Positions 1 through 64,000 of a stretch of DNA of 64,000 bases are shown here, one piece after another; position 1 is the stretch's first letter; the number at the start of each line of letters is the position of its first letter. The stretch covers positions 372,001-436,000 of the forward strand of contig NZ_JAXCLX010000003.1 of the NCBI RefSeq assembly GCF_034044635.1, given 5' to 3'. The stretch comes from Dongia rigui. GTDB lineage: Bacteria; Pseudomonadota; Alphaproteobacteria; Dongiales; Dongiaceae. The notes beneath the pieces are model-generated. The model did no database searches. It had not been told where the DNA came from and saw only the letters and a list, made by a program, of their open reading frames with translations. The position numbers and the translations under genes are program-made.

Positions 1-669
1 GCGGCGAATACGGCTGACCAGGATGTCGACGCTGCGGTCGCTGCCGTCACTGCCACGGTTGCGCGTCAGTTCCACCAGGTGATCGCGGGTCAGCACGGTC
101 TGGGCGTGTTCCACAAAGGCCAGCAGCAGATCGATCTCGCCGGAGGTGAGGGTAATGAGTACGTTTTCGGGCGACAGCACCTCGCGCTTGGCAGCATCGA
201 CCCGCCAACCGTCAAAACGATAGACGCGCTTGGTACCCTTACGTGGCGTGGCAACAGCGACCGCCTCGCCATTGCGGCGTGCCCGGCGCAGCACCGCCTT
301 GGTGCGCGCCACCAGCTCGGCTGATTCGAAGGGCTTGGCGATATAATCGTCGGCGCCCATGTCGAAGCCGGCCAGCTTGTGCGGACCGCGGCCGAGGGCG
401 CTCAGCATGATGATGGGGAGATCGGAATCGGCCCGGATACGGCGGCACAGCGACAGCCCGTCTTCATCCGGCAGCATCAGATCCAGGATGACCAGATCGG
501 GTGCCGCCGTTTCCAGCATCTTCAACATCGTGCCGCCGTCCGGCGCTAGCGAGACGCGGAAGCCGTGCTCGCCGAAGAGACGCCCCAGCAGCAGCCGGTG
601 ATCGCGGTCGTCGTCGACGATGAGGAGATGCGGCAGGTGAGCGGACTGTGGCGTCGGGTTTGCCGTCAT
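1..669 (-). CDS. OmpR/PhoB-family response regulator (partial, runs off left edge)
   Basis: An ATG at 669 opens a 223-codon minus-strand frame with no stop before the window edge. Residues ~12-125 form a CheY-like receiver: acidic cluster D19-D21, phospho-acceptor D63 within LVILDLMLP, S90 at the switch Ser/Thr position and K112 in YIAKPF. After a basic linker comes most of an OmpR-type winged helix (LTSGEIDLLLAF, then VDILVSRIRR); only its last residues are missing. It is a two-component transcription factor. Its partner kinase is not visible and would be expected just beyond the left edge. The regulated genes cannot be inferred. Confidence 0.9.
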   Translation of the reverse strand, partial: MTANPTPQSAHLPHLLIVDDDRDHRLLLGRLFGEHGFRVSLAPDGGTMLKMLETAAPDLVILDLMLPDEDGLSLCRRIRADSDLPIIMLSALGRGPHKLAGFDMGADDYIAKPFESAELVARTKAVLRRARRNGEAVAVATPRKGTKRVYRFDGWRVDAAKREVLSPENVLITLTSGEIDLLLAFVEHAQTVLTRDHLVELTRNRGSDGSDRSVDILVSRIRR

Positions 670-815
670 GGCGAGCATTCGTCGGGGACCTATGAATATT
701 GTCAAAAATCGGCGCCGATCCTGACATGGCAAACGCTGGCTGTCATGACGCGGATTGTCGCCGATGGCGGGAAATTACCCAATCAAGACAACTGGGGGAG
801 CACGAGATGGGAAAT

Positions 816-847
816 GGGGCCCAGCCGACCGGTCAGGGCTGGACCCC
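816..847 (-). terminator. GC-rich hairpin after the EF-hand gene
   Basis: GGGG at 816-819 pairs with CCCC at 844-847, and CCAGCC at 821-826 pairs with GGCTGG at 837-842, leaving one mismatch and a 10-nt loop. It lies 40 nt past the stop of the minus-strand EF-hand gene and before the response-regulator start. There is no T-run, so it may be only a pause or mRNA-end structure. Confidence 0.3.
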
Positions 848-886
848 GATCACCGGCAAGACCCGCCGGCAATCCCCAGGGGACGG

Positions 887-1657
887 TCAGGCCGTTGCCG
901 AATAGCTCTGGCTGACTTGACCCTGTTGCAGCTTCAAGAAGCTCTCCAGGATACTGGCGAGATCCTCCTTGTTGACGTTGCCGGACGAGCTGCTGTCGGT
1001 GCTCTTTTGCAGCATCGCCAGCAATGCGTCGGTTTCGTCGTCATCGTCATCATCGGACGCAGAGGCTGGCGGCGGGCCACCGGCCCCGCCAGGTCCACCC
1101 GGACCACCGCCCGGACCACCACTGGGCGGCGGACCGTCCGGCCGGTGGCTCTTGAAGCCCGTCTCCAACTCGTCCGAGGTAAGCGAGCCGTCCGCATTGG
1201 AATCAAACGATGCGAACATCTCCTTCAACTCGGATTCGCTGGGGCCGCGACCATCCTGTGGGGCGCCGGCGATGAATTCGGCTTCATCGACGCCGCCGTC
1301 ACTGTTGCTGTCGAGCTTGGCAAACATGTCTTCGGGCGAAGGCGGCTGGGGGCGCGAGGCCTCCTGCTGCTGGATCAGCGTGGCCCGCATCCCGTCGCTC
1401 AACTTCTGGAAACCAGTTTCCAGTTCGTCTTGCGTGAGCTTGCCGTCACTGTCGCTGTCGAAGCTGTCGAAAAGCTGCGTTGCCAGCGTTTCCTTCGAGG
1501 CGTCGGTTGAGCTTTCGCTGGCCCCGGCACCCTTCAGGAACTCCGCCTTGTCGATGCCACCGCTTTCGTCGGTGTCCAACTTGGCAAAGAGCTGTTGGCG
1601 CATCTGGCTCAGCGCGGCCGTACTTGACCCCGCTGCGCCATAGCTGGTTGAGATCAT
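887..1657 (-). CDS. EF-hand calcium-binding protein with four intact loops and one degenerate loop
   Basis: 256 aa. Four canonical 12-residue EF loops are visible: D28-E39 (DTDESGGIDKAE), D67-E78 (DSDSDGKLTQDE), D116-E127 (DSNSDGGVDEAE) and D152-E163 (DSNADGSLTSDE). Each has Gly at position 6 and Glu at 12. A Pro/Gly-rich linker (~173-198) and an Asp run (~202-207) separate them from a degenerate fifth loop starting at D221 (DSSSSGNVNKED). There is no signal peptide or membrane segment. The start is supported by a strong AGGAGG ribosome-binding site just upstream. Likely a calcium sensor or buffer; no partner is suggested by the neighbours. Confidence 0.88.
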   Translation of the reverse strand: MISTSYGAAGSSTAALSQMRQQLFAKLDTDESGGIDKAEFLKGAGASESSTDASKETLATQLFDSFDSDSDGKLTQDELETGFQKLSDGMRATLIQQQEASRPQPPSPEDMFAKLDSNSDGGVDEAEFIAGAPQDGRGPSESELKEMFASFDSNADGSLTSDELETGFKSHRPDGPPPSGGPGGGPGGPGGAGGPPPASASDDDDDDETDALLAMLQKSTDSSSSGNVNKEDLASILESFLKLQQGQVSQSYSATA

Positions 1658-2065
1658 GGAGTGACTCCTCCTTTCGGGTTATGGATGCCGGCATGGGCGT
1701 GACGATGCGTCCATCGCCACCACCTTCCGACATCCACCCGCACATGTCGCAGGAAACATGCCATCAATATTTCAACGTGTTAGCAGGCATTTCCAGGCGC
1801 CACAGAAACAAAAAAATATAGTCGTCACTAACGGATTGCATTCATTGGAATCGGCGCGCGGCAGCGGCGGCACAAGCGGCGCTCAAGCGCGCCCGATATA
1901 TGTCCGGATATGTCTGCGGCGCGAAAAGATATGCACCGAAAAACGCGCCGCCGGCTTTCCCATCCGGACTGCGGGGCGCGTTTATGGCGTTTTGTTTCCA
2001 GTAGCACTTGGCGATATGGTGCAGCGTCACACTTGACCCAGATCACATTGAGGAGCGATGCAGGA
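1658..2065. other. 408-bp intergenic region without a recognisable gene
   Basis: It separates the minus-strand EF-hand gene from the plus-strand ParB-domain gene, so it should hold divergent promoters. No ORF here looks protein-like. An AT-rich patch lies near 1806-1822. A 9-bp inverted repeat (AAACGCGCC at 1941-1949, GGCGCGTTT at 1975-1983) could be an operator or leader hairpin. No convincing -10/-35 pair was found. Confidence 0.5.
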
Positions 2066-2311
2066 ATGAGAGCCGTCAAAGTCAAGATTGCCGACATCTA
2101 TGTTCCAACCGCCCTGCGGGCGCCGATCGATGCGGCCAAGGTTGAGGCGTTGGCGCTCAGCATCGCCGACCAAGGACAGCAGGAACCGATCCTGGTTCGC
2201 CAGGACAAGGATCGCTATGTACTGGTCGGCGGCCTGCACCGCGTGGAGGCCTGCAAGGCCCTGGGCGAGGTCACGATCATCGCCAATCTGGTCCAGGCGC
2301 GTAAGCATTAA
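2066..2311 (+). CDS. Small stand-alone ParB N-terminal-like domain protein
   Basis: 81 aa from ATG 2066, preceded by AGGAG at 2051-2055; the frame stays open further upstream but that extension looks non-coding. The sequence matches a ParB/sulfiredoxin-like fold: a strand ending in IYVP, a helix (KVEALALSIADQGQQEPILV), then the box-II-like GGLHRVEACKALG, where classical ParB has GERR. There is no helix-turn-helix or dimer domain and no parA nearby, so it is not a chromosome-partition ParB. Its role is unknown; a small nucleotide- or DNA-binding regulator is possible. Confidence 0.7.
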   Translation: MRAVKVKIADIYVPTALRAPIDAAKVEALALSIADQGQQEPILVRQDKDRYVLVGGLHRVEACKALGEVTIIANLVQARKH

Positions 2312-2334
2312 GGCGGCAGAGGAGTTTTCCGGAT

Positions 2335-2973
2335 TTGCTGAAGCTTGACCACCTGACCGTCATCGCCCCGACGTTGCGCGAAGGTGTACGGCATGTCCAG
2401 GAATGCCTGTGGATCGAGGTCCCGTTCGGCACGCGCCACGATTACATGGGCACCCACAATCACCGGCTTCAGCTGGGCGGCAATGTCTATCTCGAGATCG
2501 TGGCCCTGGACCCGGACGGCGCTGAGCCCGGCCGGCCGCGTTGGTTCGGCCTCGACAATCAGGAAAAGGTCAGATCTGACTGGGATTCCGGCCGGCGCCT
2601 GCGTGGTTGGGTCGCGAACACGGGTGACATCGTCTCGACCCTTTCGACCCACGCTGCGATCTTCGGTGACAAGGTTGCGCTGCCGACCGGCAGCCCAAGT
2701 TTCGACTTCGCCATCCCGGCGGATGGTTCACTGCCCCTGGATGGTGCCGCCCCCTCCCTCATCGATCACCGCGGCGATCCCACGTCGATGGCACAGATTC
2801 CGGACCTGGGCGCGCGCTTGCGGTCGCTCACGCTCGAACATCCGGACCCGGCGTCCATCCAGGCACTCTATCTCTCTCTGGCGATCGATCACCCGCCGAT
2901 AGTCATGCCAGGTCCGCTCCCACGCTACCGCGCGGAAATCGCAACGCCGACGGGCTTGAAAGTCCTCACCTGA
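2335..2973 (+). CDS. VOC-superfamily (glyoxalase-like) protein
   Basis: 212 aa from a TTG start with GAGGAG about 11 nt upstream. It begins LDHLTVIAPTL and continues with HRLQLGGNVYLEIVALDP, the paired beta-alpha-beta-beta-beta pattern of the Glyoxalase_3-type VOC family. Early His and Glu residues could be metal ligands. Such proteins may be dioxygenases, isomerases or binding proteins, and nothing here fixes the substrate. It is 23 bp downstream of the ParB-domain gene and probably cotranscribed. It converges on the BenE gene. Confidence 0.75.
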   Translation: MLKLDHLTVIAPTLREGVRHVQECLWIEVPFGTRHDYMGTHNHRLQLGGNVYLEIVALDPDGAEPGRPRWFGLDNQEKVRSDWDSGRRLRGWVANTGDIVSTLSTHAAIFGDKVALPTGSPSFDFAIPADGSLPLDGAAPSLIDHRGDPTSMAQIPDLGARLRSLTLEHPDPASIQALYLSLAIDHPPIVMPGPLPRYRAEIATPTGLKVLT

Positions 2974-3019
2974 CCGAGTGGCGGGCGTGTCTTTGAAGGG
3001 ACCTCAGCCAACCGGGGCT

Positions 3020-4216
3020 TCAGTTGCGATGCGGCCGGCCCCAGCGTGTCAGCGCATAGATGGCACCACCGGCCAACAGTCCCCAGAAAGCACCGCTGAT
3101 GCCAAAGAAGGTGAGGCCCGAGGCCGTCACGATGAAGGTGATGATGGCGGCTTCGCGGTCCTTGGCGTCCGTGACCGCCCCCAGCAACGATGACCCGAAG
3201 GCGCCCAGCAAGGCGAGCCCAGCCACGGCCTGGATGAGGATCGGCGGCGCGGCGCTGATGAAGGCCGTGGCAGCACCGGCACAGAGGCCAAAGAGCACAT
3301 AGAAGATGCCGGAAATGACCGCCGCCCAGTAGCGGCGGGCTTGGTCCGGATGCGCATCGGGACCGGCGCAGAGGGCGGCCGTGATGGCGGCAAGATTGAC
3401 CGCGTGCCCGCCGAACGGCGCCGACAGCAGGCTGAACAACCCCGTGACGCTGAACAGCGGCCCTGGATCCGGCCGATAACCGTTGACGTTAAGGACGGCG
3501 ATGCCGGGAATATTTTGCGACGCCATGGTGACGATGAAGAGCGGCAGGGCGATGCCGATCATGGCAGAGAGATCGAATTGCGGCGCGACGAGGACCGGCT
3601 GCGGCCACAGCGCATTCATATCGAGATGACTGACATCGACGGTCGCCGCAATGATGCCGACGGTCACGATGACCGCTGCCGGCACGGCAAGGAGCCGCTT
3701 CCATTTGGCGACCAACGCCCAGGTGACGATGATGGCAAGACCATAAGCCGGTGCCGCCGCCACGGCCTTTACGGGTGCCAGGCACAGGCCGAGGAGGACA
3801 CCTGCCAGCATCGCATTGGCGAGCGGCGCCGGAATGGCGGCCACCGCCCGCCCCAATGGCTTCCACAGGCCGGCAATGACGATCAGCAGGCTTGATATGA
3901 GGAAGGCGCCGACGGCGCTGGCGAATCCGCCGGCCGGAGCCGCGGTGGCGGCGAGCAAGGCAGCACCCGGCGTCGACCAGGCGATGCTGATGGGCTGGCG
4001 CTTCTTCAGGGAAAGGATGATGCCGCACAGGCCCATGGCGATGGAGAGGGCCATCAGACCCGATGCCGCTTCGACCTGGCTGGCGCCGACAGCTGTCAGG
4101 CCTTGAATAATGACGGCGAAAGACGACGCAAAGCCGACGAAGGACGCGAGTAATCCTGCCGAAAACGCTTCGATTGAAATGCCGCCGCCCTGCGGATGCG
4201 CTGACTGCTCTGCCAT
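3020..4216 (-). CDS. benE: BenE-family transporter (benzoate/H+ symporter-like)
   Basis: 398 aa, strongly hydrophobic with about 11-12 predicted membrane segments. It shows BenE signatures near the N-terminus (GLLASFVGFASSFAVIIQGL) and the ISIAWSTPGAALLA motif. ATG 4216 is preferred over TTG 4225 because GAGGTGA sits at proper distance from 4216 but almost touches 4225. The family imports benzoate or related aromatic acids across the inner membrane. It lies downstream of, and in the same direction as, the aromatic catabolic operon, separated by a palindromic region, so a role in the same pathway is plausible. Confidence 0.85.
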   Translation of the reverse strand: MAEQSAHPQGGGISIEAFSAGLLASFVGFASSFAVIIQGLTAVGASQVEAASGLMALSIAMGLCGIILSLKKRQPISIAWSTPGAALLAATAAPAGGFASAVGAFLISSLLIVIAGLWKPLGRAVAAIPAPLANAMLAGVLLGLCLAPVKAVAAAPAYGLAIIVTWALVAKWKRLLAVPAAVIVTVGIIAATVDVSHLDMNALWPQPVLVAPQFDLSAMIGIALPLFIVTMASQNIPGIAVLNVNGYRPDPGPLFSVTGLFSLLSAPFGGHAVNLAAITAALCAGPDAHPDQARRYWAAVISGIFYVLFGLCAGAATAFISAAPPILIQAVAGLALLGAFGSSLLGAVTDAKDREAAIITFIVTASGLTFFGISGAFWGLLAGGAIYALTRWGRPHRN

Positions 4217-4303
4217 AATCCCCAATCACCTCGTTACGTCGGCGGCGACAATGTGGCATCTGCGGTGGCGAGTAAAGTGTGGGTGAGAGCCCATATATCC
4301 TTA

Positions 4304-4427
4304 CCTCCCCCCTTGAGGGGGAGGTCGCGCGGTACGCGCGGGCGGGGGAGTAATGGCGCGACCGGGTTCGCCACCGTGCAGCGGAGAGATACCCCCCTCC
4401 CTGGCCCTCCCCCTCAAGGGGGGAGGG
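4304..4427. repeat. Pair of palindromes forming a large inverted repeat
   Basis: Each arm is itself nearly palindromic: C-runs, CTTGAG, then G-runs at about 4304-4324, and C-runs, CTCAAG, then G-runs at about 4405-4427. The two arms are inverted copies of each other around a GCGCG-rich centre. It lies between the FAD reductase stop and the BenE start, both on the minus strand, and may act as a transcription end or mobile palindromic element. Confidence 0.6.
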
Positions 4428-4446
4428 AAGAATTCAGAGAATCACC

Positions 4447-5664
4447 TTACCCGAAGATGGTCTTCAAATCCGACTGGGGATCGGCGAGGACTGGCGGGTC
4501 GGCGGTCATGCCGGCCTCCAGCGCCTTCTTTCCCAGGGCATAGGCCAGGGCGTCGTTCATGGCATCGATGGCGACAAGCCGGCCACCTTTGAAGTACCAG
4601 ATCGACTGGGTGCCGGGACGCTTGCCCGGACGCAGGACCGTGCTGTCATAGCCGCGGTTGAGACCGGCAATCTGCAGCTTGATGTCGTATTGGTCCGACC
4701 AGAACCAGGGCTTCGGATCGTAATCCTTGGTCTCGCCCAGGAGAACGGCCGCCACATGCTCAGCCTGATCGATGGCGTTCTGCACAGATTCGAGCCGCGT
4801 GCGCTCGCCGCGCCAGAGGAAATTGGCACAGTCGCCAGCGGCGAAGACATGCGCATCGCTGGTGCGGCCCTGCCCGTCGACCAGAATGCCGCCATCCACC
4901 GCGATGCCGGCCTCTTTCGCCAGGTCGTCGTTGGGCAGAATGCCGATACCGACGATCGCCACATCCACCGGCAGCAGGCTGCCATCGGCAAGCTCGGCGC
5001 CAGTCACGCGTCCATCCGCGCCCACCAGCTTGGCAAGCCCGGTCTTCTCGCGGATGGTGACGCCGTGGGATTGGTGCAGCGCACGGAAAAAATCGGAGGT
5101 CGGTGCCGCAGCCACGCGCTGCAGGATGCGGTCCGCCATCTCGATGACCGTGACCTGCAGCCCCTTTTGCGCCGCCACCGCCGCTGCCTCAAGCCCGATA
5201 TAGCCGCCGCCGATGACCAGCAACTTGGCGCCGGCTTTGAGCGTCGGCGCAATCGCATCGGCATCGGCCAGATCGCGGACAGTGAAGACACCGGCAAGGT
5301 CACCGCCGATCGCGGCCGGCAGCCGGCGCGGACGCGATCCAGTGGTCAGCACCAGATCGCGGTATTTGAGGCGCGACCCGTCGGCAAGTTCCACCTCATG
5401 CGCCGCCGGATGCAGGGCCGCAACGCGCGTCTCCAGACGCAGATCGATCTTTTCTTCTTCGTACCAGCTGAGCGGGCGCACGAAGAGCCGCTCCAGCGCC
5501 AATTCCCCAGAGACGTATTTCTTGGAAAGCGGAGGCCGCTGGTAGGGGGCGGCCTTCTCCGCGCCGATGATGACGAGCGGACCGTCATAACCGAGCGAGC
5601 GGAGCTTGGCAGCGCAAGACGCACTCGCCTGCCCCGCGCCGACGATGACGATCGGTTCACGCAT
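4447..5664 (-). CDS. FAD/NAD(P)H-dependent ferredoxin reductase (P450 redox partner)
   Basis: 405 aa from ATG 5664, 16 bp after the ferredoxin gene. The N-terminal FAD-binding Rossmann motif is IVIVGAGQASASCAAKLR; a second NAD(P)H-binding motif (LLVIGGGYIGLEAAAVA) follows mid-protein, and an FAD motif with HVFAAGDCA near residue 280. The C-terminal domain is of the rhodocoxin/putidaredoxin reductase type. It should pass electrons from NAD(P)H to the adjacent [2Fe-2S] ferredoxin and on to the P450 at 7355-8617. Frames extending to 5895 overlap the ferredoxin and are not real. Confidence 0.9.
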   Translation of the reverse strand: MREPIVIVGAGQASASCAAKLRSLGYDGPLVIIGAEKAAPYQRPPLSKKYVSGELALERLFVRPLSWYEEEKIDLRLETRVAALHPAAHEVELADGSRLKYRDLVLTTGSRPRRLPAAIGGDLAGVFTVRDLADADAIAPTLKAGAKLLVIGGGYIGLEAAAVAAQKGLQVTVIEMADRILQRVAAAPTSDFFRALHQSHGVTIREKTGLAKLVGADGRVTGAELADGSLLPVDVAIVGIGILPNDDLAKEAGIAVDGGILVDGQGRTSDAHVFAAGDCANFLWRGERTRLESVQNAIDQAEHVAAVLLGETKDYDPKPWFWSDQYDIKLQIAGLNRGYDSTVLRPGKRPGTQSIWYFKGGRLVAIDAMNDALAYALGKKALEAGMTADPPVLADPQSDLKTIFG

Positions 5665-5680
5665 GGAAATGGCGTCCCTT

Positions 5681-5998
5681 CTAGATCTGCGGGACGCGGA
5701 GCACGATGCCGTCCAGTTCCTCGGTCGCCACGATCTGGCAGGAAAGGCGGCTCGTCGCCTTCCGCTCGGCCGTGGTGATCTCCAGCATGTCGTCCTCCAT
5801 CTCGCCGGGCTTGCCGGTCTTGGCGACCCAGTCCGGTTCGACATAGACATGGCAGGTGGCACAGGACAGGCAGCCGCCGCACTCGCCGATGACATTCGGC
5901 ACGTTGTTGGCGACCGCCGCCTCCATCAGATTGTGACCGATGGCGACCTGGGCACTGATTTCGCGCCCATCCGCCAGGATCCAGGTGACTTTGGGCAT
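5681..5998 (-). CDS. [2Fe-2S] ferredoxin, adrenodoxin/putidaredoxin type
   Basis: 105 aa. Cluster ligands are C40, C46, C49 (C-x5-C-x2-C within ECGGCLSCATCH) and C87 (RLSCQIV), the spacing of vertebrate-type ferredoxins that serve P450s and Rieske oxygenases. C43 is an extra cysteine. It is flanked by the FAD reductase and a glutamine-synthetase-like gene in a tightly spaced minus-strand operon, so it most likely serves the P450 encoded two genes upstream. Confidence 0.93.
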   Translation of the reverse strand: MPKVTWILADGREISAQVAIGHNLMEAAVANNVPNVIGECGGCLSCATCHVYVEPDWVAKTGKPGEMEDDMLEITTAERKATSRLSCQIVATEELDGIVLRVPQI

Positions 5999-6019
5999 GT
6001 AGCCTTCCCCACTCGCTGC

Positions 6020-7309
6020 CTAGATGAAGTTGATATAATAGTCGCGCAAGGCTTCGGCATCGAGCCCCGCCACGCGCTCGATCTCATGACGTTTCACGAA
6101 GACATGGTTCTCGACCAGCCCTTCGCCCACCGCCGCGACTAGTGCCTTGTCCGCCTCCAGCGCGTCAAGAGCGCCGCCGAGATTTTCCGCAACCCCGTCC
6201 TTGGCGTCATGGGTTTCCAGGCAGTCCGCCGTTTCGGCCGGCGCCAGGTCATAGTTCCCCACAAAGCCCAGGCGGGCCGCCTGCAGGATGGTGGCAACGG
6301 TCGTATAGGGATTGGCGGCACCATCGGCCATGCGGTGTTCGATGCGGGATTTGGCACCACCTTCGGCCGAGAGGCGCGTGGTGACGCCGCGATGGTCGAC
6401 GCCCCAATTGCGCCAGAACCCGGAAAGGCTCGCGGGTTTCAGGCGGTCATAGGAGTTCACCGTCGGGGCGATCAATCCGGCCATGGCGGCATGATGATGC
6501 ATGAGGCCCGCGATGCAACCGCGCGTCAGCGCCGGCATTTGTTCCGGGACCGTCGCATCGCCCACGGCATTCTTGCCGGCCTTGTCGGCGAAGCTGAAAT
6601 TCACATGCAGGCCGTTCCCGGCCAGATTGAGGATCGGCTTGGGCATGAAGGTTAACAGCACGCCATGTTCCAGCGCCACTTCACGCGCCAGCAGACGGAA
6701 CAGGAAGATGTCATCGACGGCCTTCAGCGCCTCGTCATAGGTGAGGGTGAATTCGAATTGCGGCGAATCATATTCCGAGGTGAAGCAGTCGATACGGAAG
6801 CCGGCAGCGGTCGCCTTCTCCCAGATCGCATCGGTAAAACGCAGCGGATCGGTGAAGGGACCGGTCGAATAGACGAAGGCACCCGGCGTGTCATAGGGAA
6901 CCCATTTGCCTTCCGGATTGCGCACGAAGGCATAGGCTTCAAGTTCGATGCCGACCTTGGGGCTGAAACCGAGCTTGTTCCAATCGGCGATCGCGCGCTT
7001 CAAGGCACCGCGACCACAGAGTGGCAGCGGGTTGCCCTGGCCGTCATACTGATCGGCAATGACGACCTTGGTGTTCGGTTCCCAGCCCGCGCGGATATCG
7101 GCCGCCTTGTAGACCGCGTCATAATCCGGCAGGCCTTCCAGCATCTTGGAACCCGGCGCCGGGATGAGGTCCTTGGCATAGCTCACCGCATAGACGCCGA
7201 TGCAGAAGCGTGACGAACTGTCGACCATCTTGGCGGCCGGCAGATATTTGCCGCGCGCCAGGTTGAGATGATCGCAGAAAAGAAGTCGCAGCCTTTCGCC
7301 GCCAGCCAT
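6020..7309 (-). CDS. Glutamine-synthetase-family ligase (gamma-glutamylamide synthetase-like)
   Basis: 429 aa. It shows the glutamine synthetase catalytic fold: ELEAYAFV (metal-binding Glu), NGLHVNFSF (ATP/metal site), and RIEHRMADGAANPYTTVA (phosphate/glutamate site). Start ATG 7309 has GGGAGA upstream. The sequence resembles the GlnA-like enzymes that ligate amines to glutamate (PuuA, IpuC, aniline-pathway types) more than housekeeping GlnA. Lying between a P450 and its ferredoxin in a catabolic operon, it probably activates an amine substrate as a gamma-glutamylamide. The exact amine is unknown. Confidence 0.82.
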   Translation of the reverse strand: MAGGERLRLLFCDHLNLARGKYLPAAKMVDSSSRFCIGVYAVSYAKDLIPAPGSKMLEGLPDYDAVYKAADIRAGWEPNTKVVIADQYDGQGNPLPLCGRGALKRAIADWNKLGFSPKVGIELEAYAFVRNPEGKWVPYDTPGAFVYSTGPFTDPLRFTDAIWEKATAAGFRIDCFTSEYDSPQFEFTLTYDEALKAVDDIFLFRLLAREVALEHGVLLTFMPKPILNLAGNGLHVNFSFADKAGKNAVGDATVPEQMPALTRGCIAGLMHHHAAMAGLIAPTVNSYDRLKPASLSGFWRNWGVDHRGVTTRLSAEGGAKSRIEHRMADGAANPYTTVATILQAARLGFVGNYDLAPAETADCLETHDAKDGVAENLGGALDALEADKALVAAVGEGLVENHVFVKRHEIERVAGLDAEALRDYYINFI

Positions 7310-7354
7310 GATGAAGTCTCCCAGACTTGGATTGATGCTTGCTTACAATGGTTC

Positions 7355-8617
7355 TTAATGAGCCTTGATGGTAACCGGCAGGCGCTTGATGCCGCCGATG
7401 AAGTTCGAGCGCAGGAATTCATGGGCGCCCGTCTGTTCGATCGACTTTACGCGCTTCACCAATTCCTGCAGCAGAATCCGCACTTCCAGCCGTGCCAGCC
7501 ACATGCCGAGGCAGACATGGGGCCCGCCCTGGCCGAAGGCGACGTGACGGTTGGGTGTCCGCAACAGATCGAGTTCGAAGGGGTTGTTGAAGACCTCGTC
7601 GTCGCGATTGGCCGAGATGAACCACATGATCACCTTGTCGCCGGCCTTGACCTGCTTGCCATGCAGCTCGAAATCCCGCGTCGCCGTGCGGCGGAAATGC
7701 ATGGTAGGTGACGCCCAGCGGATGAACTCGTCGGGCGCCGTCTCCCAGACATTGCTGTCGCCGGCCTTCAATTGTTCCATCAACTGGGGGCGGTGGCACA
7801 GAGCATAGAGCGAGGCGGCGATGGAATAGCGTGTCGTGTCGTTGCCGGCTGCGACCAGCAGGCAGAAGAAATTGCGGAACTCCGTCTCGCTGATGACATT
7901 GCCATGGGCATCCGGCTGCAGGATGAGATGGAGCACGCCGGTCGTGTCGCCCTTGGCCTGCTTATCGCGCATCAGCTTCTTGGCATATTCATAAAGCTCC
8001 GCACCGGCCGGTGAGCGGAACGGCATCAGGCGATAGGCGTCGGTGTCGACCTTGTCGAGAACCAGGCTGGTGAATTCCGGGTCGGTATTGGCGATGAGCT
8101 GATCGCCCTTCTCCACCAGCCAATCGAGATCCTCATCCGGTGTTCCTAAGATCTGGCCCAGCATGCGCATCGGCAATTGCCGCGCGATATCCTTGGTGGC
8201 GTCGAAGGAACCCCGCGCCAGCACGTCATCGAGAATACTGTCGCAGATGGCCCTGATCTGCTGATCGAACTGAGCCACGACAGGCTTCGAGAACGCCTTG
8301 GCCACCAGCACGCGCGTGCGCGAATGTTCGGGCGGGTCGGTTTCCTGGAAGGTGCGGCGGGCCAGATATTCCTCATAGGTCTGGTCTTCCATGCGGATGC
8401 CTTGGGCCGAGCTCAACAACTCGAAATTCTTGTTGAGATCCATGATGTCGGCATGGCGGGTGATGGACCAGAACCCCTTGCCGCCCTGCATTTCGCTCCA
8501 GGACATCGGATCGTCGCGGCGCAGGCGCGCGAACGTGTTGTGCGGCGCGCCGTGCAGGAAGGCATCGTGACTGGAGAGATCGGCATGGCCGTCATCGACT
8601 GGCTTGAAACTCGTCAT
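7355..8617 (-). CDS. Cytochrome P450
   Basis: 420 aa from ATG 8617 (GGGAG upstream). The haem-binding loop is FGQGGPHVCLGMWLA with Cys ~369. The I-helix carries the oxygen-activation motif AAGNDTT, and the K-helix ExxR is EFIR. It is a soluble class I bacterial P450. Ferredoxin and reductase are encoded downstream in the same operon, so the whole electron chain is present. Neighbouring genes suggest oxidation of an aromatic or an amine (or its glutamyl derivative). Confidence 0.93.
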   Translation of the reverse strand: MTSFKPVDDGHADLSSHDAFLHGAPHNTFARLRRDDPMSWSEMQGGKGFWSITRHADIMDLNKNFELLSSAQGIRMEDQTYEEYLARRTFQETDPPEHSRTRVLVAKAFSKPVVAQFDQQIRAICDSILDDVLARGSFDATKDIARQLPMRMLGQILGTPDEDLDWLVEKGDQLIANTDPEFTSLVLDKVDTDAYRLMPFRSPAGAELYEYAKKLMRDKQAKGDTTGVLHLILQPDAHGNVISETEFRNFFCLLVAAGNDTTRYSIAASLYALCHRPQLMEQLKAGDSNVWETAPDEFIRWASPTMHFRRTATRDFELHGKQVKAGDKVIMWFISANRDDEVFNNPFELDLLRTPNRHVAFGQGGPHVCLGMWLARLEVRILLQELVKRVKSIEQTGAHEFLRSNFIGGIKRLPVTIKAH

Positions 8618-8649
8618 GAACGCTAGACTCCCAATTGGCTTCTTGTTCT

Positions 8650-10062
8650 TCAGGTCTCGGCACAGTTGCGCATTGTGCGCCACAGGGCCTCGACATCCTG
8701 TTGTTCGGTCAGATGTGCCCCCAGCGACAGGCGAACCATCCAGCGTCCATCCAATTGCGCTGGGGTGACATAAGCCTCACCCGATCGATTGACTTTTTCG
8801 GACCAATCGAGGGTATGGCGATCAAGTGCCGCGCCGCTCAAGCCCGCTGGCTCGTGGCGCACGCAGATCGTCTGCAGCGGTACGGGGGCGAGAACGCGCC
8901 AGCCGGGCGTCGCCTCGATCTCGCCTTTAAGCCATTGCGCCTGCGCCAGATCGCGGCGGAGGCGCGCCTGCAAGCCATCAACGCCTTGCTCGCGAATGAG
9001 GACCCAGAGCTTGAGGGCGCGGAACTTCCGGCCCAAGGGCAGGCCCCAATCGCGGTAATTCTTCACCTCGGCATCGGCACTGCTGCGCAGGTAGGACGGA
9101 TTGGTCGACATGACCCGCACCAGATGCTGCGGATCGCGCACGTAAAAGAGCGAGCAGTCGAAGGCGACACCCAGCCATTTATGCGGGTTGGTGACGATCG
9201 AATCCGCCGCCTCGACACCCGCCCACATCCAGCGGCATTCCGGCAGGATCATGGCGGAACCGGCCATGGCCGCATCGATATGCAGCCACAAGCCGAATTC
9301 CTGCGCGATCGCTGCGATCTCCTTGACCGGATCGATCGCGGTGGTTGCCGTGGTGCCAACGGTCGCCACAATGGCGCAAGGCTTGCGGCCGGCGGCGAGA
9401 TCGGCCTCGATCGCCGCACGCAAGGCCGCCGGATGCATGGCGAAGGCCGCATCGGTCGACACATGGCGGATGTTATCGCGCCCGAATCCGGCAAGAAGCG
9501 CCGCCTTGTCGACCGAGGAATGGCTTTGCGCGGACCCGTAAACCACCAGCGGCCGCTCTTGCGCCTGCAGGCCGCCCGCATTGGCGCCATAATTCGTGCT
9601 GCGTTCGCGGGCCGAGAGCAGCGCCACCAGCGTGGAGCTCGACGCCGTGTCCTGAATGACACCGGACCAGGCATCCGAGAGGCCCAGCATGCGGCGCATC
9701 CAATCGGTCGCCACTTCCTCGACCTCGGTCAAGGCCGGGCTCGACGCCCAAGAGAGGCCCAGCACACCAAGGCCGGTCGCAAGGTAATCCGCCAGCACGC
9801 TGGAGAGCAGGCTGTTGGACGGAAAGTACGCAAAGAAGCGCGGATGCTGCCAATGCGTGATGCCGGGCATGATCAGCCGCTCGACATCGCCCAACAGATT
9901 GTCGATCGATTCCGCCTGCTGCGGTGGCTCGGCCGGGAACGCCGCCTTGATGGCACCCGGCTGAATGTGGGTCGTGATCGGCTGTTCGCCCGCCCGGGCC
10001 CGGTAATCCGCGACCCAGTCGATCAATTGATGACCCAGCTTGCGGAATTCCTCGGGCGTCAT
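8650..10062 (-). CDS. PLP-dependent aromatic amino acid decarboxylase family enzyme
   Basis: 470 aa. Start ATG 10062 overlaps the preceding stop as ATGA, showing translational coupling to the upstream gene. Group II decarboxylase features: HWQHPRFFAYFPS near the N-terminus, HIDAAMAGSA (Asp binding the PLP ring) and the Schiff-base lysine K295 in TNPHKWLGVAFD. Relatives decarboxylate tyrosine, DOPA, tryptophan or phenylalanine. In a homoprotocatechuate-type operon it could supply aromatic amines from aromatic amino acids, but the substrate is inferred, not shown. Confidence 0.9.
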   Translation of the reverse strand: MTPEEFRKLGHQLIDWVADYRARAGEQPITTHIQPGAIKAAFPAEPPQQAESIDNLLGDVERLIMPGITHWQHPRFFAYFPSNSLLSSVLADYLATGLGVLGLSWASSPALTEVEEVATDWMRRMLGLSDAWSGVIQDTASSSTLVALLSARERSTNYGANAGGLQAQERPLVVYGSAQSHSSVDKAALLAGFGRDNIRHVSTDAAFAMHPAALRAAIEADLAAGRKPCAIVATVGTTATTAIDPVKEIAAIAQEFGLWLHIDAAMAGSAMILPECRWMWAGVEAADSIVTNPHKWLGVAFDCSLFYVRDPQHLVRVMSTNPSYLRSSADAEVKNYRDWGLPLGRKFRALKLWVLIREQGVDGLQARLRRDLAQAQWLKGEIEATPGWRVLAPVPLQTICVRHEPAGLSGAALDRHTLDWSEKVNRSGEAYVTPAQLDGRWMVRLSLGAHLTEQQDVEALWRTMRNCAET

Positions 10063-10856
10063 TTGATTTCCGGCACCAGCGACTTGCCGCCGTTCCACAC
10101 CACGCCGATCTGGCGGTAATAGCCGCCGATGATCTCCTTGGGCTTCAGATGCGACAATTCCTCGGTGGGTGAGTCAAAGAGTGCAAAATGATCGACCGAG
10201 GCAGCAAAAGGCTGGCCGCCTTCGAATTTTGCGCCGGAGGATTCGATCAGTTCGGCATGCGCATCGCCCTTGCCGTCGATGGCGGGCAGCCAGCGGTGAT
10301 GCGCCATCGGATGACCGTTGACGAAGCCGTTCTTCTCAGAGGGGCCCTTCAAGGTGATGACCGCTTCGGCGAGGCGCCGGTCGGCGGCCGCCAGGGTCGC
10401 GCCGAACTTGCCGCCGGCCGCCACCTGGGGTGCCGGGGCGAAGGGATGCGGGCGCGTCATGTGGACCGAGCCGAATTTCTTCGGATAGCCCTGATGGATG
10501 CCACGCAGCATCGCGAAATCCTTGTCGACCCAGATATAGATGCAGCGCGAGTAGGTGCGGCCTTCGAAACTGCAGCGGACGACGGCGAAGGCTTCCTTAT
10601 ATTGGGCACGCACCGGATCGAGCATTTCCTCGTGGCTGCCGCCGCAGGACTGCCAATCGGCCCAGATGAGGGCGACGGCACCGGGATCTTCGGCCGCCAG
10701 CGTCAGCGGTGCCGGCAGGATATCAGCGATGAGCTTCGGGTCCGTGCGGTATTCGACGGTCAAGAGATCGCCGGCGTAATACCAAGGTGGCGACGGCAGC
10801 AGGCTGGAACTGCCGGTCGCTGAGCGCGGATAGAAGAAGCCTTTTTGCTGGGTCAT
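10059..10856 (-). CDS. Acetoacetate decarboxylase-family protein
   Basis: 265 aa from ATG 10856; longer readings overlap the upstream gene. It has the ADC signature: FAVVRCSFEGR, then GIHQGYPKKFGS, whose tandem lysines correspond to the Schiff-base Lys pair of acetoacetate decarboxylase. Members of this family also act as aldolases or hydratases on aromatic-pathway keto acids. Here it sits between an FAH hydrolase and an aromatic decarboxylase, so it may process a ring-cleavage product rather than acetoacetate. Confidence 0.85.
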   Translation of the reverse strand: MTQQKGFFYPRSATGSSSLLPSPPWYYAGDLLTVEYRTDPKLIADILPAPLTLAAEDPGAVALIWADWQSCGGSHEEMLDPVRAQYKEAFAVVRCSFEGRTYSRCIYIWVDKDFAMLRGIHQGYPKKFGSVHMTRPHPFAPAPQVAAGGKFGATLAAADRRLAEAVITLKGPSEKNGFVNGHPMAHHRWLPAIDGKGDAHAELIESSGAKFEGGQPFAASVDHFALFDSPTEELSHLKPKEIIGGYYRQIGVVWNGGKSLVPEIK

Positions 10857-10875
10857 GACCTTGCTTCCCCTTTCC

Positions 10876-11730
10876 TCAGGCGCCGGGTTTCTTCGGCGCG
10901 CGAATGCCGCGGAATTCCCAATCGCCGCCAAGTGCTGTCGAGAGCACTTCTTCGGATTCGGTCGGTTGCGCGCCAAGCTCGGTACGGATCTCGGCCGGGC
11001 CTTCGACGACGCGGTTGGATAGACGCCCCAGACCTTCGACCTCGACCTCGACCAGATCGCCGGGCACCACGGGGCGCGAATTGGCCGGCGTCCCGGAGAG
11101 CAGCACGTCGCCCGGCTCCAGTGTGATATTGCGGGCGATATCGGCCACAAGGTAGTTCATATCCCACGTCATCTCCGACGTGTTGCCGTCCTGTTTCAAG
11201 ACGCCGTTCACATAGGTCCGCAGATACTTGTTGCGGAAATCCCACCCTGTGACGAAACCCGGCCCCAGCGGACAGAGCGTGTCGCTGCCTTTCACGCGCA
11301 GCATCGATCCAGCGTCGGTGTCGCGGAAGTCATGCAGACCGAAATCATTAGCGACCGTGTAGCCGGCGATATAGGCGCCGGCCTCGGCTTGGCTGATGTT
11401 GCGGGCGCGCTTGCCGATGACGATGGCAACCTCGCCCTCATAGTTCAGCCATTTGCAGTTCTTCGGCCGGACGATCTCACCCCAATGCGAATTGAGCGAC
11501 GAGGTGGGCTTCTGAAAGTAAGTCGGTGTCGCCGACAGCTTGATCTGAAACTCGTGCACGCGGCTCACATGGTTGAGATGCACGGCGATGATCTTGCCGG
11601 GCTGCACGGGCGGCAAATGAATTGCGTCCTTGATGGCGACCCGGCGACCATCGCGCGCCACCAGTTCGTCGCCCTGGCGCTCGGTCTCGACCACGGCACC
11701 ACCCAGCAGGATGCGGCGATATTCGGTCAT
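10876..11730 (-). CDS. Fumarylacetoacetate hydrolase-family enzyme (HpaG-like isomerase/decarboxylase)
   Basis: 284 aa, one FAH domain. Metal-site motifs: LNYEGEVAIVIGKRA and the downstream DFGLHDFRDTDAGS; the family motif LLSGTPANSRPVVPGDLVEVEVEGLGRLSN, cut here into LLSGTPAN and PGDLVEVEVEGLG, is near the C-terminus. The domain matches enzymes that isomerise or decarboxylate 5-carboxymethyl-2-oxohexenedioate in the homoprotocatechuate meta pathway. Enteric HpaG has two such domains; this one has a single domain. Confidence 0.85.
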   Translation of the reverse strand: MTEYRRILLGGAVVETERQGDELVARDGRRVAIKDAIHLPPVQPGKIIAVHLNHVSRVHEFQIKLSATPTYFQKPTSSLNSHWGEIVRPKNCKWLNYEGEVAIVIGKRARNISQAEAGAYIAGYTVANDFGLHDFRDTDAGSMLRVKGSDTLCPLGPGFVTGWDFRNKYLRTYVNGVLKQDGNTSEMTWDMNYLVADIARNITLEPGDVLLSGTPANSRPVVPGDLVEVEVEGLGRLSNRVVEGPAEIRTELGAQPTESEEVLSTALGGDWEFRGIRAPKKPGA

Positions 11731-11754
11731 CTTTCTCTCCCCTGTCGCCCGCGC

Positions 11755-12651
11755 TTACTCGGCGGCCTTGTTCTTACGCGTCCAACCACCGCTCGGGCGG
11801 TCGAACCAGATATGCACCTGGCCGGTGCCGATCGAATTTTCATAGTCGCTGAAGAGACGCCCGGGGGCGGCAAAATCGGTTTCGCCCACTGCCGCCGCCA
11901 TCATCACATAATGGCCGAAATTGGCTTCCGGCTTGAACTTCAGGAATTCCGGCATTGTCTTGAGCACCTGTGCGTGATCACCGGCCTTGAACCAATCGAT
12001 GCGGGCAAGGTCCGCCGCCGCATGTTCCGGGCTGAAGATATGCTGAACACCAGCCGCCTCATGGGCACGCAGTTTCTGCAGCGGCCAGAATTTGTGGCTC
12101 ATGGCGCCGGAGGCGAGCAGCAAAACCTTTTTGCCGCTCTCCGCGATCGCCTCGCCCAGCGCCCGGCCGACGCGCAGGAAGTCATCGGTCTCGCCGGTCT
12201 GGGCGCAGCTCATGGAGAGCCAGGCCTCGTTACCCTTCTGCAGGTAATGGGCAACATTGACCGTGGCATATTGGATCGGCAGGCACGGATCGGCAATCGG
12301 CGTGATCCAGGTGCCGTGCTTCGCGGCCTTGCTCGCCACCAGTTCGGCAAAGGCTGGATCGCCCGGCAGATCGTAAGGCACCTGGCTCATGCCGCGTGGC
12401 AGTTCATCCGACGTATATTTGCCGGTGCGGCGTGCCGCACTGGTGATCACGAATTCGACCGTCGTGAACCAATGCGAATCCAGCACGACGACCACGTCAT
12501 AGTCGAGCTTCGCCAGGACCTCGCGCTTCAGGCGATGCAGGCCTTCGACCAGGCTGAAATCCTTGCCCTCGTTGAGTTCGTGCCGGATCTTTTCCGGCAG
12601 CATGATGGTGGGCACATGGGCAATAAGCCCGCAGCCGACGACTTCGCCCAT
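11755..12651 (-). CDS. hpaD: 3,4-dihydroxyphenylacetate 2,3-dioxygenase (LigB-type, HpaD-like)
   Basis: 298 aa from ATG 12651, which overlaps the previous stop as TGATG. Class III extradiol dioxygenase: iron ligands are expected at His in LIAHVPT and His in LDSHWF, with a Glu in KPEANFGH. Conserved HpaD pieces also include YTSDELPRGM, LASGAMSHKFWP and the ending GTGQVHIWF. It should cleave homoprotocatechuate or a close catechol next to the hydroxyls, giving a semialdehyde for the HpaE-like enzyme encoded just upstream. Confidence 0.88.
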   Translation of the reverse strand: MGEVVGCGLIAHVPTIMLPEKIRHELNEGKDFSLVEGLHRLKREVLAKLDYDVVVVLDSHWFTTVEFVITSAARRTGKYTSDELPRGMSQVPYDLPGDPAFAELVASKAAKHGTWITPIADPCLPIQYATVNVAHYLQKGNEAWLSMSCAQTGETDDFLRVGRALGEAIAESGKKVLLLASGAMSHKFWPLQKLRAHEAAGVQHIFSPEHAAADLARIDWFKAGDHAQVLKTMPEFLKFKPEANFGHYVMMAAAVGETDFAAPGRLFSDYENSIGTGQVHIWFDRPSGGWTRKNKAAE

Positions 12652-14108
12652 CACTTCCTCCAGCCATGCGGCGCAAAGACCGCGTTTTTGACGTCGCAAT
12701 AGAAGTCGAACGACCACGTCCCACCCTCGCGACCGATGCCCGATTTGCCGTTGCCGCCGAAAGCCTGCCTGAGATCGCGCACGAAGAAGCAGTTGTTCCA
12801 GACCAGACCGGCATTCACCTCGCGCGTCACCCGCTCGGCGCGTTTTTCATCGCCGGTCATGACGACGGCGGCGAGGCCGTATTCGGTGTCATTGGCCATG
12901 GCGATCGCCTGCGCCTCATCCTTGAAGGATTGCAGACAGAGGACCGGACCGAACACTTCCTCGCGCAGGATCTCCGCATCATGCGCGGGGTCGGCAAAGA
13001 GCGTGGGGCGGAAATAGAGGCCGCCAAGATCCGTGTTTGGCCCACCGCCAATGAGCGGCTTGAGGCCCGATGCCTTGGCGCGCTCGACGAAGCCGGCGAC
13101 GCGCTCGAAATGCGGGCGGCTGATCTGCGGGCCGATATCGAATATCTCGTCACGCGGATCGCCTTGCTTGATGTTCTTGGCCTTTTCCAGGAACGCCTCC
13201 TGAAATTTCGCGCGGATGCTTTCTTCGACCAGGATGCGGCTGCCGGCCAGACACACCTGGCCCGCATTGTCGTATTGCCCGATCGCCGTACTGACCGCGA
13301 GGTCGAAATCGGAATCGGCAAAGACGATGAAGGGTGATTTGCCGCCAAGCTCGAAGGAGAGCGGCACCAGATTGGGAGCAGCTGCGGCCGCGATCGTTCG
13401 CGCCGTCGGCACCGAACCGGTAAAGCTCAGCCGCCGGATTTTCGGGTGGCGCGTCAGCGCGGCGCCGGCATTGCGCCCCAGGCCCTGCACGACGTTGAAG
13501 ACACCTGCCGGCAGGCCCGCCTCCGCCGTGATGTCCGCCAACAGCGAGGCGGTGAGCGGGGCCCATTCCGGCGGCTTGTAGACGACGGTGCAGCCCGCGG
13601 CCAAGGCCGGCGCGATGCGCCAGGTGCCCAGCATCAAAGGGGCATTCCAGGGCGTGATGATGCCGGCCACACCGCTCGGGTCATAAGAGATATGGTTGCG
13701 GTGGCCGCGCACATCGAAATCCGGATGGTCTAGCTGCAGCAGCCAATCGGCAAAGAAGCGGAAATTCATGGCAACGCGCGGCATGACCCCGCGCCGATGC
13801 GACCGCAGAAGCGAGCCGTTGTCGCGGGTTTCGACCACCGCCAGCTGCTCGACCCTGGCCTCGACCAGATCGGCGATCTTATGAAGATAGGCCGCGCGTT
13901 CGGCCGGGCTGGTACGGCGCCAGGTCTGGAACGCCTTATGGGCAGCGTTCACCGCCGCATCGACTTCCGCCTCGCCACCGGCCGAAACGTCGGCAATCGG
14001 CTGCTCGTCGATCGGTGATATGCTCTTGAAGCTCTCGGCGCTGCCGACGCGAGCACCGCCGATCCAGTGGCGGCCATCGATTTCGACACCCTCGACCAGC
14101 GACCTCAT
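12651..14108 (-). CDS. hpaE: 5-carboxymethyl-2-hydroxymuconate semialdehyde dehydrogenase-like ALDH
   Basis: 485 aa from ATG 14108, chosen over ATG 14126 because AGGGAG lies ~9 nt before it. NAD-dependent aldehyde dehydrogenase: ITPWNAPLMLGTWR, general base Glu in FELGGKSPF, catalytic Cys in NAGQVCLAGSRI, and the C-terminal GREGGTWSFDFY. As the first gene of the operon and directly before hpaD, it should oxidise the ring-cleavage semialdehyde. A candidate MarR operator sits 23-39 nt before the start. Confidence 0.9.
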   Translation of the reverse strand: MRSLVEGVEIDGRHWIGGARVGSAESFKSISPIDEQPIADVSAGGEAEVDAAVNAAHKAFQTWRRTSPAERAAYLHKIADLVEARVEQLAVVETRDNGSLLRSHRRGVMPRVAMNFRFFADWLLQLDHPDFDVRGHRNHISYDPSGVAGIITPWNAPLMLGTWRIAPALAAGCTVVYKPPEWAPLTASLLADITAEAGLPAGVFNVVQGLGRNAGAALTRHPKIRRLSFTGSVPTARTIAAAAAPNLVPLSFELGGKSPFIVFADSDFDLAVSTAIGQYDNAGQVCLAGSRILVEESIRAKFQEAFLEKAKNIKQGDPRDEIFDIGPQISRPHFERVAGFVERAKASGLKPLIGGGPNTDLGGLYFRPTLFADPAHDAEILREEVFGPVLCLQSFKDEAQAIAMANDTEYGLAAVVMTGDEKRAERVTREVNAGLVWNNCFFVRDLRQAFGGNGKSGIGREGGTWSFDFYCDVKNAVFAPHGWRK

Positions 14109-14130
14109 TCCGGTGGCTCCCTGCATAAAT

Positions 14131-14147
14131 CGTTCGACGTCGAATAA
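14131..14147. promoter_or_regulatory. Candidate MarR operator, copy 1 (hpaE operon)
   Basis: The motif CGTTCGACGTCGAATAA contains the perfect 12-nt palindrome TTCGACGTCGAA at 14133-14144, just upstream of the hpaE start. A second copy with 15 of 17 matching positions is at 14965-14981. Size, symmetry and placement fit a MarR dimer site; binding by the adjacent MarR gene product is an inference. Confidence 0.6.
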
Positions 14148-14198
14148 TTATGCGAAGCGTTCTCGCCGAGTCAAGCGCGGGCCGCGACCGATCGTCGC

Positions 14199-14822
14199 TT
14201 ATTCTTCTTCGGCGATCCCGTCGAGCTCGATGATGGTGGCAAGGATCAGGCGAATGGCTTCGGTTGCAGCCTGGATCTGCTTCGGCGATAGACGTTCGAC
14301 GATGCGCGTTTCCTCCGCATTGAATTTCGGAAAGAGACCGCTGATCACCTCGGCACCGCTGGCCGTCAGATTGACGATGACAAGGCGGCGCTCCAATTCG
14401 TTGGTGCGCCGGCGCACTAGTTTCCGCGCCTCCAGCATGTTGAGGATCGAGGAGAGCGTGCTTTTGGCGACACCCGCTTCGGCCGCGAGTCGCCGCGTTT
14501 CCAGCTCGCCATAGATCCACAGGCACCACAGCGTCACGAAGGCTGACCAATGTAAATCGGCATCTTTCAGGATCGCCCGTTCGAAATGATCGCGGATGAA
14601 GCCGGAGGCGCGGTGGATGTTGGAGACCAGCGCCATCGATTCGAGATTGACCCGGAGGCCCGCAACCCGCTTCTCGCCCAAGACTTCTGCCAAGGGCTTC
14701 GCCTGGCGCTTGGCCTGGGCTTTGCGCGGCGCAGCAGAGGCAACAGGCGATTTTGATTGAGGATCGGCGGCTCCCTTCGCGGATGCAGCAGCACGGGCTG
14801 GCAGTCGTCGGTCTTTGGTCAA
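14199..14822 (-). CDS. MarR-family transcriptional regulator (HpaR-like role)
   Basis: 207 aa from a TTG start (CGGAG about 9 nt upstream). A basic Ala/Lys-rich N-terminal tail of ~45 residues precedes the MarR core. The winged helix includes LAAEAGVAKSTLSSILNMLEARKLVRRR and the wing RRLVIVNLT. It lies between the aromatic operon and the divergent permease. Two near-identical dyads flank its gene region, one upstream of hpaE and one upstream of itself, so it probably represses both units until an aromatic ligand binds. Confidence 0.88.
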   Translation of the reverse strand: MTKDRRLPARAAASAKGAADPQSKSPVASAAPRKAQAKRQAKPLAEVLGEKRVAGLRVNLESMALVSNIHRASGFIRDHFERAILKDADLHWSAFVTLWCLWIYGELETRRLAAEAGVAKSTLSSILNMLEARKLVRRRTNELERRLVIVNLTASGAEVISGLFPKFNAEETRIVERLSPKQIQAATEAIRLILATIIELDGIAEEE

Positions 14823-14964
14823 GCAGCAACTCCGATCAATCGGTCAGGTTTGGAATGCGTCGGCGCCACGTTATAGCACCGTCTGGGTGCGCACTTTAAG
14901 CGCCCAATCGACGCGCGGCGATTTTGCCTCTTGCTCCCTTGCCACGGATTTTCATTCGCGTTAT

Positions 14965-14981
14965 CGTTCGACATCGAATGA
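14965..14981. promoter_or_regulatory. Candidate MarR operator, copy 2 (marR / APC permease intergenic region)
   Basis: CGTTCGACATCGAATGA differs at two positions from the copy at 14131-14147. It lies in the middle of the 296-bp divergent region, 143 bp from the MarR start and 138 bp from the permease start, where one bound dimer could control both. The rest of that region has no gene. Confidence 0.55.
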
Positions 14982-15118
14982 AAAATAAAAGCCGTCGCGC
15001 ATGACACAAGTTGTGCGGAAACGGTTGAGTTCGGCCCACGGGCAACGACCCGAAAGTCGCAAGGGAGTCTGGGTTGGCTGAGAGATCTCGGTCGGCCGGC
15101 GTCATCAGGAGGGGAAGC

Positions 15119-16561
15119 ATGACCGAATCCAATACCACCAATAAACTGCAGCGGGACGCCCTCGGCGTCGCGGCAGTCACGTTCTTCGTCGTCTCGGCCG
15201 CGGCACCGCTGACGGCCGTCGCGGGCGGCTATCCGATCGCCATGCTGCTCGGCAACGGCGTCGGCGTGCCCTTGGCCGTGCTGCTGGTGATGGCAATCCT
15301 GCTCGTCTTCTCGGTGGGCTACACCACCATGGCGCGGCATATTTCCAATGCCGGGTCCTTTTACGCCTTCACCACGCGTGGTCTCGGCGGTGTCATGGGG
15401 GGTGCTGCGGCCTATATCGCGGTCCTTGCCTATAACGCCATGCAGATCGGCCTCTACGGCCTTATCGGGGCCGTGGCGGCCGGCACCGTTGCCGCCTTGA
15501 GCGGCGGGTCGATCGACCTTCCCTGGTGGGTCTGGTCGCTCGCGTCCTGGGTGCTGGTTGGCATCTTCGGTTATCTGAAGATCGATCTCTCCGCCAAGGT
15601 CCTCGCCGTTCTGGTCTGCGCCGAATACATCATCGTCGTCGTGCTCGACCTTGCCATTCTCGGCAATGGCGGGCCGGAAGGTGTCAGCACGGTGAGCTTC
15701 ACCCCGACCGCTTTCTCGACCGGCGAGCCCATCATCGGCATGCTGCTCTGCTTTGCGGCCTTCATGGGCTTCGAAGCCACCACGATCTATGCCGAGGAAG
15801 CGCGCGATCCGGAAAAGACCGTGCCGCGGGCGACCTATCTCTCGGTCCTCGTCATCGGCATCTTCTACGCCTTCTCGACCTGGTGCATGGTGATCGGCAC
15901 CGGTGCCTCGAAGCTGATGGAAACCCTGGGCGGCTTGGCCGATCCCACCACCTTCATCTTCGTTCTCTCCGATCAATATGTCGGCAGTTGGCTTACCACC
16001 ATCATCAGCCTGCTGCTGATTTCCAGTGTGTTTGCGGCCCTCCTCGCCTTCCACAATGCGGCTGCCCGTTACTTCTACGTGCTCGGGCGCGAAGGCCTGT
16101 TGCCGGCGGGCCTGGGGCGGACCCATGACGAGCATAAGAGCCCGCATATCGGCTCCGTGCTGCAGACGGTGCTGGGTGTGGTCGTCCTCGCCATCTTCAT
16201 CGTCACGGCGCAGGATCCGGTGCTGGGCCTGTTTGCCTGGCTCACCAACCTCGCAACCTTGAGCGTCATCGCCTTGATGGCCATCGTCTCCTTCGCGGTG
16301 GTGGTGTTCTTCCGGCGCAACAGCCAATTGGCCCCCAATGCGCTGAAAACCCTGATCGCCCCGCTGGTGGCCGGCGTGCTGCTCGCCATCATCGCCTATC
16401 AGGTGGTGACGCATTTCGACGTGCTGACCGGCGCTTCGCCGGCCCTGGCGATCGGCCTGCCGATCCTGGTGCCGATCGCCGGCGTGGTCGGCGCGCTGGT
16501 CGCTTTCCAGATGAAGCAATCCAACGCATCCCGGTACGCCAAACTCGGCGCCGGCCAATAG
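15119..16561 (+). CDS. APC-family amino acid/amine permease
   Basis: 480 aa from ATG 15119, preceded by AGGAGGGG; ATG 15074 extends the frame but lacks such a site. About 12 membrane segments. The first carries the APC substrate-site signature (FFVVSAAAPLTAVAGGYP), and helix 6 has FMGFEATTIYAEEARDPEKTVPRAT. It likely imports an amino acid or amine across the inner membrane. Its divergent position from the MarR gene ties it to the aromatic/amine operon. It ends in a strong terminator. Confidence 0.88.
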   Translation: MTESNTTNKLQRDALGVAAVTFFVVSAAAPLTAVAGGYPIAMLLGNGVGVPLAVLLVMAILLVFSVGYTTMARHISNAGSFYAFTTRGLGGVMGGAAAYIAVLAYNAMQIGLYGLIGAVAAGTVAALSGGSIDLPWWVWSLASWVLVGIFGYLKIDLSAKVLAVLVCAEYIIVVVLDLAILGNGGPEGVSTVSFTPTAFSTGEPIIGMLLCFAAFMGFEATTIYAEEARDPEKTVPRATYLSVLVIGIFYAFSTWCMVIGTGASKLMETLGGLADPTTFIFVLSDQYVGSWLTTIISLLLISSVFAALLAFHNAAARYFYVLGREGLLPAGLGRTHDEHKSPHIGSVLQTVLGVVVLAIFIVTAQDPVLGLFAWLTNLATLSVIALMAIVSFAVVVFFRRNSQLAPNALKTLIAPLVAGVLLAIIAYQVVTHFDVLTGASPALAIGLPILVPIAGVVGALVAFQMKQSNASRYAKLGAGQ

Positions 16562-16574
16562 CGACCCCTCGACA

Positions 16575-16612
16575 GGGCGGAGCGGCAAACAGCCCCTCCG
16601 CCCCTTTTCTTT
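16575..16612 (+). terminator. Rho-independent terminator of the APC permease
   Basis: GGGCGGAG (16575-16582) pairs with CTCCGCCC (16596-16603), with a further GGC/GCC pairing inside, followed by CTTTTCTTTT. A textbook intrinsic terminator 14 nt after the stop. It implies that the following P450 has its own promoter or depends on readthrough. Confidence 0.85.
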
Positions 16613-16636
16613 TCCGGATCTTGATCGGAGCGCCCC

Positions 16637-17818
16637 ATGTCCCTGGCCGACCGGATCAGCGTCGAGGAACTGGAAGCCGACCCCTATCCCTTCTATGCCC
16701 ATCTCCGGCGCGAGGCGCCGGTCTGCTTCGTGCCGGCCGTCAATCTGTGGATGGTGACGCGCTGGGCCGATGTTGAATTCGTTGCCAAGACGCCGGCGCT
16801 GTTCACAGCGAAAGTGTCCGCCTCGCCGGTCGAGCGCACTTTCGGCAAGCCGACGATCCTCACCACCGATGGGCCGGTGCATAAGGAACTCCGGGCCGGC
16901 ATCGACCCCAAATACAAGCCCAAGCCCGTCGCCGCCTATATCGACGGGCTGGTAAGGCCGATCGCAGGAGAATATCTCAGCCCGCTGTTGAAGCGCGGCG
17001 GCGGCGATCTGATGGCGGAATATTTCGAGCCGATATCGACGCTGTCCCTCGCCCGTTCCTTCGGCTTTCACGACATCGACATGGCCACCCTGCGGCGCTG
17101 GTTCTATGGCCTTGCCCAGGGCGCCATCAATTTTGAGAACGACCCCGCCCGCCAGGCCATCGGCGATGCAGTCAGTGCCGAGATCAGCGAGAAGGCCGAA
17201 GCGATCTTCGCCCGGCTGGAGCGTGACCCGGATGATTCGGCCCTTTCCCACATGCTCCATGACGGCATGCCGGCGGGCAAAACGCGCCCGCGCGACTTCC
17301 TGCTGCCGACAGTCAAGGTGACACTGCTGGGTGGCATGCAAGAGCCTGGGCATGGCGCTGGGTCCGTGCTGGTCGGCCTGCTCACCCATCCCGAACAGAT
17401 GCGCGACCTGCGGGAAGACATCGGTGGATTGCTGCCTTTGGCCGTCGACGAAGGGCTGCGTTGGGTGGCACCCATCGGCACGCAGACCCGCCAGACCACA
17501 AGGGCTACCGAACTTGGCGGCGTGACCATCCCAGCCGGCGCCATGGTCGGCGCGCTCGTCTCTTCCGCCAGCCGTGACGAGACTCGTTTCAGCGATCCCG
17601 ACAGCTTCAACATCCATCGTCGCCAAGGGCCGCATGCCGCGTTCGGCTTCGGCCAGCATTTCTGCTCCGGCCGCTGGTTCGCCCGCGACCAGGTGATCAC
17701 GGCACTCCGCGTCTTGCTGGAGCAGACGACGCGCATCGATCTGGTGCCGGAACAGATGCCGGTCTTCCGCGGCTGGGAATTCCGTGCGCCGACATCGCTG
17801 CGGGTGACGCTGAATTAG
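16637..17818 (+). CDS. Cytochrome P450 with an atypical I-helix
   Basis: 393 aa. Haem loop FGFGQHFCSGRWFAR with Cys ~343; ExxR-like EGLRW at ~277. Where most P450s have A/G-G-x-D/E-T-T, this protein reads LLGGMQEPGHGAG, so the usual acid-alcohol pair is replaced. This suggests unusual oxygen activation or a peroxide/alternative mechanism, although an acidic residue (E) remains. No redox partner is adjacent; the ferredoxin system at 4447-5998 might serve it. Substrate unknown. Confidence 0.88.
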   Translation: MSLADRISVEELEADPYPFYAHLRREAPVCFVPAVNLWMVTRWADVEFVAKTPALFTAKVSASPVERTFGKPTILTTDGPVHKELRAGIDPKYKPKPVAAYIDGLVRPIAGEYLSPLLKRGGGDLMAEYFEPISTLSLARSFGFHDIDMATLRRWFYGLAQGAINFENDPARQAIGDAVSAEISEKAEAIFARLERDPDDSALSHMLHDGMPAGKTRPRDFLLPTVKVTLLGGMQEPGHGAGSVLVGLLTHPEQMRDLREDIGGLLPLAVDEGLRWVAPIGTQTRQTTRATELGGVTIPAGAMVGALVSSASRDETRFSDPDSFNIHRRQGPHAAFGFGQHFCSGRWFARDQVITALRVLLEQTTRIDLVPEQMPVFRGWEFRAPTSLRVTLN

Positions 17819-17820
17819 GT

Positions 17821-17898
17821 CGTCATGCCCCGACTTGACCCGGGCAGCCAGTCAATCCAGGTGATCAGTGAATCCCCGGGTCGAGCCCGGGGATGACC
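17821..17898. repeat. Intergenic palindromic element, copy A
   Basis: Begins CGTCATGCCCCGACTTGACC and ends with CCCCGGGTCGAGCCCGGGG followed by ATGAC. The left and right halves are related by inversion. It lies between two convergent genes (P450 and ThDP enzyme). The same element occurs at 30121-30199 and in rearranged form at 37078-37166. Confidence 0.8.
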
Positions 17899-17903
17899 CG
17901 CAA

Positions 17904-19532
17904 TCAAGATTTGCGCAGCGCCTCGATATAAGGCGCATCGGCGCGCATCTCGATGATGGTGGGGCGCTTGCCCTGGGCCGCCTGCTGCAGGGCGGCGGTC
18001 AAATCGGCGACGCTGTCGGGTCGCACTGTCTCGCAGCCGAAGCCCTTGCCGATGGTCATGAAATCGGGCGTGAAGATGTCGACGCCGATCGGGTGGATCT
18101 GCCGGTCGACCATGTATGTTTTGATTTCGCCATAGCCGTCATTGTTCCACAGCAGGATGGCGAGCGGGATCTCGGCTTCGACCGCCGAGGCCAGTTCCGC
18201 GATGGTGAATTGCAGGCCGCCGTCGCCGATCAGCACGACGACCGGGCGATCGGGCTTCGCCAGTTTCGCGCCGATGCCGGCCGGCAGGCCATAGCCCAGC
18301 GTGCCGTAGCCGGTGCTGGAATTGAAATAGGAGCGCGGCGCCGGCGCCTCATAGCATTGATTGAGCGCATAGACCGGCTCGGTTGAATCGCCGGCAATGA
18401 TGGCGTCTGGCAAGGCGTCGAGCACCACTTTGGCGATGCGCTGGTGCAGGCTGATCGCGGGCCACCAATGCGTGGGCGTCGCCGCGCGCACGCCGGCCGC
18501 ACGCTTGGCACCGGCACTCTCTGTCGAGGCAGCCTTCTTCTCCGGCACGCCCAGCGCCGCATTGAGGGCCGCGACCGTCTGGCCCGCATCGGCGAGGATT
18601 GGTAGATGGGCGCTGACACCACGCACCAATTGCTCGGGATCGATATCGATGCGGATCAGCTTGTCGCGGAACTTCAGGGGCTGCGGGTCCGGATACATCT
18701 CCGTCTCGCCGAATTCGGTACCGATGGCCAGCACGACGTCGGCCTCGGCGATGGCCCGGTGGACGGTCGGGAAAGCCATGTTCTCGCCGATCCGCAACGG
18801 GTGGCCCGGCGGCAGGATGCCCTTGGCATTGACTGTGTTGACCACCGGTGCATCGAGATGCGCCACTAGGCGCCGGATCGCCGGCGCTGCGTCGGCCGCA
18901 CCACCGCCGAGGATCACCAGGGGCGCCTTGGCATTGCGCAGCCACGCGGCCGCCAGATCGATATCGGCCGGTTGCGGTGCCGGGCGCTTGGGCAACACGC
19001 GCTTTTCAACAATCTTCGGATCGGCTTCCATGGCGATGACGTCGATCGGGATCTCGATATGGACCGGGCGCGGCCGGGCGCCGGCGAAGAGTGCGAAGGC
19101 GCGCGCCAGCACCTGTGGCAGTTGATCCGGCGTCAGAAGCGTGTGGCTGAAGGCCGCGACGCCCGCCACGACATTACGCTGCGATGGCAGTTCATGGAGG
19201 CGGCCATCGCCCATGCCGAGCTGTTCCGTCCGGTTGACGGCGGAGATCACCAGCATGGGCACGGAATCGGCATAGGCCTGGCCCATGGCGGTGAGGATAT
19301 TGGTCATGCCCGGGCCGGTGACGATGAAGCAGACACCGGGCTTGCCGCTGACCCGCGCATAGCCGTCGGCCATGAAGCCGGCACCCTGTTCATGCCGCGG
19401 CGTGATATGCCGGATCCTGGTCTGCGGCAGCCCGCGATAGAGCTCGACCGTGTGCACGCCGGGGATGCCGAACACCATGTCGACACCATAGGCCGCGAGG
19501 AGATGCACGAGGAGCTCGCCGCAAGTCGCCAT
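17904..19532 (-). CDS. ThDP-dependent decarboxylase, AruI-like (5-guanidino-2-oxopentanoate decarboxylase family)
   Basis: 542 aa from ATG 19532. Three-domain acetolactate-synthase fold: catalytic Glu ~48 in TPRHEQGAGFMADGYAR, central FAD/Rossmann-like domain, and the ThDP-binding GDGG...WNNDGYG motif near residue 460. The opening CGELLVHLLAAYGVDMVFG followed by IPGVHTVELYRGL is what I recall for 2-ketoarginine decarboxylases rather than true IlvB, and no small subunit is present. It could act in arginine transaminase catabolism. It is 105 bp downstream of the AraC gene in the same direction. Confidence 0.75.
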   Translation of the reverse strand: MATCGELLVHLLAAYGVDMVFGIPGVHTVELYRGLPQTRIRHITPRHEQGAGFMADGYARVSGKPGVCFIVTGPGMTNILTAMGQAYADSVPMLVISAVNRTEQLGMGDGRLHELPSQRNVVAGVAAFSHTLLTPDQLPQVLARAFALFAGARPRPVHIEIPIDVIAMEADPKIVEKRVLPKRPAPQPADIDLAAAWLRNAKAPLVILGGGAADAAPAIRRLVAHLDAPVVNTVNAKGILPPGHPLRIGENMAFPTVHRAIAEADVVLAIGTEFGETEMYPDPQPLKFRDKLIRIDIDPEQLVRGVSAHLPILADAGQTVAALNAALGVPEKKAASTESAGAKRAAGVRAATPTHWWPAISLHQRIAKVVLDALPDAIIAGDSTEPVYALNQCYEAPAPRSYFNSSTGYGTLGYGLPAGIGAKLAKPDRPVVVLIGDGGLQFTIAELASAVEAEIPLAILLWNNDGYGEIKTYMVDRQIHPIGVDIFTPDFMTIGKGFGCETVRPDSVADLTAALQQAAQGKRPTIIEMRADAPYIEALRKS

Positions 19533-19637
19533 GAAATCTGTTCCAATCGTCAAACAATTAAGGCCGAAGAACGACCGCCAAACTCCGCGCAACATAGCGA
19601 GCGGAAGGACGGCTGGTAAGGCCCAATAGCGATTGGA

Positions 19638-20687
19638 TCAGTGGCGCGATATTGTCTGACGATAGTTGCGCGGGCTGACACCGGCCCAGCGCGTGAAGGC
19701 GCGGGTAAAGGCGGAAAGCTCGGAATAACCAAGGAGCAGCGCAATCTCGCTCAGCGGCAATTGGCTCTGCTGCAGATAATGCCGGGAAAGATCGAACCGC
19801 GTCGCTTCAACGGCCTCCCGGAACCCCAGACCGGCATCGTTCAAGGCACGCTGGACGGCGTTGGGGGACAACCGCAAGGCATGCGCGACCTGCTCCAAGG
19901 TAGGCGCCCCGTCGGCCAAGCGCAGGCGAACCGCACCGCGGACGCGGTCCACCAGGCTTTCCGGCCGTTCGCGCGAACCCAGCGACTGGAGGCAGGATTG
20001 CATCATGGCCAAGAGCTTTGGATCGCGCCCCGGCATCGGCCGCTTGAGCAGGGCTGCGTCAAAGACGATGGCGTTGGTGGCACAGCCGAAAAAGACCGGT
20101 GCCCCGAACGCCATCTCGTGCTGGCGCCAATCGGCCGGCCGCGGATGCTCGAACTGGATCTCGTCCGGCGCCCAATGCCGCCCGCAGCATTCGCGGATGA
20201 TGTTGGTGAACTGGCCCAGCGACAATTCCGCATCCTGGCGGCGCGCAATGATGGAGGGCGACAGGATCTGATATTCAAGCCGCATGCGGCCGGCCTCGTC
20301 CCGCTTCAACGCCATGATCGAGGAGCTTTGCTGATAGCGGAAGAGTCCGACCAGATTCTCCAATGCGCTGCCCAAGGTGGGCGACGACAGCGAGGCATAA
20401 CCCCACATGCCAAGATCGCGCGGGCTGAACTGCTGGCCGAACCAGAGGCCGAAATTGTCGTGGCGAGTCTGGCGCGCCGCTTCCTCGAACAGCGCGCAAT
20501 AGGCGGCGAGGCGCAGTTGCAAGGCGGGAGCGACGGTCATCTCAGGCGCCAAGCCGCAATTCCCGAAGATTGAATCGACGTCACCGCCCTGCGCATCAAT
20601 GAAATCGACGAGGCCGGACGCCGCCGCCGACAGGACGACCGGCGCCGTGTCATTTTGGGAAATGGGTCGACCGCTTGGATGGATCAT
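19638..20687 (-). CDS. AraC-family regulator, paralog 1 (Arabinose_bd + HTH_18)
   Basis: 349 aa from ATG 20687. N-terminal ~200-residue effector domain of the OruR/ArgR-like type (NFGLWFGQQFSPRDLGMWGY) and a C-terminal AraC HTH (LPLSEIALLLGYSELSAFTR, then FTRWAGVSPRNYR). It is divergent from the diol dehydratase operon. It is strikingly similar over its full length to the regulator at 30215-31270. Direct repeats suited to an AraC dimer begin 92 bp upstream of its start, and an identical distance is seen for the paralog. Confidence 0.9.
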   Translation of the reverse strand: MIHPSGRPISQNDTAPVVLSAAASGLVDFIDAQGGDVDSIFGNCGLAPEMTVAPALQLRLAAYCALFEEAARQTRHDNFGLWFGQQFSPRDLGMWGYASLSSPTLGSALENLVGLFRYQQSSSIMALKRDEAGRMRLEYQILSPSIIARRQDAELSLGQFTNIIRECCGRHWAPDEIQFEHPRPADWRQHEMAFGAPVFFGCATNAIVFDAALLKRPMPGRDPKLLAMMQSCLQSLGSRERPESLVDRVRGAVRLRLADGAPTLEQVAHALRLSPNAVQRALNDAGLGFREAVEATRFDLSRHYLQQSQLPLSEIALLLGYSELSAFTRAFTRWAGVSPRNYRQTISRH

Positions 20688-20780
20688 GCGACACCGTCCG
20701 CCATGGCCTTGGAAGATCATCGGAATGGGTCAGGAATGATGGCATGCCGCCGACCATGCTGCAAGGCAACAAGCCGTCGC

Positions 20781-20834
20781 TGTCAAACACATCCCTCTTT
20801 CGGTCAAGCCCTGCCGGCGTGACCTGATTAATCT
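20781..20834 (+). promoter_or_regulatory. Candidate AraC-activated promoter of the diol dehydratase operon
   Basis: TGTCAA (20781-20786), 16 nt, GTCAAG (20803-20808), 20 nt, TAATCT (20829-20834). The GTCAA half-sites repeat every 21 bp, two helical turns. The second would overlap the -35 position of a promoter whose -10 is TAATCT, the class II AraC activation layout. The same arrangement occurs at 25069 and 31364. No cobalamin riboswitch was recognised in this leader. Confidence 0.6.
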
Positions 20835-20892
20835 GCAGGCAAATTCGCCAAGTTCTGCCCAGGATTTCATCTGGGGAGCCGATCGGGAGACG

Positions 20893-23175
20893 ATGATGAA
20901 CGAGCCATCGCAGCCAGGCGCCAATCGCTGGCGCCGTTTCAGCGACTGGGACGAACGGCCCTTGCGGTTGGATCGCTTCGCCGTCGAGGACCCGGCCAAT
21001 GGCTTTGCCGCCTTCAACGGCGCCAAGGACCCCAAACCGGGCCTTGCGGTCGCGCAAGGCAAGGTCGCGGTGATGGACGGGGTTCCCGCCGCCGAATTCG
21101 ATATGATCGACACCTATATCGCGCGGCACCATCTGGATCTCGATCTCGCAGAAACCGCCATGGCGGTGCCGTCCCAGCAGATCGCCCGCATGCTGGTGGA
21201 TATCAGCGTGCCGCGCACGGACCTCACCCGCCTCGCCCATGGCCTGACACCCGCCAAACTCGCCGAAGTTGTGGCGCAACTCTCATCGATGGAACTGGCC
21301 TTCGCCTTTTCCAAGATGCGCACGAGGAAGACACCTGGCAATCAGGGCCATGTCACCAATGCCAAGGACGATCCGCTGCAGCTTGCGGCCGATGCGGCGA
21401 CCGCCGTGGCGTTCGGCTTCGACGAGGTCGAAACGACCATGCGCGTTGCCCGCAATGCCTGGTCCAATGCCTTGGCCTGCGCGGTCGGTGCCGCGGTCGG
21501 CCGCTGGGGGACCCTTTTTCAATGTTCCAGCGAAGAGGCCGAGGAACTGCAGATCGGCATGGCGGGCTTCACCTCCTATGCCGAGACGGTCTCGGTCTAT
21601 GGAACCGAGAAAGCCTTCACCGATGGCGACGACACGCCCTGGTCGAAGGCGTTCCTGGCCGCCGCCTATGCCAGCCGTGGCATCAAGATGCGCTGCACAT
21701 CGGGCGCTGCGTCGGAATTGCTGATGGGCTTTCATGAATCGAAATCGCTGCTTTATCTCGAGGCGCGGTGCCTGTGCCTGCAGCGGGCGATGGGTGTCCA
21801 GGGAACGCAGAATGGCGGCATCGATGGGGCACCGCTGGCCTCCACCATGCCGGGCGGCGTGCGTGAATTGCTGGCGGAGAACCTGATCGCCGCCTGGCTC
21901 GATCTCGAATGCGCCACTGGCAACGACGCGCGGCATTCGGAATCCGAGATCCGCGTTGGTGCCAAGATCCTGCCCTACCTCATCGCCGGGTCGGATTTCA
22001 TCTGTTCCGGCATGGGCTCGATCCTCGCTTACGACAATTCCTTCAACCCCTCATCCTTCAATGGCGAGGAGATGGAGGATTTCCTGGTCCTGCAGCGTGA
22101 TTTCGAAGCCGATGGCGGCCTGACCTCAGTGAATGAGAGCCGCGCCCTGGAACTGCGCCGCCGGGCAACGGATGCTTTGGGTGCGGTGCTCGAAGAACTG
22201 GGTCTCGGGCAGCCGACCGACGCCATGAAACGCAGCGTCGTCATCGCCTCCGGCTCCAACGACACCGACAGCTATCTGCCCCGCGACGTGGCCCTCATCA
22301 GCGAGGCGATCAAGGCGCGCGGCATCAATGTGCTCGACGTGATCAAGGCCCTGGCCAAGCGCGGCTTCAAGGACGAGGCGCAGAACCTTCTCAACGTCGT
22401 GCGCCTGCGCGTCTCCGGCGACTATTTGCAGACAGCCGCGGTGGTGCGGCAAGGCCATGTCATCAGCGCCGTCAATGACCCCAATGATTATGTCGGGCCG
22501 GGTTCCGGCTACCGCCTCAACGAACAGCGCCGTGCCGAACTCGCCGCCATTCGCGACGTGCTGACGCGCGAGGAAGTGCTGCGCACCGAGGCGACCTATG
22601 CCGGGCCGGAAACAAGGCGCATTCGCTATCATGCGCTGGGCGAGGCCAAATCGACCGGCCCGAAGAACGAGATCGTCATTGGCGTCAGCCCCGCTTTCGG
22701 CCTGAAGCTGTTCCGCACCTTGGCTGGCCATCCCCTTTCTGCGGTCCTCAAGGCACTGAGCGAGGGCATTGCCGAGAAGGGCGGCATTCCCCGCATTGTC
22801 CGTATGCGGCACACGGCTGATACCTCCTTCCTGGGATTGAGTGCCGCGCGCCTCGCCGGTTCCGGCATCGGGATCGGCATCCAGGCCAAGGGCACGGCCG
22901 TCATTCACCAGGCCGACCGCCTGCCGCACCACAATCTGGAACTCTTCTCCAATGCGCCGATCACCAGCCTCGATCACTATCGGCGCCTGGGGGAAAATGC
23001 CGCCACCTATGCCGCCGGTGAAATGCCGGAACCCGTCGTCGTGACCAATAATGGCGAGGCCATGGGTGCCCGCTTCCACGCGCAAGTGGCCCTCATCTAT
23101 GCCATCGAGACCTCGCTTACCCAAGACGGGGCCAAGCCCGAGGACATCAAGATCGATTTCCTGGAGACCGCGTAA
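20893..23175 (+). CDS. B12-dependent diol/glycerol dehydratase, fused large and medium subunits
   Basis: 760 aa. Residues ~1-550 match the PduC/DhaB large subunit (KTPGNQGHVTNAKDDPLQLA, SCSSEEAEELQIGM-like region, EARCLCLQRAMGVQGTQNGG, VSAVNDPNDYVGPGSGYR as ISAVNDPNDYVGPGSGYR). Residues ~570-760 match the PduD/DhaC medium subunit (EIVIGVSPAFGLKL, GSGIGIGIQAKGTAVIHQ, LPHHNLELFSNAPI). Normally these are separate genes. The enzyme removes water from a vicinal diol by radical chemistry with adenosylcobalamin in the cytosol. The small subunit follows with a TAATG overlap. No reactivating factor genes are in the window. ATG 20896 is an alternative start. Confidence 0.9.
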   Translation: MMNEPSQPGANRWRRFSDWDERPLRLDRFAVEDPANGFAAFNGAKDPKPGLAVAQGKVAVMDGVPAAEFDMIDTYIARHHLDLDLAETAMAVPSQQIARMLVDISVPRTDLTRLAHGLTPAKLAEVVAQLSSMELAFAFSKMRTRKTPGNQGHVTNAKDDPLQLAADAATAVAFGFDEVETTMRVARNAWSNALACAVGAAVGRWGTLFQCSSEEAEELQIGMAGFTSYAETVSVYGTEKAFTDGDDTPWSKAFLAAAYASRGIKMRCTSGAASELLMGFHESKSLLYLEARCLCLQRAMGVQGTQNGGIDGAPLASTMPGGVRELLAENLIAAWLDLECATGNDARHSESEIRVGAKILPYLIAGSDFICSGMGSILAYDNSFNPSSFNGEEMEDFLVLQRDFEADGGLTSVNESRALELRRRATDALGAVLEELGLGQPTDAMKRSVVIASGSNDTDSYLPRDVALISEAIKARGINVLDVIKALAKRGFKDEAQNLLNVVRLRVSGDYLQTAAVVRQGHVISAVNDPNDYVGPGSGYRLNEQRRAELAAIRDVLTREEVLRTEATYAGPETRRIRYHALGEAKSTGPKNEIVIGVSPAFGLKLFRTLAGHPLSAVLKALSEGIAEKGGIPRIVRMRHTADTSFLGLSAARLAGSGIGIGIQAKGTAVIHQADRLPHHNLELFSNAPITSLDHYRRLGENAATYAAGEMPEPVVVTNNGEAMGARFHAQVALIYAIETSLTQDGAKPEDIKIDFLETA

Positions 23176-23600
23176 TGGCCCGCATCGATACCGTCGCCGA
23201 CTACCCGCTGGCCGAAAACCGCCCGGGCCTAGTCAAAACCGCGCGCGGCAAGGCCCTCGCCGACCTGACACTGGATGCCGTGATGGCTGGCGAGGTGACG
23301 CTGGAGGATCTGCGCATCACGCCCCAGGCGTTGCAGGACCAGGCGCGTGTCGCAACGCTTGCCGGGCGGCCGACATTGGGTCGCAATTTCGAACGCGCCG
23401 CCGAACTGATCGCCGTGCCGCAGGATTACCTGCTCAAGGTCTACGAACTGCTGCGTCCCGGCCGGGCCAAGAGCAAGGCCGATCTCCTAGAGGCAGCAAA
23501 GATCTTGCGCGAGACCTATGCTGCCACAAAGATGGCTTCCTTCGTCGAAGAAGCGGCGGAGGTTTATGAAAAGCGCGGCCTATTCACCTTCAGGTTCTAA
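23175..23600 (+). CDS. Diol dehydratase small subunit (PduE/DhaE type)
   Basis: 141 aa, start overlapping the large-subunit stop by one base. Family signatures: DYPLAENRPGLVKTARGKAL, DLTLDAVMAGEVTLEDLRIT, NFERAAELIAVP and the ending FVEEAAEVYEKRG. It completes the heterotrimer formed with the fused large-medium protein. There is no extra amphipathic N-terminal encapsulation peptide, so this dehydratase may be cytosolic rather than microcompartment-housed. Confidence 0.92.
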   Translation: MARIDTVADYPLAENRPGLVKTARGKALADLTLDAVMAGEVTLEDLRITPQALQDQARVATLAGRPTLGRNFERAAELIAVPQDYLLKVYELLRPGRAKSKADLLEAAKILRETYAATKMASFVEEAAEVYEKRGLFTFRF

Positions 23601-23604
23601 ATCG

Positions 23605-24300
23605 ATGAGTTGGAAGACACGTAACCGTTCCTTCTATTACCAAGGGGCGCCGGAACCCGACGACCTTGCCTTCGCGCCCTCCGAGACGGCGCTGCTGGTG
23701 ATCGACGTGCAGAATACCTATCTGGCGCGGCCCGACCGCACAACACTCGATGCCGCAGGCCAAGCCGCTTATGACGCCTGGACACCCTTTCATGACCGGA
23801 TGAACAAGATCGTCATTCCGCGCACGGCCGATCTCCTCGCCTGGGCGCGGCGGAACGGCATCGAATGCCTCTTCGCCCGCATCGCCTGCCAAACCAAGGA
23901 TGGCCGCGATCGGTCCTTGAGCCAGAAAATGCCGGGCTGGAACAATCTGCTGCTGCCCAAGGACGAGCACGCCTCGCAGATCGTGCCACAGCTCGCCGCC
24001 AAAGGTGACGAAATCACGGTCACCAAGACGACGGACAGTGCGCTCACCGGCACCAATCTGCGCCTCATCCTCCATAATCTCGGCATCAAGAATGTCATCT
24101 GCGCCGGTATCTTCACCGATCAATGCGTCGCATCGACCGTGCGCAGCCTGGCCGACGAAAGCTTCCAGGTCGTCGTCGTGGAAGATTGCTGCGCCGCCGG
24201 CACCGATGCGCTGCACGAACAGGAACTGGCCATCATCAACATGATCTATTGCCATGTGATGCGGGCCGATGAACTCAAAGCCATGCTGAAGCTGTCATGA
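23605..24300 (+). CDS. Isochorismatase-like cysteine hydrolase
   Basis: 231 aa from ATG 23605. Catalytic triad of the family: Asp in LLVIDVQNTY, Lys in TVTKTTDSALTGTNL and Cys in AGIFTDQCVASTVRSL. Relatives hydrolyse amides (nicotinamide, N-carbamoylsarcosine, biuret) or isochorismate. It is the third gene of the diol dehydratase operon and overlaps the next gene by ATGA, so it probably acts on an amide or carbamoyl intermediate of the same pathway; the substrate is unknown. Confidence 0.87.
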   Translation: MSWKTRNRSFYYQGAPEPDDLAFAPSETALLVIDVQNTYLARPDRTTLDAAGQAAYDAWTPFHDRMNKIVIPRTADLLAWARRNGIECLFARIACQTKDGRDRSLSQKMPGWNNLLLPKDEHASQIVPQLAAKGDEITVTKTTDSALTGTNLRLILHNLGIKNVICAGIFTDQCVASTVRSLADESFQVVVVEDCCAAGTDALHEQELAIINMIYCHVMRADELKAMLKLS

Positions 24301-25025
24301 AGCGCATCCTCATCATCGTGCCGGAGCTGGTGGCCCCGCCGGGCATTCTCGGCCAGGCGCTGATCGCGCAGGGCGTCCACTACGACGCCGTCTTCCCGGT
24401 GGCGAAGTTCGCCAGCCATGCGCCGATGCAATATCCCGGCTTGCCCAGCAGCCCCGGCGATTATGCCGGACTCATCGTCATGGGCGGCCCGATGAGCGCC
24501 AAGGACGAACATGCCTTTCCGTTCCTGACCGAGACCATGGCCCTGATCCGCGCCTTTCACGCGGCGGACCGCCCGGTGCTGGGTGTTTGCCTGGGTGCCC
24601 AGATCATCGCCCATGCCTTTGGCGGCGAGATCTATCGCATGGGAAAGCTCGAATCCGGTTTCTACCAACTCGATCTGACACCCGAGGGCCAGGCTGATCC
24701 GCTGTTTCGCGACGTGACGCCGTCGATCACGACATTCGAGAACCATTACGAGGCCACCCGCAACACGCCGGGCGCGGTGCCGCTGGTGACCGGCGGTGCC
24801 TGCCCCATTCAGGCGTTCCGCATCGGGGCCAAGACCTATGGCGTGCAATTCCACATCGAGGTGACGATCGACATCATCCGCGACTGGCTGCGCGTCTTCG
24901 GGACCGACTTTGCGCGCGATGAGCCAAGACTGCTGACCGATCTCGACCAACAGTTCGCGCTACATTTTCCGGACTATGTGAGCACCTGCAATACGCTCAC
25001 GCGGAATTGGTTGGCGTTAACATAG
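24297..25025 (+). CDS. Class I glutamine amidotransferase-like protein
   Basis: 242 aa, ATGA overlap with the previous gene. It has the GATase1 nucleophile elbow GVCLGAQIIAHAFGG and the His-x-Glu of the triad in VQFHIEVT. It resembles the free-standing GMP-synthase-like amidotransferases. In catabolic operons such proteins often hydrolyse gamma-glutamyl bonds (as in PuuD- or AtdA2-type steps) rather than provide ammonia. As the last gene of the dehydratase operon it might release glutamate from a glutamylated amine; this is inference. Confidence 0.85.
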   Translation: MKRILIIVPELVAPPGILGQALIAQGVHYDAVFPVAKFASHAPMQYPGLPSSPGDYAGLIVMGGPMSAKDEHAFPFLTETMALIRAFHAADRPVLGVCLGAQIIAHAFGGEIYRMGKLESGFYQLDLTPEGQADPLFRDVTPSITTFENHYEATRNTPGAVPLVTGGACPIQAFRIGAKTYGVQFHIEVTIDIIRDWLRVFGTDFARDEPRLLTDLDQQFALHFPDYVSTCNTLTRNWLALT

Positions 25026-25068
25026 GCGACAACACAAGCTGGACTGCCACTTTAGTGGGCACCGGGCC

Positions 25069-25122
25069 TGTCAAGATTAACAGCCTAAATGTCAAGACCG
25101 GGTGGTGGGGGCACCCTATCGT
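25069..25122 (+). promoter_or_regulatory. Candidate AraC-activated promoter of the ABC importer operon
   Basis: TGTCAA (25069-25074), 16 nt, GTCAAG (25091-25096), 20 nt, TATCGT (25117-25122), the same spacing as at 20781 and 31364. It lies in the 240-bp gap between the amidotransferase and the binding-protein gene, giving the transporter its own regulated promoter. Confidence 0.58.
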
Positions 25123-25265
25123 CCTTAACGTGACCGATTTTCAGAACGACTTGCGGCAAGCAAGCAACGAAGGTGCGTCGTGCATCCGCTCGGCTAGAGC
25201 GATGCAGCTTGGTCAACAGGGAAGCGGTACCGGGCAAAAGCATCCGGACCAACGGAGAGGGACAG

Positions 25266-26429
25266 ATGAGCAGCTTTAAGCAATCACGTCGCAATTTCAT
25301 GCAGAATTCGGCCCTGATGGCCGCGGCTTTCGCCACGACCGGTACGCTGGGCCTGCGCCAGGCTTTTGCCGATCGCTCCAAGGAACTCAATATTCTGTGC
25401 TGGGAAGGCTACAACTCGGCCCAGGTCCTGGATCCGTTCCGTGAGTCGAGCGGCGCCACGGTAAAGGCGGAATCGCTCACCAACGACCCCACCATGATCA
25501 ACCGCCTGCGCGCTGGTGAAACCAATGTCTGGGATCTGATCAACGTCAACAATCCCTGGGCGCGCAAGATCATGTTCCCGGAAAAGCTCATCCAGCCGCT
25601 CGACCGCGCCAAGATGGAGCCCTATTTCGCGAAGATGGCGCCGGACTTCAAGCCGCCCTACAAATGGGCGATGGATGACAGCGGCGAGCAGCTGATCGGC
25701 ATGGCGCAGCGTTACGGCCCCTATAGCTTCGTCGTCAACACCGACAAGGTCAGCCGCGCCACGGCCGAGGATCAGGGTTGGGATCTCTGGAACGACGCCA
25801 AGAATGACAAGAAATACGGCGTCCTGGAATCCGACGATTGGAACGTCTTCAACATCTGCTGCATCGCCGGTTTCGATCCCTTCCGCGAGCACACGCCGGA
25901 AGAGATCGCGAAATTCACCGAAACCGCCAAGCGCGTCTTCAAGGGCGCCAAGGTGGTGGGCGACATCGCCACCATGAACCAGGCACTGGTTTCGGGCGAG
26001 ATCGACTTCCACATGACCGGCGGCACCTATTCCGCCTCGCCGGCGCGCGCCGATGGCAACGCCAATATCCGCGCCATCACCCCGAACAAGGGCCCGATGG
26101 CCGGCGGCAAGGGCGGCATTTCCTGGATCGAAATCACCTCGGTGGTCAACAATCCGGATGTCTCGCCGCTCGCCGTGCAGTTCCTCGAATATGTGCAGGA
26201 TCCCAAGGTTGCCCACACGGTGGCCTTCGCCGAGGGCACCTTCAACCCGGTGGCCCAGATGGGCAATCCGGAATGCTTCAGCCTCTTCACCAAGGAAGAG
26301 CTGGATGCGATCCAGTATGACAGCCTCGAGGAAGAGATGGCGCGGTCGGTTGAATATGACATCGTGCCGGATTACGACAAGCTCCTCGACATCATGACCG
26401 CCGCGAAGCGCGAAGCTTCCGGCGGCTGA
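25266..26429 (+). CDS. Spermidine/putrescine-type ABC substrate-binding protein with Tat signal
   Basis: 387 aa from ATG 25266 (GGAGAGGG upstream). Tat signal SRRNFMQNSALMAAAFATTG with cleavage expected after QAFA. The mature domain is PotD-like: LNILCWEGYNSAQVLDPF, DLINVNNPW, and a periplasmic two-lobe architecture. It should capture an amine or related cation in the periplasm and pass it to the permeases encoded downstream. A 13-bp stem-loop follows the gene. Shared promoter architecture with the dehydratase and microcompartment operons suggests it imports their substrate. Confidence 0.9.
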   Translation: MSSFKQSRRNFMQNSALMAAAFATTGTLGLRQAFADRSKELNILCWEGYNSAQVLDPFRESSGATVKAESLTNDPTMINRLRAGETNVWDLINVNNPWARKIMFPEKLIQPLDRAKMEPYFAKMAPDFKPPYKWAMDDSGEQLIGMAQRYGPYSFVVNTDKVSRATAEDQGWDLWNDAKNDKKYGVLESDDWNVFNICCIAGFDPFREHTPEEIAKFTETAKRVFKGAKVVGDIATMNQALVSGEIDFHMTGGTYSASPARADGNANIRAITPNKGPMAGGKGGISWIEITSVVNNPDVSPLAVQFLEYVQDPKVAHTVAFAEGTFNPVAQMGNPECFSLFTKEELDAIQYDSLEEEMARSVEYDIVPDYDKLLDIMTAAKREASGG

Positions 26430-26453
26430 TCCAGGCGCGTCCACATCAGGACA

Positions 26454-26489
26454 AGGATCGCCCGGCATTCATGCGCGCCGGGCGATCCT
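26454..26489 (+). terminator. Intra-operon stem-loop after the binding-protein gene
   Basis: Perfect 13-bp stem: AGGATCGCCCGGC (26454-26466) with GCCGGGCGATCCT (26477-26489), 10-nt loop and only a weak T-rich tail. It sits between the binding-protein gene and the ATPase gene, the usual place for an mRNA-stabilising or attenuating hairpin that keeps binding protein in excess over transporter. Confidence 0.75.
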
Positions 26490-26535
26490 GTCTTATAGAC
26501 CATCCATTGCCATACGATCCGGATACCAAGGGACC

Positions 26536-27603
26536 ATGAACGGCCGATCGCCCATTCTCCAATTGCGTGACCTCACCAAGACGTTCGGCAACTTCACCGC
26601 CGTCAAAGGCATCAGCCTCGATATCTCGGAAGGCGAATTCTTCACCATCGTCGGCCCGTCCGGCAGCGGCAAGACGACCCTGCTGCGCATGCTGACGGGG
26701 ATGGAAGGGGCCACCAGCGGCGACATCCTGCTGCGCGGGAGCCGCATCAACGATCTGCCCGCCAACAAGCGGCCAACCTGCATGGTGTTCCAGTCGCTGG
26801 CCCTGTTCCCGCATCGCACCGTCGGCCAAAACATCGAGTTCTCGCAGAAGATCAAGGGCGTGGAGCCAGAGAAGCGGAAGGCACGCGCCCTGCAGCTGAT
26901 GGCGCAGCTGCGTCTCCCTGAGAACTACTACGACAAGAGTGTGACCAAATGCTCCGGCGGCGAGCGGCAGCGCGTGGCCCTGGCCCGCGCCCTGGCCTAT
27001 GACCCCGACATTCTCTTCTTCGACGAGCCCTTGTCGGCGATCGATTACAAGCTCCGGAAAACGCTCGAGAAGGAACTCAAAGACATCCACCGCGAGACCG
27101 GCAAGACTTTCATCTACATCACCCACAGCCTGGAAGAGGCGATGGTGATGAGCGACCGCATCGGCGTCATGCGCAGCGGCCAGCTGGTGCAGGTCGGTTC
27201 GCCGCAGCAGATCTATTCGGCGCCGGAAACCAAGTTCGTGTCCGAATTCATCGGCGACGTGAACGTCATCGGGGTGCAGGCGACGGGCGCCAACACCGTT
27301 CATGCCGCAGAATTCGGCGTCGATCTCGTGACACAGCCGGTGCCGGCAGGATTCAAGGAGGGGCATCTGGTGGTGCGTCCCGAATCTCTCCGTTTCCTCA
27401 GCAGCCGCAGCGAGGCGCAGAATTGCTTGGAAGGTCGCGTCTACAATGAATATGTGCTGGGTTCGCGCATCCAATACCAGGTGCGCGTCGGCGAACATGT
27501 CTTCATCGTCGAGAAATTGCGCCAGCAGGCCTTCGGCGGTAGCCTCGACGATCAGGTCCTCATCGGCTGGGATGCCAAGGACAGCATCCTGGTGACGGAT
27601 TGA
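26536..27603 (+). CDS. ABC transporter ATPase, PotA type
   Basis: 355 aa. Walker A GPSGSGKTT (~36-44), Q-loop MVFQSLALFPH, signature CSGGERQRVALARAL, Walker B ILFFDEPLSAID and switch His in THSLEEAM. A C-terminal TOBE-type domain (~270-355) is typical of spermidine/putrescine and iron importers. It powers uptake through the two following permeases. Its stop overlaps an alternative TTG start of the next gene. Confidence 0.92.
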   Translation: MNGRSPILQLRDLTKTFGNFTAVKGISLDISEGEFFTIVGPSGSGKTTLLRMLTGMEGATSGDILLRGSRINDLPANKRPTCMVFQSLALFPHRTVGQNIEFSQKIKGVEPEKRKARALQLMAQLRLPENYYDKSVTKCSGGERQRVALARALAYDPDILFFDEPLSAIDYKLRKTLEKELKDIHRETGKTFIYITHSLEEAMVMSDRIGVMRSGQLVQVGSPQQIYSAPETKFVSEFIGDVNVIGVQATGANTVHAAEFGVDLVTQPVPAGFKEGHLVVRPESLRFLSSRSEAQNCLEGRVYNEYVLGSRIQYQVRVGEHVFIVEKLRQQAFGGSLDDQVLIGWDAKDSILVTD

Positions 27604-27614
27604 TTGGCAGCGCC

Positions 27615-28472
27615 ATGACCACTCTTGCCAAAATCTTCGCTCCCGGGACCAGGCATGCGGTACCGCTCATCCTCTTCCTGCTGGTTGGTTTTGCGGCGCC
27701 GCTGCTGGCCGTCATCGGCTTCAGCTTCATTCCGGCCCGCACCTTCGAATTGTGGCAAAGCTGGAGTCTCGACAATTATATCGAGATCTTCAATTCGACC
27801 AGCTACCTCTCCTTCCTGTGGTCGCTGGGCCTTGCCGCCGTCACGGTGCTGATCCTCGCCGTCATCTGCTATCCGATCGCCTACGGCCTGGCACGCATCT
27901 TTGGCAAGTATTCGACGCTGGTGACACTGCTCTTCACCATTCCGCTCTTCGTTTCCGAAAACGTCCGCCTCTATGGCTGGGTGTTGTTCTTCATCAAGAA
28001 CGGTGTCTTGCTCGGCACGCTCAAGGCCTGGTTCGGCATCGAACCCGACAGCTGGCTCTTCACCAGCGGCATCATCGTTTTCGGCATGGTCTATGTTTAT
28101 CTCCCCTTCATGCTGTTCCCAATGACGCTCGGCGTCTCCATGGTGCCGGACCAGACACGCGATGCAGCTTTCGATCTCGGCGCCACGCGCTGGCAGGTGT
28201 TCAAGGAAGTCGAATTGCCGCTCTCCATGCCAGGAATCATGATCGGCTTCCTGCTCTCCTTCGTGCTGGCCGTGGGGGCCATTGCCGAGGCGAAGGTATT
28301 GGGCGGTCAGCAGATCATCCCGATCAGCCATGATATCGAGATCGCCTTCACCTATGCCCAGAACTGGCCGCTGGGGGCGGCGTTGGCCGTGCTGCTGATG
28401 CTGGTGGTGGGGACGCTCGTCCTCTTCGTCCTGCGTCGCTTCGACCTCGACGCCATTCTGGGGCGGAGGTAA
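27615..28472 (+). CDS. ABC transporter permease, PotB type
   Basis: 285 aa from ATG 27615; TTG 27600, overlapping the ATPase stop, is an alternative. Six membrane segments and the cytoplasmic coupling motif DAAFDLGATRWQVFKEVELP (EAA loop). It pairs with the following permease to form the membrane channel of the spermidine-type importer. Confidence 0.9.
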   Translation: MTTLAKIFAPGTRHAVPLILFLLVGFAAPLLAVIGFSFIPARTFELWQSWSLDNYIEIFNSTSYLSFLWSLGLAAVTVLILAVICYPIAYGLARIFGKYSTLVTLLFTIPLFVSENVRLYGWVLFFIKNGVLLGTLKAWFGIEPDSWLFTSGIIVFGMVYVYLPFMLFPMTLGVSMVPDQTRDAAFDLGATRWQVFKEVELPLSMPGIMIGFLLSFVLAVGAIAEAKVLGGQQIIPISHDIEIAFTYAQNWPLGAALAVLLMLVVGTLVLFVLRRFDLDAILGRR

Positions 28473-28475
28473 GCG

Positions 28476-29294
28476 ATGGACGGCTTGACACCGCGCTGGC
28501 GCACCTCGCTCATCTGGGCCTGGACGGCCGCCATCGTCGTCTTCATGTATCTGCCGGGCCTGTGCCTGCTCCTGGCCTCGCTGACGTCCAGCCGCTATTT
28601 CATCTTCCCCATCACCAAATGGGGCCTCGATTGGTGGCAGAAGACATTCTCCTCGCTGGAAATCCACCAGCTTTTCAAGACGTCGATCACCATTGCGCTC
28701 TGTGTCACAGTCATCGCCGTGACCATCGCCCTCTTCGGCGCGCTCGCCTTTGCGCGCTATGACTGGAAGGGGCGCTCGATCTATCAAAAGATCGTGCTGC
28801 TGCCGATCTTCTTCCCGCAATCGGTTCTGGGCCTTGCCTTGCTGCTGTGGTTCAACGCGCTGGGGCTCACCATGTCCTGGCAGACGGCGGTCTTTGCGCA
28901 TCTCGTTTGGATCATTCCGGTCTGCACATTGGTCATTTCGATCCAGGTCTATTCCTTCGACCCGGCCTTGGAAGAGGCCGCCTTCGATCTTGGCGCCACA
29001 CGCTGGCAGGTGTTCAAGGAAGTGACCTTGCCCGTTCTCTTCCCTGGCATTTTCTCCGGCGCCCTCTTCGCCTTCCTGCTTAGCTGGGGCAATTTCCCGC
29101 TGTCGCTCTATACGACCGGCGCCGACACGACGATCCCGGAATATCTTTATGCCAAGATGGTCGCCGGCTACACGCCGGGCGTGCCGGTCCTCGGCACGGT
29201 GTCGACGGTGGGAGCAGCCGCCCTGCTCCTCATCGGCTACGCCCTGATCCTCGTCTTGCGCCGGCGCCGCGCCAGCGCACCGTCGGAAAACTGA
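28476..29294 (+). CDS. ABC transporter permease, PotC type
   Basis: 272 aa, GGAGGTAAGCG directly before ATG 28476, three bases after the previous stop codon. Six membrane segments and the EAA coupling loop EEAAFDLGATRWQVFKEVTL, nearly the same as in its partner. It is the second half of the importer channel. Confidence 0.9.
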   Translation: MDGLTPRWRTSLIWAWTAAIVVFMYLPGLCLLLASLTSSRYFIFPITKWGLDWWQKTFSSLEIHQLFKTSITIALCVTVIAVTIALFGALAFARYDWKGRSIYQKIVLLPIFFPQSVLGLALLLWFNALGLTMSWQTAVFAHLVWIIPVCTLVISIQVYSFDPALEEAAFDLGATRWQVFKEVTLPVLFPGIFSGALFAFLLSWGNFPLSLYTTGADTTIPEYLYAKMVAGYTPGVPVLGTVSTVGAAALLLIGYALILVLRRRRASAPSEN

Positions 29295-29326
29295 TCATCC
29301 AAGGAAAATAGCGGAGGCAACGCGCC

Positions 29327-30109
29327 ATGTTGGGGCAATCGATCAAGGGGAAATCCGTCATCGTCACCGGCGCCAGCAAGGGCATCGGCAAAGGCATCGC
29401 GCGGGTCTTCGCGCAGCATGGCGCGAAAGTCCTGGTGGTCGGGCGCGATCTTAAACAGGCCGAAGCGACGGCCAAGGAATTCGAGCAGGCGGGCGGGACT
29501 GCAAGCGGCTTTTCGGCGGATGTCACCAAGCTCGGCGACATGGAAAAGATGGCAAAGACCGCGGTCGAGCGTTACGGCACCGTCGATGTGCTCTGCGCCA
29601 ATGCCGGCGTCTTCCCGCAGGTGAAGATGGAAGATATGTCGCCCGAGACCTGGGACGAGGTGATGGCAACGAACCTCAAAGGCACCTTCCTGTCGGTCAA
29701 GGCCTGCATCCCATATTTGAAGAAATCCGGCGAGGGCCGCATTGTCATCACCTCCTCCATCACCGGGCCGGTCACCGGCTTCCCCGGCTGGACCCATTAC
29801 GGCGCCACCAAGGCCGGCCAATTGGGCTTCATGCGCACCGCCTGCATGGAACTGGCGAAATACGGCATCACGGTCAATGCGGTGCTGCCCGGCAATATCA
29901 AGACCGAGGGCCTCATCGAGCTCGGCGATGGCTATATGAAGGGCATGGCGGCGGCCGTGCCGCTCGGCAAGCTGGGCGAGGTCGAGGACATCGGCCATGC
30001 CGCCCTCTTCTTCGCCTCGCGCGAGGCAGGCTATATCACCGGGCAGACCATCATCGTCGATGGCGGCCAGATCCTGCCCGAAAGCCAGGACGCGCTGTCG
30101 CAGATGTGA
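29327..30109 (+). CDS. Short-chain dehydrogenase, candidate amino-alcohol dehydrogenase
   Basis: 260 aa, GGAGG before the start. SDR features: TGASKGIGKGIA cofactor motif (residues ~13-24), NAG at ~90, catalytic Ser in VITSSITG, Tyr-x3-Lys in THYGATKAG, and a C-terminal TGQTIIVDGGQ. It belongs to the classical FabG-like group. Mycobacterial RMM loci encode an SDR reported to oxidise 1-amino-2-propanol, and this gene lies in the importer operon next to the RMM-type operon, so the same role is proposed. It could be another alcohol dehydrogenase. Confidence 0.85.
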   Translation: MLGQSIKGKSVIVTGASKGIGKGIARVFAQHGAKVLVVGRDLKQAEATAKEFEQAGGTASGFSADVTKLGDMEKMAKTAVERYGTVDVLCANAGVFPQVKMEDMSPETWDEVMATNLKGTFLSVKACIPYLKKSGEGRIVITSSITGPVTGFPGWTHYGATKAGQLGFMRTACMELAKYGITVNAVLPGNIKTEGLIELGDGYMKGMAAAVPLGKLGEVEDIGHAALFFASREAGYITGQTIIVDGGQILPESQDALSQM

Positions 30110-30120
30110 TGCATCTCTAC

Positions 30121-30199
30121 CGTCATGCCCGGGCTTGACCCGGGCATCCAGTCTATCCAAGGCATCAGTGGATCCCCGGGTCCTCGCCCGGGGATGACG
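30121..30199. repeat. Intergenic palindromic element, copy B
   Basis: Begins CGTCATGCCCGGGCTTGACC and ends CCCCGGGTCCTCGCCCGGGG plus ATGACGG. Almost the same as copy A at 17821. It lies between the convergent SDR and AraC genes and could end transcription on both strands. Confidence 0.82.
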
Positions 30200-30214
30200 G
30201 CATGTTCGGGAAAT

Positions 30215-31270
30215 TCAGTGCGCGAGCTTGCGATAGGCGCGGGGGCTCACGCTGGTCCAGCGGGTGAAGGCGCGGGTAAAGGCCGATAGCTCGGAATAGC
30301 CCAGCAGCAACGCGATCTCGGTCAGCGGCAATTGCCGCTGGTCGAGATACATGCGTGCCAAGGATTGCCGCGTGGTTTCGACCGCGTCCTTATAGGTCAG
30401 GCCCGCGACTGATAATTCGCGTTGAATCGCCGCCGCCGGCACGCGCAAGGACATGGCAATCTGATCGAGGCTGGGATAGCCGCCGGGCAGGCTGACGCGG
30501 ATCGCCGTCTTCACGCGGTCCACCAGCCCGTCATCGCCGGGGCGGTGCGAGCCTAAGGATTCGAGGCATGTCTGCATCATGGTGAGGAGTTGCAGGTCAC
30601 GCCCAGGCATCGAGCGCTGCAGCAGTTCGGGGCGGAACAGCAGGGCATTGGTCGGCTGGCTGAAATAGACCGGCGCATCGAAGGCCGCTTCGTGTTCTTT
30701 CCAGAATTCGGGCCGCGGATGCTCGAAATGCACCTCGACCGGCGCCCATTTCGACCCGCAGCAATCACGGATCACATTGGTGAACATGCCGAGCGACAGT
30801 TCCGCATCCTGGCGCCGCTCGACGATTTCCGAGGAATAGATCTGGTATTCGAGACGCATCAGTCCATCGGCACCCTTCACCAGCTGCATCGCCGAGGATT
30901 CCTGGTGGAAATGAAACAGCCGCACCAGATTATCGAGAGCCGATCCCAGATTTGGTGAGGAGATCGCTGCATAGCCCCACATGCCGAGATCGCGCGGCTG
31001 GAACTGCTGGCCGAAATGGAGGCCGAAATTCCCCGGGCTGGTCTTGTCGCCGGCGATTTGGCGCGCCGCCTGCTCGAACAGGCGGCAATAGGCGGCAAGC
31101 TTCAGCTTCAAGGTCGGGGCACCCGCCATATCTGGGGCGATACCCGAATTGCCGAAAATGGAATCGACATCGCCGCCACGGGCCGAGATGAAATCCACCA
31201 CGCCCGTCGCCGCCGCCGCCAGCACGACAGGCGCGTCATTTCTGTGGGTGGTCGTGGCGGTCGTCATCAT
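30215..31270 (-). CDS. AraC-family regulator, paralog 2, divergent from the microcompartment operon
   Basis: 351 aa from ATG 31270; the reading back to 31630 covers the promoter region and is not used. Effector domain NFGLHFGQQFQPRDLGMWGY and HTH LPLTEIALLLGYSELSAFTR closely match the AraC protein at 19638-20687. Most residues agree by eye across both domains. It is divergent from the RMM-type operon, and the direct repeat begins 92 bp upstream of its start, exactly as for paralog 1. It probably activates the operon when pathway substrate is present. Confidence 0.9.
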   Translation of the reverse strand: MMTTATTTHRNDAPVVLAAAATGVVDFISARGGDVDSIFGNSGIAPDMAGAPTLKLKLAAYCRLFEQAARQIAGDKTSPGNFGLHFGQQFQPRDLGMWGYAAISSPNLGSALDNLVRLFHFHQESSAMQLVKGADGLMRLEYQIYSSEIVERRQDAELSLGMFTNVIRDCCGSKWAPVEVHFEHPRPEFWKEHEAAFDAPVYFSQPTNALLFRPELLQRSMPGRDLQLLTMMQTCLESLGSHRPGDDGLVDRVKTAIRVSLPGGYPSLDQIAMSLRVPAAAIQRELSVAGLTYKDAVETTRQSLARMYLDQRQLPLTEIALLLGYSELSAFTRAFTRWTSVSPRAYRKLAH

Positions 31271-31363
31271 CGTCCCCAGCCAAAGTTCACGAACCAGACT
31301 GCAGATAAGGCGCGATGATGGCACGGGGCCGGAGCTCGCTTCAAGCGGGCAAAGCTGATCAGC

Positions 31364-31417
31364 TGTCAAGATCACGCCATCACGGGTCAAGCGACCGTGA
31401 CCGGCCCGTTCTAGCCT
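31364..31417 (+). promoter_or_regulatory. Candidate AraC-activated promoter of the microcompartment operon
   Basis: TGTCAA (31364-31369), 16 nt, GTCAAG (31386-31391), 20 nt, TAGCCT (31412-31417). Same half-sites and spacings as at 20781 and 25069. The 21-bp period and the half-site overlapping the -35 position fit an AraC class II promoter. The predicted leader is about 100 nt. Confidence 0.58.
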
Positions 31418-31523
31418 GAACATGGATGGAAAAGCGTCGGCCGCTTTCAACGGCACGGCCCCCTTCAGGTTAACGAAGGGGGAATAAGAGCGCCTATCCA
31501 CGCCCTGGGAGCTAGGACGAAGC

Positions 31524-32522
31524 ATGAGCGGTATGCTCACGACGGAACAAATGTTGCGCGCGATCGACGAATTGGCGGCCGCGGCCCTGCCGCTTTGGGG
31601 GCTGGACGGCGCCGATTTGCAGCTCATCAACCATTCCGAAAACTGGACCTATCGCGTGCTGCCGAAAGGGGCCGCGCGGCCCGTCATCCTGCGCGTGCAC
31701 CGCGACGGCTATCACAGCACCGACGGCATCCGCAGCGAATTGGCCTGGATGCGTGCCTTGCAGGCCGAAGCGCAGGTGAAGACACCGCAGGCCATTCCGG
31801 GCAAGGACGGTGCCGACATCCAGACCGTGACGCATCCGGCCTTGAGCTCACCGCGCAACTGCGTCCTTTTCGAATTCATCGACGGCATCGAGCCGCCACA
31901 GGACAACCTCATCCCGCCTTTCCGCCAATTGGGGGAAGTAACCGCACGCTGCCACAATCACAGCGAAACTTGGACGCGGCCGCCTTATTTCGAACGCCTG
32001 TCCTGGGATTTCGAGCATTCGCTTGGCAAGACCGCCAATTGGGGCGCCTGGCAGGCGGGACCGGATTGCACGCCGGAGCGGGCCAAGCTACTGCAGCGCG
32101 CGGTCGACCTGATGGAAAGGCGCCTGAAGGCCTTCGGCCACGCGCGCAACCGCTACGGCCTCATCCACGCCGATTTCCGCCTCGCCAATCTGCTGGTCCA
32201 CAACGGCGATGTGCGCGTCATCGACTTCGACGATTGCGGCCTGGGCTGGTTCCTCTATGACGGCGCCACGGCGGTGAGTTTCTTTGAAGACCGCGCCGAT
32301 GTGCCGGAACTGATGGAAGCCTGGAAGGAAGGCTATCGCCGCCAGCGGGAGCTTCCGAAGGAAGACGACCACGAGATGTGGACCTTCATCCTGCTGCGGC
32401 GCATGACGCTGTTCGCCTGGATGGGCAGCCACGCCGAAACCGACCTCGCCCGCACGGAAGGCCCTGGCTACAGCACAGGTACCTGCGACCTCGCCGAACG
32501 CTATTTGAGCCAATACAGCTGA
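31524..32522 (+). CDS. APH-family kinase, candidate amino-alcohol kinase
   Basis: 332 aa. Aminoglycoside-phosphotransferase/choline-kinase fold: ATP-binding NWTYRVLPKG...VILRVHRDGY, catalytic loop GLIHADFRLANLLV (Brenner motif H-x-D-x4-N) and metal-binding VIDFDDCGLGWFLYD. First gene of the microcompartment operon. In RMM-type loci the APH kinase is thought to phosphorylate 1-amino-2-propanol so that the next enzyme can eliminate phosphate and ammonia. It carries no obvious encapsulation peptide. Confidence 0.88.
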   Translation: MSGMLTTEQMLRAIDELAAAALPLWGLDGADLQLINHSENWTYRVLPKGAARPVILRVHRDGYHSTDGIRSELAWMRALQAEAQVKTPQAIPGKDGADIQTVTHPALSSPRNCVLFEFIDGIEPPQDNLIPPFRQLGEVTARCHNHSETWTRPPYFERLSWDFEHSLGKTANWGAWQAGPDCTPERAKLLQRAVDLMERRLKAFGHARNRYGLIHADFRLANLLVHNGDVRVIDFDDCGLGWFLYDGATAVSFFEDRADVPELMEAWKEGYRRQRELPKEDDHEMWTFILLRRMTLFAWMGSHAETDLARTEGPGYSTGTCDLAERYLSQYS

Positions 32523-32546
32523 ACCCGATCGGGTCAGGAGTTGAAC

Positions 32547-33836
32547 ATGGTCGACCACACGCAAAGCCCGGAAAAGCGCGAGTTCATCGCGAAATCCAAG
32601 CAGTTCTGGAATCCCGGCAAGACCCAGGCCTGGCAGGATATGGGCGTCGATCTCGTCATCGACCGGCGCGAAGGTTATCTGCTGTGGGACATGGACGGGC
32701 GTCGCCTCATCGACCTGCATCTCAACGGCGGCACCTACAATATCGGCCATCGCCATCCCGAACTCATTGAAGTGCTGAACCGCGGCATGCAGCGCTTCGA
32801 TATGGGCAATCACCATTTCCCGAATATGGGCCGCACGGCGTTGGCTGAACGCCTGGCGCGCATCTGCGGCGGCGACATGCACTACACCATGTATGCCTCG
32901 GGTGGCGCCGAGGCGATCGACATCGCCTTGAAGACCGCGCGCCATGCGACGCAGCGGCGCAAGATCGTCTCCATCGTCAATGCCTATCATGGCCACACTG
33001 GCCTTGCTGTCGCCGCCGGTGCCGATCGCTTCAAGAAGATCTTTCTGTCGGACCAGCCCGACGATTTCGTCCATGTGCCGTTCAATGATCTCAATGCGAT
33101 GGAAGATGCCTTGAAGGGCAAGGACGTCGCCTGCCTGATCATGGAGACGATTCCGGCCACTTACGGCTTCCCCATGCCCCTTCCCGGCTATCTCGCCGAG
33201 GTGAAGAAGCTGTGCGAGCGCTATGGTGCCCTCTATGTTGCCGACGAGGTGCAGACCGGTCTGATGCGCTGCGGCGAGATGTGGGGCTACCAGCGCTATG
33301 GCATCCAGCCGGACATCATGGTGACCGGCAAGGGCATCTCCGGCGGCATGTACCCGATCGCCTGCGTGGTCGTGCGCGAACCCTATGCCGGCTGGCTGAA
33401 ACAGGACGGCTTTGCCCATATGTCGACCATGGGTGGCGCCGAACTCGGCTGCCTGGTCGCCATGAAGACGCTGGAGATCCTCGAGCGGCCGATGATGAAG
33501 CCGATGGTGAATTACATCGCCGAGACTTTCCGCAACGGCCTTCACGAGATCATGCGGCTTTATCCCAGCTTCTTCGTCGGCATCCGCCAATGCGGGCTGG
33601 TGATGGGCCTGGAATTCGATTTCCCCGAAGGCGCCAAGCCGGTGATGAAGCATCTCTACGAGAACGGCGTCTGGGCGATCTTCTCGACCCTCGACCCCCG
33701 GGTGCTGCAGTTCAAGCCAGGCGTGCTGATGACGGCCGATCTCTGCGCCGAGGTGCTGGAGCGCGTCGAGCGGGCGGTGGGCTTGGCTTATGCCGAATGC
33801 ATGGGTTCCGGCAAGCGCAGCACGCGTGCGGCGTGA
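32547..33836 (+). CDS. Class III aminotransferase-family enzyme, candidate amino-alcohol phosphate phospholyase
   Basis: 429 aa from ATG 32547 (CAGGAG six nt upstream). PLP fold type I: YASGGAEAIDIALKTAR, NAYHGHTG (ring stacking), ADEVQTGLMR (Asp to the pyridine N) and Schiff-base Lys in MVTGKGISGGMYP. Some class III members are phospholyases for ethanolamine phosphate or hydroxylysine phosphate. Between the kinase and the acylating dehydrogenase it should turn phosphorylated 1-amino-2-propanol into propionaldehyde, ammonia and phosphate. Confidence 0.87.
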   Translation: MVDHTQSPEKREFIAKSKQFWNPGKTQAWQDMGVDLVIDRREGYLLWDMDGRRLIDLHLNGGTYNIGHRHPELIEVLNRGMQRFDMGNHHFPNMGRTALAERLARICGGDMHYTMYASGGAEAIDIALKTARHATQRRKIVSIVNAYHGHTGLAVAAGADRFKKIFLSDQPDDFVHVPFNDLNAMEDALKGKDVACLIMETIPATYGFPMPLPGYLAEVKKLCERYGALYVADEVQTGLMRCGEMWGYQRYGIQPDIMVTGKGISGGMYPIACVVVREPYAGWLKQDGFAHMSTMGGAELGCLVAMKTLEILERPMMKPMVNYIAETFRNGLHEIMRLYPSFFVGIRQCGLVMGLEFDFPEGAKPVMKHLYENGVWAIFSTLDPRVLQFKPGVLMTADLCAEVLERVERAVGLAYAECMGSGKRSTRAA

Positions 33837-33851
33837 AGGAGTTGACGTAAG

Positions 33852-35447
33852 ATGACGGCCATCGTCGAAGAAATCCTTGCCGGCGAGAAACGCGCCACCG
33901 GCACCGCCGATATGATGCTGCAGATGGCGGAATGGGCCGCGGCGGCTTTTACCCGTTTCGACCGGGCGCGCGTCGAGAAGATCGCGCGGGCGGCGGCTGA
34001 TGTCGCCTATGCCCATGCCGGCGAACTGGCCGAGGCGGCCGTCCAGGAAACCGGCTTCGGCGTCGCTGCGCATAAGAAGATCAAGAACGAGCTGACTTCG
34101 CGCGGCCTGTTCGACCTCTATTCCAAGGACGACTACTGCTCCGCCCGCATCAAGGCCGAGCTGAAGATGGTAGAGCTGCCGCGCCCGGCCGGCATCGTCT
34201 TTGCCCTCACCCCCTCCACAAACCCAGTCTGCAGCGTCTATTACAAGGTGTTGATGGCGCTTTTCACCCGCAACGCCATCATCATCTCGCCGCATCCGAT
34301 GGCGAAGAACTGCTCTATCCGCGCCGCCAAACTGATGGCGGAAGCAGCGGAGAAAGCTGGTGCACCGACCGGTATCATCCAGATCATCGAACAGCCGAAC
34401 CTGCCGCTGATCGACTATGTGATGAAAAGCCCGCGCGTCGGCGTCATTCTCGCGACCGGCGGTACGCCGATGGTGCGCGCGGCCTATAGCTCCGGCAACC
34501 CTGCGGTTGGCGTGGGGCCTGGTAACGCGCCCGCTTTGGTCGACGACAGCGCCGACCTTAATGAGGCCGCCAAGCGCATTGTCACTTCCAAGAGCTTCGA
34601 CAATTCGATCCTCTGCACCAATGAAAGCGTTGTGCTCGCGGTCGAGAGCATCGCCGACCGGCTGCTGCAGGCATTGAAATCAGCCGGCGCCTATGTGGCA
34701 AAACCGGAAGAAGTCTCGGCCTTGCGCGAGCTTCTGTTCGGCATGGGAACGTTCAACATCGCGGTTCTGGGCAAATCGGCCGCCGAGATCGCCGGCATGG
34801 CCAATATCCGCGTGCCGTCAAATACCCAGATCATTCTCGTTGAGATCGACCGGGTCGGGATCGACGAGCCACTCTCCAAGGAAAAGCTCTGCCCCGTGCT
34901 GGGCTTCTTGCGTGTCCCGCATGCCGATGCCGGCGTCACCCAGGCCCGCGCGCTCATCCGTCTTTCTGGCGCTGGTCATTCGGCGGCGATCCACAGCAAG
35001 AATTCCGCGACGATCCTGAAATACGGTGCCGCTGTGAAGGCGCTGCGCGTGGCCGTGAACGCGCCCTGCAGCCTGGGTGCCGCCGGTTACGGCACGCATC
35101 TGGCGCCTGCCTTCACCATCGGCACCGGTTTCTTCGGCTCCTCCTCCATCGGCGAGAATGTCGGCCCGCAGCACCTCGTGAACTGGACGCGCATCGCCTA
35201 TAACGACGACGCGAAGGAAGCCTTTGGCGATTTCAGCGGCCTCGATGCCAATGCCAGCGGCCCAGCCCTGGCCTTGGGGCTGGAATCGCCAATCTCCCTC
35301 GGTCGCCTGCAGGAAGGCGCCGACGCGGCGCAGGATCCCCTGCCCTTGCCGTCCAGCAGCGCCGGCACGACCAGCGAGATCGACATCATGCGTGAAGAAA
35401 TCCGCCGCATGGTGCTCGAAGAGCTCCGTGGCGCGTTGCGGTCATGA
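33852..35447 (+). CDS. CoA-acylating aldehyde dehydrogenase with C-terminal encapsulation peptide
   Basis: 531 aa. It belongs to the PduP/EutE/AdhE-N class: TPSTNPVCSVYYKVLMAL, VGVGPGNAPALVD and catalytic Cys in FDNSILCTNES (~257). It would convert propionaldehyde (or a relative) to the acyl-CoA. The catalytic core ends at ~490; a Pro/Ser/Ala-rich linker (DPLPLPSSSAGTT) then joins a short amphipathic helix (EIDIMREEIRRMVLEELRGA). This is the classic targeting tail for a microcompartment lumen. Confidence 0.92.
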   Translation: MTAIVEEILAGEKRATGTADMMLQMAEWAAAAFTRFDRARVEKIARAAADVAYAHAGELAEAAVQETGFGVAAHKKIKNELTSRGLFDLYSKDDYCSARIKAELKMVELPRPAGIVFALTPSTNPVCSVYYKVLMALFTRNAIIISPHPMAKNCSIRAAKLMAEAAEKAGAPTGIIQIIEQPNLPLIDYVMKSPRVGVILATGGTPMVRAAYSSGNPAVGVGPGNAPALVDDSADLNEAAKRIVTSKSFDNSILCTNESVVLAVESIADRLLQALKSAGAYVAKPEEVSALRELLFGMGTFNIAVLGKSAAEIAGMANIRVPSNTQIILVEIDRVGIDEPLSKEKLCPVLGFLRVPHADAGVTQARALIRLSGAGHSAAIHSKNSATILKYGAAVKALRVAVNAPCSLGAAGYGTHLAPAFTIGTGFFGSSSIGENVGPQHLVNWTRIAYNDDAKEAFGDFSGLDANASGPALALGLESPISLGRLQEGADAAQDPLPLPSSSAGTTSEIDIMREEIRRMVLEELRGALRS

Positions 35448-35462
35448 GGAAGAACTGAACCC

Positions 35463-36062
35463 ATGGCCGATTTACGTTCCTTCATCTTCATCGACCAGCT
35501 GCAGCCGCAGACGCTCTGCTATATGGCGAGCGGCATGCGTGGCCGCCTGCCGCGCACGCAGATGGCGGCCCAGATCATCGAAGTGGCCCCCGGCCTCGAT
35601 ATTGAAGCTCTGACCGACATCGCCTTGAAACATGCCGAGGTCAGCGGCGGCATGCTCGTGGTCGAGCGGCAATTCGGCTATCTCGAATTTCACTCGCGCT
35701 CGACCGCCGCGGTGAAATCAGCAGCCGATGCCGTGCTGGACGAGCTTGATGCCAGGCGGGAGCAGGCGATGAAGCCGCAGATCCTCGCCTCCAAGATCGT
35801 GACCCGGATTGATAACGGCCATGCCTTCCTGATCAACCGCAACAAATCCGGGTCCATGATCCTGCCCGGCGAATCGCTCTTCGTGCTGGAAATGCAGCCC
35901 GCGTCCTACGCCATCCTGGCGACCAACGAGGCGGAGAAGACCGCCGACATCAAGGTAATCGATTATCGCATGTTCGGTGCCACCGGCCGCGTCTACCTCT
36001 CCGGCGAGGAATCCAATGTGCGCATGGGCGCCGAAGCGGCCCTGGCCGCGCTGGAAGGATGA
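35463..36062 (+). CDS. Tandem-domain microcompartment shell protein (BMC-T), first copy
   Basis: 199 aa, two BMC-like folds: residues ~3-95 (IFIDQLQPQTLCYMASG, AAQIIEVAPGLDIEALTDIA) and ~105-195 (AFLINRNKSGSMILPGESLF, VLEMQPASYAILATNEAEK). BMC-T proteins trimerise into pseudo-hexameric tiles, often with a larger or gated pore. It is similar along its length to the second BMC-T at 37197-37832 (shared IIEVAP, ERQ-G-LE-H, ATNEAEK-like stretches). Its stop overlaps the next start as ATGA. Confidence 0.88.
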   Translation: MADLRSFIFIDQLQPQTLCYMASGMRGRLPRTQMAAQIIEVAPGLDIEALTDIALKHAEVSGGMLVVERQFGYLEFHSRSTAAVKSAADAVLDELDARREQAMKPQILASKIVTRIDNGHAFLINRNKSGSMILPGESLFVLEMQPASYAILATNEAEKTADIKVIDYRMFGATGRVYLSGEESNVRMGAEAALAALEG

Positions 36063-36490
36063 GTATCATGGACAAGGACCTCATCCGCGCTCTCATCCGT
36101 GATGTCATCGCCGAGGAAGTGAAGGCGGTGAAGACCGGGAAATCGCCCGCTGCCGCACCTCACGCCGTACGCATCACCAGCGATGCCGATCTCGCGGCTT
36201 TCGCCAAGGATGTCCTGCGCCTCGCCGCTGACCCACAAATTCGCGCCGCCATCGAAGCAGGTCGTCATCCCTTCCATCTCGCCGGCACGACTCCGTCTGC
36301 CGCATTGTCGCCGGCAGCCGCCACCGGGCAAAGCCACCGCGTCGACAAGGGCGTCGTCACCGAAACCGTCATCGCCAAGCTCGCCAAGGGCGTCTCGCGC
36401 CTCATCCTGGCACCCGGCGTCAGCATCACCCCCTTGGCCCGCGACAAGGCCAAGGCGCGCAACATCAGCGTCGAAAGGATCGGACAATGA
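36059..36490 (+). CDS. Small microcompartment-associated protein of unknown function
   Basis: 143 aa, ATGA-overlapped with the genes on both sides. The N-terminus (MDKDLIRALIRDVIAEEVKA) forms an amphipathic helix resembling encapsulation peptides. The middle is Ala/Pro-rich. The C-terminus reads VDKGVVTETVIAKL...LILAPGVSITPLARDKAKAR, like short segments seen in EutQ/PduL-type and other microcompartment proteins. It is not itself a BMC-fold shell protein. As I remember the mycobacterial RMM locus, an unassigned gene stands at the same point between BMC-T and BMC-P. A cargo adaptor or scaffold is possible. Confidence 0.75.
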   Translation: MSIMDKDLIRALIRDVIAEEVKAVKTGKSPAAAPHAVRITSDADLAAFAKDVLRLAADPQIRAAIEAGRHPFHLAGTTPSAALSPAAATGQSHRVDKGVVTETVIAKLAKGVSRLILAPGVSITPLARDKAKARNISVERIGQ

Positions 36491-36744
36491 TTCGCGGTCG
36501 GGTCGTGGGCCGTTACTGGGCCACCAAGAAGATCGAGCACATTCCGTCAGGGGCCTTCCTGGAAGTGGAGAGCCATGGGGGCGGTCGCATGATTGCCTTT
36601 GACGTGCTGGGTTGCGGCGAGGGCGAGGACGTCCTCATCGTCACCGGCTCCACCGCCGCCTCCTGGCTGGGCGGCGGCAAGATTCCCATCGACGCCCTCA
36701 TCATCGGCTCGCTCGACGAGACGACGAAATCGAAATCCAAATAA
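36487..36744 (+). CDS. Microcompartment vertex protein, EutN/CcmL type (BMC-P)
   Basis: 85 aa, ATGA overlap with the preceding gene. Typical EutN_CcmL start (MIRGRVVGRYWATKKIEHIP), a central LLVVD-like strand (MIAFDVLGCGEGEDVLIVTG), STAASWLGG, and the ending IDALIIGSLD. These pentamers cap the vertices of the icosahedral shell, so its presence argues for a closed compartment. Confidence 0.93.
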   Translation: MIRGRVVGRYWATKKIEHIPSGAFLEVESHGGGRMIAFDVLGCGEGEDVLIVTGSTAASWLGGGKIPIDALIIGSLDETTKSKSK

Positions 36745-36775
36745 CAACCATCTGATCTGAAGCAAGGAGAGAACC

Positions 36776-37057
36776 ATGTCGAACGCTATCGGAATGATCG
36801 AGACCAAGGGTTTCGTCGCGGCCCTGGCCGCGGCCGATGCCATGGTAAAGGCCGCCAATGTGACGGTGGTCGGCCGTGAGGAAGTGGGTGATGGCCTGGT
36901 CGCCGTCATCATCAATGGCGATGTCGGTGCCGTGAAGGCCGCGACCGAAGCCGGTGCCGAAGCTGCCAGCAGCGTCGGCACACTGGTCTCGGTCCACGTC
37001 ATCCCGCGCCCGCATCCCGATCTTGGCAAGCATTTCTCGACCGCCAGCGGGAAGTAA
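36776..37057 (+). CDS. Hexameric microcompartment shell protein (BMC-H)
   Basis: 93 aa, one BMC domain: [20 protein letters not shown], then [36 protein letters not shown] (read as consecutive short motifs [28 protein letters not shown]) and the terminal [11 protein letters not shown]. This is the main shell tile of most microcompartments. AGGAGAG precedes the start. A palindromic repeat separates it from the next gene of the operon. Confidence 0.95.
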
Positions 37058-37077
37058 GGGCGAGATGTCGGCAATGG

Positions 37078-37166
37078 TGGATCCCCGGGTCAAGCCCGGG
37101 GATGACGGTGTCTATTGACCTACAAACTTTCTCGTCATGCCCGCGCTTGACCCGGGCATCCACTGG
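37078..37166. repeat. Intergenic palindromic element, copy C, with halves exchanged
   Basis: The half CCCCGGGTCAAGCCCGGGG (about 37083-37101, followed by ATGACGG) comes first, and the half starting CGTCATGCCCGCGCTTGACC (37133-37166) second. This is the reverse of the order in copies A and B. Unlike those, it lies inside an operon, between two same-strand shell genes. Confidence 0.75.
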
Positions 37167-37196
37167 AAGAAGCCATTCTCGGACTGACATGCACCC

Positions 37197-37832
37197 ATGA
37201 CCGAACTTCGCGTCTATCTGCTGGTGAAGGATCTTGCCCGCCAGTTTGCGGCCTATATGTCGACGCCCACCCGGGCGCGTGGCTACCCGCCGATGCAGGG
37301 GGAACATTCCCTCATCATCGAGGTGGCCCCGGCGCTTGCGATCCATCGCATCTGCGACCTGGCACTGAAGACTGCGCCCGACATGGAACCGGGCCTGCTT
37401 TATACCGAGCGGCAATACGGCATCCTGGAACTGCACGCCGCCGATCTCGATCAGTTGAACTTCGCCGGCAACGCGATCCTCAAAGGCATCGGCCAGAAGG
37501 CCGAGGACCAGCTGAAACCGCGGACACTCTACGCCGACATCATCGACAATGTGTCGGACCAGCACGCCATCATCCTCAACCGCACGCGCGAAGCATCAAT
37601 GCTGCTGCCGGGCAAATGCCTACTGGTCTATGAGCTGGAGCCGGCCCTCTTCGCCTCGGTCGCCGCCAATGAGGCGGAGAAGGTGGCCCCCGGCATCACC
37701 CTCGTCGACGTGCAGATGATCGGCGCCAGCGGCCGCCTGTTCATCGCCGGTACACGCAAGGAATGCGAACGCGCCCGCGACCGCATCGATGAGGTACTCG
37801 GCAGCGTGATTGGGCGGTCTGGCAAGGGATAA
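37197..37832 (+). CDS. Tandem-domain microcompartment shell protein (BMC-T), second copy
   Basis: 211 aa, two BMC-like halves: ~3-100 (LRVYLLVKDLARQFAAYMST, HSLIIEVAPALAIHRICDLA, TERQYGILELHA) and ~105-205 (AIILNRTREASMLLPGKCLL, ALFASVAANEAEK). Clear paralog of the 35463-36062 protein. Two different BMC-T, one BMC-H and one BMC-P is the shell set I recall for the RMM compartment. It ends the operon, before a palindromic repeat. Confidence 0.87.
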   Translation: MTELRVYLLVKDLARQFAAYMSTPTRARGYPPMQGEHSLIIEVAPALAIHRICDLALKTAPDMEPGLLYTERQYGILELHAADLDQLNFAGNAILKGIGQKAEDQLKPRTLYADIIDNVSDQHAIILNRTREASMLLPGKCLLVYELEPALFASVAANEAEKVAPGITLVDVQMIGASGRLFIAGTRKECERARDRIDEVLGSVIGRSGKG

Positions 37833-37834
37833 GT

Positions 37835-37940
37835 CCCCTCACCCCGACCCTCTCCCCACTTCGTGGGGCGAGGGAGTTTCGACCGAGCGCGATCTCCAAG
37901 CCCCTCGCCCCTTTGGGGAGAGGGGTTGGGGTGAGGGGTT
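37835..37940. repeat. Intergenic palindromic element of a second family / bidirectional terminator
   Basis: The left arm starts CCCCTCACCCCGACCCTCTC and the right arm is its near reverse complement (GGGGAGAGGGGTTGGGGTGA...), each with an inner hairpin (CCCCACTTCGTGGGG; CCCCTTTGGGG). It is followed on the plus strand by TTTTTCTT. It separates the convergent microcompartment and GMC genes and probably ends transcription. Confidence 0.75.
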
Positions 37941-37944
37941 TTTC

Positions 37945-39606
37945 TTACCGCTGTGCCCTTTCCCAATCCGGATGAATCCAGACCGGCGCATCGCTGGCCG
38001 GCAGGGGCGTTCGCCCCCGAATCATGTCACTGGCTTTCTCGGCAATCATGATGGTGGGCGCGTTGGTGTTGCCGCTGACGATGCGCGGCATGATCGAGGC
38101 ATCGACCACGCGCAAGGCTTCGATCCCATGCACCCGCAGCTGATCGTCGACGACGGCCAGCGTCTCGGTAGCCGCACCCATCTTGCAGGTGCCGACCGGG
38201 TGATAGCAGGTCTCGATCGCGCGCCTGACCCAGGCATCGATCGCGTCATCTGATGTGACATCAATGCCGGGAAACAATTCATCGCCCGCAAAAGGCGCCA
38301 TGGCCTTCTGCGCCAGAATCTCCCGCGTGAGCTTCACGGAAGCCCGCAGATCGGCACGGTCGGCGGGGTCCTTGAGATAGTTGAAAAGGATGGCGGGCGG
38401 CGCCTTCGGATCGCTTGAGCGCGCCTTCACATAGCCGAGGCTCTTCGGCCGCATCAGGTCGATATGCACCTGGAAGGCATGATCGGGCACCGAATCGACC
38501 GTGCCCGGAATGACCGCCAGCGGCATGAAGGTCAGCTGCAGGTCCGGATGCTCGATCCCAGCGCGGCTGCGGATGAAGCCGCCGGCCTCGAAATGGTTGG
38601 TCGAGGCGGCACCGGTCCCGTTCATGAACCATTGCAGGCCGGTCACATATTTCCGGATGCCCTTGGTGACCGGATAGATGGTCGCCTTCTGCTTGCAGCG
38701 ATGCTGGATGACGATATCCGGGTGATCATTGAGATTGCCACCCACACCGGGCAGGGCATGCAGCGCCTTGACGCCGATGGCGTCAAGATGCTCCGGGTCG
38801 CCGATGCCAGACAGCTGCAACAGCTGCGGCGAGTTGATGGCACCACCCGACAGGATGATTTCGCGCGTCGCTTCCGCCGTCTGGACCTCACGCCCGACCG
38901 CGTAAGAAATACTGCGCGCACGGTTGCCCACCAGATTGATTTTCTGCACCAGCGCGCCGGTAATGACGGTGAGATTGGGGCGGGTCAATGCGGGTCGCAA
39001 ATAGCCCTTCGCCGCCGACCAGCGGCGGCCGTCGCGGGTCGTGCGGTCGATGATGCCGAAGCCTTCCTGCTGGCAGCCGTTGACATCCTCGGTCGCCGGA
39101 TAGCCGGCCTCAACGGCCGCATCGATGAAGGCCTGGGTCAACGGCGCGCGCGCGAGATCCGGCCGCGCCACATGCAGCGGCCCGTCGCCACCGTGATAGG
39201 CGTCGCCACCCGTCTGATGGCTTTCCGCCCGCTTGAAATAGGGCAGCAGTTCCGCATAGCTCCAACCGCGCGCCCCCGATTGCGACCAATAGTCATAGTC
39301 GCGCGCATGGCCGCGGATATAAACCATGCCGTTGATCGAAGACGAGCCACCGAGGACACGGCCGCGCGGATGCGTCAGGCGCCGGTTATCGAGATAGGGC
39401 TCGGGCTCGGCGGCATAGGACCAGTTGAAACGGGTCGAGGACAGCAGCTGCCCCATGCCGGAGGGCATGTGGATCGCCCAGTGATTGTCCTTCGGCCCTG
39501 CTTCCAGCAGCAGCACCGTGCAGGCGGCGTCCTCGGTCAGGCGGTTGGCCAGCACGCAGCCGGCCGACCCCGCGCCGATGATGACGTAATCGAATGAGCC
39601 GGACAT
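37945..39606 (-). CDS. GMC-family FAD oxidoreductase (choline dehydrogenase-like)
   Basis: 553 aa from ATG 39606, TGATG-overlapped with the Rieske gene. FAD-binding YVIIGAGSAGCVLANRLTED near residue 6, GMC signature 1 (HPRGRVLGGSSSINGMVYIRG, read around RVLGGSSSINGMVY), signature 2 (SGGAINSPQLLQLSGIG), and the C-terminal catalytic His pair region (CYHPVGTCKMG; SGNTNAPTIMIAEK). It oxidises an alcohol, with choline or another quaternary or polyol substrate likely, using the membrane electron chain or oxygen. It is translationally coupled to a Rieske oxygenase, so it may act on the same compound. Confidence 0.9.
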   Translation of the reverse strand: MSGSFDYVIIGAGSAGCVLANRLTEDAACTVLLLEAGPKDNHWAIHMPSGMGQLLSSTRFNWSYAAEPEPYLDNRRLTHPRGRVLGGSSSINGMVYIRGHARDYDYWSQSGARGWSYAELLPYFKRAESHQTGGDAYHGGDGPLHVARPDLARAPLTQAFIDAAVEAGYPATEDVNGCQQEGFGIIDRTTRDGRRWSAAKGYLRPALTRPNLTVITGALVQKINLVGNRARSISYAVGREVQTAEATREIILSGGAINSPQLLQLSGIGDPEHLDAIGVKALHALPGVGGNLNDHPDIVIQHRCKQKATIYPVTKGIRKYVTGLQWFMNGTGAASTNHFEAGGFIRSRAGIEHPDLQLTFMPLAVIPGTVDSVPDHAFQVHIDLMRPKSLGYVKARSSDPKAPPAILFNYLKDPADRADLRASVKLTREILAQKAMAPFAGDELFPGIDVTSDDAIDAWVRRAIETCYHPVGTCKMGAATETLAVVDDQLRVHGIEALRVVDASIMPRIVSGNTNAPTIMIAEKASDMIRGRTPLPASDAPVWIHPDWERAQR

Positions 39607-40742
39607 CAGCTGCGGATGGCCTGGTAGCACAGCTTGTGGAAATGATGCACCAGATGCTCGCTCTGATTGGGGTGCTCGGTGTCGATGATATAGCGCCCCT
39701 GGATATAGCCTTGCGAATGCAGGCCCTTCTGGTTGCTGACATTAAGCGCGATATCCTCAGGCCCCAATTCCTCATTCATCCAGGCGATCGCTGCTTTGGT
39801 GAGTGCCGGCGTCTCGCGCCCGATCGGTGCGTAATAACCGAAACGCAGCAGCGACTTCTCCGGCTCCAGCGGGATCATCACGAAGGTGCCGATCATGTCG
39901 GTGAAGGGGAAGCAATAGAACGTCGTGTTCGGCCACAGGCCGATATTGAAGAACCAATCGGTCTGCCAGGTCGCCCCCTCGATCGGCAGGCCATAGGCCT
40001 TGTTGGCACCGCCATTGGGCGGCGCCATATAGGTCCACCATTCGCCATGGGGCGTGAGGCGGTACTGGCTGAAATCGATCAGCGAGGCGAGATGCTTATG
40101 CACCGGGCCGGAAAGATCGAAGTGATAACCCTCGATCGAGTTCTCCTGGATCACCTTCCAGTTCGCGTGGACGACGACGTCCACTTCCTCGACCAGGCGC
40201 ACGTTGTCGAGATCGGGCAGGAAGCGGCGCATCTCTCCTTCCGCCCCCGGCGCCATCTCGGCCACCGACTTGGCGTTGTCGTCCAGCGTCACATAGACGA
40301 AGCCGGCAAAGATCTCGAGCCGCACGGGTTTTAGCCCGTAAAGCGCCTTGTCGAAATCCTTGAGGCATTCGGTGCGCGGCGCCGAGCGCAGCGCGCCGTC
40401 CGGGCCATAGCACCAGGAATGATAGCCGCAGCGCAAGACCGCCGGAATCCTGCCGCGGCGCTCGGTCAGCAAGCGATTGCCGCGATGCCGGCAGGCATTG
40501 TGGAAGGCGCGGATCTGGCCGTCCGTATGCGACATGACGAGCACGCTCTGCTCGAAGATCTCCTGCACGATGTAGGAGCCCGGCCCCTTGAACTCGTTCA
40601 CATGGCCGACGACATGCCAGCACTTCATGAAGATGTTCTGCTTCTCATCCTCGAACACCTGCGCGTCGTAGAAGTAAGCGGCGGGCATGGAATGGCCCGT
40701 GGTCGGGTCGCTGTGATCCCACGGCATCACTTGGCTCGGCAT
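39606..40742 (-). CDS. Rieske non-haem iron oxygenase, alpha subunit (quaternary-amine type)
   Basis: 378 aa from ATG 40742 (CAGGAG upstream). Rieske cluster: C-R-H in NACRHRGNRL and C-x2-H in LRCGYHSWCY. Mononuclear Fe site: ENSIEGYHFDLSGPVHKHL with a later Asp. The family includes choline, glycine-betaine, carnitine and stachydrine oxygenases and other demethylases. No reductase gene is adjacent. It heads a two-gene operon with the GMC dehydrogenase and is divergent from a GlxA-type regulator, a common layout for quaternary-amine catabolism. Confidence 0.88.
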   Translation of the reverse strand: MPSQVMPWDHSDPTTGHSMPAAYFYDAQVFEDEKQNIFMKCWHVVGHVNEFKGPGSYIVQEIFEQSVLVMSHTDGQIRAFHNACRHRGNRLLTERRGRIPAVLRCGYHSWCYGPDGALRSAPRTECLKDFDKALYGLKPVRLEIFAGFVYVTLDDNAKSVAEMAPGAEGEMRRFLPDLDNVRLVEEVDVVVHANWKVIQENSIEGYHFDLSGPVHKHLASLIDFSQYRLTPHGEWWTYMAPPNGGANKAYGLPIEGATWQTDWFFNIGLWPNTTFYCFPFTDMIGTFVMIPLEPEKSLLRFGYYAPIGRETPALTKAAIAWMNEELGPEDIALNVSNQKGLHSQGYIQGRYIIDTEHPNQSEHLVHHFHKLCYQAIRS

Positions 40743-40923
40743 GGAGAACTCCTGGGCGTCAAATCGTGATGCCTGATGGTGCAAATCTTGTGGCCCGCCC
40801 ATCCGATGGAAACGGTCGCGCGACTGTCGCTTTGTTGCGAGTATGGTTAATCCTCAAGTTACTGATATATAAATATTATTCCAGAAATCACTTGTGGGGA
40901 CGCAAAGCGTCGCGCCATCAAAT

Positions 40924-40953
40924 TGACTTTTTTGGACATTCTTCGTCCATTAT
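40924..40953 (+). promoter_or_regulatory. Candidate sigma-70 promoter of the GlxA-type regulator
   Basis: TTGACT (40924-40929), 18 bp, CATTAT (40948-40953). Between them is an inverted repeat TGGAC (40933-40937) / GTCCA (40945-40949), which could be an operator. The region is AT-rich compared with its surroundings and lies in the divergent gap before the Rieske gene. Confidence 0.4.
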
Positions 40954-41011
40954 GTGCTGGCTCCAGATTGCCTGTTCGGATGGAATGAGCCCGCCCCACG
41001 GAGCTTAAGCC

Positions 41012-42007
41012 TTGAACACCAGCCCACACCACATCGCATTCGTCGTGCTGCCGGAATTCTCGCATATGGGTCTGGCACTCGCGATCGAACCGCTCTTCGT
41101 CGCCAATTGGCTGGCGCAGAGGCAGCTCTTCCGCTGGTCGACGCTGTCGCTCGACGGCCTGTCGGTGCGGGCCAGCAATGGCCAGCATCTCCCCGTCGAT
41201 GGTGCCCTGGGTGAGGCCGGTAGCTACCAGACCGTCATCGTCATCGCCAGCTTCGACGCCAAGATTCATGCCGGCGATCAGCGCCTCCTCAACTGGCTGC
41301 GCAAGATGGCGCGCTTCGGCGCCACCATCGGCGCCATCGAGACGGGGAGCGAGATTCTGGCGGCGGCCCGCCTGCTCGACAATCAGCCGGCGGCCGTGCA
41401 TTGGGACAATCTCGACGGATTCAGCGAACGCTATCCCCATGTCGAGGCCAGCCGACAGCTCTATACCATCACGCGGGATCGCATGACCTGTGCCGGTGCT
41501 ACCGCCACACTCGACATGACGCTGCGCTGGATCGGCGAGATGGTCGACGCCGACCTTGCGGCCGAGGTCGCGCAGCACTTCCTGATGCCGCGCCTGCGCC
41601 CGCCCAGCGAAGGGCAGAACGAGCCGGCGCAGGATTCACATGCCGCCGCCAACCAGAAGGTCGAAGCGGCCCTGAAGATCATGCAGGAGACGCTGGAAGA
41701 GCCGCTTTCCTGCCGCGAGATCGCCGATCGGATCGATCTGTCGCAACGCCAGCTGCAGCGGCATTTCCAGCGGCATCTGGGTGTCAGTATCGCCCGGCAG
41801 TATCTCTCCTATCGCCTGGCCAAGGCGCACAAGCTGCTGCAGCAGACGGAACTGCCGGTGACCGAGATTGCCGTCACCTGCGGCTTCGGCTCATTGGAGA
41901 GTTTCTCGCGCACCTATCGGCGCTATTTCGGCTTGAGCCCCAGTTCCGACCGGCAGCAGACGACGACGGCACCCGTGTTTCGCCAGCGCATGCTGAGCCG
42001 GGGCTAG
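41012..42007 (+). CDS. GlxA-family AraC regulator (DJ-1/PfpI-like domain + HTH)
   Basis: 331 aa from TTG 41012 with ACGGAGC upstream. Residues ~5-190 are a GATase1-like sensor domain (IAFVVLPEFSHMGLALAIEP, TIGAIETGSEILAAARLL, MTCAGATATLDMTLRWI). The C-terminus is an AraC HTH (LSCREIADRIDLSQRQLQRH and EIAVTCGFGSLESFSRTYRR). This group (GbdR, CdhR, ArgR) controls betaine, carnitine and arginine catabolism. It probably regulates the divergent Rieske/GMC operon. Its TAG stop shares CTAG with the stop of the convergent livM-like gene. Confidence 0.9.
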   Translation: MNTSPHHIAFVVLPEFSHMGLALAIEPLFVANWLAQRQLFRWSTLSLDGLSVRASNGQHLPVDGALGEAGSYQTVIVIASFDAKIHAGDQRLLNWLRKMARFGATIGAIETGSEILAAARLLDNQPAAVHWDNLDGFSERYPHVEASRQLYTITRDRMTCAGATATLDMTLRWIGEMVDADLAAEVAQHFLMPRLRPPSEGQNEPAQDSHAAANQKVEAALKIMQETLEEPLSCREIADRIDLSQRQLQRHFQRHLGVSIARQYLSYRLAKAHKLLQQTELPVTEIAVTCGFGSLESFSRTYRRYFGLSPSSDRQQTTTAPVFRQRMLSRG

Positions 42008-42987
42008 GCCTTCGCGCGGAAGCGCTGCACCAGCGCCTGCAGGCTGCCCAGCACGCCCTTGGGCAACAGGATGACGAAGCCGGCCAGCAGCAGCCCTAAG
42101 CCGATATCGCGCCAATCGCCGAATTCGCGCATCGCCTCGTCGGCGCTCATCAAGAGCAAGGCGCCCAAGAGCGGCCCCCACATGGTCCCCATGCCGCCGA
42201 CCACGATCATGGAGAGGAGGAACAGGAGGGTCGAGAACGAGAAGGCGGTGGGACCGACAGCCGCGAAGTGGACCGCATAGAACGAACCGGCAAGCCCCGT
42301 GAAGAAGGCGGAAAGGGCGAAGACCCAAAGCTGGTATTTGAAGCGGCTGACACCGCGCGCCATGGCGCAGCCCGGATTGTCGCGCAGGGCCTGGAACGCC
42401 AATCCCATGGGCCCCCGAATGATGGCAACCGAGAAGGCCGCTGCCAGCGCCAGCAGGCCCAACCCCAGGTAATAATCGGCGATGTACCATTTCGACCCGA
42501 ACAGGTCGCGAAAGCCGAGATCGCCAAACCGCGTGAAGCCGCGCACGCCGCCGAACAGCGGCATGCAGCCCGAGGGCGGATTGGTGAAGCATTCGGTGTC
42601 GTTGACGATGAGGAGATAGAGCACCTGCGCCACCGCCAAAGTCAGCAAGGCGACATAGGGGCCCTTGAGGCGCAGACAAGCAAGACCCACCAGCGTGCTC
42701 ACCACCACGGTGAGCAAGGCGGCCAAGGGCATGGCAAGGATCATCGGCATCTCGAAGTAATAGCCGAACATCGCGGTCGCATAGGCGCCCACCGCAAAGA
42801 GGGCCATCTGCGCCAGCGAGAAGATGCCGCCCACACCCAGCACCAGGTTCCACTGCAGGACGACGATGCCCCAGATGAAGAACAGCGTCGCCTGGGTGAT
42901 GAAATAGCGCATGCCGATGAACAGCGGCAGGGTCGCACAGAGCGCAATCAGCACCAGGCCGATGATGAAGTCGCGGCGCATATTCAT
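42004..42987 (-). CDS. livM: Branched-chain amino acid-type ABC permease, LivM-like
   Basis: 327 aa from ATG 42987, which overlaps the LivH stop as TGATG; GTG 42990 is an alternative. About ten membrane segments, LivM motifs such as LRLKGPYVALLTLAVAQVLY and GGMGTMWGPLLGALLLM. With LivH it forms the channel of a Liv-type importer. The family takes many compounds (amides, urea, aromatic acids, amino acids), so substrate cannot be stated. Confidence 0.9.
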   Translation of the reverse strand: MNMRRDFIIGLVLIALCATLPLFIGMRYFITQATLFFIWGIVVLQWNLVLGVGGIFSLAQMALFAVGAYATAMFGYYFEMPMILAMPLAALLTVVVSTLVGLACLRLKGPYVALLTLAVAQVLYLLIVNDTECFTNPPSGCMPLFGGVRGFTRFGDLGFRDLFGSKWYIADYYLGLGLLALAAAFSVAIIRGPMGLAFQALRDNPGCAMARGVSRFKYQLWVFALSAFFTGLAGSFYAVHFAAVGPTAFSFSTLLFLLSMIVVGGMGTMWGPLLGALLLMSADEAMREFGDWRDIGLGLLLAGFVILLPKGVLGSLQALVQRFRAKA

Positions 42988-43865
42988 CACAGGCGCACCA
43001 CCTGGCGGCGACCGAACAGGCCAGAGGGCCGCCAGATCAGGACCGCGATTACCAGCAGCAACAGGATGGCAAAGCTGTAGCGGACACCCAAGACATAGGC
43101 AGCGAGTGCCTCGAGGATACCAAGCACGATGGCGGCAGCGACGGCGCCATAGACATTGCCGAGACCCGCCACGACGCAGATGATGAAGGCCTTCAACATC
43201 GGGTCGCCGCCCATATTGGGGAGCAGGCTGGAGAGCGAGCTCACCATCACGCCGGAGATGGCCGCAAGCGCCCCCGACAGCGCCAGGACCTGCGCATAGA
43301 CGATGCCGACACGCACCCCCATCAACTGCGCCGCCTCGCGATTCTGCGCCGTGGCGCGAATGGCCCGGCCAAGCCGCGTCTTCTGGAGGAGATAGGCAAG
43401 GGCCGCCATGAGGAGCAGCGCGACACCGAGGATCAGCAGGTTCTGATTTGGAATATGCACGGTGCCGATGACGACGGCACCGGAGAGATTGAGCGGCTGC
43501 GGCGTCGGCTGCGGCCCAAAGAGGCGCAGGATGACGTTTTCGATGATGGCACCGATGCCGATGGTGGCGATGAAGATGCGCGTCTCGAAACCGGCCGATT
43601 TCAGCATCGGCGCGGCTGCGGCGTAATAGATGCCAAGCCCGACGAGGCCGCAGACCAGCATGGCGGCGGCGAGCCCCAAGACCGGATGCAATCCCAGATG
43701 GCTCATCGCGAAATAACAGACATAGCCACCCAGCGCCAACAGCGCGCCGTGGGACATATTGAGCATATTGAGCGAGCCATAGACCAGTGCGAGACCAATG
43801 GTCGATATGGCATACATCGCCCCCATGGTGAGGCCGGAGGCGAGGATCTGAACGACGACATCCAT
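42987..43865 (-). CDS. livH: Branched-chain amino acid-type ABC permease, LivH-like
   Basis: 292 aa. LivH signatures: SGLTMGAMYAISTIGLALVY, GSLNMLNMSHGALLALGGY, the EAA-like loop ATAQNREAAQLMGV and VAGLGNVYGAVAAAIVLGIL. Eight or so membrane segments. Coupled to the LivM-like gene and eight bases after the LivF-like ATPase. Confidence 0.9.
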   Translation of the reverse strand: MDVVVQILASGLTMGAMYAISTIGLALVYGSLNMLNMSHGALLALGGYVCYFAMSHLGLHPVLGLAAAMLVCGLVGLGIYYAAAAPMLKSAGFETRIFIATIGIGAIIENVILRLFGPQPTPQPLNLSGAVVIGTVHIPNQNLLILGVALLLMAALAYLLQKTRLGRAIRATAQNREAAQLMGVRVGIVYAQVLALSGALAAISGVMVSSLSSLLPNMGGDPMLKAFIICVVAGLGNVYGAVAAAIVLGILEALAAYVLGVRYSFAILLLLVIAVLIWRPSGLFGRRQVVRL

Positions 43866-43873
43866 GGGCGGCT

Positions 43874-44587
43874 TCAGGCTCCGAGATAGGTTTCGAGGAT
43901 TTCGGGACGCGCCATCAGTTCAGCACCCGCACCCGACCAGACCAGTTCGCCATTGTCGAGAAGCGCGATGAGTGCCGCCTTGTCGGCCACACGCGCTGCG
44001 TTCTCCTCGACCACCAGAATGCTCTGCCCGGCCCCCGCAAGTTCGGCGACCACCTCATAGATCTGATCGATCACGATGGGGGCGAGACCCAGCGACGGCT
44101 CGTCGAGCATGAGCAGCCGCCCGCCGGCCATCAGCCCGCGCCCGATCCCCACCATGCGCCGCTCACCGCCGGAAAGCGTGCTGGCGATCTGGCCGCGACG
44201 GTCCTTAAGCTTGGGCAACAGGGCAAAGACCCGCTCCAGGCGCCGCGGCGCTTCCGCCGCTGCTGCCGGCAGATAGGCACCCATCAGCAGATTCTCGATG
44301 ACCGTCATCTCGGGGAACAGCATGTCACCCTGCGGCACATGCACGATGCCGGCTGCCACGATCTCATCCGGCCGCAAGCCCGCCAGCGATCTTCCGCCGA
44401 GCGAAATGCTCCCCGAGCGCAGCGGCATCAGCCCCGATATCGCCCGCAGCAATGTCGTCTTGCCGTGGCCATTGGGCCCGATGATGGCGGTCAGGCCACC
44501 CTCGGCTATCTCCAGCGACACGCCATGGAGGACGTTCTGCGCGCCATAACCGGTCGTGACATTCTCAAGGCTGAGGAGCACGCTCAT
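43874..44587 (-). CDS. livF: Liv-type ABC ATPase, LivF-like
   Basis: 237 aa. Walker A GPNGHGKTT (~37-45), signature LSGGERRMVGIGRGL, Walker B LLMLDEPSLGLAP and switch region LVVEENA. The short LivF length and the GPNGHGKTT form are typical. Start overlaps the LivG stop as ATGA. Confidence 0.92.
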   Translation of the reverse strand: MSVLLSLENVTTGYGAQNVLHGVSLEIAEGGLTAIIGPNGHGKTTLLRAISGLMPLRSGSISLGGRSLAGLRPDEIVAAGIVHVPQGDMLFPEMTVIENLLMGAYLPAAAAEAPRRLERVFALLPKLKDRRGQIASTLSGGERRMVGIGRGLMAGGRLLMLDEPSLGLAPIVIDQIYEVVAELAGAGQSILVVEENAARVADKAALIALLDNGELVWSGAGAELMARPEILETYLGA

Positions 44588-45384
44588 GCCGAGGCCTGCT
44601 CTTTCATCAGATTGCCAAGCCGCTGCGAGGCACCCTCGCCGAGATAGACGTCGACGACGTTGCGGTCCTCGATGAGGCCCTGCGGCTTGCCTTCATAGAT
44701 CTTCTCGCCGTGATGCATGATGAGGACACGGCTGGAAAGCTGCACCAGAAAGCGCATCACGTGTTCGATGAGGATGATGGTGATGCCGCGCGCGGCGATC
44801 TTGCGCACCACCGCCATCACATGATCGATTTCCTTTGGGTTGAGGCCACCCACCGGCTCATCCATCAGCAGCAAGGTTGGGTTGCTGGCCAAGGCACCCG
44901 CCAGCATCAGCAGCTTGCGGTCGAGTACCGGCAGGCGACCGACAATCTCGTCGTCTTTTCCGGTGAGACCGACGGCAGCCAGCGCCTCGTCCACATGCCG
45001 CGCCACATCGCGGCCGATGCGCAGGCCGGGGATCAAGCGGTTCTGGCGGCCGAAATAGGCCGCGATCTCGACATTGCCGCGCACAGTGAGGCTGTCGAAA
45101 CCGGCATTGAGCTGGAAGGTGCGCGCGATGCCGGCATGGCACAGGGCTTCCGGCGGCAGGCCGGTGATGTTGCGCCCCTGAAAGATGATTTCACCGGACG
45201 TTGCCGGGTTGAGGCCCGAAATGGCCTCAAACAGGGTTGTCTTGCCGGCGCCGTTGGGCCCGCCGATGCCGAGCACCTCGCCCGGCATCAGCGTGAAGCT
45301 CATCTTGTTGACGGCCGTCAGCGCGCCGAATTGCTTGGTCACCTCGCGGCAGACAAGCAAAGGTTCCGTGGCGGCCGTCCCCAT
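44584..45384 (-). CDS. livG: Liv-type ABC ATPase, LivG-like
   Basis: 266 aa. Walker A GPNGAGKTT (~42-50), Walker B LLLMDEPVGGLNP, switch His in LIEHVMRFL, and the C-terminal Liv extension. The signature loop appears divergent (VLDRKLLMLAGALASNP where LSGG-QR is usual). This is worth noting, though some LivG relatives show the same form. It lies just downstream of the binding-protein gene. Confidence 0.9.
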   Translation of the reverse strand: MGTAATEPLLVCREVTKQFGALTAVNKMSFTLMPGEVLGIGGPNGAGKTTLFEAISGLNPATSGEIIFQGRNITGLPPEALCHAGIARTFQLNAGFDSLTVRGNVEIAAYFGRQNRLIPGLRIGRDVARHVDEALAAVGLTGKDDEIVGRLPVLDRKLLMLAGALASNPTLLLMDEPVGGLNPKEIDHVMAVVRKIAARGITIILIEHVMRFLVQLSSRVLIMHHGEKIYEGKPQGLIEDRNVVDVYLGEGASQRLGNLMKEQASA

Positions 45385-45414
45385 TCAATCAATCCCTCAG
45401 CGGTTCTGCCCGGA

Positions 45415-46740
45415 TCAAGCCTTGATCCAAGGCGGCAGCTTGAAGCCTTGCGTGCCATAGGGCGCCGGTGCAATCAGCCCACCGCTCTTGGTCTGGTCCT
45501 GAATCTGCAGGAACTGATGCGGCATGCCAAGGGAGGAATCATTGACCTGGGTCGGATAGCTATAGGCCGCCTGCTCATCCGCCATGAAGCGCGTGGTGCC
45601 GGTAACACCACGATAGATCAGGCTGCGCATGCGCGCCGCCACCTTGCGGTTCTGCTCTTCATTCCCCGGCTCGCCCGTGCCGCCGGCAAGAGCCGCCGCG
45701 GTCGCCCAGACATAGGCGCCGTCATAAGGCTGCGCGCCGGAATTATGGCCGGCATTCTCGCCGAACTTCGCCTTGTAGCGCTTTTCGAAAGCGGAACCGA
45801 TTTCGTCCTGCAAGGCACCGACGACCGTTGCATAGAGGACGCCCACCGAGGCCTCCTTGGCGATGTCGCGGAAGGCCGGGATCGACGGGCCGTATTGCAT
45901 GTAGACAAGGCTCTGCGTCGGGTTGGGCACGAACTGCACCATGAACTGCGCGAGATCGGCCGGCAGGAAGTGCGTCACCGCGATGACGGCCGGGGGATCC
46001 TGGCGGATCTTGGCGAGCGTCGGACCCCATTCCGAGATCGGCACGTTCACGGTCTCGAACAGGCTGATCTCCCAGCCATACTCGGCACCCTTTTCCTTGA
46101 TCGCATTGGCGATGTTGGCGGCATAGACGCCGGCCGACAGGATCACCGCCATCTTGTTGTTCGAGCGCTTGAACTGGCCGTTCTCCTCCAGCTGCTGCAG
46201 GAATTTCAAGAAGCCCGGGCCGTACCAATATTCCGCCGGATCGCCCTGAAACGACCCGAAATAGCGATCGGGGTTCGACTTGATCAGGTTGTTGTGGCCG
46301 ATCGTCGTGTCGTAATGGACATAGATGATGCCGGCATCGGCAACCGGGTCCTGGATGGCCGCACCCGAGCCGATATTGTAGCCGTTGATCAGCGCGTGAA
46401 CCGAATGCCGGTCGATGAGACGCTGTGCCGCCTGCACATTGGTCGGGTCGCCCATCTGCTTGGTGTCTTCAAAATAGGGCTCCAGCGGACGGCCGAGGAT
46501 TCCGCCCAGCGCGTTGATTTCTTCGCAGGCAAGCGTCAGGCCGTTCTTGAATTCGACGCCATCGGCGGCGGCGAAATCGGTCAAGGGTGCTGCCTGCCCG
46601 ACCGGAATGGGATCGCCATCGGCGCGGGCGCCGTCATTGATGCCGGCCAGCACGGCGGCACCGGTGCCCAGTGCCGCAGCACCTTTCAGGAAATTGCGAC
46701 GGCTGGGGATGACATTGGGCTTCTTAATCTCTTCAGACAT
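45415..46740 (-). CDS. Liv-type periplasmic substrate-binding protein with Tat signal
   Basis: 441 aa from ATG 46740; the frame back to 46977 overlaps the intergenic space and is not used. Tat signal SRRNFLKGAAALGTGAAVLA. The mature part is a type I periplasmic binding fold (PIPVGQAAPLTDFAAADGVEF, GLTLACEEINALGGILGRPL, AVILSAGVYAANIANAIKEK). Close in look to AmiC/urea/amide-binding Peripla_BP_6 proteins, so an amide, urea-like or amino-acid ligand is plausible. Confidence 0.88.
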   Translation of the reverse strand: MSEEIKKPNVIPSRRNFLKGAAALGTGAAVLAGINDGARADGDPIPVGQAAPLTDFAAADGVEFKNGLTLACEEINALGGILGRPLEPYFEDTKQMGDPTNVQAAQRLIDRHSVHALINGYNIGSGAAIQDPVADAGIIYVHYDTTIGHNNLIKSNPDRYFGSFQGDPAEYWYGPGFLKFLQQLEENGQFKRSNNKMAVILSAGVYAANIANAIKEKGAEYGWEISLFETVNVPISEWGPTLAKIRQDPPAVIAVTHFLPADLAQFMVQFVPNPTQSLVYMQYGPSIPAFRDIAKEASVGVLYATVVGALQDEIGSAFEKRYKAKFGENAGHNSGAQPYDGAYVWATAAALAGGTGEPGNEEQNRKVAARMRSLIYRGVTGTTRFMADEQAAYSYPTQVNDSSLGMPHQFLQIQDQTKSGGLIAPAPYGTQGFKLPPWIKA

Positions 46741-46820
46741 ATCCGGAGCTCTCCCTAAACAGCCGCCTTGTGCTTGATCGGTCGCTGCCGGCGCGGCTTC
46801 CCCGGCGCAGACCTGTTTCT

Positions 46821-47921
46821 TCAGTGAATATCGCCCACCAGAGTGGCCGCTGCCTGGATCGCTGTCCACTGATGCGGCTGCAGATCCTGCTGCCCCCAGG
46901 TGGCCATCGGCTCGGCCCAGGGATCCCGGATCGGCGTCTTGATACCGGTCAGTTCCTCCATCACGGCGAGGCCGCAATAAGGCACATACATCGGCGAATA
47001 ACCGCCCTCATGCGACATCAGCAAACGGCCACCGCACAATTCGTCGGCGGCCTGCATCAGCAGGCGGGTCATCTGGCGATAGCCTTCGGCGCTCACCATC
47101 ATGCGGCCCAGCGGATCGACGCCCGAGGCATCGAAGCCCGACGGCACCACGATCATCTCGGGCTTGTAGCGGCGCAGCGCCGGCAGCACGACATGCTCGA
47201 AGGCAGCAAGATAGGCGCCATTGCCGCAGCCCGGCGGCAGCGGGATGTTGAGATTGTAGTTGAGGCCAGCCCCAGTCCCGCGTTCGGTCACATGGCCCGA
47301 ATTGGGCGGATAGAGGCCGTCCTGGTGCAGCGAAATGGTCAGCACATCCTTGCTGTTATAAAACGCCGCCTGCGTGCCGTTGCCGTGATGCACGTCCCAA
47401 TCGACGGTGGCGACACGACCGAGGCCACGCGTTGCCTGGGCATGCATGATGGCGATGGCGACATTGCCGAACAGGCAGAAACCCATGCCGACATCGGCTT
47501 CGGCGTGATGTCCCGGCGGGCGGCACAGCACATAGGCATTCTTCACCGTGCCATCGAGGATGGCATCGAGTGCCGCCATCGTGCCACCGGCGGAAAGCTG
47601 CGCGATCTCGAAGCTGCCCTTGCCGAAGGGGGTCAAAGGACTCGCCTCGCCGCCATTCTCGGCACTCAATTTCTTGATACGCTCGATATAGGCACGCGTA
47701 TGGAAACGCGCGATCTCATCCTCGGTCGCATAGCGCGCCCTGATCGGCGTCAGATGATCGAGCAGGCCGCTCACTTCGAGGAGGTTGCGCAGGCGCCGCT
47801 TGGTCTCCGGGTTCTCGGCATGTTCACCGGGCTGCACATGCAGGCTCGGCTGGAACACCTGGGCGTAGTTCCAGGTGTTGTGCCACATGTAAAGTTCGTG
47901 GAAGACGAAACCCGTCGCCAT
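46821..47921 (-). CDS. Histone deacetylase-family amidohydrolase (acetylpolyamine amidohydrolase-like)
   Basis: 366 aa from ATG 47921. Zinc hydrolase motifs: RPPGHHAEADVGMGFCLF (catalytic His pair), VDWDVHHGNGTQAAFY (zinc Asp and His), PSGFDASGVDPLG (third ligand) and the HEGGYSPMY loop. Bacterial members deacetylate acetylpolyamines, N-acetylated amino compounds or related amides. It is the first gene of the operon that continues with the Liv-type transporter, so it may deacylate the imported compound in the cytosol. Confidence 0.88.
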   Translation of the reverse strand: MATGFVFHELYMWHNTWNYAQVFQPSLHVQPGEHAENPETKRRLRNLLEVSGLLDHLTPIRARYATEDEIARFHTRAYIERIKKLSAENGGEASPLTPFGKGSFEIAQLSAGGTMAALDAILDGTVKNAYVLCRPPGHHAEADVGMGFCLFGNVAIAIMHAQATRGLGRVATVDWDVHHGNGTQAAFYNSKDVLTISLHQDGLYPPNSGHVTERGTGAGLNYNLNIPLPPGCGNGAYLAAFEHVVLPALRRYKPEMIVVPSGFDASGVDPLGRMMVSAEGYRQMTRLLMQAADELCGGRLLMSHEGGYSPMYVPYCGLAVMEELTGIKTPIRDPWAEPMATWGQQDLQPHQWTAIQAAATLVGDIH

Positions 47922-48047
47922 TGATCTGCCCCCAAATGCCTCATTACGCCGGCCCTGCCTTACGGTTCGACGGGCTCGTTGACATATTTGTGGCGGATGA
48001 TCGGCTTCTTGTCCCGCCCCGGACGGGTAAGGTGGGGGATTTTGCAC

Positions 48048-48063
48048 CCACCCGAACGGGTGG
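48048..48063 (-). terminator. Short hairpin after the LuxR gene
   Basis: Perfect 16-nt palindrome-type hairpin: CCACCC, loop GAAC, GGGTGG, six bases past the regulator stop. No T-run follows, so termination is uncertain; it may mark the mRNA end. Confidence 0.35.
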
Positions 48064-48068
48064 TGGCT

Positions 48069-50804
48069 TCAGGGACCGGGTTGCTGCGGCAATGTCAGGC
48101 CGATGTCCTGCAGGCGCAGCACCGCCTGGGTCCGGTTGGCCACCCCCAGCTTACCGAAGATGTTTTTGAGGTGCCATTTAACCGTGTCCGGCGCCATGCC
48201 GAGCGCCTGGGCCATGTCGCGGTTGCTGTGGCCGATGCCCAGCAGCTGCACCACATCGATCTCGCGTGGGCTGAAGCCCGGATCGCCTTTGCGCAAATGC
48301 GCTGACTGGGTTGGGCCGCGCTCGGGCTTGCCGAATTCGTCCATCAGCCGGTCGAGAAACTGACCCGTCGGCGTATCCCCCGACCAACTCGGCATGCGTT
48401 TCCTTGAAAAGTCGATCACCTCGCGCAGGGCCTGACCTTCATCGACCAGCGTCCGCAGCGCCTTTTGCGGCGCGCAAATGGAAACCGCATCGACCGCCGC
48501 CGCCAGCGCCGACAGTGCGTCGCCGGCCTGATAGGACGCGATCGCCGCCAGCGCGCGCACCTGGGAGAGGCGCCGCAAGCGACCGTCACGCCGCACATTG
48601 TCCGCCACCCGGTCGAGCAGCTTCAGCGCCGCCTCGGGCTTGGCCGAGGCAATCAACACACGTGCCTGCGCCATGAATTCCGGTTCCGTCGCCGGCGTCA
48701 GCGCAGCGAGGCCCGCATTCTTCTTCCCCTCCCCACCGACACCCCGCGCCGGCAAGGCGAAGCGTGCCGCCTGCACGTCGCCCCGCTGCAGCAGCAGGCG
48801 CACGCGGTCATTGAGAGCGCTGGCGGTCAGGCGGTGATAGCGCTTCTCGATACCGAGCCGCTCGGCCCGTTCCAGCACCGCCATCGCCTCGTCATGCCGA
48901 CCACGGGCCGCGGCGATGCGGGCAAGATGCAGCTTGCACGCCATTTCATGCACAACCAGGCCGCATTCCTCGATGATCTGGCGGTGCGTATGCAACAGGC
49001 GCTCGGCCCCGGCGAGATCGCACCATTCATAGAGCAGCTCGACCTCGAAGATCGCCACCATCGCTTCGGCATAGGAGCCGGCACCAAGCTCGCGCCGGGC
49101 CGCGGCGATGGCGCGCGCGAAAAACTGCGCAGCACCGGTGAGGTTTCCGGCGGCCTTCTCGACCAGACCCAGGATGAGGTCCGAATAAACGACACCGAAG
49201 ACCGATTGCGCGGCACCATGACTGTCGCGCGCCTTGAGGCTCAAGATGCGCGCGCCATCGAGATCGCCCAGCGAGAAATGGCAGAAGGCGTTGATGTTGC
49301 CGAGTGTCCCCTTGAAGAAGGGCCTGTTCTCGGGGATGGCATCTGCCCAGCTGTCGGCGAGGCGTGCCGCCGTCCGCGATCGGTCGGCGGCGGAGACGAC
49401 ACCGACGGTGAGCGTGCACAGTTCTGCCTGCAGCGCCGCCTGCGTCTCACGGTCGAGCTTGCCGGCAGCCTGCGCCGCGACGATCGATTGCTTGGCCGAT
49501 TTCAGCGTGCGTGCCGCTTCCTGCGGGCGGCTCATATGGAACTGGATCCAGACCTCGGCCAATTGCAAGCGCGGCCGACGCGCGATGAGGTCCGGCGGCA
49601 ACTGCCCGAGCCAGGCACGCACGGTGTTGAGATGGCTCGCCATGATGAGCGGCATCGCGCAATCCTCGACCAGCGCCGCCGCCCGGTCGGCATCGCCCGC
49701 TGCCAGCGCGTGGGCCACGGCCTCCGATGTCAGACCGTTGGCGGAAAGCCAGTCGGCCGCCCGGCCATGGAGCTTGGCGATCTCGCCCCGCCCCACCTCC
49801 TGCAATTGCGCCTGCAGGAATTCGGCAAAGAGATGATGATAGCGGAACCAGTGTCGCTCCCGGTCGAGAGGAATGAGAAAGAGATTGGCCGCCTCGATCG
49901 CCTGCAGCATGGCGGCACTGTCATCGCGCCCCAGCACGGCGTCGGCCAGCGGTGCCGAGATCCGGCTCAAGATCGAGGTCTTGATGAGGAAGTCCCGGAG
50001 GTCCGGCGATTGGCGCGCCAGCACATCCTGGGTCAGGAACTCGGCGACATCACGATGGCTGCCGGAAAAATTGCGGATGAAGGCAGCCCGGCCCGCCGGC
50101 TCTTCCAATGAGAGCGACGCCAGCTGCAGCCCGGCGACCCAGCCTTCGGTCCGGTGCTGCAGCGTCACCACGTCGCTTAAGGGAAGGTCACGCAGTTCCG
50201 CCGCCTGAAACAGGCTTTCCGTTTCCTCCAGCGAGAAGCGCAATTGCATGTCGTCGAGATTGATCAGCTGACCCCGCACCCGCATATGCGCCAGGCCAAA
50301 GGGCAAGGGCCCCCGCGTGGCGACGACCAGATGCAGGCTGGCCGGCGCATAGGCCAGCAGCGCGTCGAGGAAGCGGCAGATCTCCGGCGAAGACAGAAAC
50401 TGGCAATCATCCAGGATCAGGAACAGCGGCTGCGTGCGGTGGCTGAGATCGTTGACGATCGAGGTCAGCACGGAATCGACCGGCAGCACCGGGCTCGATT
50501 GCAACAGCGCCGGCACATGGGGCGCGACCTGCGGATCGGCCCGCTGCAACGCCGCCACCAGATAACTCAGGAACCGGCCGATCTCGTCATCGTCACGGTC
50601 GAGCGCCAGCCAGCCGACGGCGGCGTCCCGCGCCTTCAGGCTGGCGATCCATTGCCCCAGCAAGGTGCTCTTGCCGAAACCCGGCGGCGCCGACAGCACG
50701 ACGAGCCGCGCCGCCAGCGCACCATCGAGCTGCCGCAGCAGTCGCGCCCGTGCCACGAGATCGCGCTTCAATTCCGGCGGCCGCAATTTGGTTTCGATCA
50801 GCAT
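48069..50804 (-). CDS. MalT-type LuxR-family ATP-dependent transcriptional regulator
   Basis: 911 aa. N-terminal STAND/NTPase module with Walker A SAPPGFGKSTLL (~39-50), Walker B LFLILDDCQF and winged region. A long helical repeat middle (~340-820) probably binds the effector. The C-terminal LuxR HTH (FSPREIDVVQLLGIGHSNRD, then MAPDTVKWHLKNIFGKLGVAN) completes the MalT/AlkS architecture. Such large regulators activate catabolic operons when ligand and ATP bind. It lies upstream of the HDAC/Liv operon on the same strand; that operon or the divergent gene at 50966 are candidate targets. Confidence 0.93.
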   Translation of the reverse strand: MLIETKLRPPELKRDLVARARLLRQLDGALAARLVVLSAPPGFGKSTLLGQWIASLKARDAAVGWLALDRDDDEIGRFLSYLVAALQRADPQVAPHVPALLQSSPVLPVDSVLTSIVNDLSHRTQPLFLILDDCQFLSSPEICRFLDALLAYAPASLHLVVATRGPLPFGLAHMRVRGQLINLDDMQLRFSLEETESLFQAAELRDLPLSDVVTLQHRTEGWVAGLQLASLSLEEPAGRAAFIRNFSGSHRDVAEFLTQDVLARQSPDLRDFLIKTSILSRISAPLADAVLGRDDSAAMLQAIEAANLFLIPLDRERHWFRYHHLFAEFLQAQLQEVGRGEIAKLHGRAADWLSANGLTSEAVAHALAAGDADRAAALVEDCAMPLIMASHLNTVRAWLGQLPPDLIARRPRLQLAEVWIQFHMSRPQEAARTLKSAKQSIVAAQAAGKLDRETQAALQAELCTLTVGVVSAADRSRTAARLADSWADAIPENRPFFKGTLGNINAFCHFSLGDLDGARILSLKARDSHGAAQSVFGVVYSDLILGLVEKAAGNLTGAAQFFARAIAAARRELGAGSYAEAMVAIFEVELLYEWCDLAGAERLLHTHRQIIEECGLVVHEMACKLHLARIAAARGRHDEAMAVLERAERLGIEKRYHRLTASALNDRVRLLLQRGDVQAARFALPARGVGGEGKKNAGLAALTPATEPEFMAQARVLIASAKPEAALKLLDRVADNVRRDGRLRRLSQVRALAAIASYQAGDALSALAAAVDAVSICAPQKALRTLVDEGQALREVIDFSRKRMPSWSGDTPTGQFLDRLMDEFGKPERGPTQSAHLRKGDPGFSPREIDVVQLLGIGHSNRDMAQALGMAPDTVKWHLKNIFGKLGVANRTQAVLRLQDIGLTLPQQPGP

Positions 50805-50965
50805 GACCCGATCTTAGCGTCGGATTTCCCGCCTGCGATAGGGTGATTATCGCGCACCACGGAACATCGTCGGCGGGGCAGATTTTTTGCTCTGCGCATC
50901 GGCTGGGGGCATCGCTATAGTGTGGACAACACGCGACTTTTGTTTACGTCAGAGGCCTATTCTTC

Positions 50966-51733
50966 ATGCCGCGCCTTGCCGCCAATCTCTCCATGATGTT
51001 CCACGAATGGCCCTTCCTGGAACGCTTCAAGGCGGCGAAGGAAGCTGGCTTCACGGCAGTCGAGTATCTTTTCCCCTATGAACATCCGGCCGAGGCCATG
51101 GGTGCGGCTTTGCAAGACAACGATCTCACCCAGGCACTGTTCAACCTGCCGCCGGGGGATTGGGCGGCGGGCGAGCGGGGGCTGGCCACACAGCCTGCCC
51201 GCCGCGATGAATTCCGGACCGGTGTCGCCACCGCCCTCCGCTATGCTGCGGCAACCGGCGTCAAGCGCCTCCACGTGATGAGCGGCCACGGCGCCAGCGA
51301 TGACAAGGCCGCCCGCGCCGCCTATGCCGACGCCCTGCGCTTTGCCTGCGACCAGGCGGGACCCGCTGGCATCGAGATCCTCATCGAGCCCATCAACGGG
51401 CGCGACATGCCCGGCTATTTCATGAACGATTTCGACTTGGCCGTGGATCTGATCACTGAACTGGGCTTGCCCAACCTCAAGCTGCAATTCGACATCTATC
51501 ACCGCCAGATCATTCGGGGCGATGTGCTGACGGGGCTGAAGACCCTGCTGCCACTCATCGCTCACGTCCAGATCGCCAGCGTCCCGGCGCGGGCCGAACC
51601 CGGCAGCGGCGAGCTTGACGACATCCGCGTGCTCCAGGAACTCGATGCCCTGGGCTATACCGGTTTTGTCGGCTGCGAATACCGGCCGGCGGCTGGAACG
51701 CTCGCCGGCCTTGCCTGGCGTGAGAAGCTCTAG
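50966..51733 (+). CDS. hyi: Hydroxypyruvate isomerase-family TIM-barrel enzyme (Hyi/OtnI-like)
   Basis: 255 aa. AP-endonuclease-2-type sugar isomerase: opening [20 protein letters not shown], metal-binding Glu in [39 protein letters not shown] and GFVGCEYRP. Relatives interconvert hydroxypyruvate/tartronate semialdehyde or 2-oxo-tetronates. The DenD-like gene nearby makes a tetronate role (OtnI) plausible. Its TAG stop shares CTAG with the stop of the convergent SDR gene. Confidence 0.88.
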
Positions 51734-52482
51734 CCGCGCCCGACGAAGGGCATCTGCGTCGCCATCACGGTCATGGTAAGGACATTGGCATCGAGCGGCA
51801 GGCTTGCCATATAGGCAACGGCATCGCCGACATGCTTGGCGTCCATCGTGGCTTCTACCGCCGTCGAGCCATTGGCCTGCAGCACGCCGGTTGCCATCTT
51901 GCGCGTCATCTCGGTCGCCGCATTGCCGATGTCGATCTGGCCGCAGGCGATATCAAACGGCCGCCCGTCGAGCGCCGTCGATTTGGTCAGCCCCGTGATG
52001 GCATGCTTGGTCGCCGTGTAAGGTGCGGAATGCGGGCGCGGCGTGGTGGCCGAGATCGAGCCATTGTTGATGATGCGGCCACCGCGCGGCGATTGCGCCT
52101 TCATGATCTTGAAGGCCTGCTGCGTGCAGAAAAAGGCACCGTTGAGATTGGCCGCCACCACCCCCAGCCATTGCTCGGCCGACAATTCCTCGAGCGGGAT
52201 CGCGGGGGCGCCGATGCCGGCATTGTTGACCAGGAGATCGAGCCGCCCCCAGCGCGCTTTGACCTGATCGAACACGCCGGCAACCGCTGCCGGATCGCCG
52301 ATATCTGCCGGCAGGACCAGGGTATCGCTACCGGTCGCATCCAGTTCCTTGGCAGCAGCGTCGAGCACCTCCTGCCGGCGGCCGACCATGGCGACCTTGA
52401 AGCCTTGCCCGAGCAGCGCCTTGACGATGGCCTTGCCGACACCTGTGCCGGCGCCGGTGACGATTGCCGTCTTGATGGTCAT
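51730..52482 (-). CDS. Short-chain dehydrogenase/reductase
   Basis: 250 aa. Cofactor motif [15 protein letters not shown] at ~86, Ser in NGSISATTP, Tyr-x3-Lys in PYTATKHAI. The C-terminus lacks the usual TGQ...DGG ending and instead ends [14 protein letters not shown], as in the DltE/YciK-like subset. Probably oxidises a sugar-acid or alcohol intermediate; substrate unknown. 24 bp after the DenD-like gene. Confidence 0.85.
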
Positions 52483-52506
52483 AACGATCCTCTTTAGGTC
52501 TGGATG

Positions 52507-53490
52507 TCAGCCGATTTTGCCGCCGAGTTCATCCTCGATATGGACGCGGATGATATCATCAAACGAGCTTTCGGCGCGGAAGCCAAGCGCCACGGCGCGG
52601 GCGGGGTTGAAATCGCTGGGCCAGCCGGCGACGATCTTCTGGATGATCGCATCCGGCTCGCGGCGGATGAGCTTCACCGCCTTCTCGCCGGCGACGCGGC
52701 GCAACGCCTCGATCTGCTCGCCGACCGTCGCCGAGAGACCGGGGAGGCTCAGATTGCGGCGAGGCCCGACCTTCTCCAGGTCCAGGGTCGCCGCATGCAG
52801 CAGGAATCCCACCGCCGCGCGTGGGCTCGCATGCCAATGGCGCACACTTTCATCGACCGGCAGCACCGCCTCCGCGCCAGCGAGCGGCTCGCGCAGGATG
52901 TTGGAGAAGAAACCGGAGGCCGCCTTGTTCGGCTTCCCCGGCCGGATGCAGATGGTGGGCAGGCGAATGCCGATGCCGTCGAAGAATCCTTTGCGCGAAT
53001 AATCGGAGAGCAACAGCTCGCCGATCGCCTTCTGCGTGCCATAGGAGGTGAGCGGTGCGCTGAGGAAGGTATCCTCGATCTTGTCGGCGAAGGGGGCGCC
53101 GAAGACCGCGATCGACGAGGTGAAGACGAGGCGGGGCTTGTAGGGTGACCGTAGGCCTTCCTGCCGGATCGCCTCGAAGAGAAACCGCGTGCCGTCAAGA
53201 TTGATGCGATAGCCTTTGTCGAAATCGGCTTCCGCCTCGCCCGAGACAATGGCCGCCAGATGAAAGATGATGTCCGGGCGGGCGCCGACCAGCTTTTCCG
53301 ATTGACCCGGCTGCGACAGGTCGGCGGTCAGCGTGTGGGCGCTGCCCTTGAAACCCGCGGGTGCCGTTGGCGGCACCACATCGACCAGCGTCAGCGTTTC
53401 AACCGCCTTGCCGCCGATGCCGCTGGCAACCAATCGATCGGTCAATTTGCGGCCGACCATGCCAGCGGCACCGATGATGAGAATATGCAT
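52507..53490 (-). CDS. denD: NAD-dependent epimerase-fold enzyme, DenD-like (D-erythronate dehydrogenase)
   Basis: 327 aa. Extended SDR: NAD motif IIGAAGMVGRKLTDRL, FTSSIAVFGAPF (catalytic Ser), SYGTQKAIGELLLSDYSRKG (Tyr-x3-Lys). RLPTICIRPGKPNKAASGFF is the section I associate with DenD/D-erythronate 2-dehydrogenases. With the Hyi/OtnI-like gene it suggests tetronate breakdown, though the kinase and aldolase of that path are not in the window. Confidence 0.82.
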   Translation of the reverse strand: MHILIIGAAGMVGRKLTDRLVASGIGGKAVETLTLVDVVPPTAPAGFKGSAHTLTADLSQPGQSEKLVGARPDIIFHLAAIVSGEAEADFDKGYRINLDGTRFLFEAIRQEGLRSPYKPRLVFTSSIAVFGAPFADKIEDTFLSAPLTSYGTQKAIGELLLSDYSRKGFFDGIGIRLPTICIRPGKPNKAASGFFSNILREPLAGAEAVLPVDESVRHWHASPRAAVGFLLHAATLDLEKVGPRRNLSLPGLSATVGEQIEALRRVAGEKAVKLIRREPDAIIQKIVAGWPSDFNPARAVALGFRAESSFDDIIRVHIEDELGGKIG

Positions 53491-53694
53491 GAAGTCGAGA
53501 CCTTCTTACTTGGCGGGACGGTGTCTTAAAGGACGACGGATGGATGCGGCGGCCGATCGCGGGCTGGAAAGGGTCGCGCAGCGCCGGATCGTCCGCTGCC
53601 TTCACATAGCGCCCCGCGTGCCGCCCGGCAACTGCCGCGATCTCCGTCTGCACAGGCGACCCACTTCGACCAGCGCGGCCTGGCGCGCCAAATG

Positions 53695-54336
53695 TCAGCC
53701 CACTGCCTCCAGCGCGTTCCAATCTTCTGAAAAGTCGACCTTGGCCGGCACATGCACCGCCTCGGTCCAGGCATAGAGGCACAAGAACGGCACGGTTCCG
53801 ACCAGGGTCGCATGGACCTGGTTGGGTGGATTCCAGACAATGGCCCCGGCCGGCTTTTCGGCCCAATCCTTGCCGGCACCGAAGCGCCATTTGCTGGGGC
53901 CGGTCAGCGGCACATAGAGTTCCGGTGCCAGATGATGATGATCGCGGTAGAGCGTCCCCGGCGTGATGAGGAATAAACCCAGATCGAAATCGCACGCCCA
54001 ATCCGGATCGGCGCCCACCATGAGACTCGCATAGGCATGGCGTTTGGGAAAATGCGGGCCGATCGTGTCGGCGACATAGCCCCGGTAGCTCTCCCAATGG
54101 AGCGGGGCATGGCGGAGCGCCTGCTGCAGCGGGATGGCACGCTCTGTCTCGATCGCCGCCAACGCTTCCTCAAGATAGCCGCAAAGCGGCGCGTTGGCGG
54201 GTCGCAGCAGCGAGCGGCTGCGGATGTCGGTCATCTCCCTCATGCGTGCCCGCACACTGGCGACACCCGCATGTGCGGGATCGAGGGTCGCCAGAAACCG
54301 GTCGATCTCCAGCCAAAGCGTTTCGGAAGACGTCAT
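53695..54336 (-). CDS. Cupin protein of the DMSP-lyase family
   Basis: 213 aa. A C-terminal cupin barrel holds YRDHHHLAPELYVPLTGPSKW, with clustered His, Glu and Tyr like the DddQ metal site, then NQVHATLVG with the second His. DddQ cleaves dimethylsulfoniopropionate, but many family members lie in sugar-acid loci and are not proven lyases. Neighbours here (DenD-like, rhamnose operon) favour a sugar- or sugar-acid-active cupin. The 204 bp between it and the DenD-like gene contain no convincing gene. Confidence 0.72.
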   Translation of the reverse strand: MTSSETLWLEIDRFLATLDPAHAGVASVRARMREMTDIRSRSLLRPANAPLCGYLEEALAAIETERAIPLQQALRHAPLHWESYRGYVADTIGPHFPKRHAYASLMVGADPDWACDFDLGLFLITPGTLYRDHHHLAPELYVPLTGPSKWRFGAGKDWAEKPAGAIVWNPPNQVHATLVGTVPFLCLYAWTEAVHVPAKVDFSEDWNALEAVG

Positions 54337-54382
54337 GTTGCACCCCCGCCCATGGAAGGCCCGAGACTATCGTCGATCGACG

Positions 54383-54420
54383 GATAAAAGAAGGCCCGGG
54401 ATCGTCGCCGATCCCGGGCC
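54383..54420 (-). terminator. Rho-independent terminator of the rhamnose transport operon
   Basis: Perfect 12-bp stem GGCCCGGGATCG (54393-54404) / CGATCCCGGGCC (54409-54420) with a 4-nt loop. On the minus strand it is followed by TTCTTTTATCC. It lies 22 nt past the rhaS stop and ends the operon cleanly before the cupin gene. Confidence 0.88.
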
Positions 54421-54442
54421 CGAGGGCAGGGCTGAGGTAAAC

Positions 54443-55549
54443 TTAGAAGTCGAAGTTGTTGATGTTTTCCTTGGTGAAGGTATAGGGCTGGCCGAGCAGC
54501 ACCTCGCTGCCGTTGATGACCTGCAGCTCGCCGAGCTTGCCGGCCTTGACCGAGGTGGCACCGGGCTTCAAATCGCCATCGATCGCGGCGCGCAGCACAT
54601 ACATGGCGGCATAGCCGAGATCGACCGGGTTCCACAACACGACCGATTTCACGCAATCCTTCTCGACATAGGGCTTCATCGCATTGGGTGTGGCAAGACC
54701 CACCACCGCGATGCTGCCGCATTTGCCGCCTTGGCTGACGGCTTCGGCCGAGGCCGGGGTCGCGACACTGGTCATGCCGAAGATGCCCTTGAGCTCATCG
54801 CCATATTTGTTAATGAGCGTCGTCGCCTGGTTGAAGGAAAGGACGTTGTCTTCCTGCGCCTCGACCGTCTCCAGCCATTTCATCTTCGGGTGGCATTTGG
54901 CCTGATAGGCGGCCATCTCGGCGATCCAGCGCGCCTGGTTCGGCGTGGTGAAGGTCGAGGTGACGATGGCAAAGGCCGCTTCCTCGCCCGCTTCCTTGGC
55001 CATGTTGTCGATCATCGACTTGGCGATGCCATTGAACTGCGCCTGGTTGACGAACCATTCGCGGGCATCCGGCGTCGAATTGGCGTCATAGCCCACGACA
55101 TGGATGCCCTTGGAGAGCGCCTTCTTCAACACCGGCGCGATCGCCACCGGGTCATTGGCGGCAAAGAGGATGCCATTGACGCCGCTGGTGATGGAGTTGT
55201 CGAGGAAGGTGATCTGTTCGTCGATATTGGCCTTGGTCGGGCCATCTGTCTTGGCATCGACCGTACCCAGTTCGGCCGCCGCATCCGCGATCCCCTTCGA
55301 GGTCGCGTTGAAATAGCCGATGCCGATCAATTTCGGCACATCGACGACGGTGATCTTCTTGCCCTTAAGGTCCGGCGCACCGGTCGGCTGACCGCCGTCA
55401 TAGGGCACCGAGGCGGCGGCAGCCGCCGCCCCATCGCACGCCAAGGGACTGGTCGGCAGATCGTCGCCGCCGGTCCAGGCCGATTGCGCCATCGCCACGC
55501 CACCGCTCCCCACGGCGAGTCCCAACGCCAGTATCATGGTCTTGTACAT
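54443..55549 (-). CDS. rhaS: Ribose-type ABC substrate-binding protein (RhaS-like)
   Basis: 368 aa from ATG 55549 (AAGGAG upstream). Sec signal MYKTMILALGLAVGSGGVAMA. Periplasmic sugar-binding fold: KKITVVDVPKLIGIGYFNAT, GILFAANDPVAIAPVLKKAL, GIFGMTSVATPASAEAV. The two-permease, one-ATPase system with an FGGY kinase and the rhaD/rhaI genes nearby identifies rhamnose as the likely ligand. Confidence 0.88.
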   Translation of the reverse strand: MYKTMILALGLAVGSGGVAMAQSAWTGGDDLPTSPLACDGAAAAAASVPYDGGQPTGAPDLKGKKITVVDVPKLIGIGYFNATSKGIADAAAELGTVDAKTDGPTKANIDEQITFLDNSITSGVNGILFAANDPVAIAPVLKKALSKGIHVVGYDANSTPDAREWFVNQAQFNGIAKSMIDNMAKEAGEEAAFAIVTSTFTTPNQARWIAEMAAYQAKCHPKMKWLETVEAQEDNVLSFNQATTLINKYGDELKGIFGMTSVATPASAEAVSQGGKCGSIAVVGLATPNAMKPYVEKDCVKSVVLWNPVDLGYAAMYVLRAAIDGDLKPGATSVKAGKLGELQVINGSEVLLGQPYTFTKENINNFDF

Positions 55550-55617
55550 GTTGGCTTCTCCTTGTCTTGGCATGGCGGTTTTCTCGACGGCGAGAACCAT
55601 GCCTTTTCCTCCCGGTC

Positions 55618-56562
55618 TCAGCCGTCGCCGTTTCGGCTCAGTAGATTTCCCAACAGAATGGCCGCGATCAGCACGACGCCGATCACGACAATGGTGCCAT
55701 CCCCCTTGACCCCGCCCAAGGCGAGGCCGTTCTTCAATGCCTGCATCAGGATGAGGCCCAGGATGGTGCCGATGATGGTGCCCTTGCCGCCGAAAATCGA
55801 CGTGCCCCCCAGCACCACGGCGGTAATGACATCAAGCTCCAGCCCCGTTCCCATGTCGGAGCGCGTCGTCGAGACGCGTGAGACGAAGATGACGGCGGCC
55901 AATCCCGCAATGAGGCCCGAGCCGGTATAGATCAGGAGCTTGGTGCGGGCGACATTGAGGCCGGAGAAGCGTGCCGCCACCTCATTGGCGCCGATCGCAT
56001 AGGTCGTGCGGCCAAACGTGGTAAGCCCGAGCAAGACAGCCGCCAGAAGGGCGATTGCCAGCAAGAACCACAGCTGTGTCGGCAGGCCCATGACCTCGCC
56101 CTGCCCCAGCACAAAGAACCAGTCGGGATAGCCGCGCACCGAGCGCGCCTGGCTGATGCCCTCGGCAAGCCCCCGATAGAGCGCCAGTGTCGCCAGCGTC
56201 GCAATCAGCGGCGGCACATTGAACCGCGTTATGATGAGCCCGTTGCCAAGCCCCGCAACACCGCCCACCACCACCGCCAGCACCATGGCGAGCGGCAGCG
56301 GCAAACCCAGCCCTTGCCAGAAAACACCGAGCAGGATGGCGGCGAGGCCGAAGATCGACCCCACCGACAGATCGATGCCGCCCGTCACGATGACGAAGGT
56401 CATCGGCAAGGCAAGGAGCCCCACCTCCGCCATCAGGCGCGCCTGGTTGAGGAGATTGTCGGTGGTGAAGAACCGGTCGGATTGCTGGGCAAGGACGATC
56501 AGCGCCACGACCAGCAACAGCAGCAGGATCATCTCATGGCGCAGGAAGGAGCGGATGGTCAT
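55618..56562 (-). CDS. rhaQ: Sugar ABC permease, RhaQ-like
   Basis: 314 aa from ATG 56562; the reading to 57525 overlaps the other permease gene. RbsC/AraH type with ~8-10 membrane segments and motifs GGIDLSVGSIFGLAAILLGV, GLGNGLIITRFNVPPLIATL, VLGGTSIFGGKGTIIGTILG. Pairs with the permease encoded 11 bases upstream. Confidence 0.9.
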   Translation of the reverse strand: MTIRSFLRHEMILLLLLVVALIVLAQQSDRFFTTDNLLNQARLMAEVGLLALPMTFVIVTGGIDLSVGSIFGLAAILLGVFWQGLGLPLPLAMVLAVVVGGVAGLGNGLIITRFNVPPLIATLATLALYRGLAEGISQARSVRGYPDWFFVLGQGEVMGLPTQLWFLLAIALLAAVLLGLTTFGRTTYAIGANEVAARFSGLNVARTKLLIYTGSGLIAGLAAVIFVSRVSTTRSDMGTGLELDVITAVVLGGTSIFGGKGTIIGTILGLILMQALKNGLALGGVKGDGTIVVIGVVLIAAILLGNLLSRNGDG

Positions 56563-56573
56563 GGCGTTCCCCC

Positions 56574-57553
56574 TCAGCGCAGCCGGTTGCGCCGGGCCAT
56601 GTCGGCCAGCACCGTCGCCAGAATGAGGAGGCCCTGCACCGCGCGCAGCCAATAGGCTGAGACGCTGGTGAAGATGAGCGCGGAGCCAATCGCGGCAAAA
56701 AGGATGGCAGCCAATGTCGCGCCGATGACAGTGCCCGTGCCGCCCAGAATGCTGACACCGCCCACGACGGCGGCCGTGATGACGGTCAGTTCCAGATTGG
56801 GCGGCACGGTCGACTGGATGACCTGCAATTGCGTGGCGAACAGCACCGCGGCGATGCCGGCAAAAAAGCCGTGGATCATGAAGACGCTGACCGTCGCCCG
56901 TTCGATCCGAATGCCGGTCACCCGCGCCGCATCCGGATTGCCCCCGATGGCATAGATGGTGCGGCCGAAGGCGCTGTAGCGCATCCACAGGGCGGCAAGG
57001 ACGGTCAGCACCACCATGAAATAGACCGGCGACGGAATGCCGAGCACGCGGAACTGGGCCAGCATGAATGCCGGCGGCAGATTGTTGATCCAGGCACCGG
57101 CCGTCACGCTGATCAGGCCGCCTTTCAAGACCGACAGCATGCCCAGCGTCACCACGATGGAGGGGATGCGGACATAGGCGACGAGGATGCCGACGAAGGC
57201 ATTGACCGCGACACCGACCACCAGCGGCCCCAGCCAGCAGACAATGATCGGATAGCCGTTGACCGCGAGCGTCCCGGCAATCGTCGCCAAAACACCAATC
57301 AACGAGCCGACCGAGACGTCGATATTGCCGGAGATGATGACCAGCGACATGCCGATGGCGGCAACGGCGATATAGGCGTTGCCGGAAAAGATGCTGGTGA
57401 GGTTGGAACTGCCCAAGTAACGCGGGTTGACGGCACCCACCACGATGAAGAGCAGAATGATGGCGGCAAGGATGATCGCTTCCTGGCCATTGGCTTCGAT
57501 TAAGCCGCCCAGGCGGCGCGCCCATGACGGGCGGGATGGCACGGCTTCAATGC

Positions 57554-57557
<4 letters not shown>
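56574..57557 (-). CDS. rhaP: Sugar ABC permease, RhaP-like
   Basis: 327 aa. RbsC-type: GNIDVSVGSLIGVLATIAGT, VRIPSIVVTLGMLSVLKGGL, VVGGVSILGGTGTVIGATLA. Its ATG overlaps the ATPase stop as ATGA. Two unlike permease subunits are characteristic of rhamnose and autoinducer-2 ABC systems. Confidence 0.9.
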
Positions 57558-59064
<1,507 letters not shown>

Positions 59065-59068
<4 letters not shown>

Positions 59069-60399
59069 GCCGGCAAGGCCTCCCGCCATTTTTGACGATA
59101 TTGCCCCAGCGGCAGGTCGAGCGCAGCCACCCGGCGGCTCAAGGGCGCCAGTTTCTGCCCGGCGAGCTGTGCCGCACCGCTGATCGTGCCGGTGGCATCT
59201 TCCGACACCAGCAGATCGGCGGGTGCGCGCAAGGTGGCGAGCGCGCCGAGATAGAGCGCGTTGCCGACCAGGCTGCCCTCGATCACGACGGGACCTTTCG
59301 CCTTGATGAGATCGAGACAGTAATCTGTCATGAGAGCGAGATAGAGACTGGCGCGCGCGGCATTCTCCGCCGGGTTGCGGGGCGGCACGTCCGGGCCGCG
59401 CTCCTTGCCGCCGAACGGTCCGCCGAATTGGCCGACCGGCGGCACCAGCATGTCGCCCGCGGCGATGACGCTTGCTGCATCCTGCGCTGCCGGCTGCAAG
59501 CTGGCGGCGCCATTCGTGAGGCCGGCATATTCCCGACCGCCCATGAAAGTGCAGACCGGCACCGGCTGGCCCAGCACGTCGACATTGGCAAGGCAGCTTT
59601 CCGCCGGCAGGCCGTCGACAGAAGCGCCCGCCGCCATGCACACGACCCAGGTCCCCGTCGACGCGACGGCAAAGGGTGCCGGTCGCGACAGGCGATGGCG
59701 CAGGAACGAGGCGCTGCTGTCATGGATGCCGACGCGGACACGGCAATCGGCCGGCAATCCCGTCAGCGCGCAAATCTCCGGCAGGACCGGTCCCAGCACG
59801 TCTTCGGCCTTGCGCAAGGATGCAAAGAGATGCCGCCAGCCCATGCGATCGACGAAGCTGCTGAAATCGCCCGCGGCCGGCTGCCACAGGCCGGTATGAC
59901 AGCCGAGCGACGTCACCTCGCTGCTGGCAACGCCGCTGAGGCGATAGCTCCAATACTGCGCATAAGGGAGGATGTAGCGAACACGCGCGAACTCGGCCGG
60001 GAAATGGGTGGCCTGCCAGTGGATCTGGCGCCCCAGATTGAGCCCGCCCGCCATCGGCGGCGAGAAGGTCTCGCTGAAAGGCGCCGCCAATTCATCATAG
60101 GCCGTTCCCTCGATCGGCATCTCGTAATCGAGCACCGGCAAGGCGAGATCACCGGCTGCGTCCACCAGCGCCCCGGCGGCGCCATGGGCCACGACGACGA
60201 TATCGCTGATCGCCGCCACCTGGGTCAGATCGCGCAGGCCGCGCAGCAGGAACGACCAGATGCCCTCGACATCGATATGCGGATAGGGTGCGCCTTGAAC
60301 GGCGCGGTCAGGCGTCGATACGGTCTGCCGTATCTCGCCGTTCTCGACCAGCGACAGCTTGATGTTGGTCTTGCCGATGTCAAAGACGACGATGGCCAT
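59065..60399 (-). CDS. rhaK: FGGY-family carbohydrate kinase (RhaK-like)
   Basis: 444 aa from ATG 60399. FGGY fold: MAIVVFDIGKTNIKLSLV (phosphate loop), catalytic-region GIHDSSASFLRH (Asp base), ASTGTWVVCM, and the C-terminal VVIEGSLVGNALYLGALATL nucleotide loop. In Rhizobium leguminosarum an FGGY kinase RhaK is part of the rhamnose ABC operon and needed for both phosphorylation and transport; the same role is inferred here. Confidence 0.87.
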
Positions 60400-60550
60400 G
60401 GCGGCGCTGACCTTCAGCGCCTGCAATGTCGGCCGGCGTCTCGATCGAAATCCGCGCTCGCCCTTTGACGGGCGACGTCTTGAAAAGTCTTCATGGTGGC
60501 CTCCCCTGTCGAATTCAGGCCAGGGTCACAGCAGGATGGAGACGCTTCGG

Positions 60551-61339
60551 TCAGGCGACCGAGGCGGCCTTCAGGGCATGTGTGACGATGACCTCAATAC
60601 CGGCATCTTCCAGCATCTTTCGCGTGCCGGATTCGATACCGTCGTCGGTAATCAAGGTATTGATGCGCTCCAGCGGGCAGAGAATGAGGCTGCCGCGGTT
60701 GCGGAACTTGCTGCTGTCGACCAGGACGATGACCTTCTCCGCCTGGCGAATGAGCTTCTGCTCGGCGCGAATAAGCAAGGGATCGGTCTGCATCAGGCCG
60801 TGCTGCGTGATGGCGCGGGCACCCAGAAAGACTTTTGAGGCGACGAAGCGCTCGATCGCATCGTCTTCGAAGGGGCTGAGGATCAAGCCCTGCTCGCGGA
60901 AGATCTCGCCGCCCGGCAGGATGACGCGGGCCTGGCCGCGCTTGATGAGATATTCGGCGATCGGGAACGAATTGGTGAGCACCTGCAGATCGCGCCCACC
61001 CAAGAATTCGGTCATCGCATAGGTCGTGGTGCCGCCGTCGATGATGATGGAATCGCCGGCATGGCACAGCTCGGCCGCCGCCCGCGCGATGGCGCGCTTG
61101 GTTTGGCGGTGGCGCAGCTGGTTGGCATCGAATTTCGGTTCCGCCAAGGCGGGGGCACCGTGCATCGCCTCGGCACCGCCGCGTACGCGCCTGAGGCGGC
61201 CGGCCATGGCGAGGTCCTGGATATCGCGGGCGATGGTGGCGCGGGAGGCATCGAGGCGCGCCATCAGATCCGGCACCGAGGCAAAGCCGTCGCTTGCCAC
61301 GATCTCGCAGATCAGGTGATGGCGCTGCTTCTGGATCAT
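60551..61339 (-). CDS. rhaR: DeoR-family repressor (RhaR-like)
   Basis: 262 aa from ATG 61339 (AGGCGGCGGAAG upstream); GTG 61360 is a longer alternative. N-terminal DeoR HTH (ICEIVASDGFASVPDLMARL, DASRATIARDIQDLAMAGRL) and C-terminal sugar-phosphate sensor (DSIIIDGGTTTYAMTEFL, VLTNSFPIAEYLI, VDSSKFRNRG). It stands at the head of the rhamnose transport operon, divergent from rhaD. Two palindromes in the shared promoter region are likely binding sites. Confidence 0.9.
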   Translation of the reverse strand: MIQKQRHHLICEIVASDGFASVPDLMARLDASRATIARDIQDLAMAGRLRRVRGGAEAMHGAPALAEPKFDANQLRHRQTKRAIARAAAELCHAGDSIIIDGGTTTYAMTEFLGGRDLQVLTNSFPIAEYLIKRGQARVILPGGEIFREQGLILSPFEDDAIERFVASKVFLGARAITQHGLMQTDPLLIRAEQKLIRQAEKVIVLVDSSKFRNRGSLILCPLERINTLITDDGIESGTRKMLEDAGIEVIVTHALKAASVA

Positions 61340-61432
61340 CTTCCGCCGCCTCTGTCGCACTGGTCATTGGCAATAGCTGGATTCCGCCGGCCGCGTCAAA
61401 CGGAAATAATCAAATTCGCTCATGCATTAATC

Positions 61433-61449
61433 ATTTTGCATCGCAAAAT
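61433..61449. promoter_or_regulatory. Candidate DeoR operator 1 in the rhaR-rhaD region
   Basis: Perfect dyad ATTTTGC-ATC-GCAAAAT, 7-bp arms with a 3-nt spacer. A near copy is centred exactly 21 bp away. The AT-rich region separates the divergent rhaR and rhaD genes and lies 94 bp before the rhaR start. Confidence 0.68.
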
Positions 61450-61453
61450 ACCG

Positions 61454-61470
61454 ATATTGCGACGCAAAAT
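61454..61470. promoter_or_regulatory. Candidate DeoR operator 2 in the rhaR-rhaD region
   Basis: ATATTGC-GAC-GCAAAAT, one arm mismatch compared with operator 1. Centre-to-centre distance is 21 bp (61441 to 61462), two helical turns, so two repressor dimers would sit on one DNA face. Confidence 0.65.
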
Positions 61471-61481
61471 GAGAGATTCAT

Positions 61482-61511
61482 TTGACGACTGGGCAGTTTG
61501 CGGCCTATTTC
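61482..61511 (+). promoter_or_regulatory. Candidate promoter of rhaD-rhaI
   Basis: TTGACG (61482-61487), 17-18 bp, CTATTT/TATTTC (61505-61511). It begins 12 bp after operator 2, so a bound repressor would obstruct polymerase. Confidence 0.45.
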
Positions 61512-61577
61512 AACCCTGGTTGCGCGCTCATTGGCACAGGATGAGCGATTTTGACGATTTCGGAACGGAGCCCGCCC

Positions 61578-63674
61578 GTGACCTCAAAGACGCCGACTTC
61601 TGACGATGTCATCCCCTCGCTCTGGGACGAGGCCAAGGCCAAGTCGATGAGCGAACCGGAGCTGCTGCTCTACCGCTCCAATCTGCTCGGCGCCGATCTC
61701 CGCATCACCAATTACGGCGGCGGCAACACCTCGGCCAAGGTCGCGGCCAAGGATCCGCTGACGGGTGAGAGCGTCACCGTGCTGTGGGTCAAGGGATCGG
61801 GCGGCGATCTCGGCTCGATGAAGCTCGACGGCTTTTCGACGCTCTATCTTGAGAAGCTCGAAGGCCTGAAGCGGCTCTATCGCGGGCTTGCGGCGGAAGA
61901 CGAGATGGTGGGCTATCTGCCGCATTGCACCTTCGACATGAATCCGCGGGCAGCCAGCATCGACACGCCGCTCCATGCCTTCATCCCTTACACACATGTC
62001 GACCACATGCACCCCGATGCGGTGATCGCCATCGCTGCGGCATCGCGCAGCAAAGAGCTGACGGCGGAGGTCTTCGGGCCGGAGATCGGCTGGCTGCCCT
62101 GGCAGCGTCCGGGCTTCGACCTCGGCTTGAAGCTGGGTGAGATGGCGACCAAGAATCCGCAGCTCAAGGGCATCGTGCTGGCGGGCCATGGGCTTTTCAC
62201 CTGGGGCGATACGTCGAAGGCCTGTTACGACAACACGCTGCGCGTGATCCGCATCGCCGATGCGTGGCTGAAGGAGCGGACGGCGCAAGCCGCGGTCTTC
62301 GGCGGCGCTGCGATGTCGGCGCTCGACCCCGCCAAGCGGCGCGAGATTGCCGCGCAATTGATGCCGGCCATTCGCGGCCGCATCGCCAGCGGCAAGCCCA
62401 AGGTCGGCCATTTCAACGATTCGCCCGCGGTGCTGGAATTCGTCTGCGCCAAGGATCTCAAAGCCCTGGCCGAACTGGGTACCTCTTGCCCGGATCATTT
62501 CCTGCGCACCAAGATCCGGCCGTTGGTGCTCGATTTCGACGGCAATATCGAAAAGACGATTGCCAGCCTGGACAAAGCACTGCAAGCGTACCGGGCGGAA
62601 TATGGCGCCTATTACGACCGCTGCAAGCGCGCCAACAGTCCGGCACAGCGCGATGCCAATCCGATCGTCTACCTCATCCCCGGCATCGGCATGGTGACGT
62701 TTGCCGCCGACAAGGCCACCGCGCGCATCGCCGGCGAGTTCTATGTGAACGCCATCAACGTCATGCGCGGTGCAAGCGCAGTCGACACCTATGTCGGCCT
62801 TGATGAGCAGGAAGCCTTCGACATCGAATACTGGCTGCTGGAGGAAGCAAAGCTGCAGCGCATGCCCAAGGCCAAGGCCCTCGCTGGGCAGATCGCCTTC
62901 ATCACCGGCGGTGCCGGCGGCATCGGGCGCGCCACGGCCGAGGCGCTGCTGGCCGAAGGTGCCTGCGTGGCGCTCGCTGATATCGATGCCGGGCGCCTTG
63001 AGCAGACTGTCACCGAACTGGGCGGCAAGCATGGCAAGGACCGGGTCTGGGGCACGACGCTGGATGTGACGTCGGAGAACGCCGTCATCGGCGCCTTCGC
63101 GGCGACGGCGCGGCAATTCGGCGGCATCGACATTCTGGTCTCCAATGCCGGCATCGCCTCGGCCTCGCCCATCGAGGAGACGAGCCTTGAACTCTGGAAC
63201 AAGAACATCTCGGTACTGGCGACCGGCTATTTCCTGGTGAGCCGCGAAGCCTTCCGCCTGATGAAGGCGCAGAATGCCGGCGGCAGCATGGTGTTCATCG
63301 CCTCGAAGAATGCGATGGCCGCCTCGGTCAACGCCTCGGCCTATTGCACGGCGAAGGCCGCGGAAGTGCATCTGGCGCGGTGCCTAGCCTTGGAAGGCGC
63401 ACCGCTTGGCATAAGGGTCAATGTCGTCAATCCGGATGCGGTCCTGCGCGGCTCCAACATCTGGAGCGGCAATTGGCTGCAGGAGCGCGCCGAGGCCTAT
63501 AAGATCGAGACCGACCAGCTGGAAGAACATTACCGCCAGCGTAGCTTGCTGAAACTTTCGGTCTATCCCGAGGATATCGCGGCGGCCGTCCGCTTCTTCT
63601 GCACCGACGCGCCGAAATCGACCGGCAACATCCTCAATGTGGACGCCGGCAACGCCGTGGCGTTCACGCGCTGA
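61578..63674 (+). CDS. rhaD: Bifunctional rhamnulose-1-phosphate aldolase / short-chain alcohol dehydrogenase
   Basis: 698 aa from GTG 61578 with CGGAG upstream; TTG 61551 adds nine residues. Residues ~1-420 form a class II aldolase-type domain (NYGGGNTSAKVA, zinc-site HVDHMHPDAV and GIVLAGHGLFTWGD). Residues ~430-698 form an SDR (AFITGGAGGIGRATAEALLA, SNAG, ASKNAMAASVNASAYCTAKAAE, C-terminal LNVDAGNAVAF). The fusion cleaves rhamnulose-1-phosphate to DHAP and L-lactaldehyde and probably oxidises the latter. It is divergent from rhaR, as in rhizobia. Confidence 0.9.
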   Translation: MTSKTPTSDDVIPSLWDEAKAKSMSEPELLLYRSNLLGADLRITNYGGGNTSAKVAAKDPLTGESVTVLWVKGSGGDLGSMKLDGFSTLYLEKLEGLKRLYRGLAAEDEMVGYLPHCTFDMNPRAASIDTPLHAFIPYTHVDHMHPDAVIAIAAASRSKELTAEVFGPEIGWLPWQRPGFDLGLKLGEMATKNPQLKGIVLAGHGLFTWGDTSKACYDNTLRVIRIADAWLKERTAQAAVFGGAAMSALDPAKRREIAAQLMPAIRGRIASGKPKVGHFNDSPAVLEFVCAKDLKALAELGTSCPDHFLRTKIRPLVLDFDGNIEKTIASLDKALQAYRAEYGAYYDRCKRANSPAQRDANPIVYLIPGIGMVTFAADKATARIAGEFYVNAINVMRGASAVDTYVGLDEQEAFDIEYWLLEEAKLQRMPKAKALAGQIAFITGGAGGIGRATAEALLAEGACVALADIDAGRLEQTVTELGGKHGKDRVWGTTLDVTSENAVIGAFAATARQFGGIDILVSNAGIASASPIEETSLELWNKNISVLATGYFLVSREAFRLMKAQNAGGSMVFIASKNAMAASVNASAYCTAKAAEVHLARCLALEGAPLGIRVNVVNPDAVLRGSNIWSGNWLQERAEAYKIETDQLEEHYRQRSLLKLSVYPEDIAAAVRFFCTDAPKSTGNILNVDAGNAVAFTR

Positions 63675-63692
63675 AGATTAGGGAGATATCCC

Positions 63693-64000
63693 ATGACCGA
63701 GACCTATCGCATCCAGGAAGCCGATATCGCGACCCAGAATGCCAAAGCGCTGCCGGCGTTGCAGGAAGACTATGATGCCTTGCGCCGGCGTCTTTCGCGC
63801 AACGGCAGCGATATCGAGACGATCACCAGCGCCGTGGCTGCCTTCGGCGTCGCGCTGCCGAGCTGGGGTGTGGGCACCGGCGGCACACGCTTTGCCCGCT
63901 ATCCAGGTGTCGGCGAACCGCGCCACATCTTCGACAAGCTCGAAGACTGCGCCGTCATCAACAAGCTGACGCGGGCGACGCCGACCGTGTCGCTGCATTT
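63693..64000 (+). CDS. rhaI: L-rhamnose isomerase, RhaI type (partial, runs off right edge)
   Basis: ATG 63693, 18 bp after the rhaD stop, with GGGAG upstream. 102 codons are visible before the window ends. The N-terminus (MTETYRIQEADIATQNAKAL, LRRRLSRNGSDIETITSAVA, FGVALPSWGVGTGGTRFARY, GEPRHIFDKLEDCAVINKLT) fits the rhizobial/Pseudomonas-type rhamnose isomerase group, TIM-barrel enzymes that convert L-rhamnose to L-rhamnulose. The metal-binding residues lie past the edge. Confidence 0.85.
   Translation, partial: MTETYRIQEADIATQNAKALPALQEDYDALRRRLSRNGSDIETITSAVAAFGVALPSWGVGTGGTRFARYPGVGEPRHIFDKLEDCAVINKLTRATPTVSLH

Follow-up and report, generated by a model that had tools for sequence, protein, structure and literature searches.

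A shared, probably AraC-type promoter element before diol dehydratase, importer and microcompartment operons in Dongia rigui

Whether microcompartments of the RMM2 type use the diol dehydratase of their loci is a question that the passages on these loci in Axen et al. 2014 (PMC4207490) leave open, with a preference for non-use. The regulon proposed here bears on that question. In the window, i.e., the whole stretch of DNA analysed (64,000 nt of Dongia rigui GCF_034044635.1, contig NZ_JAXCLX010000003.1, 372,001-436,000, forward strand; positions below are counted within it), three adjoining plus-strand operons encode a diol dehydratase, an importer together with an SDR dehydrogenase, and a kinase, a PLP enzyme and a microcompartment. 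What do their promoters have in common, and does a common promoter point to a common pathway?

Promoter architecture and its rarity

The pattern TGTCAA-N16-GTCAAG occurs exactly at 20781-20808, 25069-25096 and 31364-31391, always on the plus strand, with no other exact match in the window; at up to two mismatches the window has 9 matches, while 100 shuffled versions average 2.61 (maximum 8, none of the 100 reaching 9). Exactly 20 nt past each GTCAAG stands a -10-like hexamer, TAATCT (20829-20834), TATCGT (25117-25122) or TAGCCT (31412-31417), which completes three plus-strand sites of one architecture: site 1 (20781-20834), site 2 (25069-25122) and site 3 (31364-31417), the predicted promoters of the dehydratase, the importer and SDR, and the kinase/PLP enzyme/microcompartment operons, respectively. 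A sequence-only reading had put forward TGTCAA-N16-GTCAAG-N20-TAnnnT with the same spacing before three units, together with these hexamers and with GTCAA half-sites repeated every 21 bp; the pattern is borne out to the base, and hexamers and repeat likewise agree with the sequence. Direct half-sites about 21 bp apart are present at all three promoters, a spacing also backed by controls in relatives. The further suggestion that the second half-site overlaps the -35, as at class II AraC promoters, fits the geometry: at sites 1-3 the proximal half-site would lie over the -35 position, and the offset of TAnnnT is conserved in relatives. At araI1-araI2, the half-sites of E. coli AraC are also direct and spaced by 21 bp, with an overlap between the proximal one and the -35; spacing and predicted overlap are the same in D. 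rigui, whereas the half-site sequence differs.

Over the whole genome (4,658,268 bases, 4.66 Mb), a relaxed pattern, GTCAA-N16-GTCAA-N20..22-TAnnnT, matches four times, against none for its reversed control. Three of these matches are sites 1-3, and the fourth precedes an operon for an alpha/beta-hydrolase and a peptide importer; the background count that had been proposed as a check thus found matches nearly absent. Taken alone and with one mismatch allowed, the half-sites stay at background level (26 matches, of which 4 are exact and 22 have one mismatch; the reversed control gives 22), so the information resides in exact half-sites combined with the -10.

Conservation of the element and its link to AraC genes

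Across 307 upstream regions from 80 related loci, the 16-base gap yields 38 sites without a mismatch, 16 with one and 11 with two, in contrast to control gaps of 14, 15, 17, 18, 5, 6, 26 and 27 bases, which yield no exact and 0-2 one-mismatch sites; reversed and complemented patterns, serving as scrambled controls, give none at 0-1 mismatch. Of 57 sites, chosen without regard to the hexamer, 48 have TAnnnT at an offset of 20 or 21; no other offset between 10 and 28 is represented more than twice. Among the 44 genomes reached via 44 of the 80 loci, 24 contain the full pattern, with 65 matches in all (reversed control 10), and in the other 20 it was not found. Thirty of the 65 matches were fetched, and 27 of them lie directly upstream of a regulon-gene homologue, two of the 27 at the fourth operon. 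The Dongia group has orthologues of site 1, as do some other relatives, and sites 2 and 3 are also found in relatives; in Dongia mobilis, a culturable relative, three sites are conserved. Footprinting, likewise proposed beforehand, shows the architecture kept at orthologous promoters.

A chance match of a short pattern could appeal to the background frequency of the one-mismatch half-sites in the D. rigui genome. It is ruled out, with a probability that is practically nil, by the genome scan that includes the -10 (four against none), by the gap and reversed controls in relatives and by the independent -10 offset. The motif shared by the three promoters is not due to chance.

Two minus-strand genes encode candidate regulators: AraC1 (19638..20720; PF12625 and HTH_18), divergent from the dehydratase operon, and AraC2 (30215..31267), divergent from the microcompartment operon. 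They had been called paralogous, and 218 of 340 alignment columns are indeed identical. Both are of the QhpR type, scoring 339.9 and 294.5 bits on the NCBIfam model NF049968 (cut-off 250). QhpR regulates quinohemoprotein amine dehydrogenase genes; a Pfam scan of window proteins, up to 50.8 kb, found no such dehydrogenase, and the target genes of the D. rigui proteins are predicted to differ from those of QhpR.

In most AraC-bearing relatives the AraC gene has AraC2 as its best match. Wherever a locus has a QhpR-like AraC gene (21 of 21) it also has the motif, which is present in 3 of the 45 loci without the gene; a Fisher test of this difference overstates independence, since the loci are related. 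In the three seeming exceptions the gene lies 1.9-3.2 kb outside the fetched flank, as judged by coordinates, and the AraC genes of these genomes show 70, 46 and 45% identity; six further genomes, all motif-less, returned nothing above 28% identity at E 1e-20 when an AraC gene was sought. The dehydratase occurs with neither motif nor detected AraC gene in 42 of 66 loci (a kinase being present in 18 of the 42, a PLP enzyme in 14 and a shell gene in 7), and the regulon is therefore one lineage's solution.

The sites might also be inherited copies of one duplicated AraC gene and its divergent promoter, kept without functional constraint, as the paralogy of AraC1 and AraC2 and the divergence of each from a site would allow. 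No AraC gene adjoins site 2, however, and the spacers vary freely, in contrast to half-sites, spacing and -10, which relatives retain. Because of this latter pattern, duplication without function is disfavoured, and we regard it as very improbable. One AraC regulon, as had been claimed from the sequence, is instead very likely, since the pattern is rare against the genomic background, its conservation at promoters is specific to the gap, the -10 is independent and the motif goes with the AraC gene. No description of this AraC regulon was found in the portions of the literature searched.

Enzymes of the three operons

The third operon encodes, on the plus strand throughout, an APH-fold kinase (31524..32522; PF01636; nearest solved chain 6ef6), predicted to act on amino-alcohols; a class-III PLP enzyme (32541..33836; PF00202), predicted to be a phospholyase or aminotransferase; an acylating-type aldehyde dehydrogenase (33852..35447; PF00171; similar to AdhE/EutE-type models, below cut-offs); a BMC-T shell trimer (35463..36062; PF00936; nearest to MSM0275, 5l39); a 143-aa microcompartment-associated protein (36059..36490) with no Pfam match and a weak TIGR02536 similarity below cut-off; a BMC-P pentamer (36487..36744; PF03319; nearest to MSM0273, 5l37); and a BMC-H hexamer (36776..37057; PF00936), whose second-best solved relative, after a tandem fusion protein, is MSM0272 (5l38). 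By visual inspection, the aldehyde dehydrogenase ends in a linker and a helix resembling an encapsulation peptide, and so do its counterparts in 12 of 12 relatives with a closing frame, a count that leaves out L032, whose frame extends past its locus.

The second operon, also on the plus strand, comprises the importer's substrate-binding protein (25266..26429; PF13416), an ATPase with a TOBE domain (26536..27603; PF00005, PF08402), two permeases (27600..28472 and 28476..29294; PF00528 in both) and the SDR dehydrogenase (29327..30109), whose best solved relatives are 3rih and 3pk0, followed by 6ci8/6ci9. An amine-type ABC importer had been proposed: the importer stands, and for the amine type a faint PotD similarity of the binding protein (43.1 bits, cut-off 582) offers a hint. 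In some relatives an AA_permease-like protein replaces the importer.

Kinase, SDR and shell all have close solved relatives, 6ef6 and 6ci8/6ci9 among them, in the Aut/AAUM amino-2-propanol compartment of Mycobacterium and Rhodococcus, reportedly the subject of Mallette and Kimber 2018. The Aut/AAUM gene list, as given in the part of PMC6620236 that covers it, contains a GntR regulator and no diol dehydratase, unlike the D. rigui locus. With RMM-type BMC-H, BMC-T and BMC-P, an APH phosphotransferase, a class-III aminotransferase, an aldehyde dehydrogenase, an SDR and a diol dehydratase, whose genes set RMM2 apart from RMM1, the D. rigui compartment is by gene content of the RMM2 type. The RMM2 locus outlined in PMC4207490 likewise has shell genes, phosphotransferase, aminotransferase, aldehyde dehydrogenase, SDR and a dehydratase on its own transcript. 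Compared with that outline, the present locus is alphaproteobacterial, AraC regulators replace the GntR regulator and an ABC importer replaces the amino acid permease (both replaced genes being called ancillary there), and the dehydratase is on the same strand and tied to the pathway by the shared promoter element. In the PDU microcompartment under PocR control, covered by the same source, the shell operon and a B12 diol dehydratase also come with a regulator of the AraC family; in D. rigui, by contrast, the regulator is QhpR-type (AraC1 scores 37.8 bits on the PocR model, cut-off 500), the dehydratase subunits are fused, a reactivase gene was not found, and kinase and PLP enzyme are added.

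The dehydratase itself, predicted to be B12-dependent, unites large and medium subunits in 760 aa (20893..23175; PF02286 and PF02288) and is followed, all on the plus strand, by the small subunit (23175..23600; PF02287; no N-terminal targeting extension seen), an isochorismatase-fold hydrolase (23518..24300; PF00857; true start probably further downstream) and a class-I glutamine-amidotransferase-like hydrolase (24297..25025; PF00117). All three subunit domains are present, as are Q141, H143, E170, E221, Q296, D335 and S362, which we take to be the catalytic residues of diol/glycerol dehydratase. Roles for part of these residues are described in the available text of PMC7674605. Two other positions are altered, Ser301 to Asp and Gln336 to Ala. 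Asp301 is found in the window enzyme and in 80 of 80 relatives, and position 336 holds Ala in 64, Thr in 12, Cys in 4 and Ser in 1 of these 81. Five control enzymes outside the clade (from Klebsiella, Cetobacterium, Halomarina and two other alphaproteobacterial ones) carry Ser301, as does 9vi2; the two alphaproteobacterial controls combine it with Ala336. The Asp301 change narrows the question of the substrate, for which an amine-bearing diol is suggested.

A reactivase (PF08841) was found neither in the D. rigui genome nor in 44 genomes of relatives, a set that includes drafts; the search did match three of three positive control records. In a class-wide survey of 385 genomes, PF02286 occurs in 9 and PF08841 in a disjoint 9, the latter matches being weak, with one over the cut-off and up to five candidates scored per genome; an unfused full-length dehydratase together with a reactivase was found in none of this sample, and for this reason the survey carries little weight. 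A fused dehydratase in genomes with no detected reactivase may illuminate how such enzymes escape suicide inactivation. By eye, no targeting helices were seen at the N-terminus or linker of the dehydratase; the Klebsiella plasmid enzyme used for comparison also has no extension, which makes the comparison a weak one.

One pathway and its alternatives

As a whole, we consider it quite probable that all three sites act as activator-bound promoters in a single QhpR-type regulon serving one catabolic route; the binding, induction, effector, substrates and order of steps that we infer are as follows. With an amine-bearing substrate or intermediate as the trigger, AraC1 and/or AraC2 would bind the two TGTCAA half-sites, 21 bp or two helical turns apart, and the activator, its downstream half-site overlapping the -35, would draw RNA polymerase to the TAnnnT -10 as at class II promoters. 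The outcome would be co-induction of the importer with the SDR dehydrogenase, of the fused B12-dependent dehydratase with the two hydrolases, of the kinase, class-III PLP enzyme, acylating aldehyde dehydrogenase and RMM2-type shell and, in D. rigui and two close relatives, of the alpha/beta-hydrolase and peptide importer encoded at a separate genomic location. Together, the products may form one route for amino-alcohols or amino-diols, starting with uptake and deacylation; kinase/PLP enzyme and dehydratase would then each supply a short-chain aldehyde, from which the encapsulated aldehyde dehydrogenase would make acyl-CoA.

That the operons serve one pathway, as also claimed from the sequence, is favoured by gene clustering: regulon genes cluster in relatives and on an Agrobacterium plasmid, and the dehydratase stays with kinase, PLP enzyme and SDR on this plasmid and in more distant loci. 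Against it stands the dehydratase promoter, whose site is less conserved than those of the importer and kinase promoters. Of 79 upstream regions of the dehydratase, 11 carry a site at 0-1 mismatch; in the 24 AraC-bearing loci, the enzyme's own upstream region has one at 0-1 mismatch in 9 (the Dongia group and near neighbours) and at two mismatches in 4, and none at up to two mismatches in 11. Other regulon genes precede the dehydratase in some of these 11 loci.

These 11 loci would suit a merely co-regulated dehydratase operon beside an RMM2 compartment that handles amino-alcohols and makes no use of the enzyme, as would the separate transcription units and the lack of a visible targeting sequence (by eye); sections of PMC4207490 prefer this reading for actinobacterial RMM2 loci. 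We judge it unlikely for D. rigui, where, as in the Dongia group, the same motif precedes the dehydratase, which moreover keeps its pathway neighbours in distant loci and on the Agrobacterium plasmid and forms a clade with its own active-site change. That dehydratase, importer and shell operons have a promoter element in common speaks for their joint production in the Dongia group, and the regulon argues that, in D. rigui at least, the dehydratase belongs to the compartment pathway.

A stronger competitor, somewhat less than even in probability, is one regulon with two parallel routes, in which the dehydratase would turn 1,2-propanediol, and the kinase and PLP enzyme 1-amino-2-propanol, into propanal for a common encapsulated aldehyde dehydrogenase. 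It matches the named enzyme types; a 'bifunctional' compartment is given as an alternative in the RMM2 passages of Axen 2014 (PMC4207490), and propylene glycol supports growth of Paracoccus yeei TT13, which is said to carry RMM2 (PMC8156839, PMC5773746). The authors of the P. yeei genome, however, arrived at a lactate route and at the absence of a pdu operon (PMC5773746), and Asp301, shared by the window enzyme and 80 relatives where the outside controls and 9vi2 have Ser, would face the propanediol methyl.

The single-pathway reading can be narrowed, tentatively and with rather low probability, to an amino-diol pathway for alphaproteobacterial RMM2-type loci. Its substrate would be an amino-1,2-diol such as 3-amino-1,2-propanediol, whose ammonium Asp301 would hold in a reactivase-free, fused alpha-beta B12 dehydratase, and a single QhpR-like AraC regulon would tie import, deacylation, dehydration, kinase/PLP chemistry and shell together. 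Reactivases are thought to act by subunit swap; if this narrower reading is true, the alpha-beta fusion would block such a swap, and fusion and reactivase absence would be one adaptation.

At 0-1 mismatch the fourth site is present in the D. rigui genome and in two of ten relatives' genomes that have a homologue of its first gene, and absent from the other eight. A second copy of the kinase adjoins the fourth-site operon, on another contig.

Promoter sites in the Dongia rigui genome

The TGTCAA-N16-GTCAAG half-sites reported in the sequence-only reading occur exactly as stated before each of three units, at 20781-20808, 25069-25096 and 31364-31391, with TAnnnT exactly 20 nt past GTCAAG at all three sites and the claimed 21 bp repeat of the GTCAA half-sites borne out. 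If the spacer is 17 nt, the final three bases of the downstream half-site would fall within the -35 hexamer, a predicted class II geometry. Unit 1 (20893-25025) encodes a fused large and medium diol dehydratase subunit, the small subunit and two hydrolases, one isochorismatase-fold and one glutamine-amidotransferase-like; unit 2 (25266-30109) encodes a four-gene ABC importer together with an SDR; unit 3 (31524-37057) encodes an APH-type kinase, a class-III PLP enzyme, an aldehyde dehydrogenase, BMC-T, a 143-aa protein, BMC-P and BMC-H. The importer had been called amine-type: it is indeed an ABC importer, and the qualifier is backed only by weak PotD similarity. Two AraC-family genes are divergent from unit 1 (AraC1, 19638-20720, minus) and unit 3 (AraC2, 30215-31267, minus). 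Both products exceed the NCBIfam QhpR cut-off, their second helix-turn-helix is almost identical, and 218 of 340 alignment columns are identical, in agreement with the paralogy proposed for them.

Across all 4,658,268 bases of the genome (10 contigs), the background count suggested along with the motif gave four matches to GTCAA-N16-GTCAA-N20..22-TAnnnT versus none in the reversed control. The half-sites without the -10, at up to one mismatch, gave 26 matches versus 22 in the control; this background-level result is a caution against loose scanning. The scan placed a fourth predicted regulon site at L111:8449-8501 (G000:C1:2092448-2092500 in the full assembly), between a second, amino-alcohol-kinase-like APH kinase gene, whose product shares 73% identity (242/331 columns) with that of unit 3, and an operon for a proline-iminopeptidase-family (alpha/beta) hydrolase and a peptide ABC importer. 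A homologue of this hydrolase is found in 10 of 11 relatives' genomes searched. It is preceded by the site in the sister genomes G001 (exact) and G002 (one mismatch) and by a two-mismatch version in G037; in the remaining seven no site lies upstream of it at up to two mismatches. In G003, a BMC-T-like shell gene (L174:2566-3120) stands directly before the hydrolase orthologue, an independent hint that the fourth operon may belong with the compartment.

Conservation of the motif and its probable regulator in relatives

Relatives' loci were collected by a contig scan with the fused dehydratase as query, and the best 80 of 171 confirmed stretches, phylogenetically related and many from draft or metagenome assemblies, yielded 307 upstream regions no longer than about 360 bp. 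These belong to homologues (at least 45% identity; permease 30%) of the dehydratase, importer, kinase, PLP-enzyme, aldehyde-dehydrogenase, SDR, permease and isochorismatase genes, regions of 150 bp or less being excluded. The conservation expected from the original proposal is evident: the N16 gap gave 38 exact, 16 one-mismatch and 11 two-mismatch sites, versus no exact and 0-2 one-mismatch sites in total for gaps of 14, 15, 17, 18, 5, 6, 26 and 27, and reversed and complemented patterns gave none at 0 or 1 mismatch in the same 307 regions. By gene, the exact/one-/two-mismatch counts were 7/4/5 for the dehydratase (n=79), 14/6/1 for the importer SBP (n=32), 13/3/0 for the kinase (n=38), 2/1/0 for the PLP enzyme (n=28), 2/0/0 for the aldehyde dehydrogenase (n=10), 0/2/4 for the permease (n=23) and 0/0/1 for the isochorismatase (n=45), with no site before the SDR (n=52).

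Among 57 sites picked by half-sites alone, including three in the window, 34 have TAnnnT at offset 20 and 14 at offset 21; no other offset between 10 and 28 has more than two. We give this enrichment the most weight of any single result, since the -10 had no role in site selection. The full pattern has 65 matches in the 44 genomes behind 44 of the 80 loci; 24 genomes have a match and 20 do not (reversed control, 10 matches). Of 30 matches examined, 27 are directly upstream of a regulon-gene homologue, which in two cases belongs to the fourth operon; L127 lies at a contig end where synteny suggests the kinase downstream, and two (L126, L132) have no regulon-gene homologue directly downstream.

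Motif and AraC gene go together. Among the 66 of 80 loci with at least 9 kb past the dehydratase start (the other 14 were excluded), the motif at 0-1 mismatch is present in 21/21 loci with an AraC1/AraC2 homologue of at least 40% identity and in 3/45 without (Fisher p 2e-14, kinship of loci not corrected for). The three exceptional genomes do have the AraC gene (70, 46 and 45% identity), by coordinates 1.9-3.2 kb past the fetched flank, with the motif adjoining (0 or 1 mismatch); six further motif-less genomes gave no AraC match above 28% identity at E 1e-20. Among the 42 fused-dehydratase loci with neither motif nor detected AraC gene, the kinase is seen in 18, the PLP enzyme in 14 and a shell gene in 7, so other regulators must serve there.

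The dehydratase's own promoter is less uniform. Across 24 AraC-bearing loci (the 21 plus L033, L082 and L086), its upstream region has the site with no mismatch in six, one in three and two in four (L039, L041, L052, L072). In the other 11, without a site there at up to two mismatches, it lies instead before an importer, permease, kinase, PLP-enzyme or aldehyde-dehydrogenase gene, and the three-promoter form thus marks the Dongia group and near neighbours rather than every locus. In L071, L082, L084 and L086, all among these 11, the dehydratase is downstream of other cluster genes on the same strand and may be co-transcribed with them.

Predicted pathway, dehydratase pocket and likely cargo

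The nearest solved structures to BMC-T and BMC-P are 5l39 and 5l37 of the M. smegmatis RMM shell; for BMC-H, 5l38 of the same shell comes second, after a tandem fusion protein. The unit 3 kinase is nearest to 6ef6, and the SDR to 3rih/3pk0, then 6ci8/6ci9; we take 6ef6 to be the RMM amino-propanol kinase and 6ci8/6ci9 the corresponding dehydrogenase. On an Agrobacterium plasmid (L113:8823-19072), a sugar-type ABC importer, an Asp301 dehydratase, an SDR, a phosphotransferase and a class-III aminotransferase are encoded consecutively beside a GntR gene, with no shell gene within the 26 kb examined. Since RMM-like shell, kinase and SDR relatives occur together with the dehydratase, the locus is an RMM2 locus as defined in Axen 2014 (PMC4207490), where RMM2 is taken as not using the dehydratase, or else as bifunctional. 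The probable shared regulon, the recurrent clustering and the Agrobacterium gene row argue that the dehydratase here is part of the pathway. P. yeei TT13 is described with RMM2 and growth on 1,2-propanediol (PMC8156839), but its authors inferred a lactate route (PMC5773746), so this growth decides nothing.

The fused dehydratase retains the catalytic residues. The pocket residue Ser301, in Klebsiella numbering mapped through the 9vi2 alignment, is replaced by Asp in the window enzyme and in 80/80 relatives (best 80 of 171). Gln336, in the same numbering, gives way to Ala in 64/81, the others having Thr (12), Cys (4) or Ser (1). Ser301 is found in Klebsiella, Cetobacterium, Halomarina and two more distant alphaproteobacterial fused enzymes; the latter two also have Ala336, which is therefore not special to the Asp301 clade. 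G384, a genome of the same genus, encodes two fused dehydratases (L147, L155), one Ser301 and one Asp301, with no reactivase match. In glycerol dehydratases (PMC7674605), the C3-OH of glycerol can face Ser301, Ser301Ala and Gln336Ala alter activity and inactivation, and reactivases are proposed to work via a beta-subunit swap. Covalent alpha-beta fusion would hinder such a swap. Asp301 would suit an ammonium group, and an amino-diol substrate is suggested on this ground. No reactivase was found in the Dongia rigui genome or in 44/44 relatives' genomes by a search that recovered 3/3 control records. At its C-terminus the aldehyde dehydrogenase carries a linker and an amphipathic-looking helix, both in the window protein and, by eye, in 12/12 closed-frame relatives. 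Nothing comparable could be seen on the dehydratase, and so the likely compartment cargo is the aldehyde dehydrogenase.

Other genes in the window

A minus-strand row of genes at 4447-10098 encodes a ferredoxin reductase, a glutamine-synthetase-like ligase, a cytochrome P450 and a PLP decarboxylase, which we take to resemble gamma-glutamylation routes for amines. FAH hydrolase, LigB-type ring-cleavage dioxygenase and aldehyde dehydrogenase genes (10876-14126, minus) look like a meta-cleavage aromatic pathway, and a TPP enzyme (17904-19595, minus) matches the NCBIfam 5-guanidino-2-oxopentanoate decarboxylase model at 783 bits (cut-off 500). At 37945-42007, GMC oxidoreductase and Rieske oxygenase genes (minus) adjoin, on the plus strand, a third AraC-family gene whose product has a DJ-1/PfpI domain. 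A histone-deacetylase-family protein (46821-48047, minus), possibly an acetylpolyamine amidohydrolase, is encoded beside a branched-chain-type ABC importer.
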